DNA of 31,762 nt, from IMG/VR virus record IMGVR_UViG_3300042402_001203, positions 1 to 31,762 of that record; one strand, written 5' to 3'. This document shows, one piece after another, positions 1 to 31,762 of this stretch (position 1 is the stretch's first letter; every line of letters begins with the position of its first letter). The DNA comes from a virus. The position numbers and the translations under genes are program-made. The notes beneath the pieces were generated by a model. It searched no databases. It had not been told where the DNA came from and saw only the letters and a list, made by a program, of their open reading frames with translations.

Positions 1-2142
1 AAAGTCTAACTCCACTGCAAAAGTGTTTCCATAGCTTAAAGGAATGTTTGGAGATTGACCAGTAATAGAAAACTTAATGTATGGTCCGGGGCTTCCAGAA
101 AATAAGAAGCTTCTGTCGTCATATTTTGACGTATTGTTGCTTATTCTTACAGAGCTAGAAGCTGTTAAATCTTTTGCGTTTCTAAATGTCGATTGATAAG
201 AATAGCTATTTGAATTTTCTGTAGCCTCAACTAATGAATTAGCGTCTCCAGTGTCTTGGAAAAGAATTTGTGTATCTGGATATATATTATGACCGATGAT
301 TTCTACTGAGCCGCCAATATAGTTTTCAAAAGTAGAAACACTCTTTATCATCGGATCTGCTTTTATTATTTCAAAATTCTTAAACAAGAAGTCTCTTCCT
401 CCAGAATTTTTTATAGTAATATCGTAACATCCAGCATCAGCATTTGTTCCAGTAAAAGTTAAGCTAGAACCAACAGAATTTTTTACAAAAGCAGAGATTG
501 GGAAGACCTTGTTGTATAATCCATAATTATAATCTTCTACATAACCAGATATATCTCTAATACTAGATAGTTGAGTTCTATCTCCTCTATAATCATAATC
601 TGAATAATTGCCCTGTAATAATATTACCGTGTTCTGAGTATCAAACAGCCCAGAACCAGTCATTACTTGGCTAATAGTATTATATAATCCAACGCCTTTA
701 ACTATTCTAAAATCTTCAATATATCCAGAAAATGGATTTACTCCATACGTTCCATAAGAACCTGTATTATGGGTTCCAATGAATAATCCACTACCAGCCG
801 TTATTGTATAAGGAGTTCCAGCAGAAACAGTAGAAAAAGATTGTCTATTAGTACCGCTTATTGCCACAAATGTATCACCATTTGCAGAAGTTCTAGATAT
901 TATTACTTTAGTCCATTGATTTGCTGGAATCAAAGAAGTCGCAATTGTAGCTTTAGCTGAATTACTAGCGTAAAATGTCCAATTAGTGCTTGCAGCAGCT
1001 TTATAAAAATAAAAACCATTTCCATCCCATCCTTGATCTTGGAACATATCAATTCTTGGAGTTGAAGTGTATGGCAATGGATTAACTGAAAATTCTATAG
1101 TAAATGGATCTGCTCCAAAACTAAAATCACCACCAGAAGGAGAAGGAATTTGCAGATAAGAACTTCCGCTAAACAGTAAAGATCTACCAAAAAGCCCAAC
1201 TTGAGAACTTCTAACTCCGCTATTTAATATAGTTTTTGGTTGTCTATAGTTTAGTCCGCTTAGAGTAATTCCAGTAGCGTAATTAAAGTTTTTACCGATG
1301 GCAATATTAGATTGTCCAGAATTTAAATAGTAATTTAAAGCATTAAATACAACAGGAGCTTTAAGAACAGTTATTTGATTTCTGGAAGTAAAAGTAGTGT
1401 CGTCTTTTGAATTTATTGTTACAAATCCAGCATTAGCATTTGCAGGGACTACTCCTGAAATTACATCTCCACCACCAGTAAATGGAGCGGTTACAAATCC
1501 AGTAACTCCATTATCTACAGAGGTAGTAAAATTGACAGGAAAATAACTTTGAGTTACATAAGATAAGTTAAAATTATTTCCAGATATTCTAAGAACATCT
1601 CCTTCGTATGGCAGATTATCACTAAATCCACTTATATAAATGCGACCATAAAAATTAAAATCACTAGCTACAGAAACTATTCCGGTATTATTGTAGCCAC
1701 TAACTCTAATTGGACCTGTCGTATAACCGCTTGGAACCTTAACTAGCAAAACACCGCTATCTGGTTGATAAGATAGATTTGTTCCAGTGATATTATTAAA
1801 GGATACATATTGTACGCCACTTAATGATTTGCCACTTACTGCAACAAATTGACCAACCTCTTGTGTTTGTGGTATTATGGCATCCAATCTTGGTATTGGA
1901 AAAAAGTCTACTCCACTTACATACATTGGAGAAGAGACCGAATTTCCAGTAATAAAATAAAATTTAGCCTGACCAAAAGCTACATTTTCTGGAACGTTAA
2001 ATTCAATATATTCTGGTGAAGCGTCGTAATAAGAAAAATCAATGAAGCCAGCACCGGGAAGCTGCAATCCACTTACTGCATAAAGACCCGCGCCCGTGAC
2101 GCGCATCTTTTGATTTATTAAACCTGTATTGTAGCTTGGCAT
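1..2142 (-). CDS. Tail-associated IPT/TIG and LamG-type lectin protein (3' end beyond window)
   Basis: The frame is open from an ATG at 2142 to the left edge, giving 714 codons without a stop, so the C-terminus is missing. An AAGGA ribosome site lies about 7 bases upstream, and the ATG follows the previous gene's stop after one base. Residues about 83-165 and 165-260, and again about 590-650, look like IPT/TIG (Ig-like) beta domains, with recurring V-x-V-S-G-x-x-L and L-R-I-S-G-N-N-F cores. Residues about 318-490 resemble a LamG/concanavalin-type lectin: L-L-F-S-G-S-S-Y-L near the start, a W-T-K-V strand, and Y-I-E-D-F-R-I-V-K-G near 474-483, which is the usual closing motif. Such proteins are usually external tail decorations or glycan-binding fibres. 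It is last in a run of three tail-tube-like genes, so a tail-surface adhesin is likely. The exact role is inferred. Confidence 0.8.
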   Translation of the reverse strand, partial: MPSYNTGLINQKMRVTGAGLYAVSGLQLPGAGFIDFSYYDASPEYIEFNVPENVAFGQAKFYFITGNSVSSPMYVSGVDFFPIPRLDAIIPQTQEVGQFVAVSGKSLSGVQYVSFNNITGTNLSYQPDSGVLLVKVPSGYTTGPIRVSGYNNTGIVSVASDFNFYGRIYISGFSDNLPYEGDVLRISGNNFNLSYVTQSYFPVNFTTSVDNGVTGFVTAPFTGGGDVISGVVPANANAGFVTINSKDDTTFTSRNQITVLKAPVVFNALNYYLNSGQSNIAIGKNFNYATGITLSGLNYRQPKTILNSGVRSSQVGLFGRSLLFSGSSYLQIPSPSGGDFSFGADPFTIEFSVNPLPYTSTPRIDMFQDQGWDGNGFYFYKAAASTNWTFYASNSAKATIATSLIPANQWTKVIISRTSANGDTFVAISGTNRQSFSTVSAGTPYTITAGSGLFIGTHNTGSYGTYGVNPFSGYIEDFRIVKGVGLYNTISQVMTGSGLFDTQNTVILLQGNYSDYDYRGDRTQLSSIRDISGYVEDYNYGLYNKVFPISAFVKNSVGSSLTFTGTNADAGCYDITIKNSGGRDFLFKNFEIIKADPMIKSVSTFENYIGGSVEIIGHNIYPDTQILFQDTGDANSLVEATENSNSYSYQSTFRNAKDLTASSSVRISNNTSKYDDRSFLFSGSPGPYIKFSITGQSPNIPLSYGNTFAVELDF

Positions 2143-2143
2143 A

Positions 2144-3223
2144 TTATAATCCTTGAAACTGCGTAGATAATCTTATATCATTAACAGATACACTTGTTTT
2201 AAAGTTAAAAATAGAAGAAGAAGTCGTCTCTTCTGTCTCTATGAAAATAGCAGCAGCACCTTTTAAACTTGTAGGAGCAACCGCAGTAAGCAAAGAAGTA
2301 GAAACCGGAGTAAAAGAAGCTGCCTCTGTGTTTCCAAAAAGAATCCTTTTAACGTTTATAAAATTACTTCCATTTATTGTCACGGTGGCTCCGGGCAATA
2401 TAACTCTTGGAGTGAAATCAGTTATTGCTGGTCTAAAATGCGAGAAGTCTTGTTTTAAAGAAAACTCAGATCTTATGTATCCTTGAGACTCGACAGAAGA
2501 TCTTTTAGAGGAAATTATTCCCGCAAAAGACAATGTATCAAGAGGAACTGCCCCTGTTTGAAGCGAAATATAAAAGTCGCAAGGAACTCCAGAATATGGG
2601 AGAGAAACATTAAAGTTATCTATCTCAAAAGAAACCGATTGAGACCTCTTTCCAAGATAAGCCCTACCGCTTTGATCAAAAGTAGAAGCTCCTTCTTTAT
2701 TGTACTTCTGGACCTCTCTTTGGTATTGATAGCTAAAATTTGTAAAATTATAACCGTTAGAATCAAAAGCAGTACCATCTAGATTTCCAGACAGATAAAA
2801 ATTTGAAAAATTTAAGGGTGTAATTTCTGGCAGATTGGCCGGGGCAGTAGGAGAAAAAGAGCCTTTTAATGTTTCAAAAACTTTAAGCTCAAGATCTACT
2901 TTAGCTAAAGAATCTGGAGACCCTTTTATAGAATAGCTTGTAACGTAACCACTTTGGAAATATAGACCACAAAAATTTCCAGAAATACCCTGCTCAGAAT
3001 TTGCGCCTAAAAGATATTCCTTAACAAAGTCTTTTCCTGTCAAGTAATAAGAAATAGAAAAACTTGTATCTACTGTATCTTCTGGAGAATATGTATAAGA
3101 GTTCTTTTTAAATTCTTCATTATAAACAGGAGTGTTACTTGAATCAAGAGACATATTTACATTAGTGGCTAGTATGTCTACGCCACTTAGCTTAAATGTG
3201 CAATTTTTATAGTTGAAAAACAT
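2144..3223 (-). CDS. Tail-tube-like protein with C-terminal IPT/TIG domain
   Basis: The protein has 359 residues. Its ATG at 3223 directly follows the stop of the upstream gene and has a strong AAGGAG site about 8 bases away. The N-terminal two thirds resembles its two upstream neighbours and the major tube protein at the right edge: an SFSISYYLTG strand near 54-63 and an SGYVTSYS segment at 91-98, followed by an alternating beta strand. Residues about 265-350 form a clear IPT/TIG domain (P-x-I-x-x-F-x-P, then P-G-A-T-V-T-I-N-G-S-N-F). Some siphovirus tube proteins carry such Ig-like additions as surface decoration. It is probably a minor tube or tail-tip ring protein exposing an Ig-like domain. 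The family link rests on eye alignment only. Confidence 0.72.
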   Translation of the reverse strand: MFFNYKNCTFKLSGVDILATNVNMSLDSSNTPVYNEEFKKNSYTYSPEDTVDTSFSISYYLTGKDFVKEYLLGANSEQGISGNFCGLYFQSGYVTSYSIKGSPDSLAKVDLELKVFETLKGSFSPTAPANLPEITPLNFSNFYLSGNLDGTAFDSNGYNFTNFSYQYQREVQKYNKEGASTFDQSGRAYLGKRSQSVSFEIDNFNVSLPYSGVPCDFYISLQTGAVPLDTLSFAGIISSKRSSVESQGYIRSEFSLKQDFSHFRPAITDFTPRVILPGATVTINGSNFINVKRILFGNTEAASFTPVSTSLLTAVAPTSLKGAAAIFIETEETTSSSIFNFKTSVSVNDIRLSTQFQGL

Positions 3224-4027
3224 TTAGAAACTCCTTTTTAATGATATTTTATTTTTAGCGAAATCGTCAATATTAATTGATAGATTGGAAGAGTCAATCT
3301 TGCTTCCTGAAGTGTTGATAATCATTATTGATTGATCGCCAAAAGTAGTTATGTTTATCTTGGCGTTTTCTGCTGTTGATAAGTCTGTATTAGAGAAATT
3401 TGAATTAAAATTTTCTACAGTAAAATCAAACGTTTCTTCTCCAGCGGACAAATCAACTTGTCTTGGCCTTTGTTGACCGACTGAATAAATTGGATTCCAG
3501 TTGATAGAGATGCCGTAGTTGAAGTCTAAAACATTATAAAGAGCGGCTGTTCCTGAGACTTTAGCATTCCACGAATGAGCTATGCCTGATCCGCTGGCTA
3601 AATTATTAATTGCAGTTTTGTCATTAATACTTCCAGAAAGATTAGAAAAACTAGAAAGAGAAACAGAAGCTTGTACTTTTGAATTAGGATTTACTGTCAA
3701 TGAATATCTAGAAGGATAAAAAGACCCACTTACCCCTGCCAAAACAACCTGAACAGGAACAACTGCTTCAGGAAAGCTACCAGTAAAAATTCCTGTTTTT
3801 ATGTAATCGAAACATTTATATATAGGATCAGAGATGTTTGGAAAATAAGTAAACTCAATATTAGTCTCATCTGCTTTAGTTTTAAACATCTGAGACGAGT
3901 TTTGTCTTCCGATTACATAAGTAGAATTTATGTTTCTATTTACTCCAATAGAAGTATTCTGAGCCAGAACTAGTCCTGACCCAAAACGCGAATTAAATAC
4001 TACTTCACACTCATTAAAATATTTCAT
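3224..4027 (-). CDS. Tail-tube-like structural protein
   Basis: The protein has 267 residues. The ATG at 4027 has AAGG and AAAAGG just upstream, between the two genes. It shares the pattern of the tube-like family in this window: a T-N-I-E-F-T-Y-F strand at about 55-62, an F-Y-P-S-R-Y-S-L-T-V segment at 103-112 followed by S-K-V-Q-A-S-V-S-L, and an I-S-I-N-W-N-P-I-Y-S-V-G segment at about 173-184 that corresponds to the N-R-N-P-A-Y-Y-L-G-S of its neighbour. No enzyme motif, signal peptide or membrane helix is seen. The whole protein looks beta-rich. It is likely a tail-tube-fold protein, either a minor tube ring or distal-tail-like. It could also be an unrelated beta-sandwich tail protein. 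Confidence 0.65.
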   Translation of the reverse strand: MKYFNECEVVFNSRFGSGLVLAQNTSIGVNRNINSTYVIGRQNSSQMFKTKADETNIEFTYFPNISDPIYKCFDYIKTGIFTGSFPEAVVPVQVVLAGVSGSFYPSRYSLTVNPNSKVQASVSLSSFSNLSGSINDKTAINNLASGSGIAHSWNAKVSGTAALYNVLDFNYGISINWNPIYSVGQQRPRQVDLSAGEETFDFTVENFNSNFSNTDLSTAENAKINITTFGDQSIMIINTSGSKIDSSNLSINIDDFAKNKISLKRSF

Positions 4028-4036
4028 CCTTTTGCC

Positions 4037-4855
4037 TTATTTCAGATAGCCCCTGTACCTTACCGTTATTCCTACAGGAGAATTTACACTAGCAGAGAAG
4101 TCTTCGGAAACATCAATGAAATAACATAACGAACTTCCAAAATTAAAGTTTACTGAATTACCATTAAAATCTTTAGTGTTAATATAAAAATTACTTATAT
4201 TCTTCAAGTTATAAGACAAATCAGACAGCTTTTGAAGCACATAGTTGTCTTGAGCTATATTAAAATCACAACTCACTTCAAGAGGGTAAATACTTTTAAC
4301 AGAAAAAGGAGTGGAAGAGCCTAAGTAATAGGCGGGATTTCTATTAACTGCTATGCTTAAATTGAAAGAATTGACTCTATTTGTTGTGAAATCATTTATT
4401 CCTATGTCAATAGTGTTTGAGTTTACCAATGCTGTTGAACTAGTTTGATTAAAAGAACCCGCCGAAGAAATTGAACCAGCATCATTAAAAATTTGAAAAT
4501 CTGCTCTAACAGTAGGAATTTCTCCGATTTGGGCACCGCAAGTATAAGAAGTTAAATATCCACTTTGAAATCCAAATAGGATATTAGAACTAGGATTAGC
4601 CTTCTTGGTTACGAAGCCATAATTTCCAGCTTCCCCTGTGCAACCAAGAAAATCATTGGACGTTGTTAATAAACTAGTCACAGACAAATTAGCAGCCTTT
4701 GCTCCTTCTGGAGTGTAAAAGCTGCTATTCATACCAAGATATTTGGTATGTTGAACTGGCATTTGATAGGAAGCCTGAATCTCCTGAACGCCATGAACTT
4801 GGCTTTGATTCAAGTAAAAATCCAAGTTCTGCTTATTTAGTCGAGATAATGCCAT
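4037..4855 (-). CDS. Tail-tube-like structural protein (first gene of left minus block)
   Basis: The protein has 272 residues and starts at the ATG at 4855, with only an A-rich leader and no clear Shine-Dalgarno. It is the first gene of the left minus-strand block and is divergent from the gpM gene. Two stretches closely match the major-tube-like protein at the right edge of the window: F-Q-S-G-Y-L-T-S-Y-T ending G-E-I-P-T-V-R-A (97-118), against G-N-G-F-L-T-N-Y-S ending G-D-F-P-T-T-S-V; and F-N-L-S-I-A-V-N-R-N-P with L-G-S (164-180), against F-S-I-S-M-G-L-N-R-T-P with I-G-S. The spacing and order agree. The family is presumably the siphovirus tube fold. This copy is a second tube-type protein, perhaps forming a distinct ring near the tip. 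Confidence 0.7.
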   Translation of the reverse strand: MALSRLNKQNLDFYLNQSQVHGVQEIQASYQMPVQHTKYLGMNSSFYTPEGAKAANLSVTSLLTTSNDFLGCTGEAGNYGFVTKKANPSSNILFGFQSGYLTSYTCGAQIGEIPTVRADFQIFNDAGSISSAGSFNQTSSTALVNSNTIDIGINDFTTNRVNSFNLSIAVNRNPAYYLGSSTPFSVKSIYPLEVSCDFNIAQDNYVLQKLSDLSYNLKNISNFYINTKDFNGNSVNFNFGSSLCYFIDVSEDFSASVNSPVGITVRYRGYLK

Positions 4856-4912
4856 CTTATTTTATTATTTACACAAAAAAGTGTAATAATAAGTTGGTAA
4901 AAGGTAAAAGGT
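4856..4912. promoter_or_regulatory. Divergent intergenic region with inverted repeat
   Basis: This 57-base gap separates genes that start in opposite directions, so it should hold start signals for both blocks. It contains an inverted repeat: arms at 4862-4874 and 4881-4892 (TTATTATTTACAC and GTGTAATAATAA, with one extra T in the left arm) around a loop of six A. The GGTAAAAGGTAAAAGGT sequence just before the gpM ATG supplies the ribosome site. I could not pick out a convincing -35/-10 pair for either strand. The repeat could be an operator or an RNA hairpin. Confidence 0.55.
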
Positions 4913-5467
4913 ATGTCTAGTTCAATTTTTAATATTAGCTCATGGAGCAATTCTGTCGCATATAATAAGCATGACATTATTGTGTATACAGATAATCGAT
5001 ACTATTATGCCAAAGCTGGCGTACCTGCAAATAACCCTCCAGTCTATTCTAACGTAATCTCTAATACTGATGCTTACTGGGGAGGATATTTTCAACACCC
5101 AGTCGTCAAGAAAGACTATCCTTTGTTTATTTGGAAGCCTTCTTATCAAACTCAAGCAAATTTTGATCCCAAAGTTAATGTAATAAAATATGGAGATGGA
5201 TACGAAAAGAGAGTTAGCGATCAAATAAACTTTAATCTTCTTAATTTTGAATTAAACTTTGATGGATTAACTCTGGATGAATGCACCGCAATACTGCACT
5301 TTTTAAGTGCTAGATCTGCGAAAACAGCTTTCATTTACTACCCATCTGCGCCTTATTCAGTTGCATCAACTGATGCCAAGCTATTTGTTTGTAGAAGATG
5401 GAGTTCATCTAATCCATTTTTTAATAACTTTTCCATAAAGGCTACGTTCGAAGAAGTACCAGCATAA
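4913..5467 (+). CDS. M: Minor tail protein gpM with N-terminal CBM5/12-like module
   Basis: The protein has 184 residues, against about 109 for lambda gpM. The C-terminal ~115 residues have the phage minor tail protein (gpM) pattern: F-I-W-K-P near the start, a K-Y-G-D-G-Y-E-K-R segment, an L-x-x-x-E-x-x-x-I-L-x-F-L helix, L-F-V-C-R-R-W, and a closing A-T-F-E-E-V. The N-terminal ~60 residues look like a carbohydrate-binding module of the CBM5/12 (chitin-binding type 3) kind: W11, Y17, a D21-I-I-V-Y strand, Y30-Y-Y-A, a proline turn and W56. The gene opens the M-L-K-K-I-J tail-tip block, with gpL 4 bases downstream. gpM joins the tail-tip complex at the end of the tube. The added module suggests glycan contact at the tip, which is inference. 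Confidence 0.85.
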   Translation: MSSSIFNISSWSNSVAYNKHDIIVYTDNRYYYAKAGVPANNPPVYSNVISNTDAYWGGYFQHPVVKKDYPLFIWKPSYQTQANFDPKVNVIKYGDGYEKRVSDQINFNLLNFELNFDGLTLDECTAILHFLSARSAKTAFIYYPSAPYSVASTDAKLFVCRRWSSSNPFFNNFSIKATFEEVPA

Positions 5468-5471
5468 TCCT

Positions 5472-6593
5472 ATGGCTACTCAACAAGACAAAGATTCATC
5501 TTTAAAAGTAAACAGAGAGTTCTTTTCTCTTGAGCCTTCTTCGATAATTTCTTTATTTGAAGTAGACTTAACTGAAATTGGATTTGATACTGCTTCTCAG
5601 TTTGTAGTTAACATTAAGAATTTTCAAATATCATTGCCGGGAGCAGAAACTGGTGTTTTTAATTATAGGGTAATTCGCCTTCATAATAATTTAAAGCTCG
5701 GAAGAAACATCATTTACTGGAAAGGAAATGCGTATCTACCTGCTCCGCTTTCTACAGAGGGTTTTGAAATAGCTTCAAGAGGTGTATTTCCTAAGCCTAA
5801 AGTTCAGATCAGTTTTTCTGATGATATGCTTGATGTGTTTAGCTTATTTAGAGGAACTGTTAATTTTGGAGATTTAATTGGAGCTAAGTTTACTAGAATT
5901 AGAACATTTGCTAAATTTCTTGACAGATCAAATTTCTATCAAAACGACGGAACCTCTCCTCTGTCGCCAGATAGACTTATAATACCAGAAGGATTTGATC
6001 CTGATCCTAATTGCGAGTTTCCTAGGGATATTTATTATTTTGATAGAAAATCTTCTGAAAACAAAAATAGTATTCAATTTGAACTATCAAGTGCTATAGA
6101 TCTAGACAGAGCCAAACTCCCTAAACGAAGAGTATTAAGTTATATTTGTCCTTGGCAATATAGAGGAGAAGGCTGTCTCTATGAATATAAAGAAAAACTA
6201 ACTGAAGATACTCATGGCACTATAACTCCAATACCAAATAAAAGCGATTCTACTGGAGAAAAAGCTCCTGTTTGCGCCACTGAAGACGATCAAATAATCT
6301 CAAAGATGCCAATTTTTTCTGGCACAACTGTAGGAACTAATAAAATAGAATCTTGGAAACTCTCAACAACTTATAACAAAGGCGATGTAGTAGTTATCAA
6401 TAAGAAAAATATTAATTTCTATTTTGTTGCCAAGACAAACGTTCCCATGAATATCCCGCCTCCAAACGGACAATACTGGATAGCTGACCAATGCTCTAAG
6501 AGTATAAAAGGATGTAAGATTAGATTTGGAGAAAACGCTTTACCTTTTGGTGGATTTTACGGAGTATCTAATTACAATAGAGGAGCATTGTAA
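5472..6593 (+). CDS. L: Minor tail protein gpL, iron-sulfur type, with inserted CBM5/12-like module
   Basis: The protein has 373 residues, against about 232 for lambda gpL. The N-terminal ~220 residues have the gpL beta structure (F-x-V-D-L-T-E-I-G-F-D at the start). The cysteine signature C226-P-W-Q-Y-R-G-E-G-C235 and C341-S-K-S-I-K-G-C348 followed by R-F-G is the gpL pattern; lambda gpL binds a [4Fe-4S] cluster through four conserved cysteines. Between the two cysteine pairs sits extra sequence (about 236-340) containing a CBM5/12-like module from W295 to W336 (W, T-Y-N-K-G-D, Y-F-V-A, Y-W), similar to the one in gpM. C268 is an additional cysteine. The stop overlaps the gpK start as TAATG. 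Tail-tip assembly factor; the cluster is inferred from the family. Confidence 0.87.
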   Translation: MATQQDKDSSLKVNREFFSLEPSSIISLFEVDLTEIGFDTASQFVVNIKNFQISLPGAETGVFNYRVIRLHNNLKLGRNIIYWKGNAYLPAPLSTEGFEIASRGVFPKPKVQISFSDDMLDVFSLFRGTVNFGDLIGAKFTRIRTFAKFLDRSNFYQNDGTSPLSPDRLIIPEGFDPDPNCEFPRDIYYFDRKSSENKNSIQFELSSAIDLDRAKLPKRRVLSYICPWQYRGEGCLYEYKEKLTEDTHGTITPIPNKSDSTGEKAPVCATEDDQIISKMPIFSGTTVGTNKIESWKLSTTYNKGDVVVINKKNINFYFVAKTNVPMNIPPPNGQYWIADQCSKSIKGCKIRFGENALPFGGFYGVSNYNRGAL

Positions 6594-7351
6594 TGGTTTC
6601 GGATGAAATAAAAGCAAAAATAAAAGAACACGCGCTAAAGGAAAATCCTGAAGAATGCTGTGGTCTTTTAGTTCTAAATAGAAAAAATATCCTAGAAGTA
6701 TTTCCATGCAGGAATGCTGCTCAAGATAAAGAAAATGAATTCGTTGTATGCCAAATGGACTACCTCAAAGCCTCAATGAATGGCAAAGTGGCTGGCATTT
6801 ATCATTCTCACTGTATTCAAGACAATTCTTTTTCTGAACTAGACAAGCAAATTAGTTCTAATTTAAAACTAAAGAATATCGTTTATATACTAAAAAGAGA
6901 TTCTTTTGAAGAGTATTCTCCTGAAAATTACTATAATAAATACATAAACAAAAATTTTGTTATTAATCAATCTGATTGTTTATCAATAGTAGAGAATTAT
7001 TATAATGAAGAATTTGGCATTAAGATTTTCCATTACGAAAGAGGGGTAGATTGGGATAAAAACTACGCAGATTTTGTTAAAAATAAACTAACAGAGTTTT
7101 GTGACTCAGAGAACTTTGACAAATTCTTTGAAAAAGAAAACTTTATCAAAATAGAAGGTATAGAAAATGCTAAAAAACATGATATTATTGTGTTCAAGTA
7201 TTTAGATAACTATCCTTCTCATTTTGGCATTTACCTTGAACAAGGTTATATTTTGCACCAACCAAGAAATAAAAAGTCAATAATAGAAAAACTAACAGAC
7301 GCAGAGAAGAGAAGGATCTATTGTTTTGCAAGGAGTAAACAATTATGTTAA
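6593..7351 (+). CDS. K: Tail tip protein gpK copy 1: JAMM peptidase plus NlpC/P60
   Basis: The protein has 252 residues. The N-terminal domain is a JAB/MPN metallopeptidase with a full JAMM motif: E21 before C-C-G, then H71-S-H73 and S81-x-x-D84 (HxH, seven residues, S, two residues, D). The C-terminal half is an NlpC/P60 fold: catalytic C129 in S-D-C-L, H210 in S-H-F-G-I-Y-L and H222 in I-L-H-Q. NlpC/P60 enzymes cut peptidoglycan stem peptides, so this domain fits local wall opening during DNA entry. The JAMM domain may process tail proteins, as proposed for lambda gpK. The gene overlaps gpL by one base and the second gpK by seven. All catalytic residues that I can locate appear intact. Confidence 0.9.
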   Translation: MVSDEIKAKIKEHALKENPEECCGLLVLNRKNILEVFPCRNAAQDKENEFVVCQMDYLKASMNGKVAGIYHSHCIQDNSFSELDKQISSNLKLKNIVYILKRDSFEEYSPENYYNKYINKNFVINQSDCLSIVENYYNEEFGIKIFHYERGVDWDKNYADFVKNKLTEFCDSENFDKFFEKENFIKIEGIENAKKHDIIVFKYLDNYPSHFGIYLEQGYILHQPRNKKSIIEKLTDAEKRRIYCFARSKQLC

Positions 7352-8091
7352 CAGAAGAGCTTAAAAATAAAATCATAGAACACGCTAATACTTCTAATAA
7401 TGAAGTATGCGGCGTTTTAGTACATACAGATAATGGACTAGAGGTACAAAAGAAAGATAACCTCATTAATTCAGCTACTGAATTTGCGATGGATATTTAT
7501 AGCCAATCTAATTTTGCGGCTTATTATCATTCTCATATTAATTTTGATTCTATTTCTGATGCAGATATAATTGTTTCGGAAAGGCTAGGCTTACCATGTA
7601 TAGTTTATAATAAACAGAGTGGAGTTTTTCACATCTATCATCCAAATGGATATAAAATTCAATATACAGACAGACCTTTTCTTTTGGGTTTTGCTGATTG
7701 CCTTTGGTTAGTAAAAGATTATTTCTGTCATGATTTAAATATTCATTTATGCCCAGAGTTAGAGGTTCTAAAAGAATCTGTATCTGAGCAAGAGTATAAT
7801 GATATAGTAGCTAAAAGATTCACAGACGAAGAAGCCGCATTAAAGGAAAAAGATAATTACTTAAAAAGGTATTTTGAATATAACGGATTTAAAGAAGTTT
7901 TTGATTTTAAAAAGAATGATGTTCTAATAATGAGAACAAAAGCTTATAATTTTCCAATACACTGCGCTGTTTATCTTGGAGAAGATACTATTCTACATCA
8001 CCCCGGAAATAAGCGTTCTCTTACTGAAAAGCTTTCTAACCAATACAAAAAATGGGTAATTTATATAATGAGACATCACCTTTATGACTAG
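7345..8091 (+). CDS. Tail tip protein gpK copy 2: JAMM peptidase plus NlpC/P60
   Basis: The protein has 248 residues and is a diverged tandem paralogue of the preceding gene, with the same two-domain layout. The JAMM elements are E20 before V-C-G, H62-S-H64, and S71-x-x-D74, one residue shorter between HxH and S than in copy 1. The NlpC/P60 elements are C119 in F-A-D-C-L, H206 in P-I-H-C-A-V-Y-L-G, and H218/H219 in I-L-H-H-P-G-N. The ATG at 7345 lies inside the end of copy 1 and has an AAGGAG site about 10 bases upstream. The stop overlaps gpI by eight bases. Both copies seem catalytically competent, so they may act on different bonds, at different stages, or together as a hetero-complex; that is inference. 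Confidence 0.88.
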   Translation: MLTEELKNKIIEHANTSNNEVCGVLVHTDNGLEVQKKDNLINSATEFAMDIYSQSNFAAYYHSHINFDSISDADIIVSERLGLPCIVYNKQSGVFHIYHPNGYKIQYTDRPFLLGFADCLWLVKDYFCHDLNIHLCPELEVLKESVSEQEYNDIVAKRFTDEEAALKEKDNYLKRYFEYNGFKEVFDFKKNDVLIMRTKAYNFPIHCAVYLGEDTILHHPGNKRSLTEKLSNQYKKWVIYIMRHHLYD

Positions 8092-8809
8092 TATTACCTT
8101 ACACGGAGAAATAGCAGAACAAGTAGGAAGAGAAAGTTGGAATTTAAAAGTAAATTCCATAAAGGAAGCATTGCGAGCTATTCAGGTCTTGTCTAAAGGC
8201 AAGCTCTTAAAATATCTAATAGGAGCAGCAGAAAAAAGCGTAGAGTACAAAGTGCTTGTTAATAAGAGAGAAATAATGAATCCAGAAAATATTTCTCTAG
8301 AAAAACCAGACTCTATTCTCAATTCTGAATTAGTAATGATTAATGAAAAGCTAGAAACCTTAGATATCGTTCCAATTATTAGGGGTGCTGGTGGGGGAGG
8401 CGGAAACAATACAACCAAAGGAGTCTTAGCTTTAGTTCTTGGCGTTTTGTTAATAGCTACAGGCGTTTTTGCACCTGCTGCATTAGGCTTTGTTGCTGGT
8501 TCTACAACAAGCGCAACGATTGCAGGAGCGATGATTGGAGCAGGTATAGGATTAGCTGTAACAGGTATTACATTATTAATGATGTCGCCTCCAAAATTTG
8601 ATGATTTTAGAAAAATACAAGAAGACGGCAGCAAGCCAAACTACTTATTTGATGGACCTTCTAACATTCTTGGAGAAGGCGGTCCAGTTCCAATTGGTTA
8701 CGGTAGAATGAAAATAGGATCTCAGACAGTTGAAGTATCTGTCAATAACATTGAGTTAGATAATAAATCAACGGCAGCAGACGTAAAAGCTCAAATAAAT
8801 AATATATAA
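8084..8809 (+). CDS. I: Tail assembly protein gpI
   Basis: The protein has 241 residues, close to lambda gpI (~223). It shows the family plan: an N-terminal ubiquitin-like stretch of ~90 residues starting I-T-L-H-G-E-I-A, a glycine-rich turn (G-A-G-G-G-G-G), two hydrophobic glycine/alanine segments at about 112-139 and 143-166, and a C-terminal signature Y-L-F-D-G-P-S-N followed by G-G-P-V-P-I-G-Y-G-R and I-G-S. The position between gpK and gpJ and the 8-base overlap with gpK agree. In lambda, gpI is required for tail-tip assembly with gpJ. No Shine-Dalgarno precedes the ATG, so translation is probably coupled to the upstream gene. Confidence 0.88.
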   Translation: MTSITLHGEIAEQVGRESWNLKVNSIKEALRAIQVLSKGKLLKYLIGAAEKSVEYKVLVNKREIMNPENISLEKPDSILNSELVMINEKLETLDIVPIIRGAGGGGGNNTTKGVLALVLGVLLIATGVFAPAALGFVAGSTTSATIAGAMIGAGIGLAVTGITLLMMSPPKFDDFRKIQEDGSKPNYLFDGPSNILGEGGPVPIGYGRMKIGSQTVEVSVNNIELDNKSTAADVKAQINNI

Positions 8810-8810
8810 A

Positions 8811-11800
8811 ATGAACAATCTTGAAGATTTTAAATACATAAAAGGTTTTGGTGGAGGTGGAGGTGGAGCAAGTGCAGCCCCAACGCCAACTGCTGCATAT
8901 GAAGATGCCGAGGGATTTGTATACGATGGGCTTACTTATAACGTATATCAATTCGCTAAAGTAAAAGATCTTTTGTCAGAAGGGCCAATTGGAGGTCTTC
9001 TTGAGGGACAATATAGCTTTTCAGGTCAAGTTGGAGACCTAGGATTTAAAAAGGTTACTTATAACGAATACCCATCTGTTGTGGGCAGTGATGGAGAATC
9101 AAAATATTTAAGATCAGTTCAATGGAATCAAACCCCTCTTTTAGACAGTCAAGATAAATACAACTTTCAACAAATAAACATTCAAGCAACCAATGGAACC
9201 CCAGAAGGGACTTCATCTGGAGGAGAGTTTGACAATGTTTCTTATATCCGCTCAATAGGAGAGAGACTTAGAGGTCCAAATCTACTAGCTTCAACTGAAG
9301 ATGAAACTCTTGATTATCAAAGAACTTATCGCATTTTAAACAGGGAATGCAAAAAGATTTCTCTTAATTTTAGAATTTCTTCTCTTTATGTCAGTTTAAA
9401 ATATCAGGATTTAAAACCAATATCAGAAGGCACTTTAAAAATAGAAGGAGTAACAAGTGCCAATCAAAGCAGCAGCACATTTACATTAGATCCAGCAAGT
9501 AGAGATGTTGAATTAACTAATGGACAAACATTAGATGCTGGGGTGGGTTCTGTAATCCGTCATAACTTTAAAATAAGAATTAGAATTTCGCCAATTTACA
9601 AAGAAGGCTATAATAGCAACTCCGCAGTACTTGATCTAATTTCAGACAAAGCCAAAGTAATTGATGATTCTAAAGACTTAGCTGTCACAGTGGACACTTT
9701 CCCTCAAATATTTGAACTAGAGTCGAAAGGAAAAATTACTCAAGGATATTCTAAACAAATTATTTTTGACACCTCTTCCAAGTTTCTATCATTGAACGAA
9801 AATGAAAATTGGTTAGGTTGGGATATATCAGTATTAAAGATTACTCCAGAAGACACTTATTCTTCAAGAGCTTCTTTTATAAATCTAGAAAGCATTACTG
9901 AAATATATTCTTCTTCGTTTAGATATACGAATTCTGCTATTGTAACTTCTAAGTTTAATGCTGCCTATTTCTCAAAGATTCCAGAAAGATCTTATGATGT
10001 TAAACTATTAAAGGTTAAGGTTCCTGCTAATTATGATCCAATAACAAAAACCTATGGAAATACGACTCCGCTTTCAATTACAGCCACTAATTCATTCGCT
10101 AAGACTGATAAAGTAATTACAACAGATTTCTTTGTTGGAGAAAATAACGTATATACAAATTCAGACAATGTTAACCCTCCAATTACAGATGGACTAATTG
10201 CTCAGTTTGACGCAAGTAATGCTTCTTTAACCACTTCAACAGGATCAGTAACTAATTGGCCCAATACTGTAGCTGGATCAACTATAAAATGCGTTTTAGG
10301 AAATGGAACTTACGCATCTCCAAATGGAAGTGCTAACAAGCCAACATACGGATCAACATATTCAGAGCAAAGCCCGAATGGAACTTATGGTGTTTCATTT
10401 ACGACCACTCAGAAAGCAAGATTCGTTTACCAAACCGAAACAAGTCCATTAGCTGACGCTAGTAATAACTATACTGTATTTGCTGTCTGTAAATGGCACG
10501 ACAGCGCAACCAACACAGAAAGGAATAGGATAATTTCTTCTTATAGTTTGGAAAATACTTTTGTTTTGGGGTTTGATGGTAAATTTAATAATGCTTTTAC
10601 AGTAGGTAGTCAAATCTATGGAGTAATGCCTGTTAATTTTTATCAATTCAATCGTTCTAATTATTGGAATGATGCCAATGATACAAATACCTATATCGTA
10701 GGAACAAGCGTAAGCAATTTAAAAGATGTAAATATTTTCTGGCAAAATACTAACTACTTTGTAAGACCTATAAATGCAGTAGCTGCGCCAAAAGGTTTAG
10801 CTATTAATTCTTCAGCGAGTACAAGTAGATGCACTGTTTTTGAAATATTGGTTTACAATAAAGCTTTATCAAAATCAGATGGAATCAAGATAAGAAATTG
10901 GTTAAATAAAAAATGGAATCTAATTTCTAGCAATCTATCTTACTCTACATCTGTAGCTGGATCATATAATACAAACGTTCTTAATGTAGCATCAAACACT
11001 TATTTGAAGATGCCTCTCAAAACCCTATGCGCCAATGGACAAAGAACAAAGGCTTATAGTTATGCTGGAGGCAGCTTGGCTACTTCGGATTATTATGAAT
11101 TTGATTTAATACCTCAGAGATATTGGAAAAATTGGAAAACCCCACAAAACTTTTCTTTAAAAGATCAAGGATTTTGCAGTTTTTATTGCGATTTCTTTAT
11201 TAAACTAGGAAGCATTGGAGACGGAAATTATACTCTAATTCATAGAAGTAATCAGTTTAATCTTTCTATGACTATATCTGGAGAAAACGTAAGTCTAATA
11301 CTTACAGTTATTTCTCCAAATGAAAGCAAAAATTACACCATAACAAAAGCCCTAGATCCAGCGAAATATTCGACAACCAAACTTAAAGAAAATTTCACAA
11401 GAATTAGTTTCTATATACTTCCAAAAGTAGTAAAGCCAAGCATATCGTACACCACAAACGCAAGTAAAGTAAATAACATAAATATATCAGATAGGACTTG
11501 GACTAATGATTACATCACAGTCAGAAGAGCAACGACTGATGGAAACGAAAAAGCATTAGCACAAGAATTAAAAGATTTTTATTTAGTAAAAGCAGTAAGT
11601 TTTAAAGAAGATACTTCCTATAGTAGCGATATTAATAACTTGCCAGAAACTTGTTATAAATATATATACTGCAATTTTAATTCAGCCACACAACAGACAG
11701 GAGGAAAGTTTTCAACTTTTGTTCCTGTTATTGAAAGAAGGCTTACTAAAGAATACTTCCCAGACATATTGAATGCAGAAATAGACGTTCTAGTTAACCT

Positions 11801-14800
11801 AGAAAAGCAGATTCAATGCAATATAAATATTTCAAATTACGCTGCTTATCAAACTCTTTGTGTTGGAGCTTTATATAGACCCGCTACAGATCCTGTTTGG
11901 CAAAATGAAATAAATCAAAGGGCACAGATAGCTCCACTTGCTCAAGAAGCCTTAAATGCCTACAATAAACAGGAATACCATAAAACATTTGACGGTTCTT
12001 CTACTTCAGTAAGTTTAAGCTCTTCTCAGAGTGAAGTTAAAGTGCTTATTCCTCTTGCTGCTGGACAAATTTACGACGCAGTAAATACAAAAACTGGACC
12101 TTTTATTCCTTCTTATTTTATAACGAATAATAATCAAATAGAAATCTTTACATCACCCGCTGGCTTCGGCGGCAAAATACAAGGTTATGCTGATTCTATT
12201 AGAGTAAATCAAATTGATTTTGATAGACTTTCTTTGTCTAAAGCATTTGCAAGAAATCTTTTCTCAGAAGGTCTTTCTAGGAAAACCACTGTTTATGACG
12301 TAGCAGGAGTTTTACCTTATTCTACATCAAATGATTATTGGGACGGAGAGTTTAAAACTGAAAAAGAATGGACGGATAATCCAGCTTGGTGCTTCTACGA
12401 TCTTTTAACAAATAAGAGATATGGAGTAGGCAACTATGTTACAGAAAATGACGTAGACAAATGGTCTCTTTATCAAATAGCTAAATACTGCGATGAACTT
12501 GTCTCAGATGGATTTGGAGGAGTAGAACCAAGATTTACATGTAATGTTTATTTACAAACACAAGACGATGCTCTTAAAGTGTTGTCTGATATGGCTTCTG
12601 TATTTAGAGGAATGTTCTATTATTCAAATGGATTCATTTATGCCATAAATGATATGCCAGAAGATACCCCTATTTATTCTTTTACTAATTCAAATGTATC
12701 TGATGGTAATTTTACTTACGAATCTACATCATTAAAAGATAGAAATTCTGTAGTCTATATTAGATATATTGATAAGAATAATTTTTATAAACCAGCAGTA
12801 GAATATGTAGAAAATATTGAGGCTGTCAGAAAATTTGGATTTAAAGAAACTGAATTAACAGCCTTTGGATGCACAAGCAGAGGTCAAGCTCAAAGACTTG
12901 GCAGATGGTTATTGGCTTCAGAATACAATGAAACAGAAACAGTTTCTTTTGAAGCTGGCCCAGAGTGCGTATACTTAAAACCCGGAGACGTAATTAAAGT
13001 TTACGATTATAATAGAAAATACAAGACAGTAGGCGGAAGATTAAATAATATTAACATCTCTGGAGACACAAATGTAACTACTGGAATACTAACTCTAGAT
13101 AGAAAACTTGATTTTAACTTTTCTGGAAATCAAAATTATAAGCTAACCATACTTTCTCCCAAGTATAATCTAGATCCTAGCTTTAAAGACGCAGCAGGAG
13201 ACAGTATCGTTACTAGTAACCTTGATTATAATGATTATAGAAAGCCTCTTACTAATTCATTCATAGTAGGAAGCGGTAACTTAATTACTGGTCAATATTA
13301 TGATTCAATTAGAATTACGGGTTTAGCACCAGTAATGGCTTCTGGATTAAACGTGACTGGACTATCTTATTTTACTGGAGCGTCTGGAATGTCTCCTAAA
13401 TCAATAACTTGGGCTTTAGAAAACTCTGGAAACCTTAATGGATCTACTGATAGCGATTATGATTTTTATAGAGTATTTAGAATACAAGAGTCTACAGAGG
13501 GAAGTAATTATACAGTAATTGGCTCGCAGATGTATCACTTAAAGTATGCTCAAATAGAATCTGGATTAAATATCACACCAGCAAAACCACCAGCACCAGA
13601 AGCTTCTGCGCCTTCAAGAGCATTATTTACTCTTGGCGTTGCAGAGGCTAACGGAGTAATAGATCAAAGCAAAGTATTGATTGAAATCTTTTATGACTCT
13701 TCTATAAAAGACACTACGATAGGCTTCAAGATATTTAACAAAGCCTTTTATGGATCAGACTTTAACCCAAATAGCTCTAGTGATTTTAAATTTGTTCCAA
13801 TCGATATTTATGAATCTTATGTAAACACTGTTCTAGACAAGAGCAACATCAAAGGTTCTATAAGAATTTATGGAGCAAATATTAATAATAGCTCTCCATT
13901 AACTTATGTTGAAGCTTCAAATTCTCAAAACTCAAATGAATTATTCGTCTCTCCAGTTGTTGCGATTACTTATGACGATGTAAATACAAGTTCATCTATC
14001 ACTTTGAATAATAAAGTTTATGCTTTTACCTCTCCAATTGATTTAACAAAAGCACAATACTTTCAGTCAACAGTACCTTCTCAAATTCAATCTGTTAAAC
14101 CTCCAGAGTCTTTGTCGTTCAACATCCCCTTGCAATTCATAAAGAACCCAAACAAATTCAACAATCTTGATTACCCTTATAGAATAGCAATAATACCAGA
14201 GAAAGTAGATACAAAAGATGCTTTCGGCACTGTTTACAATAAGTACCTTAATGTTTCAAACTGGGAAGACTATTTAACGTTTGATGAAGATCAAACTAGT
14301 GATAATATATACAACTACAAAACTTCAAATGTTTTTGCTAAGTATAGGAACTTCTCTTTGGCAATTGATAAAATGACATTTACAGATGTTGGAATGAAAT
14401 CTACTTCTAATGATTTTAAGAATGTAGATGGATTTTTACTAGTAACTTACGACAATCAAGATGCTGATTTAAAAACATCTTTAAATGCAATTTTAAAAGA
14501 TACAAGAGCGACCTACTCTATTGTCACAAGTCAAGGATCAAATAGATTAAAATTCACCATTCAGCAAGATACAGCGAGTTCTTTTATTAACACTTTTTAT
14601 CTATTACTAATGCCTAGTGAAAATATATTTGAATTTGGAAAGAATTCAATAAATCACAATCCTGATGGAAGCCCATTCTCTGTTAACGATAATACTGGAA
14701 AAGAAATCGTTGACTCTCACTTTATAACAATATCAAATAACCAATCTATATTTAATTTCAATGACTTAAGTGATGACAACGGTAAGGGATTTGATTCTAC

Positions 14801-16181
14801 TCAATATAATGCTTATTTGATAGCTGTAGATTCATTCATGTTCGCTTGGCAGTTTAACTCAAATGCAGCAACAGCAAGAAATATCTTAGACTATTATTCT
14901 TCTTTCATTGATAAAGATAATAACATAGGTAAAATTTACCCTCAAATTAGTGACCCAATTGTTATAAAACAAGAATCATCTACTCCATTATCTTTCTCTC
15001 TAGAGTCTGTATTAAAAGATGCTGATACTAGATATCTCCATTTTACAATTAATAAGACTATTTTAACTGAAAATATATTTGACACTAGCGTAAATACGCT
15101 CCCTTCACCAGCTTATGCAATTTCTAGAAAGAGCGTAATTTATAAGCCTACTACAAACGCAAACCTAGCAGCAGGAGCTAAAGATGATAGAGTATTATCT
15201 TCAGATCCAGATGGCACTATGGCTTATTACAAACTCTCTTTACAAAATAGAGATAATATACCAAATGCATCATTATCACCGAAAATACCCACTGGCAAGA
15301 GAGCTTATGTTTTAAATGGCAATAAAATTTTTACAAGAGCTTTAGTTCCTGACGCAAATACTGTTTCTTTAAGAGCAGTAGAATCAGAAACAGCTAATGC
15401 TTTTAAGTCTAAAGCTAAAATAACAAATAGCTCTTTTGGCGAAGGGAATGAAGAGTTTTTCGACATCTCTATAACAAGATTAACTAACAGCACATTTACT
15501 GGAAATATAAAGAGTTTAATTCCTGATTATACAAATACTTATTTAATTCCTATAAACGCCTCAAATTCAAGCACTGAAGAAAATGCAAAAAGCAATTTTA
15601 ATAGTTTATTAAATGATGGATTGCTCAATTCATCTTTCAATGCTATAAACGTTACTCCTGAAAACAACTTTTCTGAACTTGGAGTCAATACTAAAAATGT
15701 TCAAATGTTGATAAATGCAGAACCAAACAATTTCACTGTTTATACTATAAATCAGCAAACAGCTAATTCGTTTAATTTTGGTATAGCAAATTCTTCTTTC
15801 TATGCTGGAGTTCCAGTATTAGAAAATGAATCTTTGTCTATTTTCTTTACAATTGGAAGCGTCAACAAAACAAAAGCTATAAAGGTATATTGCTTTATTG
15901 GAGAAGATTTTGTAGCTAGTGAAGTAGATAAAACGCAAATAATACCGGGAGACGATAACATAATTAAGGTTACATTAAAAAATGTTCCTTATGCAAATTA
16001 TTATGCCAACGCTTCTTCTTATTCTGCTAATGCATCAATAACTAATCCAACTTTCTGGAAATTCAAGAGTGCTAAAAACTTAGCTTTTGCACATTTGTCC
16101 GCAAGATCTAACAATAGATCATTTCCATTATATAATTTCCATATCCAAGCACTAGAACTATCAGTAGTAATAACTTACTAA
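8811..16181 (+). CDS. J: Giant central tail fibre / host specificity protein gpJ with lectin-like insertion
   Basis: The protein has 2456 residues, more than twice lambda gpJ (1132). The N-terminus is gpJ-like: a poly-glycine run, then V-K-D-L-L-S-E-G-P-I-G-G-L. At about 461-703 there is a concanavalin/LamG-type lectin insertion, opening G-L-I-A-Q-F-D-A-S-N and closing I-L-V-Y-N-K-A-L-S with W-L-N-K-K-W. The conserved hub resumes at about 1150-1585: N-P-A-W-C-F-Y-D-L-L-T-N from 1190, the K-P-G-D-V-I segment near 1390, and an E-x-x-E-G-S-N-Y-T-V strand with K-Y-A-Q-I-E near 1575. The last ~870 residues are serine/asparagine-rich beta sequence without recognised motifs, which is where receptor binding is expected. 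The start is translationally coupled: one base separates it from the gpI stop. Confidence 0.9.
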   Translation: MNNLEDFKYIKGFGGGGGGASAAPTPTAAYEDAEGFVYDGLTYNVYQFAKVKDLLSEGPIGGLLEGQYSFSGQVGDLGFKKVTYNEYPSVVGSDGESKYLRSVQWNQTPLLDSQDKYNFQQINIQATNGTPEGTSSGGEFDNVSYIRSIGERLRGPNLLASTEDETLDYQRTYRILNRECKKISLNFRISSLYVSLKYQDLKPISEGTLKIEGVTSANQSSSTFTLDPASRDVELTNGQTLDAGVGSVIRHNFKIRIRISPIYKEGYNSNSAVLDLISDKAKVIDDSKDLAVTVDTFPQIFELESKGKITQGYSKQIIFDTSSKFLSLNENENWLGWDISVLKITPEDTYSSRASFINLESITEIYSSSFRYTNSAIVTSKFNAAYFSKIPERSYDVKLLKVKVPANYDPITKTYGNTTPLSITATNSFAKTDKVITTDFFVGENNVYTNSDNVNPPITDGLIAQFDASNASLTTSTGSVTNWPNTVAGSTIKCVLGNGTYASPNGSANKPTYGSTYSEQSPNGTYGVSFTTTQKARFVYQTETSPLADASNNYTVFAVCKWHDSATNTERNRIISSYSLENTFVLGFDGKFNNAFTVGSQIYGVMPVNFYQFNRSNYWNDANDTNTYIVGTSVSNLKDVNIFWQNTNYFVRPINAVAAPKGLAINSSASTSRCTVFEILVYNKALSKSDGIKIRNWLNKKWNLISSNLSYSTSVAGSYNTNVLNVASNTYLKMPLKTLCANGQRTKAYSYAGGSLATSDYYEFDLIPQRYWKNWKTPQNFSLKDQGFCSFYCDFFIKLGSIGDGNYTLIHRSNQFNLSMTISGENVSLILTVISPNESKNYTITKALDPAKYSTTKLKENFTRISFYILPKVVKPSISYTTNASKVNNINISDRTWTNDYITVRRATTDGNEKALAQELKDFYLVKAVSFKEDTSYSSDINNLPETCYKYIYCNFNSATQQTGGKFSTFVPVIERRLTKEYFPDILNAEIDVLVNLEKQIQCNINISNYAAYQTLCVGALYRPATDPVWQNEINQRAQIAPLAQEALNAYNKQEYHKTFDGSSTSVSLSSSQSEVKVLIPLAAGQIYDAVNTKTGPFIPSYFITNNNQIEIFTSPAGFGGKIQGYADSIRVNQIDFDRLSLSKAFARNLFSEGLSRKTTVYDVAGVLPYSTSNDYWDGEFKTEKEWTDNPAWCFYDLLTNKRYGVGNYVTENDVDKWSLYQIAKYCDELVSDGFGGVEPRFTCNVYLQTQDDALKVLSDMASVFRGMFYYSNGFIYAINDMPEDTPIYSFTNSNVSDGNFTYESTSLKDRNSVVYIRYIDKNNFYKPAVEYVENIEAVRKFGFKETELTAFGCTSRGQAQRLGRWLLASEYNETETVSFEAGPECVYLKPGDVIKVYDYNRKYKTVGGRLNNINISGDTNVTTGILTLDRKLDFNFSGNQNYKLTILSPKYNLDPSFKDAAGDSIVTSNLDYNDYRKPLTNSFIVGSGNLITGQYYDSIRITGLAPVMASGLNVTGLSYFTGASGMSPKSITWALENSGNLNGSTDSDYDFYRVFRIQESTEGSNYTVIGSQMYHLKYAQIESGLNITPAKPPAPEASAPSRALFTLGVAEANGVIDQSKVLIEIFYDSSIKDTTIGFKIFNKAFYGSDFNPNSSSDFKFVPIDIYESYVNTVLDKSNIKGSIRIYGANINNSSPLTYVEASNSQNSNELFVSPVVAITYDDVNTSSSITLNNKVYAFTSPIDLTKAQYFQSTVPSQIQSVKPPESLSFNIPLQFIKNPNKFNNLDYPYRIAIIPEKVDTKDAFGTVYNKYLNVSNWEDYLTFDEDQTSDNIYNYKTSNVFAKYRNFSLAIDKMTFTDVGMKSTSNDFKNVDGFLLVTYDNQDADLKTSLNAILKDTRATYSIVTSQGSNRLKFTIQQDTASSFINTFYLLLMPSENIFEFGKNSINHNPDGSPFSVNDNTGKEIVDSHFITISNNQSIFNFNDLSDDNGKGFDSTQYNAYLIAVDSFMFAWQFNSNAATARNILDYYSSFIDKDNNIGKIYPQISDPIVIKQESSTPLSFSLESVLKDADTRYLHFTINKTILTENIFDTSVNTLPSPAYAISRKSVIYKPTTNANLAAGAKDDRVLSSDPDGTMAYYKLSLQNRDNIPNASLSPKIPTGKRAYVLNGNKIFTRALVPDANTVSLRAVESETANAFKSKAKITNSSFGEGNEEFFDISITRLTNSTFTGNIKSLIPDYTNTYLIPINASNSSTEENAKSNFNSLLNDGLLNSSFNAINVTPENNFSELGVNTKNVQMLINAEPNNFTVYTINQQTANSFNFGIANSSFYAGVPVLENESLSIFFTIGSVNKTKAIKVYCFIGEDFVASEVDKTQIIPGDDNIIKVTLKNVPYANYYANASSYSANASITNPTFWKFKSAKNLAFAHLSARSNNRSFPLYNFHIQALELSVVITY

Positions 16182-16182
16182 A

Positions 16183-16881
16183 ATGAAACACTACATCGTA
16201 TATTTTATAAATGGCAGTCACAAATACCTCCAATCTTCTCTCGACTTGATGGAAAATTTAGATCGCCTAAAGCTTGTAGGAATAGAGTATGAAGTTGTAG
16301 ACTACATTGTACCTTTAGAAAAACACATTGACCAAAGCATATTAGAACATAGAAAATTTCTTCCTGATGGAAACTCTATATGGAAAAAAGAAAATCTCAT
16401 TGATAAAAAAGTTAAAGAAATGACTGCAAAAAGAAACACTTTATTGCAGAAGCTTGATATTGACTTCATTATCTCTCTAGAGACTCCCAACAATAAACAA
16501 ACAGAAGTCATTAAAAATAATAAAAAGTTTCTAAGAGAACTCTCTTGCAGAACTGAAATGCAACACATCCATGATTGCGAAAAGATAAACAAGTTTAACG
16601 CCTTTTGTAATATTGTTGATATACAAATTATTGACCCCGGATATGGATGCTCAGAACCAGTTCCTTGCGTCACCATCTCTCCTCCTGAAGAAACCGAATA
16701 CAACTACGGTTTAACCGCTTCTGCTCATGCTGTTAGAGGCTCAAAAGGAGAGCTACTTTCTTTAACAATGGAGAAATTAGGTTGTGGTTATATTTCAGAT
16801 CCAGAGATTAAAATAAGTGGATATGAATCAGAAAGCGCAAAACATCCTATTGTAAAAGCAGTGATTGGCAATATAATGTAA
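16183..16881 (+). CDS. gpJ-linked protein: tail-APC-like segment plus GSGY-type beta module
   Basis: The protein has 232 residues and starts one base after the gpJ stop. Residues about 78-118 contain R-N-T-L-L-Q-K-L-D followed later by F-L-R-E-L, which resembles the R-N-x-L-L-x-x-x-D ... R-x-x-L-R pattern of small tail-fibre assembly (Phage_tail_APC-like) proteins. Residues about 145-230 form a beta module with D-P-G-Y-G-C-S-E-P, then L-G-C-G-Y-I-S-D-P-E-I, the G-x-G-Y-x-x-x-P-x-I type repeat common in marine phage tail proteins. The same module type is in the next gene. A fibre-assembly or fibre-accessory role is suggested by position and motif, with no firm family. Confidence 0.6.
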   Translation: MKHYIVYFINGSHKYLQSSLDLMENLDRLKLVGIEYEVVDYIVPLEKHIDQSILEHRKFLPDGNSIWKKENLIDKKVKEMTAKRNTLLQKLDIDFIISLETPNNKQTEVIKNNKKFLRELSCRTEMQHIHDCEKINKFNAFCNIVDIQIIDPGYGCSEPVPCVTISPPEETEYNYGLTASAHAVRGSKGELLSLTMEKLGCGYISDPEIKISGYESESAKHPIVKAVIGNIM

Positions 16882-16884
16882 CAT

Positions 16885-17712
16885 ATGACGGATGTATTAT
16901 TTTCTTTTGGCGACGAATACATATATTCTAACAACCTAGCAAACTGGTCTACAATAGAACCCAGTAAAGAAATAGAAATTATTGGCAACCCAGAGAAGTT
17001 CTCTGTTGTGCGAACTGCCCTCATTAACTACAGCAAGCCTTTTACTGTAGAATCAAGTTCATTAATTAAATTTAGCGGCACAATTAAAGATTTAATCTTA
17101 GATGGAGACACTATTGATTGCTATTTTGCTCTTTACTATGCTGCATTAATTAATGACATTACTGAATCTGGATCTGGATACAAAGTAAATGAATATGTAA
17201 CTATTGGTAAAAATTCTTACTTTGAATCGTCTATAGATAAAAACCAAAAAGCAGTCCTTCAAATTAAAACTGTCAATAGTGATGGTGGCATTACTGAACT
17301 CCATTTAATTAACAATGGAAAATTTACTCAAAATTTTACTGAAGCAGAATTAGAAGGCGGATCTGGTAAAGGCGCAAAAGTAAGCTTGATTTTGGGTAAA
17401 GACAACAAGAAGGCTCTTAAGTTTTTTTCTGTATTGGACGTAAAGCGAGAAAACGCTTCTACTCTTGTAATGTTAAATGAAAAAATTAAAGACGACTTCC
17501 TTACGGGAGAAGTCTATATAAAACGATACCGCATTACATTAAATAAGGCTACGGGCAAGGAATACCTGAATCAAGCCTTCATTGTAAAGGTAGACAAGAC
17601 TCCTTTTCTTAATCTACCATTAGCCAAAGACAACAATATAGAGCAAATCTATAATCAGGCTATACTAACTATAGATTCTAAGATTAAAGAATTATCTGCT
17701 GGCGTAAAGTAA
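16885..17712 (+). CDS. Putative tail accessory protein with GSGY-type beta module
   Basis: The protein has 275 residues and is the last gene of the plus block, starting 3 bases after its neighbour's stop. Residues about 88-170 hold E-S-G-S-G-Y-K-V-N-E-Y-V-T-I-G, then G-G-I-T-E-L-H-L-I-N-N-G-K-F and G-G-S-G-K-G-A-K-V. This is the alternation of glycine-tyrosine turns and short strands also seen in the C-terminal part of the previous protein. The rest has no recognised motif. Its last 21 bases overlap the end of the TMP gene on the other strand. It is likely structural, perhaps a fibre-tip or head-of-fibre partner for gpJ. The function is unknown. Confidence 0.6.
   Translation: MTDVLFSFGDEYIYSNNLANWSTIEPSKEIEIIGNPEKFSVVRTALINYSKPFTVESSSLIKFSGTIKDLILDGDTIDCYFALYYAALINDITESGSGYKVNEYVTIGKNSYFESSIDKNQKAVLQIKTVNSDGGITELHLINNGKFTQNFTEAELEGGSGKGAKVSLILGKDNKKALKFFSVLDVKRENASTLVMLNEKIKDDFLTGEVYIKRYRITLNKATGKEYLNQAFIVKVDKTPFLNLPLAKDNNIEQIYNQAILTIDSKIKELSAGVK
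17692..17712. other. Tail-to-tail coding overlap at convergent junction
   Basis: The TAA of the plus-strand gene (17710-17712) lies inside the TMP gene, whose own TAA is at 17692-17694 on the minus strand. Both C-termini are therefore coded in the same 21 bases. No hairpin with a T-run is visible around it, so transcripts from both sides should read into each other. Confidence 0.85.
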
Positions 17713-20700
17713 TCCTCCGGGTCTCTTCTGCTCGACCAATACTTCAACGACTTTGCTTCTGAGTAGTTCAGCAAGTTTAGCATTGTTTTGAATATTGTTC
17801 TGATCTTTGTTTGTATTAGAGCCGCCATTTTGAGTGGTAGCATTAGCTTCAGAAGTGACTTCGCCGCTTTGAGCAACATTAATTGAAATGTTATTAACTA
17901 CAGACATTCCAGATTCTTGATTTGCTCCAGCAGCAGAAATTTTACCTGACTCAGCTTGGGTGATGTCATTGCCCTTGGAAAGGTTTTCATTCAATGTATT
18001 AAGAGCAGCGACTAGTTCGGTCACGCTAGATTCAGGAGTATTTTGACCTGCTGTATAACTTGTACCAACCATTCCTCCGCTGGCATACTTAGGCAATGTA
18101 CCAGTATTCAATTGATTCATGAAGTCTCTGCCGTACATATCTACAGCTTTCTTGTTCATGACATATTCGCCGCCCATTAACAAGGCAGGAATATTATCTT
18201 TACCTGTTGATCCACCGCCAGCAAATCTAGCTATATAGCCGCCATTTGACCTAAGATTTCTTGCATATTGAGCGTTTAATTGAGCTTGAGTTAAGTTGCC
18301 TCCGGGTTCTAGACCTCTTGCAGCAGATGTTGCTGCATTAGTTCTCATATTAGCTGCTCCAACCGTAAGACCAGCAGCACCTAATTGAACAGCAGCAGCA
18401 GTTAAACCTGAATAGAAAGTGCTATTTACTTGATTTTTGTAATTTTTAATAGCTTGCTGTTTGTCTTTCTCATACTGCGATCTGTCTTGCAAGTATTGAT
18501 CAAGTTTTTCATAACGATCTTGTCTTAGTCTGTTTTGAGGATTATTCTCGTCAGTTAAAGCTGCGGCTGATAGTCTAGAATCAATAGCAAACTCTCCAGA
18601 AGTTGGACGATCAGGATTATCATATAAGAACTCATTTTGTAATGGACCTACAGAAAATCCACCTACTGCATATTTGGGAACAAGTCCGCCATTCAAGGCT
18701 CTTAAATAATCAGAACCGTATTTTTTAACAGAAGACTTCTTGATAACGTATTCGCCGCCACTCATCATAGCGGGTACATCATCTTTCATTCCAGAGCCAC
18801 CAACAACCATACCTCCAGAATTATAACCTCTGATTAATCCACCATCTTTTCTGCCAGTTGCAGCTTTACCAAAAGCAAATAAAGCATCAACTCCCATCTC
18901 TAAAGACTTATCAAGCATTCTATTTAAGATGCCTTGGAACATATCTCTAAATGCATCCTTAAGAGTTTTAGTTCCTTTGATAGCTTCACCAAATGCACTA
19001 GCAATACCTGATTTGAAATCAGTTTGGAAAGTGTCGATCAATTGACCAGTGTCTCTAGCAAAATCGGCTCTATTGTAAGTAGTATTTTTTTCTGTTATAG
19101 CTCCAATATCTACATTACCTTGGCGAGCTTCATTTTCAATTCTAGCATTAGCAAAAGCCGCTCTTTCATCCTTAAAGAAAGTTTCTCCAAACGAACCTTT
19201 GTAATATAAATTATACAACTCTTCTGCGACCTTACCTTCTTGTTCTAAAGTTTTCTTCCTTAGCTCAGTCTGAAGTTTGATTAGGTCTTCTCTTTTCTTT
19301 GTATCATTTAGGTCTTCTTTTAAAAGGTTATTTACTTTTTCGTTAAGATCGACAAGCTGTTTGTCATTTTCTAATCTAGCCAAAAGCAAATTATTGATAC
19401 TATCTAGATTTGCTCTTCCTTGAGCTAATTGAGTTGGTAAATTTCTTTTAGCACCGCCTTGATCTGCTAAACCATATTTATCAATGATATCTTGTAAAGA
19501 AGGCGCAGTTGATTTATTGCCTACTGACATTAAAGGAGAAGCCGAGTCTAATCTTCTTAACTCTTCTTGTGCAGATTTAATAGACTTTACAGTCTCCTCT
19601 GCCATAGAGACTTTAAAATCTCTATTTATATCTTGAGTTAATCCTTTATAGGTTCCTGAGAGGTTAATCTCTGGACGACCAATTGATTTTTCGCGTGAAG
19701 CGATTAATTGCTCTAATCTTTTTTGATTTCTTAATTGATCTTCATAGGAAGAGCCTAGATCTTCCTGCAACACAACTGCATTATTTATAGTTTCTCTAGA
19801 AGTACCAGTCCCGTAATAGCCTTTTCCATAGCTAACACCTCCAGTAATATTCCCATAATCATCTCTTGAAACTTTAGATGGATCTCCAATTAAATTTTTA
19901 TAAGCTTCTGTAAAAGCTCCTTCTGCTCCGGTTACTGTTACTAAATCAAAACTCTTAAAATAATCTTGTAATTTTTTAATCTCTTTTTCTCTTGCTAGTC
20001 TTATTCCTGCTTCGGCGTTGTTAGTCTGCATAGACATGGACCCTTCTGTATCTCTTAAATTTTGTGACGCAGCTATTCTATTCAATATTGCTTGTCTATC
20101 TGCTGGAGATACGTCAGCAGGAAGCTTATTAAACATTTCGGATTCAAGAGCGTTTCTTTTTGTAGTAACTCCTAATTTGTTAATAACTCCCTGTAATGAA
20201 GTAGTTAAGCTATCTAATTTGCTGCCTACTTGTTCTGTTATAACTCTATTAAAGTTCTCATTTATAGTAGTTGGCAATGTTTTTTCTAAAATAGAATTTT
20301 GATCTTGTGTTAGGTCATTTAAGAATCTAGCTTCTTGTTGTAATATGTCAAGATAGTTCCCCATATTCTCTAACTTAAACTGAGAAGTAATTTGATCTAA
20401 AGCAGTTTTAACTGCGCCTTCTTTTGCTTGGTCAAAAGCCGTTCCTAAAGCAGTACCGGCTGTTGGTTTACCCATTTGAATTTCAGTAACTCTGCGAGCT
20501 AAATCTACGCTTTCTCTTATTTGCTGCACTCTGCCAGCAATAGCTGTTCCTACCAAAGGATTTAAATCAGAAGACACTTGATTATTAAAAGCACTTCCAC
20601 TGGCACTGGGTCCAATGAATCCGCTTGGTTGACCAATGCTTCTATTTAATTGTAATTGATTAGTTAATACATCAAGCAATTTAAAAGCACTAGATCCCCT

Positions 20701-23700
20701 TTGAGCAGCATTTCCAGCAACGTTAGTTTGTCTAAATTCTGAAACTAATTCAGAAATGTTATCAAAAAGTTCAGAAACTCCTGCTTTGCCAGTCGAACTC
20801 AAAGCTTGTGCGCCACCAGCAAAAGAAAGTCTTTGGTTTAGCTCTAAAGATTGTTTTTGATATTCTCTTTGGGCTTCTTGAATTTGAATGTCTATATCTC
20901 CTTGAGCTTTTATTTCGGCGAGAGTATTTTGAAACTCTCCAAAAGATACTTCAAGAGTTTGCACAAGAACATCTCTTTCTTCTGGCTTGAATTGAGAAAA
21001 TCCTCTTATGTTATTTATTAAGTTTGTTTGTATATCTCCTATGTTACCACCAGAATTTATTTGTTTTAATGATTCAGCAATTAAAGGAGTTAATTTCTGA
21101 ATTTGATTTTGGAAGACGGCTCTTTCTTGTTGAATAGCATTTTCAGACTTGGCACCCTCAATAGCAGGAATAACTTTTGATCTAGCTTCTTCTGATTTTT
21201 TAATTATCGTATTTGAGAAAGAATCTAAAAGTTTATTAGAAGCCTCTTGAATTTTAGAATTTTGTCTAGAAGTTATCTCATTTAGATCTAATTGATTTTG
21301 GATGTCCGATTTTGAAGACTCGCTAATAAATGGAGTAGCTGATTCTAAAAGACCTTTAACTCTAGCTCTTTGGATTGAAACCGCGCCTTCTGCTTGAATT
21401 TTATTTATCTCTCTAATAGTTTGAGCGCGATTTTTTTCTATATCAATTTGATTAGAGATTTGAAGATTGATGCTATTGTATTGAGAATTTAAAGATTTAA
21501 GAACTTCTTCATTTTCTTTAAGTCTCTTAGTGTTTTCTGCTAAAATTTCTCCAAGGTTTTTCGATCTTTTGGCGAAATCAAAAACGTCTATTCCTGCTTT
21601 TTTGAGCGAGTCGAATAAAGAACTTAATGCTACAGTATCAAATTCAGCAAAAGCTTTGTCAAGCTGATCAATTATTTCTTCAGGAATAACTGTATTCTGT
21701 TTTAACTGAGCTTTTATATTTTCTACGCTCTCTTTATTAACCATTGGTTGTGCGCCTATGCGGGAACCATAAGGCCCAATAGTCTCTTGACTATAAATAA
21801 TTGCTTGAGATTTTAAAGAATCAATAAATTTAGAAAAGTCTGCTGCGGCATTTTCTCCAGTAAATTTTTTAGTTATATCTTCTGATCTAATAGAAGAGGT
21901 GAATAATCTATTAAACACTTCTTGATCTTTTGGCTTTAAACTACTTCTACCCAAAAAAGAAGATTGCTTTTCAATAAATTGCGTGATAGCTAATTGTCGC
22001 TCTAAATTCTTTTGCGTATTGGCCATTTCTTTATTTACTTCACCAATAGCTTCAGTAACCTTACTTATCTCCGTCCCTGCGGCTAACACTTTACTTCTGA
22101 ACTGTTCAGGAATACTATTTAAAGCTTCTGTTAAATTATTTTGAAACTTTAATAGTGCTTCAGGCTTTGTCTTAGGATCATTTAAAGCGTTTTGTAAACC
22201 TTCTAAAGAAGTAGAGTAATTTTGAGCGGCACCAGAAAACTCAGCAGATCTTTCTTTTGTCTCTCCCAAAGATTTATTAATTTTATCAATAGCCTCTTCA
22301 GCTTTGGCATCTTTTAATTTAATAAGAGCAGATCCAGCTCCTAAAATTACTCCTGCTATTGCTCCGTAAGGGCCAAACTGTGCCCCTAAGCCAGCAAAAG
22401 AAGCTATGTCTCCTAAGCCAGAAGCTGCGGCTCTTCCTGTTTTATTTTCTGGAGATATGAATTGTCCACCAATATTTGAAGCTACACTACCAATTAAACC
22501 AATTTGAGTGCCAAGCCCTCTAACGTATCTATCTGCTTGCCCTCCAGACGCAAAACTTGCTCTTGAAAATACAGGAGCTTGAGCCTGTCTTATATTTTCT
22601 TGCGCTTGTCTTCGTCCTTCTCTAGCAGCAGATAATTCTTCTCTTGCTTTTTTTCTTAGTTCAGATTGTTGTTTTCTTAGCTCTTCTAATCTAGCTACTT
22701 GTTCTGGAGACGCAGCAACAGGAGAACTTGTAACAATACCAAATTGATCTCTAGTTGTTTTTCCGACTAAAGGAGCGGTAGCAGTGCCTTGAAGTTTTAA
22801 AGTTGTTTTATTTACATTTGTAAATGTTCTTTGAATCTCATCAGATATTGCTTTTTGGCTCTTTTTGAAGTCTTTTGGTATTTGTCCTATCTGTTGAGAA
22901 TAAGAAGCGGCAGCAGAAGCATTTGATTTAATTAAAGTATCAGAACTACCTTTTAAAGTTCTAAGGCTTCCTGCAACTTCTTTTAAAGCAGTACTAAGAG
23001 TTCCAAAAGCAGCAATTAATATAAAAGCATCTGCGCCCCCAAACTCAGCAAAATTAGGAATATGTCCTCTTGCAGACATTCCTTTTGTCTTAGGGTCTAT
23101 TCCAGCTTTCTCTGCCAAGCCAATTCCATTATTAAGAGATCCTTCTGTAGAATTATAAACACCCAATCCCATTGGATTGAAGCTAGTCTTTAATTTATCG
23201 CTTCTACCTAATCTAACCTGAGAAGCAGAATATCCAGCAGACATCTCTCTATTCATTGCCTCCATAACTGGATTAAAATTAGGAATATAACCTGAAGCAA
23301 ATCTAAAATCATCTTCGTATCCGAGACTACCTAAAGAAGATTTTCTCTTAGAAGCTAGGCCGCTTCCTAGATTAAACATTCCTGTATCGACTATGCTAAC
23401 TTTACCACCTTTAGTAAAAATAGAGCTTAAAATTCTGTCAATTTGAGCTTCTGCATCTTTGTTGTCTTTTGATTCAATAGACTTTAGTAATTTCTCATAA
23501 TTTCTTCTAGAAATCTTAGACAAGATACCTTCAGCTACTTGATTATACATCATGTTGCCAAGGTTTTGAGTTAAATCAACTGCCTCCATTCTACCTCCTG
23601 CATTAATTTGAGAAGTAGCTCTGTCGGCTATGATTTCTGCGAGTTGGACAAATCCTCTTCTTTCTCCAGTATATTCGTCTAAATTTTCAGAAATTTCTTG

Positions 23701-26700
23701 TGCTGTTTTTCCAGAAAAAATCTCTTTATAAATAGCACTCTTTTGTATAGCTTTTGACAATGCTCCGTAAATCTTAGGAGTTTCAAAAATTGGGTTTAAT
23801 TGTTCTGCATTAATCATCTGGCCAAGTTCTTGTGAAGCTAAGTATTCATTTGCTACATTAGATTTTGTAGATGATTCGTTATCTGGGAATTGTTTTACTC
23901 CTAGATTTCCTCTTAATGCAGAAAATGTTCCAAAAAATCCGGGTTTTCCTAATTGCATTCTAGCAAAGTTAGGAATATGACCCGATGAATAATTAGATAC
24001 GAAATCTCTAAACTTTGAAGATTTGCCCTCATCAATAATAGATTTGTTTTGCTTATAAGTAGAAATGATGAAGTTCATCAACTCGGGAGTTAGTGAACCT
24101 TGAATTTCTTTTAAATAAGAGCCTACTTGCTCTGCGTTAGCTGCCCAAACGCTTGCCATTGATTTAGCATGAGCTTCTCCTTCTGTTCTATTAACTTGGT
24201 GAGCGGCTTCATGAAAAACAGTATCTAATATTTCTCTAGAATAGATGTCTCTAAATTTACCAACTGATTTTATTTTCTTTCCTTGTTTAGCTTTTTCTTG
24301 AGAAATCTTTCTAATTCTATCTATAACTGTCTCTACATGAGCAAATGGTTCAACTATAGATTTCGTACCTACTTCTTTTGATGAAGCAGTATTTAAACCC
24401 ATCCAATTAGCTCCAACAGCTAAACCTCTAAATGAAGCATTAGCCATTCTTGGATCAAAAATCTCAGAAGCCTGTCCAATTGTTTGTTCAAAAACGCTTT
24501 TTAAAGCAGCACCAAAATTTTGGAATTTAGGATTTCCAGCAATACTCTCCATTGTTCCTTTAGGCAAAGAAGAAGAAACATCAAGAAGCTCAAGATCAGA
24601 ACCCATTTGATAAGAAGGGACATTCCTAACGCTATCTTCTTGAGCGCGTTTTAATTGTGCAGCTAAATCCTGTACGGCAGATTTTGCCATTTTGCCTAAT
24701 GGCCCTCTTAACTCAGTTCTGTCAGTATTCCAAGGATAATTTGGATCACCTGCACCAACATTACTCCTAACATTAAACATTAAACTTTTAGGAATATAGT
24801 CTACTCCTTCTACTTTATAGTTAGCATACTTCATTCCCTCTGACAGCATGGGAATCTGAGCGTATCCATAAGTTTTTTGAGGATCTCCTTGAGGATCAAA
24901 CAATATATCTACTTCTCCACCTTCTGCCGTTAAAGTTCTTTGTACTGAAGATTTACTAGGATCAAATTTAGAAAAATAATATTTTCTATAGCTAGGATCT
25001 TCATTTCTAGTATTAATTGTTTGCCTCAATAAACCAGAAGAAGCAGTAGTAAATTTAAATGGAAGTTCTGCTACTTTTCCTGCTCTATTCTCTAAATAAC
25101 TTCCATAAGATATATAACCCTCTTTAGAAGGAGAAGCAGCGAAAGTGGTTCCCATTATTGGAGTATTCTTTTTTTCTGGATTGACTTCTCTCCAAAACAT
25201 TTTTAACCCATCAAAATTTAAATCACCTCTTGGTTGATTAAAAAGAGTTTCATCTAAACTTATTTTGCCCTTTTGTATGAAATTATTCCATCCTTCTGGG
25301 GTTCCAGAAACAATTGTTCTTATCTTTCTACCATTTATTTCTTTTATAGTATCAAGAAGGAACTTCTTGGAACCCATGAAAATAGAAGCTTTTCCCATTC
25401 CAAATCCAGATAATCCTTTATTACCTCCTTCATTTCCTGTTTGAGCATATGGTAAAAATTTAGTGAATACATCTTCTGGAGACATTCCAGTGCCAACATC
25501 ACTAATTGCAAACTCATTTGGCTTTCCATATCCGCTTACTCCAATGAAAACTCCCTTTTCTTGTCCTGATTGACCGTGAGCGACAGCGTTTTGCAAAGAC
25601 TCTCTAAATACTGTTTCGGGATTAATATCCATTTGTGCTAAATTAATTCCCATTAATCTAGCAGTATTTACTGTTTGAAAGTCTTTTTGAGCAAAATTTG
25701 GTATAAAACCTTTTGAAAATCCAGTACTAAGTTGACTTACCTTTTTTTCTTGAGCCTTAAAATGCTCTGCCATTTGTAGGCCGAATTTCTTCTTAACTTT
25801 ACCAATAAACGATCTTACAGCATCATCATTATTTCTTAATTTATAATCTCCATATTGATCTCCAAATCCGGGGAAAAACTGTCTTACATTTCCAATATTT
25901 CCCCCAATTACGTCAAAATCTCCAACACCACCACCAGATTGATCTCTTGTGTAATTAGCGGCTAAATTAGTAGAAGCTTCAAAAATAGTACCAGCAAGAA
26001 CAGAATAATTTTTACCTGCCTTATTAAAAAATTCATCAACAGAAGCATCCGAATATTCTCCGGGTCTAATATAATTAGCAATTTGTTTTGTTGTTCTGCG
26101 AGAGAAATCTGCTGTTTGTGTAATTAGATTAGTTTTTTCTTCGTTTTGAGAAGACGAATTTAAAGCATAAGATTTAATCTTAAAAGCTCTTCCGTCTTCT
26201 TTTCTCTTAGTTAATATTTCTTCGGTCTTTTCATCTGCAAATAGTTCCTTATTTTTTGCATCTAAATCAAATACAAGCATTGAAGCAGGAGGAACATAAG
26301 GATCATAAACTTGCTTAATTCCTTCTTTGATATTTTCTTGACCTGCTATTTTCTTTCCGGGTGCAAAGTCGCGTCTAATAGCGTTTAAATCTGATATAGC
26401 TCCAGATTTCCATCTTGGATCATCTTTTAAAATACTATCTGGAACATATTTTCTAATATCTCCATAAGTGGCTCCTCTTCTAACAAATGTATTTAAATCA
26501 TTTGCAGTAAAAGCAGAACCGTCAGTTTTATAAAAACCTTTATCTTGACTCCAAGCTGCCGATGTTCCAGTTGTAATTTGAGAAAGAGAAACGGAAGCAG
26601 ATAGACCAGACCCAAGCCACCAATCATTATCTCCATAAGAAGGATTGGTTAAAGGTTTTGGAGCAAAATTAGGAATGAATCCTTTAGCCATGTAAGGATT

Positions 26701-28563
26701 AATTCCATTTTTAGCCATGGATTTTGAAGCTAATTGAGTTGCTGCGCGAGATCCTTGAGGAGGAAGAATATAAGGTTGAGCGAAACCGGGAATATATTTA
26801 ACTGTTTCGGCAGTATTCATTATTCCGCCAATTGACTTTGGAGCAGCAACTACTCTACCGGGAGTATAACCACCTTGCATAGCTCCAACCATCTCTGCGG
26901 CTTGCTGTTTAGCTGGAATATACCCTTCTGCGCTTCTTCTTCCAACAATAGTATTCTTTTCAGAAACTCTTAAGCCTGAAGCTAAAAATCTACCGCCTAT
27001 ATCAATAGAAGAATTTTTAATCTGTTCTGCTAAAGCAGCTTGTTCTATAAGAGTTTGTTTTATTTGCTGCTCTACTTGCAAGCGAGTTCTAGATCCAGAA
27101 ATAATGTCTTTAATTAGATCGGGATTATCAGAAAGAATTTTACCAATTTCTGATTGTAAAACAGCTTGTTGTCTTCCAAGAGTATTAAGTCCCAAAAGAT
27201 TTTTAGTTGCATCTCCAGCGAATTTAGTAAAGTTAGCTAATAGTTTTCCAATTGCAAACGCTCCAATACCTAAACCGGGACCAGTTATAAAATTAGTAAC
27301 ACCACTTAATACACCAGTCGCAATTTTTTCGCCAACTCCCTCTGCGTCTTTTTCATTGTAAGACTCTAAGCTTGAATTAATATAGCCCAAAACTTTTCTA
27401 ATTCCGGGTCCAACGCTTGCTTCTCCAATTGAGGTAGCAAATTTTGTAAAATTAATAGTTGTTTCATTAAGCAAAGCAGAAAGACTTTCGTTTAATGCTT
27501 TATTCTTTAAGATAGCTTCGTCTGCTGCCTTAGAGGAAGTTCTTGTAGCTTCTGCGAATGCAGAATTTTGTTTTGATACGTCTGCTAATGCCGCTTTTAA
27601 AATGTTAATTTGATAAACACCACCAACAAGTTCAGCAACTTGAGATTTAATAACAGGATTTAAATTTTGAAATGACTGAGCCAAGTTTTCAATAACTTTA
27701 ATCGTTGGCAAAGCATTTCCTGAAATATCAGTAACAGCAATACCAAAGTCTTTCAAATCACTGATAACTTGAGGTCTTTCTATTCTTGTAAAAATAGTCT
27801 TTAAAGCGTTACCGATTACAGCACCACCACGGGCAGTTGTTTGCTGAACAGAAGTAACAATACCTAACAATTCATCAAAACTAACTCCAGCTTCGCTGGC
27901 TGAAGAACCTACACGCTGAATAGCTTCGGACAAGTCTCTAGAACTAACTGCGAATTTAGCGTCAACGGCGGCTAACTTATTTACTACATCAGTTGTAGTG
28001 AGAGCTTCTTTTGTAAATGAGTTTACAGCAGCAGTAAGAGCCTCAGTACTAGAAACGACATCAAGACCAGAAAGACGAGTTAAGATAAGAGCATCTCTTG
28101 TTCTCTTTAATGTCTCTTCTAATCCCAAACCTTGTCTTGAAAATTCTGTTGCAGCACTGGCTACATCTTTAAAAGCCGATCCAGTATTTTTTGCTACACT
28201 AAATAACTGATCTCCAAATTGCTTGATACCCTTAGAAGATGTATTTAATACTACATTGATATCAGTAAGAGACTTTTCTACTTCGATAGTAGTATTTACT
28301 AAAGAGGAAAATGACTTTTGAACTGCAAAAATAAGACCAGCAGAAGCTCCGAATGCGACTACACGGGCATTTGAAGCTTCCAAAGACTTTTGGAATTCAT
28401 TAGCTAAACCAGTAATTTTACCCAGTGGTTGAGAAAAATTTCTTGTATTTAGAGAAAGATTACTCTTGCTCTGGATACGGTTCAACGCCGACAACACATC
28501 TTTTTCAAGTTGCGCGGCAGCAAATGTCGCTGAAATGGGAATATTTCCTGCTGATGTAGCCAT
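17692..28563 (-). CDS. Giant tape measure protein with embedded enzyme-like domains
   Basis: The protein has 3623 residues; lambda gpH has about 850. The ATG at 28563 has a TAAGGA site. Residues about 95-350 are the TP901-type TMP core (S-R-Q-G-L-G-L-E-E-T, then D-L-S-E-A-I-Q-R-V-G). Residues about 620-1840 are not tape-like: a PD-(D/E)XK-like segment, a GHKL ATPase, a HEAAH zincin-like site and a weakly kinase-like segment, framed by five G-x-I-P-N-F motifs (628, 952, 1528, 1758, 1833). A hydrophobic glycine/alanine segment lies near 2045-2075. Residues about 1850-3400 are mostly long helices and coiled coil, fitting the tape. The C-terminus has two K-D-x-x-P-A ... G-G-E-Y-V ... P-K-Y-A repeats typical of TMPs. 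TMP sets tail length and is ejected at infection. Two paralogous chaperone genes precede it. Confidence 0.93.
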   Translation of the reverse strand: MATSAGNIPISATFAAAQLEKDVLSALNRIQSKSNLSLNTRNFSQPLGKITGLANEFQKSLEASNARVVAFGASAGLIFAVQKSFSSLVNTTIEVEKSLTDINVVLNTSSKGIKQFGDQLFSVAKNTGSAFKDVASAATEFSRQGLGLEETLKRTRDALILTRLSGLDVVSSTEALTAAVNSFTKEALTTTDVVNKLAAVDAKFAVSSRDLSEAIQRVGSSASEAGVSFDELLGIVTSVQQTTARGGAVIGNALKTIFTRIERPQVISDLKDFGIAVTDISGNALPTIKVIENLAQSFQNLNPVIKSQVAELVGGVYQINILKAALADVSKQNSAFAEATRTSSKAADEAILKNKALNESLSALLNETTINFTKFATSIGEASVGPGIRKVLGYINSSLESYNEKDAEGVGEKIATGVLSGVTNFITGPGLGIGAFAIGKLLANFTKFAGDATKNLLGLNTLGRQQAVLQSEIGKILSDNPDLIKDIISGSRTRLQVEQQIKQTLIEQAALAEQIKNSSIDIGGRFLASGLRVSEKNTIVGRRSAEGYIPAKQQAAEMVGAMQGGYTPGRVVAAPKSIGGIMNTAETVKYIPGFAQPYILPPQGSRAATQLASKSMAKNGINPYMAKGFIPNFAPKPLTNPSYGDNDWWLGSGLSASVSLSQITTGTSAAWSQDKGFYKTDGSAFTANDLNTFVRRGATYGDIRKYVPDSILKDDPRWKSGAISDLNAIRRDFAPGKKIAGQENIKEGIKQVYDPYVPPASMLVFDLDAKNKELFADEKTEEILTKRKEDGRAFKIKSYALNSSSQNEEKTNLITQTADFSRRTTKQIANYIRPGEYSDASVDEFFNKAGKNYSVLAGTIFEASTNLAANYTRDQSGGGVGDFDVIGGNIGNVRQFFPGFGDQYGDYKLRNNDDAVRSFIGKVKKKFGLQMAEHFKAQEKKVSQLSTGFSKGFIPNFAQKDFQTVNTARLMGINLAQMDINPETVFRESLQNAVAHGQSGQEKGVFIGVSGYGKPNEFAISDVGTGMSPEDVFTKFLPYAQTGNEGGNKGLSGFGMGKASIFMGSKKFLLDTIKEINGRKIRTIVSGTPEGWNNFIQKGKISLDETLFNQPRGDLNFDGLKMFWREVNPEKKNTPIMGTTFAASPSKEGYISYGSYLENRAGKVAELPFKFTTASSGLLRQTINTRNEDPSYRKYYFSKFDPSKSSVQRTLTAEGGEVDILFDPQGDPQKTYGYAQIPMLSEGMKYANYKVEGVDYIPKSLMFNVRSNVGAGDPNYPWNTDRTELRGPLGKMAKSAVQDLAAQLKRAQEDSVRNVPSYQMGSDLELLDVSSSLPKGTMESIAGNPKFQNFGAALKSVFEQTIGQASEIFDPRMANASFRGLAVGANWMGLNTASSKEVGTKSIVEPFAHVETVIDRIRKISQEKAKQGKKIKSVGKFRDIYSREILDTVFHEAAHQVNRTEGEAHAKSMASVWAANAEQVGSYLKEIQGSLTPELMNFIISTYKQNKSIIDEGKSSKFRDFVSNYSSGHIPNFARMQLGKPGFFGTFSALRGNLGVKQFPDNESSTKSNVANEYLASQELGQMINAEQLNPIFETPKIYGALSKAIQKSAIYKEIFSGKTAQEISENLDEYTGERRGFVQLAEIIADRATSQINAGGRMEAVDLTQNLGNMMYNQVAEGILSKISRRNYEKLLKSIESKDNKDAEAQIDRILSSIFTKGGKVSIVDTGMFNLGSGLASKRKSSLGSLGYEDDFRFASGYIPNFNPVMEAMNREMSAGYSASQVRLGRSDKLKTSFNPMGLGVYNSTEGSLNNGIGLAEKAGIDPKTKGMSARGHIPNFAEFGGADAFILIAAFGTLSTALKEVAGSLRTLKGSSDTLIKSNASAAASYSQQIGQIPKDFKKSQKAISDEIQRTFTNVNKTTLKLQGTATAPLVGKTTRDQFGIVTSSPVAASPEQVARLEELRKQQSELRKKAREELSAAREGRRQAQENIRQAQAPVFSRASFASGGQADRYVRGLGTQIGLIGSVASNIGGQFISPENKTGRAAASGLGDIASFAGLGAQFGPYGAIAGVILGAGSALIKLKDAKAEEAIDKINKSLGETKERSAEFSGAAQNYSTSLEGLQNALNDPKTKPEALLKFQNNLTEALNSIPEQFRSKVLAAGTEISKVTEAIGEVNKEMANTQKNLERQLAITQFIEKQSSFLGRSSLKPKDQEVFNRLFTSSIRSEDITKKFTGENAAADFSKFIDSLKSQAIIYSQETIGPYGSRIGAQPMVNKESVENIKAQLKQNTVIPEEIIDQLDKAFAEFDTVALSSLFDSLKKAGIDVFDFAKRSKNLGEILAENTKRLKENEEVLKSLNSQYNSINLQISNQIDIEKNRAQTIREINKIQAEGAVSIQRARVKGLLESATPFISESSKSDIQNQLDLNEITSRQNSKIQEASNKLLDSFSNTIIKKSEEARSKVIPAIEGAKSENAIQQERAVFQNQIQKLTPLIAESLKQINSGGNIGDIQTNLINNIRGFSQFKPEERDVLVQTLEVSFGEFQNTLAEIKAQGDIDIQIQEAQREYQKQSLELNQRLSFAGGAQALSSTGKAGVSELFDNISELVSEFRQTNVAGNAAQRGSSAFKLLDVLTNQLQLNRSIGQPSGFIGPSASGSAFNNQVSSDLNPLVGTAIAGRVQQIRESVDLARRVTEIQMGKPTAGTALGTAFDQAKEGAVKTALDQITSQFKLENMGNYLDILQQEARFLNDLTQDQNSILEKTLPTTINENFNRVITEQVGSKLDSLTTSLQGVINKLGVTTKRNALESEMFNKLPADVSPADRQAILNRIAASQNLRDTEGSMSMQTNNAEAGIRLAREKEIKKLQDYFKSFDLVTVTGAEGAFTEAYKNLIGDPSKVSRDDYGNITGGVSYGKGYYGTGTSRETINNAVVLQEDLGSSYEDQLRNQKRLEQLIASREKSIGRPEINLSGTYKGLTQDINRDFKVSMAEETVKSIKSAQEELRRLDSASPLMSVGNKSTAPSLQDIIDKYGLADQGGAKRNLPTQLAQGRANLDSINNLLLARLENDKQLVDLNEKVNNLLKEDLNDTKKREDLIKLQTELRKKTLEQEGKVAEELYNLYYKGSFGETFFKDERAAFANARIENEARQGNVDIGAITEKNTTYNRADFARDTGQLIDTFQTDFKSGIASAFGEAIKGTKTLKDAFRDMFQGILNRMLDKSLEMGVDALFAFGKAATGRKDGGLIRGYNSGGMVVGGSGMKDDVPAMMSGGEYVIKKSSVKKYGSDYLRALNGGLVPKYAVGGFSVGPLQNEFLYDNPDRPTSGEFAIDSRLSAAALTDENNPQNRLRQDRYEKLDQYLQDRSQYEKDKQQAIKNYKNQVNSTFYSGLTAAAVQLGAAGLTVGAANMRTNAATSAARGLEPGGNLTQAQLNAQYARNLRSNGGYIARFAGGGSTGKDNIPALLMGGEYVMNKKAVDMYGRDFMNQLNTGTLPKYASGGMVGTSYTAGQNTPESSVTELVAALNTLNENLSKGNDITQAESGKISAAGANQESGMSVVNNISINVAQSGEVTSEANATTQNGGSNTNKDQNNIQNNAKLAELLRSKVVEVLVEQKRPGGLLYASR
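18073..18246 (-). repeat. TMP C-terminal repeat, copy 2
   Basis: This encodes residues 3440-3497. After G-G-Y-I-A-R-F-A it runs G-K-D-N-I-P-A-L-L, G-G-E-Y-V-M-N-K-K-A-V, Y-G-R-D and ends L-P-K-Y-A-S-G-G. It matches copy 1, about 195 residues upstream, position by position. Such K-D-x-x-P-A / G-E-Y-V segments are a recurring C-terminal feature of tape measure proteins. Confidence 0.8.
18658..18840 (-). repeat. TMP C-terminal repeat, copy 1
   Basis: This encodes residues 3242-3302: M-K-D-D-V-P-A-M-M, G-G-E-Y-V-I-K-K-S-S-V, Y-G-S-D, and finally V-P-K-Y-A-V-G-G. The order and spacing are the same as in the copy at 18073-18246. Confidence 0.8.
23047..23067 (-). repeat. IPNF linker motif 5 in TMP
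   Basis: This encodes G-H-I-P-N-F-A at residues 1833-1839, preceded by S-A-R. It is the last copy, at the border between the cargo region and the helical tape region. Confidence 0.8.
23272..23292 (-). repeat. IPNF linker motif 4 in TMP
   Basis: This encodes G-Y-I-P-N-F-N at residues 1758-1764, preceded by A-S. It is the only copy with N in place of the final A, and follows the kinase-like segment. Confidence 0.8.
23344..23961 (-). other. TMP cargo segment 4: weakly kinase-like
   Basis: This encodes residues about 1535-1740, between the third and fourth IPNF motifs. It shows G-N-L-G-V-K1557-Q-F, a helix with E1573/E1579, D1663-L-T-Q-N-L-G-N-M-M, and S-I-V-D1726-T-G-M-F. These recall the kinase lysine, helix-C glutamate, catalytic-loop D-x-x-x-x-N and D-F-G elements in the right order. 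However, the gap of about 63 residues between the last two is far longer than the usual ~20, and the catalytic-loop match is loose. Treat this as a hypothesis. Confidence 0.3.
23962..23982 (-). repeat. IPNF linker motif 3 in TMP
   Basis: This encodes G-H-I-P-N-F-A at residues 1528-1534, preceded by S-S. It separates the zincin-like segment from the kinase-like segment. Confidence 0.8.
23989..24426 (-). other. TMP cargo segment 3: zincin-like metallopeptidase site
   Basis: This encodes residues about 1380-1525. H1451-E-A-A-H1455 is an HExxH zinc-binding and catalytic motif inside a helix (L-D-T-V-F before it). E1461 and E1463-A-H1465 follow within 10 residues and could supply the third ligand. 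Short zincin domains with this arrangement occur among phage-delivered polyvalent protein domains. HExxH can arise by chance, but its position in a predicted helix with a following acidic/histidine cluster supports it. Confidence 0.55.
24664..25671 (-). other. TMP cargo segment 2: GHKL (HSP90-type) ATPase domain
   Basis: This encodes residues about 965-1300. All three Bergerat-fold motifs are present in order and spacing: N-box E988-S-L-Q-N992-A-V-A-H996, G1 box D1022-V-G-T-G1026-M-S, and G2 box G1050-L-S-G-F-G-M-G-K1058. The following ~240 residues (through D-R-T-E-L-R-G-P near 1281) look like the alpha/beta transducer-type region that follows HATPases of the HSP90/MutL class. ATP binding is well supported; the action is unknown. 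I know of no usual reason for a tape measure protein to contain this fold. Confidence 0.8.
25690..25710 (-). repeat. IPNF linker motif 2 in TMP
   Basis: This encodes G-F-I-P-N-F-A at residues 952-958, preceded by S-K. It separates the nuclease-like segment from the GHKL ATPase. Confidence 0.8.
25759..26196 (-). other. TMP cargo segment 1: PD-(D/E)XK nuclease-like
   Basis: This encodes residues about 790-935. A-G-T-I-F-E862 on a helix, then G-D882-F-D884-V-I-G, then Y-G-D906-Y-K908-L-R match the E ... D ... (D/E)xK layout of the restriction-endonuclease fold, with plausible spacing (22 residues from D884 to D906). The last motif is DxK rather than the commoner ExK. The call is by motif only. 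Confidence 0.5.
26662..26682 (-). repeat. IPNF linker motif 1 in TMP
   Basis: This encodes G-F-I-P-N-F-A at residues 628-634, preceded by A-K. A weaker relative, K-Y-I-P-G-F-A, lies at 589-595. It opens the cargo region. Confidence 0.8.
27514..28281 (-). other. TMP TP901-type core domain
   Basis: This encodes residues about 95-350. Helical segments V-E-K-S-L-T-D-I-N, A-A-T-E-F-S-R-Q-G and A-L-T-A-A-V-N-S-F, then S-S-R-D-L-S-E-A-I-Q-R and G-N-A-L-K-T-I-F-T-R-I, match the conserved core shared by TP901-1-type tape measure proteins. This region identifies the whole gene. Confidence 0.88.
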
Positions 28564-28583
28564 ATATCCTTAAACCTAAGAAT

Positions 28584-28608
28584 AATTACACTTAAACGCC
28601 GTGTAATT
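28584..28608. repeat. Inverted repeat AATTACAC / GTGTAATT upstream of TMP
   Basis: Perfect 8-base arms at 28584-28591 and 28601-28608 surround a 9-base loop. The repeat spans the end of the upstream chaperone gene, including its stop codon, about 20 bases before the TMP ATG. The core TTACAC/GTGTAA is the same as in the inverted repeat at 4862-4892. No T-run follows on the minus strand, so it is more likely a control or RNA-processing element than a terminator. Confidence 0.55.
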
Positions 28609-29608
28609 TGATTAAATCTTCAAAACTTAATGAGCCGCCTTTTTTCTTTGCGGCTTCATCTAGAGAGATGGCTCCAGTATTGTCTTGCTTTAATTTCTTT
28701 AGGTCTTCCTTGGTAGCTCCCATGACAGAAACTGCCTGAACCGCTGTTTCTTTACCTGAAGCAGCGTTCTTATCTTCATGTAATTTTTCAAGATTACTGC
28801 TAGACTCATACCAATCAATAATCTTATCTACATCATCATTATATTCATCAGGATGCTTGACGCTAGACTTGCTCATCAAGTCTTTGAAGTATCTAGCGTA
28901 TCCAAACAATTCAACCTGATAGAATGTCAAATGAGTAACTGGCTTACCAAAGAAAAAGAAGGGATTATCCTCTGCTAAGTAAAAATAATTAAGGAAAAAT
29001 CCGCTAACTCCTATTCTTTTTATATTATGGTTATTGAACTTTTGGGCGCATTTAGAATATGCACCAACTAAATTAAATAATTCAACTTGATCTATATCTT
29101 CAAATTCTTCTAATGTAAAAGCCTGTTTTTCGCATTTTTCATCAAGGTATACAGAATAATAAATATAAAACTCATTCATTCTTTTGCCCGAATAAGTCTC
29201 GCAAGTGTTTTCTAGGAGATCGTCTTTCTTTTGCTGTAACCGATTAGTTTCTTCAGTTATCTCTTTCATCTGCCTATCAATATTCTCCAAGTCTCTAGTT
29301 AAGTATAATTTGCGGCGAGTTTTCATTAAATTCGCAAGAGTAAGTCTATTATTTTCTATCTTTTTATCGTCTTTTTCGTTGTATATATTTTCTTTAATTA
29401 GCTCTTTTATCTTTTCTTCGTTTGTTGGAATACCTTGGGATTTAGCTTTGTTATAATAGTAATTTTCTTGAACTTCAATTGTTCCTGCGTCTTTTGGAGA
29501 CATATGCTTAACATAGTAAGTCTTACCATTTAATTTAAATGAAGAAGACCCAGTTACTATATCCCAATAAAGAGATTTTAGATTTTTATTAAAAGCTTCT
29601 AGATCCAT
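28592..29608 (-). CDS. Putative tail assembly chaperone, paralogue 2
   Basis: The protein has 338 residues, between the first chaperone paralogue and TMP, which is where lambda G/GT sit. It is a diverged copy of the 246-residue protein upstream: L-L-E-N-T-C-E-T at 131-138 against L-F-D-N-T-A-E-T at 154-161, and D-E-K-C-E-K-Q-A-F against E-K-N-G-E-K-Q-P-F exactly 24 residues later in both. A coiled coil lies at about 85-130. It has a longer charged C-terminal tail (about 270-338). The ATG at 29608 has no Shine-Dalgarno; it is preceded by TTTTTAGTAT at the foot of a terminator-like hairpin, and an in-frame TAG two codons upstream excludes an earlier start. It is likely a TMP-binding assembly chaperone; the role comes from position. 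Confidence 0.65.
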   Translation of the reverse strand: MDLEAFNKNLKSLYWDIVTGSSSFKLNGKTYYVKHMSPKDAGTIEVQENYYYNKAKSQGIPTNEEKIKELIKENIYNEKDDKKIENNRLTLANLMKTRRKLYLTRDLENIDRQMKEITEETNRLQQKKDDLLENTCETYSGKRMNEFYIYYSVYLDEKCEKQAFTLEEFEDIDQVELFNLVGAYSKCAQKFNNHNIKRIGVSGFFLNYFYLAEDNPFFFFGKPVTHLTFYQVELFGYARYFKDLMSKSSVKHPDEYNDDVDKIIDWYESSSNLEKLHEDKNAASGKETAVQAVSVMGATKEDLKKLKQDNTGAISLDEAAKKKGGSLSFEDLIKLHGV

Positions 29609-29613
29609 ATACT

Positions 29614-29640
29614 AAAAAGCCCCCGCTCTCGCAGGGGCTA
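29614..29640 (-). terminator. Terminator-like hairpin between the two chaperone genes
   Basis: The stem pairs 29618-29626 with 29631-29639 (AGCCCCCGC against GCAGGGGCT, one mismatch) around a TCTC loop. Read on the minus strand it is followed by TTTTT (29618-29614). It lies immediately before the ATG of the downstream chaperone gene, so read-through is needed for that gene and TMP unless another promoter exists. Confidence 0.75.
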
Positions 29641-29660
29641 GGATTAATTAACGCAAGAAA

Positions 29661-30401
29661 TTAAAAGATTTTTTGTTCTAACTTTAGCACATCGAAGTCC
29701 TCCTTCGAATTTGCTCTACCGACGTACCAGAAACTAATAAAGTAAATGAAAGCGTTAGCTACTTTTACTAGATGAGGATCTTCTGATTCAAAGATTTCGT
29801 CATACCTGTTCATTCGGGCTTCATAATCTCCTTCACCAAAGAATGGTTGTTTCTCCCCGTTTTTCTCATAGTATGACAAAAATAATATCCACCAAGTAAT
29901 TACTTTATTACGCGCCCTTGTTTCTGCGGTATTGTCAAACAACGACTCTTTTTGTACCTCTAGTTCTGTTAGAGAGTTTTTAATTACAGTAATCTTGGTT
30001 TCTAGCTCTTCTTTTTTAGCTGTAAAATAATCTGGTCGATCTTTCTCTTCTAAAGCAAGAAGTCTTTGCAACTCGTTTTGAGCATCATACAAATCCTTAT
30101 AAGCATCTGCTTCTGCGTTTTTAGTTCTATCTGCTAAAATTCCACCATCATCAACATATCTCTTATTTAGTAGAGTACGAGTAAGAAGACCAGCTTTTAC
30201 TCCTTCAGAAAGCTTAACGCCATAAAACAATTCAGCTTCGTCAAACAAAGCTCTAGTAGGCTTTTTGATAAAATAGTTATGAGGAATCTGAGTAGTTACG
30301 TCTTTAGTAATCGTGACTTTTTGACCAGCCTCGTTTACAGACTCTTCTGTTTCTTTTACAACACCTTCTTTATTTATTGCAAATTCGTATATCGTTTTCA
30401 T
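29661..30401 (-). CDS. Putative tail assembly chaperone, paralogue 1
   Basis: The protein has 246 residues. The start overlaps the stop of the small upstream gene as TAATG. The middle (about 98-155) is a strongly charged helical coiled coil with a heptad-like L/I pattern, and the C-terminal ~90 residues are aromatic-rich (V-I-T-W-W-I-L-F-L-S-Y-Y). It is homologous along most of its length to the 338-residue protein downstream, including the L-F-D-N-T-A-E-T and G-E-K-Q-P-F segments. The position between tube protein and TMP is the classic place of tail assembly chaperones, which coat TMP during tail assembly. No programmed frameshift extending it is evident: the -1 frame after the A-rich end stops within about nine codons. 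Confidence 0.62.
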   Translation of the reverse strand: MKTIYEFAINKEGVVKETEESVNEAGQKVTITKDVTTQIPHNYFIKKPTRALFDEAELFYGVKLSEGVKAGLLTRTLLNKRYVDDGGILADRTKNAEADAYKDLYDAQNELQRLLALEEKDRPDYFTAKKEELETKITVIKNSLTELEVQKESLFDNTAETRARNKVITWWILFLSYYEKNGEKQPFFGEGDYEARMNRYDEIFESEDPHLVKVANAFIYFISFWYVGRANSKEDFDVLKLEQKIF

Positions 30402-30619
30402 TATAAATCTATATTATTTAGTTCTTCTTCGAACTGTCTGATAGTATCATTGCCAGAATCAAGAACTTTTTTTCTTAGCCTTTGATACTTATCTTCAGAG
30501 ATATTATAACCATCTTCTTTTAAATCTTCAAGTAAGATTAAAAAGTTTTTATATAGATTAATAACTTTACGCCGATTTTGAAAGAGAATAAACTCTTTCA
30601 TTTTTATATCCATAGCCAT
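30401..30619 (-). CDS. Small helical protein of unknown function in tail operon
   Basis: The protein has 72 residues, mostly predicted helix, with a basic N-terminal half and an acidic C-terminal half. No known motif is recognised. The ATG at 30619 has AAAGG 5-6 bases upstream, and a second ATG at 30613 is possible. The stop overlaps the next start by one base, so it is co-translated with the chaperone pair. It lies just after the terminator of the tube gene. It could be a small assembly factor, which position alone suggests. Confidence 0.6.
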   Translation of the reverse strand: MAMDIKMKEFILFQNRRKVINLYKNFLILLEDLKEDGYNISEDKYQRLRKKVLDSGNDTIRQFEEELNNIDL

Positions 30620-30661
30620 AATACCTTTGAAATACCTTTACCTAATAATCTTTACACGCAT

Positions 30662-30698
30662 AAAAACAAAAAAGCCCCAGTTTTTAGGCTGGGGCTTT
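30662..30698 (-). terminator. Intrinsic terminator after the major-tail-tube-like gene
   Basis: A perfect 10-bp stem pairs 30671-30680 (AAAGCCCCAG) with 30689-30698 (CTGGGGCTTT) around an 8-base loop. Read on the minus strand it is followed by TTTTTTGTTTTT (30673-30662). It sits 18 bases after the stop of the tube-like gene. This is a common arrangement for the highly expressed tube gene, allowing partial read-through to the chaperones and TMP. Confidence 0.88.
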
Positions 30699-30715
30699 GA
30701 AGTTAATATTTTAGC

Positions 30716-31762
30716 TTATGCGTCGAGAGGCAATGTCTCAAGCATGAACAATCCTCTGTCATTTTGTTGAGGAGAGCCAACTTGAGTAGAGAAGTTTAGC
30801 GTGACCTGTTTATTGGCTCCGATTGAAGAAGAGAAGTCTTGTGAATCCAAGTTAAGTCTCTTGAGTACATATCCAACGCCTTCATCAGGATTCAAATCAC
30901 TGTTAGCAACAGCAGGAGCAGCGAGTTTGATAACTGCGTCATAGAGACCATCTACATTTACTAGATCGACCAAGTTACCAGTAGTAAGATCTTGTACCAA
31001 AGCTGTAACAGAAAGAGTTACAGTAACTGGGAAATCAATTTCTCTTGAATAAGCATATCTGCTTCCGATCTTTTGCAATGGAGTTCTATTTAGACCCATT
31101 GAGATTGAGAAGTTTTGAATAGCGGCAGAAGTAGTTAAATCAGTACCGCCATAAGATTGACCCTGAGTCTTTGATAAAGAGAATGATATATCTCCATGTC
31201 TAAGAGCAGAAATCTTTCCCAAAGCGTTTTCACCATTAGGATTGCCTGTAGCTTGAGGTAGAATAAACGCACCTCCAGCAATAGCTCCAGCAGGAGTAAC
31301 ACCGGGAGCAGCACCTGAATTTCCATTGCTGAAATTCATGTTTAAGCACTCCAAGCTGACAGAAGTGGTTGGGAAGTCTCCTACAGCAGCGTTAATAGAG
31401 TAATTAGTTAAGAAACCGTTTCCTAATCCAATTGTGCTTCCTATTGTTTGGTTAGCAACAGTATCATTAGCAAAAGAAGAAGCATCATTACCTTCAGAAA
31501 CTGTTCTGATGAAATAATTTTTAGTATTAATGAATCCGCTGGTTAGAATTCCAGATAAGCAAGATTGAGTAGCATTTGCGCTAGTGATATCAGAAATAGT
31601 AGTAATTCCATTGCTAATTACTGAAAATCCAAGGTTCTTTTCGTTGCCCATGTCTGTTAGCAAATAAGTGAAATCAACTCCTACGGTGGGTTGCTCTAGA
31701 ATAATACGATCAATAGCAGCTAGATCGCCGAATTGGTTAACGTCTCTTCTTGCAATATTGAA
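30716..31762 (-). CDS. Major tail tube-like protein (5' end beyond window)
   Basis: The frame is open to the right edge: 348 residues are visible and the start is missing. An internal TTG at 31663 is not the start, since 33 further codons upstream stay open and match paralogues (V-G-V-D-F-T-Y-L-L-T against T-N-I-E-F-T-Y-F in the gene at 3224). The protein is beta-rich, with G-N-G-F-L-T-N-Y-S and G-D-F-P-T-T-S-V at 114-136 and N-R-T-P-L-Q-K-I-G-S at 225-234, all shared with the three tube-like genes at the left. It is the gene before the chaperones and TMP, and has its own strong terminator. Both are typical of the major tail protein that polymerises into the tube. Confidence 0.75.
   Translation of the reverse strand, partial: FNIARRDVNQFGDLAAIDRIILEQPTVGVDFTYLLTDMGNEKNLGFSVISNGITTISDITSANATQSCLSGILTSGFINTKNYFIRTVSEGNDASSFANDTVANQTIGSTIGLGNGFLTNYSINAAVGDFPTTSVSLECLNMNFSNGNSGAAPGVTPAGAIAGGAFILPQATGNPNGENALGKISALRHGDISFSLSKTQGQSYGGTDLTTSAAIQNFSISMGLNRTPLQKIGSRYAYSREIDFPVTVTLSVTALVQDLTTGNLVDLVNVDGLYDAVIKLAAPAVANSDLNPDEGVGYVLKRLNLDSQDFSSSIGANKQVTLNFSTQVGSPQQNDRGLFMLETLPLDA

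Follow-up and report, generated by a model that had tools for sequence, protein, structure and literature searches.

Motif-bounded, exchangeable cassettes with enzyme-like signatures in the tape measure protein of a probable siphophage

Organisation of the tape measure gene and its punctuation motif

The window, i.e. the whole stretch of 31,762 nucleotides analysed here (positions 1 to 31,762 of IMG/VR record IMGVR_UViG_3300042402_001203), carries on its minus strand a single open reading frame (17692..28563) coding for 3,623 amino acids, identified from its domain matches as a tape measure protein (TMP). The TP901-type core, as delimited by the core HMM, spans residues 44-477 (27133..28434, minus strand) and includes a PF10145 match above the cut-off (residues 124-310, E 4.6e-28), while PHROG TMP families match the protein with E values down to 1.8e-51. 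The core is 41-84% identical to that of 35 relatives. On the plus strand, PHROG matches to minor tail, tail assembly and central fibre J families define a lambda-type set of tail-tip genes (4913..16181). The core match and the tail gene cluster place the protein among the TP901/PhageMin_Tail TMPs, and the lambda-type tail-tip genes point to a siphophage.

The initial annotation had claimed that about 1,200 residues between the TP901 core and the tape are not tape, and this was borne out for residues 628-1839; the interval it had delimited, 23047-26682, begins and ends exactly with the outermost copies of a GxIPNF peptide in the window TMP. Neither this heptapeptide, nor module D, nor the exchange of cassettes had been mentioned in it. 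Five copies of G-[FYH]-I-P-N-F-[AN], all on the minus strand, divide the region into cassettes: GFIPNFA at residues 628-634 (26662..26682) and again at 952-958 (25690..25710), GHIPNFA at 1528-1534 (23962..23982), GYIPNFN at 1758-1764 (23272..23292) and GHIPNFA at 1833-1839 (23047..23067). The last motif is preceded by module D (residues 1765-1832, 23068..23271, minus strand), a conserved short module which is probably part of the TMP itself rather than cargo. The tape region (residues 1840-3240, 18844..23046, minus strand) is presumed to be helical, judging from composition only, and the C-terminal region (residues 3241-3623, 17695..18843, minus strand) contains the motif-like peptides GLVPKYA (3293) and GTLPKYA (3488).

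Across TMPs the cassette-bounding peptide reads A-[AS]-x-G-[FY]-[IV]-P-N-F-A. All 61 environmental TMPs that end in a stop codon, which were picked by core similarity, carry at least two motifs, and in all 61 the core, cassettes and tape form one open frame. The motif occurs 274 times in TMPs and not once in the 373,030 amino acids of other ORFs from the same 75 loci. The strict motif was absent from all five cultured-phage TMPs with a related core, and no cultured relative was found. A scan of genome contigs for the core gave ten loci, all from MAGs and none from an isolate; the strict motif is present in only five of them. Several of the others are fragments, but the 3,547-aa ORF of locus L134 and the 1,449-aa ORF of locus L138 also lack it. 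Five of these ten loci derive from Flavobacteriales/Flavobacteriaceae records (two of the five from one MAG), and a search of 148 genomes from a single order detected the core strongly in two, both already among the MAG loci, and weakly in two more. The cassette region is an expanded form of a layout common to many uncultured TMPs and no one-off insertion.

The 274 motif copies are encoded by 121 distinct 18-mers, with a codon entropy slightly below background. This variety of 18-mers indicates that the motif is conserved more as protein than as DNA, and such codon diversity disfavours the motif as a DNA-level target for homing or recombination. None of nine papers containing the string IPNFA concerns a phage protein, as judged from titles and the beginnings of abstracts. 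Most likely the motif is a protein-level signal at the cassette edges, which would either pack the beads by docking to a chaperone or to the lumen, or free them by being processed.

Contents of the cassettes

Analysis of the cassettes recovered three of the elements proposed in the initial annotation, namely a PD-(D/E)XK-like segment, a GHKL ATPase and a HEAAH zincin-like site, while its loosely kinase-like segment found no support. Cassette A (residues 635-951, 25711..26661, minus strand) carries the PD-(D/E)XK-like signature G858, E862, D884 and D906-x-K908, within the stretch GTIFEA (858-863), GDFDV (881-885) and GDYKL (905-909) at 25837..25992 (minus strand). In an alignment of 102 cassette A sequences, which with one exception are 11-29% identical to that of the window, the glutamate is kept in 100 (D in 2), the first aspartate in 102, the third position as D in 71 or E in 31 and the lysine in 102; the corresponding counts for all 132 members of the family are 128 (D in 4), 131 (E in 1), 132 with D or E, and 132. 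Cassette A thus shows the E...D...(D/E)xK pattern of the PD-(D/E)XK superfamily.

The confidently modelled domain of cassette A covers residues 751-951. A first model, built on 39 sequences (pLDDT 75), gave poor Foldseek rows (TM < 0.25) and VIA Z values of at most 3.1, to Rab GTPases; a second, built on 102 sequences (pLDDT 87.9, pTM 0.82), gave no significant Foldseek match in the PDB or among viral models, its best VIA Z being 3.7, to GTPases. Alignment by hhalign to 13 Mrr_cat proteins, the sole PD-(D/E)XK family tried, showed no relationship (probability 0.05%, E 0.81). No credible Pfam family was found for cassette A, and PDB sequence searches yielded nothing useful, whether run with the whole region, with cassette A or with cassette B. 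We describe cassette A by its PD-(D/E)XK signature, as read from the sequence, the nuclease fold having received no confirmation from the fold searches.

Cassette B (residues 959-1527, 23983..25689, minus strand) was characterised by Pfam and PHROG matches and motif reading. It contains the boxes ESLQNA (988-993), DVGTGM (1022-1027) and GFGMGKAS (1053-1060), which we take to correspond to the N, G1 and G2 boxes of GHKL ATPases, all three of which are present. Its matches to HATPase_c_3 (E 3.7e-5, 24.2 bits, just below the cut-off of 25) and HATPase_c (E 6.4e-5, 23.8 bits, below the cut-off of 26.4) agree with the GHKL ATPase claimed for this TMP. The HEAAH zincin-like site, recognised as a sequence pattern at residues 1451-1455 (24199..24213, minus strand), lies in the same motif-bounded cassette, followed by EGEAHA (1461-1466), which offers a candidate third ligand only; the PHROG match at this part is to a family of unknown function (E 0.0014). 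The dN/dS of cassette B against its copy in the related locus L006 is 0.143, indicating purifying selection. Weak matches to rIIA were also observed (Yersinia phage rIIA, tblastn E 6e-3 over 89 aa; PHROG RIIA, E 0.05).

Cassette C (residues 1535-1757, 23293..23961, minus strand) has no assigned family, no Pfam or PHROG family being significant. Of the kinase patterns tried, only DTG is present (residue 1726) and GxGxxG, V.[MA].K, HxD, HRD and D[FY]G are absent, and neither motifs nor profiles place this cassette among the protein kinases. Its score against five kinase-like cassettes of relatives was 14.5, and two of 20 shuffles of its own sequence scored higher, which leaves the kinase assignment unsupported. 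The DTG aligns with the DxG of those five cassettes.

Pfam families detected in the cassettes of relatives were SNase (E 2e-9), GNAT (6.7e-8), nucleotidyltransferase (6.1e-8), PcfJ (3e-7) and the P-loop ATPase AAA_30 (3.5e-4); SNase, PcfJ and a nucleotidyltransferase domain exceed the Pfam cut-offs, and the majority of relatives' cassettes match no family. Among 151 cassettes HExxH occurs in five (0.23 in shuffles), one of these being the L006 copy of cassette B, and the P-loop pattern shows a modest excess (11 against 3.97). The ART pattern, found 4 times against a shuffled mean of 0.73 and a shuffle maximum of 4, is not clearly enriched, nor is the GHKL pattern (1 against 1.12); the GNAT pattern is a poor one, since it occurs in none of the 151 although Pfam detects GNATs. 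Cassettes of loci L145 and L057 were labelled as ADP-ribosyltransferases from motifs recognised by eye; Pfam gives nothing in either, and the L145 cassette found no support in searches of the PDB and of phages. GNAT-like (cassettes of L145 and L006), HAD-like and ParB-like (ParB_N, E 0.044) are by-eye labels only, and PADLOC gave weak matches only. In the iterative cassette HMM searches the motif ends were trimmed, since untrimmed motifs chain unrelated cassettes.

Exchange of cassettes between tape measure proteins

Seven pairs of TMPs have N-terminal parts 93-98% identical and flanking modules 70-98% identical, while cassette A is only 22-29% identical in all seven. Cassette A identity is below 30% in 17 of 26 pairs whose N-terminal parts are 85-99.5% identical, the shuffled baseline being 23.7%. 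Of the four parts compared between TMPs that are otherwise alike, cassette A varies most, though it is not the sole fast part, since the tape is also strongly divergent in many pairs with differing cassette A (median 54.7%). The first module of about 82 aa and module D are conserved and look structural.

The N-terminal parts of the window TMP and that of L006 are 99.4% identical; in L006 cassette C is swapped for a dissimilar cassette, and the DNA breakpoints between the two lie within the codons of the flanking motifs. The cassettes A of L006 and L145 differ by a dS of 0.039, and the dS of the N-terminal parts is about 0.735 (measured between the window and L145). No adjacent gene was seen to swap along with cassette A in the four pairs compared, so a toxin-immunity pair is unsupported in those four. 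These comparisons show that the TMP is a modular carrier, in which cassettes come, go and replace one another as whole blocks, the core and the short flanking modules remaining in place.

Proposed role, rival explanations and related systems

There is good support for the proposal that this TMP, much like polyvalent proteins, bears a string of enzyme-like cargo: the motif-bounded cassettes, the conserved catalytic signatures, the conflict-type families in some cassettes of relatives and the block exchange all speak for it. We favour, with a probability of roughly 0.6, a modular cassette carrier whose cassettes would serve as early-infection effectors, i.e. a polyvalent protein built into the TMP. 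Against this reading stand the missing fold match and missing family for cassette A, the lack of a family for cassette C and for most cassettes of relatives, the GHKL matches below the cut-offs, the divergence of the tape and the motif-free ORFs of L134 and L138. Folded domains of 200 aa are, in addition, about as wide as a tail lumen, and packing must consequently be single file or unfolded. Lined up like beads on a string inside the tail tube, between core and tape, the cassettes would follow the ejected tape out of the tail and regain their folds at the inner membrane or in the cytoplasm. There cassette A may serve as a PD-(D/E)XK-type nuclease, while cassette B may combine a GHKL ATPase with a zincin domain, and their targets would be host DNA or host defences. 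Entry of the cassettes into the bacterium with the phage DNA seems likely by analogy with published siphophage work: a siphophage TMP is described that fills the tail, its C-terminus lying at the baseplate, and its expulsion is proposed (PMC11445458), and during injection the lambda TMP was reported to become labelled beside ManYZ at the inner membrane (PMC13190303). A bolder version, put forward tentatively and with less confidence, holds that the motif is a dedicated loading or release signal that would make the TMP of a large uncultured phage lineage a programmable multi-effector injector. Any domain lying between two motifs would be packed in the tail, would leave it together with the tape and would be released inside the host, and phages would trade effectors cassette by cassette.

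The cassettes might instead be structural or channel-forming TMP modules concerned with tail assembly, membrane passage or receptor adaptation, which would only resemble degenerate enzymes and catalyse nothing in the host. The missing fold match for cassette A, the missing Pfam family for most cassettes and the structural-looking conserved modules fit this account, but we consider it unlikely, since E, D and [DE]xK are retained across 102 divergent cassette A sequences, real enzyme families occur in other cassettes, with SNase, PcfJ and a nucleotidyltransferase domain exceeding the Pfam cut-offs, and cassettes are exchanged while the flanking modules remain unchanged. Retention of the same residues also argues against cassette diversity as an escape from TMP-sensing, SNIPE-like membrane defences by a hypervariable decoy or adaptor surface with no enzyme payload. 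Such escape would require neither these residues nor in-frame SNase, GNAT and P-loop domains, and the TMP changes described for SNIPE are confined to stretches of about 50-100 residues (PMC13190303); it appears improbable, even though that report has SNIPE binding siphophage TMPs and TMP changes letting a phage escape enhanced SNIPE variants, and even though cassette A is so variable.

Excision of the cassettes at the motifs, either ahead of tail assembly or in its course, for late action in the producing cell and not for injection, is given an equally small chance. Every cassette edge carries a motif whose A-[AS]-x-G start might be recognised by a protease, four cassettes contain HExxH besides the zincin-like site of cassette B, and pre-packaging processing is reported for DdrB of phage P1 (PMC5512222); but late effectors would not need a tape measure as carrier, the core, cassettes and tape share one open frame in all 61 TMPs, and a PHROGs-only scan of neighbouring genes recognised no protease. 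Least probable are selfish mobile elements, that is, nuclease-bearing in-frame insertions homing into motif-coding DNA: cassette A is nuclease-like, exchange boundaries fall in motif codons and nuclease genes at inter-phage exchange boundaries have been published (PMC10448857), whereas the motif is kept as protein more than as DNA and the same boundaries are used by non-nuclease cassettes.

Among known systems, the polyvalent proteins described by Iyer et al. 2017 (PMC5512222) are alike in joining several conflict-type domains in one giant polypeptide, in the common presence of a zincin, in presumed delivery with DNA and in domain shuffling. Several distinct conflict-type domains per polypeptide are likewise found here (cassettes A and B; SNase, GNAT, AAA, NTase and PcfJ in relatives), but the carrier is a TMP and a conserved heptapeptide separates the cassettes; the word "tape" does not occur in the main text of that paper. 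The TMP-related effectors of Sle1-type CIS (PMC13277306) also combine a TMP-like protein and coiled coil with an exchangeable variable effector domain in a tail-like particle. Sle1 is reported to have one variable domain, C-terminal, in a contractile bacterial particle, whereas the window TMP has several internal cassettes between core and tape, a punctuation motif and lambda-type tail genes. The Bacillus phage Stills TMP (annotated LysM and lysozyme) and YomI (putative transglycosylase) are enzymes fused to TMPs with a related core, but their annotated activities are those of cell-wall enzymes and the strict motif is absent. The N4 virion RNA polymerase is a beads-on-a-string enzyme of about 3,500 residues proposed to pass through a channel of about 35 A into the cell, yet it is a schitovirus polymerase and no TMP, and its abstract describes no cassette array (PMC12633501). 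The rIIA-type GHKL counter-defence proteins (PMC7824862) resemble cassette B in their GHKL domain and variable C-terminal part, whereas cassette B lies inside a TMP, carries HEAAH and is too weakly similar for membership.

Should the cassettes be injected, the TMP would give phages with lambda-type tails a general route of protein delivery, in which each particle brings several effectors and a short peptide marks the points of cargo exchange, as a further carrier beside the known routes for effectors that accompany phage DNA. Testable functions would suggest themselves for many unexplained giant TMPs in environmental viromes, the passage of protein domains through a long narrow tail would become directly testable, and a design taken from nature would be at hand for delivering proteins through phage tails. 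This would amount to a novel means by which viruses influence a cell as infection begins.

The tape measure gene and its repeated motif

Analysis of the IMG/VR virus record behind the window (31,762 bases) indicated that the tape measure protein (TMP) is encoded by one minus-strand ORF of 3,623 aa (17692-28563), whose N-terminal part matches PF10145 (TP901/PhageMin_Tail core; aa 124-310, E 4.6e-28) and PHROG tape-measure families (best E 1.8e-51). Three IMG/VR contigs carry the TMP with 100% identity, L003 and L005 over all 3,623 aa and L004 over aa 566-3623, which makes a product of faulty assembly unlikely. A lambda-type tail-tip gene set matching PHROG minor tail, tail assembly and central fibre J lies on the plus strand, convergent to the TMP gene (4913-16181), and points to a noncontractile, siphophage tail as the most likely type.

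Two adjacent tail-tip genes, 6593-7351 and 7345-8091, both matched the minor-tail family phrog_30, which suggests a duplication in the operon. The J-like tail-tip protein (8811-16181; 2,456 aa) has its best PHROG J stretch at aa 1176-1448 with about 1,000 residues on each side, and one stretch resembles by eye a lectin-like insert. The window genes upstream of the TMP, 28592-29608 and 29661-30401, gave no PHROG match that would mark a chaperone gene; in the cultured phages L312 and L316, which carry a related core, an annotated frameshifted tape-measure chaperone lies directly upstream of the TMP. In both L003 and the relative L006, a 553-aa gene without PHROG match (L003:4939-6600) lies upstream of the TMP; it is absent from the relative L008, where the surrounding ORFs have the same order as in L003 and L006 and similar lengths. 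At the C-terminal end of the TMP (17695-18843), window and L008 are 98.6% identical over the final 444 aa and 40.8% identical in the tape preceding them, a pattern that looks like either exchange of the C-terminus or very strong constraint on it.

Five copies of the heptapeptide G-[FYH]-I-P-N-F-[AN] were identified in the window TMP, at aa 628, 952, 1528, 1758 and 1833. Successive copies bound cassette A (aa 635-951, copies 1 and 2), cassette B (aa 959-1527, copies 2 and 3), cassette C (aa 1535-1757, copies 3 and 4) and module D (aa 1765-1832, copies 4 and 5). The region that the initial annotation had read as enzyme cargo, 23047-26682, is real and runs exactly from the first to the last motif copy, the repeated motif itself having been missed.

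In IMG/VR, at least 119 stretches matched a DNA pattern encoding G[FY]IPNFA; among the 80 listed, the motif lay within an ORF of at least 100 aa in 77, and 71 carried two or more copies in a single ORF, with a maximum of eight. The TP901 core was present in 56 of the 79 motif-bearing proteins examined, while in the remaining 23 the first motif stood no more than 361 residues from the fragment start, consistent with truncation upstream. The consensus of 724 distinct contexts is A-[AS]-x-G-[FY]-[IV]-P-N-F-A, and when the N position was left free in the pattern it was still N in 983 of 1,021 matches. The motif-selected loci contained 237 copies in the listed TMP ORFs, five in a further copy of the window TMP and one in a short other ORF, and 0 copies of four permuted motifs.

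To lessen the circularity of selection by motif, relatives were also selected in IMG/VR by core, using an alignment of 36 TMP cores that share 41-84% identity with the window's, most of them taken from motif-selected loci. The sample consists of the best 80 of at least 552 relative-encoding stretches and is biased towards relatives near the window; 75 of these 80 contained the core string, 61 of them with a stop codon. All 61 core-selected TMPs with a stop codon (from the best 80 of at least 552) had the motif-bounded layout with at least two copies of a slightly wider motif pattern. The common layout, seen in 42 of the 75 core-selected loci, consists of the core, a motif at about residue 540, a stretch of about 82 aa, a second motif, about 260 aa, a third motif, module D (about 74 aa), a fourth motif and the tape. 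In these 75 loci the TMPs contained 274 strict copies, and the other ORFs, 373,030 aa in total, contained none.

Among MAG loci with the core, the strict motif was found in 5 of 10, several of the other five being fragments; it is absent from the ORFs of the MAG loci L134 (3,547 aa) and L138 (1,449 aa), which speak against its universality. For the hosts of these phages, flavobacteria are a tentative guess. The strict motif is also absent from all five of the cultured-phage TMPs with a related core that were compared. A tblastn search of the cultured collection (50,697 records) with aa 1-1857 matched 188 records, all below 60% identity (28.6% for the top-ranked match), and among the matches listed the alignments cover the core part only. 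The module D query had no match in these 50,697 records, and a second D-containing query gave three matches, at E 7.

The 274 motif copies are encoded by 121 distinct 18-mers, with codon entropy slightly below background. Conservation of the motif is stronger at the protein than at the DNA level, so that a role as docking or processing signal is likelier than one as DNA target. Motif-like peptides, GLVPKYA and GTLPKYA, lie near the TMP C-terminus. Nearly empty cassettes, with motif starts 10 aa apart in relative L048 (L048_c4) and 15 aa apart in L148 (aa 2137-2151), may be traces left by lost cassettes, or sites where cassettes land.

Contents of the cassettes

Motif-trimmed cassettes (169) formed 47 HMM groups, of which the largest, with 42 members, contains window cassette A; in the full set this group accounts for 130 of 388 non-redundant cassettes. 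Alignment of 102 group sequences, 11-29% identical to the window's with one exception at 70%, revealed conserved columns at E862 (E 100, D 2; in all 132 members E 128, D 4), D884 (D 102; D 131, E 1), D906 (D 71, E 31; D 92, E 40) and K908 (K in 102/102 and 132/132), while G858 was invariant across all 132 members. The PD-(D/E)XK active site has the same residue order, D/E alternation included. The confident model of the cassette A domain (aa 751-951; pLDDT 87.9, pTM 0.82) gave no significant match in a fold search, a credible Pfam family was not found, and the cassette A profile did not match Mrr_cat. Cassette A is therefore treated as nuclease-like by signature, with a candidate PD-(D/E)XK fold; the PD-(D/E)XK-like segment of the initial annotation is present as a residue signature, kept almost throughout the 132 members.

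The GHKL ATPase and HEAAH zincin-like site proposed earlier were both recovered in cassette B, the former as GHKL boxes with HATPase matches of E 3.7e-5 and 6.4e-5, just below the Pfam cut-offs, and the latter near the end of the cassette. Cassette B is weakly similar to rIIA and to plasmid ATP-binding proteins (E 4e-4). When close relatives were searched, cassette B turned up in L006 and the three identical contigs and nowhere else; dN/dS between window and L006 was 0.143, indicating purifying selection on cassette B.

For cassette C, the kinase-like assignment found no support in family, motif or profile tests, DTG being the one kinase pattern tried that does occur, and C is left unassigned. 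Five relatives' cassettes, in L064, L033, L057, L148 and L218, look kinase-like by eye; aligning each with the remaining four by hhalign gave short matches at E 1.3e-4 to 7.3e-3, with probabilities of 5-54%. Module D is short and recurs ahead of the last motif in many relatives.

A Pfam scan of 144 of 151 further cassettes identified AAA_30 (5 members, best 3.5e-4), SNase (3, 2e-9), GNAT (3, 6.7e-8), a cytidyltransferase-related domain (6.1e-8), PcfJ (3e-7) and others up to E 0.01; SNase, PcfJ and the transferase domain exceeded Pfam cut-offs in named cassettes, and one SNase cassette matches thermonuclease chains (E 5.5e-4). Pattern counts in the 151 cassettes, compared with residue shuffles, were 5 against 0.23 for HExxH (one being the L006 copy of B), 6 against 0.75 for DxD[GE]T, 5 against 0.14 for [VI]x[DV]GD[TS], 10 against 1.35 for PD-(D/E)XK and 11 against 3.97 for the P-loop. 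No clear enrichment was seen for the ART (4 against 0.73, shuffle maximum 4), GHKL (1 against 1.12) and GNAT (0 against 0.98) patterns, and the majority of cassettes had no family match.

Cassettes are exchanged between tape measure proteins

Comparison of the window with L006 showed 99.4% identity over the N-terminal 627 aa, 62.7% in A, 97.9% in B, 22.7% in C, 98.5% in D and 96.4% in the first tape part. In DNA the two match as far as the motif codons preceding C, lose identity across C and match again from within the motif codons that follow it. L008 carries a divergent A (32.2% to the window's) and lacks B and C, and the relative L145, whose core is 87% identical to the window's, has five different cassettes between A and D. 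Three L145 cassettes (aa 1087-1296, 1523-1721 and 1722-1931) appear by eye to be mutual copies, and some cargo seems to multiply inside this one TMP. L006 and L145 have cassette A in common (dS 0.039, dN/dS 0.66), although the N-terminal parts have diverged, with dS 0.735 between window and L145 and near identity between window and L006, which indicates that cassette A moved between TMP lineages.

The 42 TMPs that show the four-motif layout yielded 26 pairs whose N-terminal parts are 85-99.5% identical; these pairs overlap in their members, are not independent, and the tape diverges too in many of them. The median identity over the 26 pairs was 86.7% in the first short module, 86.4% in D and 54.7% at the start of the tape; in A it was 26.7%, with 17 pairs below 30% (shuffled baseline 23.7%). 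Cassette A was 22-29% identical in all seven pairs with N-terminal identity of 93-98% and 81-98% identical in three pairs at 99.1-99.4%. The pair L158/L177 has 97.8% identity in the N-terminal part, 25% in A, 97% in D and 95% in the tape, and in L173/L207 the 13 compared neighbour genes are 81-96% identical and A 22%. Conversely, 10 of the 25 cassette pairs listed are 90-98% identical despite cores 57-69% identical, some of these cores being partial. No gene adjacent to the TMP swapped together with A in the four pairs compared.

Region lengths were determined for 60 core-selected TMPs with a stop codon (from the best 80 of at least 552). The first motif stands at a nearly constant distance (CV 0.06), the cassette region shows the widest variation (280-1,649 aa, CV 0.53), and variation is smaller beyond the last motif (547-2,238 aa, CV 0.27); the lengths of these latter two parts are uncorrelated (Spearman 0.17, P 0.18). 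Across six close relatives (the window twin L142, L144-L147 and L149) the cassette region spans 372-1,377 aa beside a following part of 1,626-1,794 aa, and these protein lengths suggest that the tail-length ruler does not include the cassettes.

Proposed entry with the tape measure

Published phage work supports the route by which a TMP would enter the cell. In JBD30 the tail is filled by a TMP trimer whose C-terminus lies in the baseplate, and expulsion of the TMP to form a DNA channel has been proposed (PMC11445458); during lambda infection TurboID-ManZ labels the TMP, with which the membrane nuclease SNIPE associates (PMC13190303); and for N4 it has been proposed that a beads-on-a-string enzyme of about 3,500 residues passes through a channel of some 35 A (PMC12633501). 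Among published carriers the nearest one found is Sle1 of a Streptomyces contractile particle, an effector related to TMPs whose C-terminal domain is variable (PMC13277306), and a further TMP-related CIS effector is reported from S. davawensis (PMC11126660). No description of cassette arrays in phage TMPs was found among the matches listed in the literature searched, which covered few subscription journals and no bioRxiv.

Lying N-terminal of the tape, the cassettes would by analogy be head-proximal in the tail and may leave late, beside the DNA. What the sequences show is the architecture, its conservation and the exchange of cassettes; from these and the published work we infer that the cassettes pack in the lumen, are ejected, refold and become active. 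The window TMP would then work like the polyvalent proteins (PMC5512222) and would differ from them in that its carrier is the tape measure.
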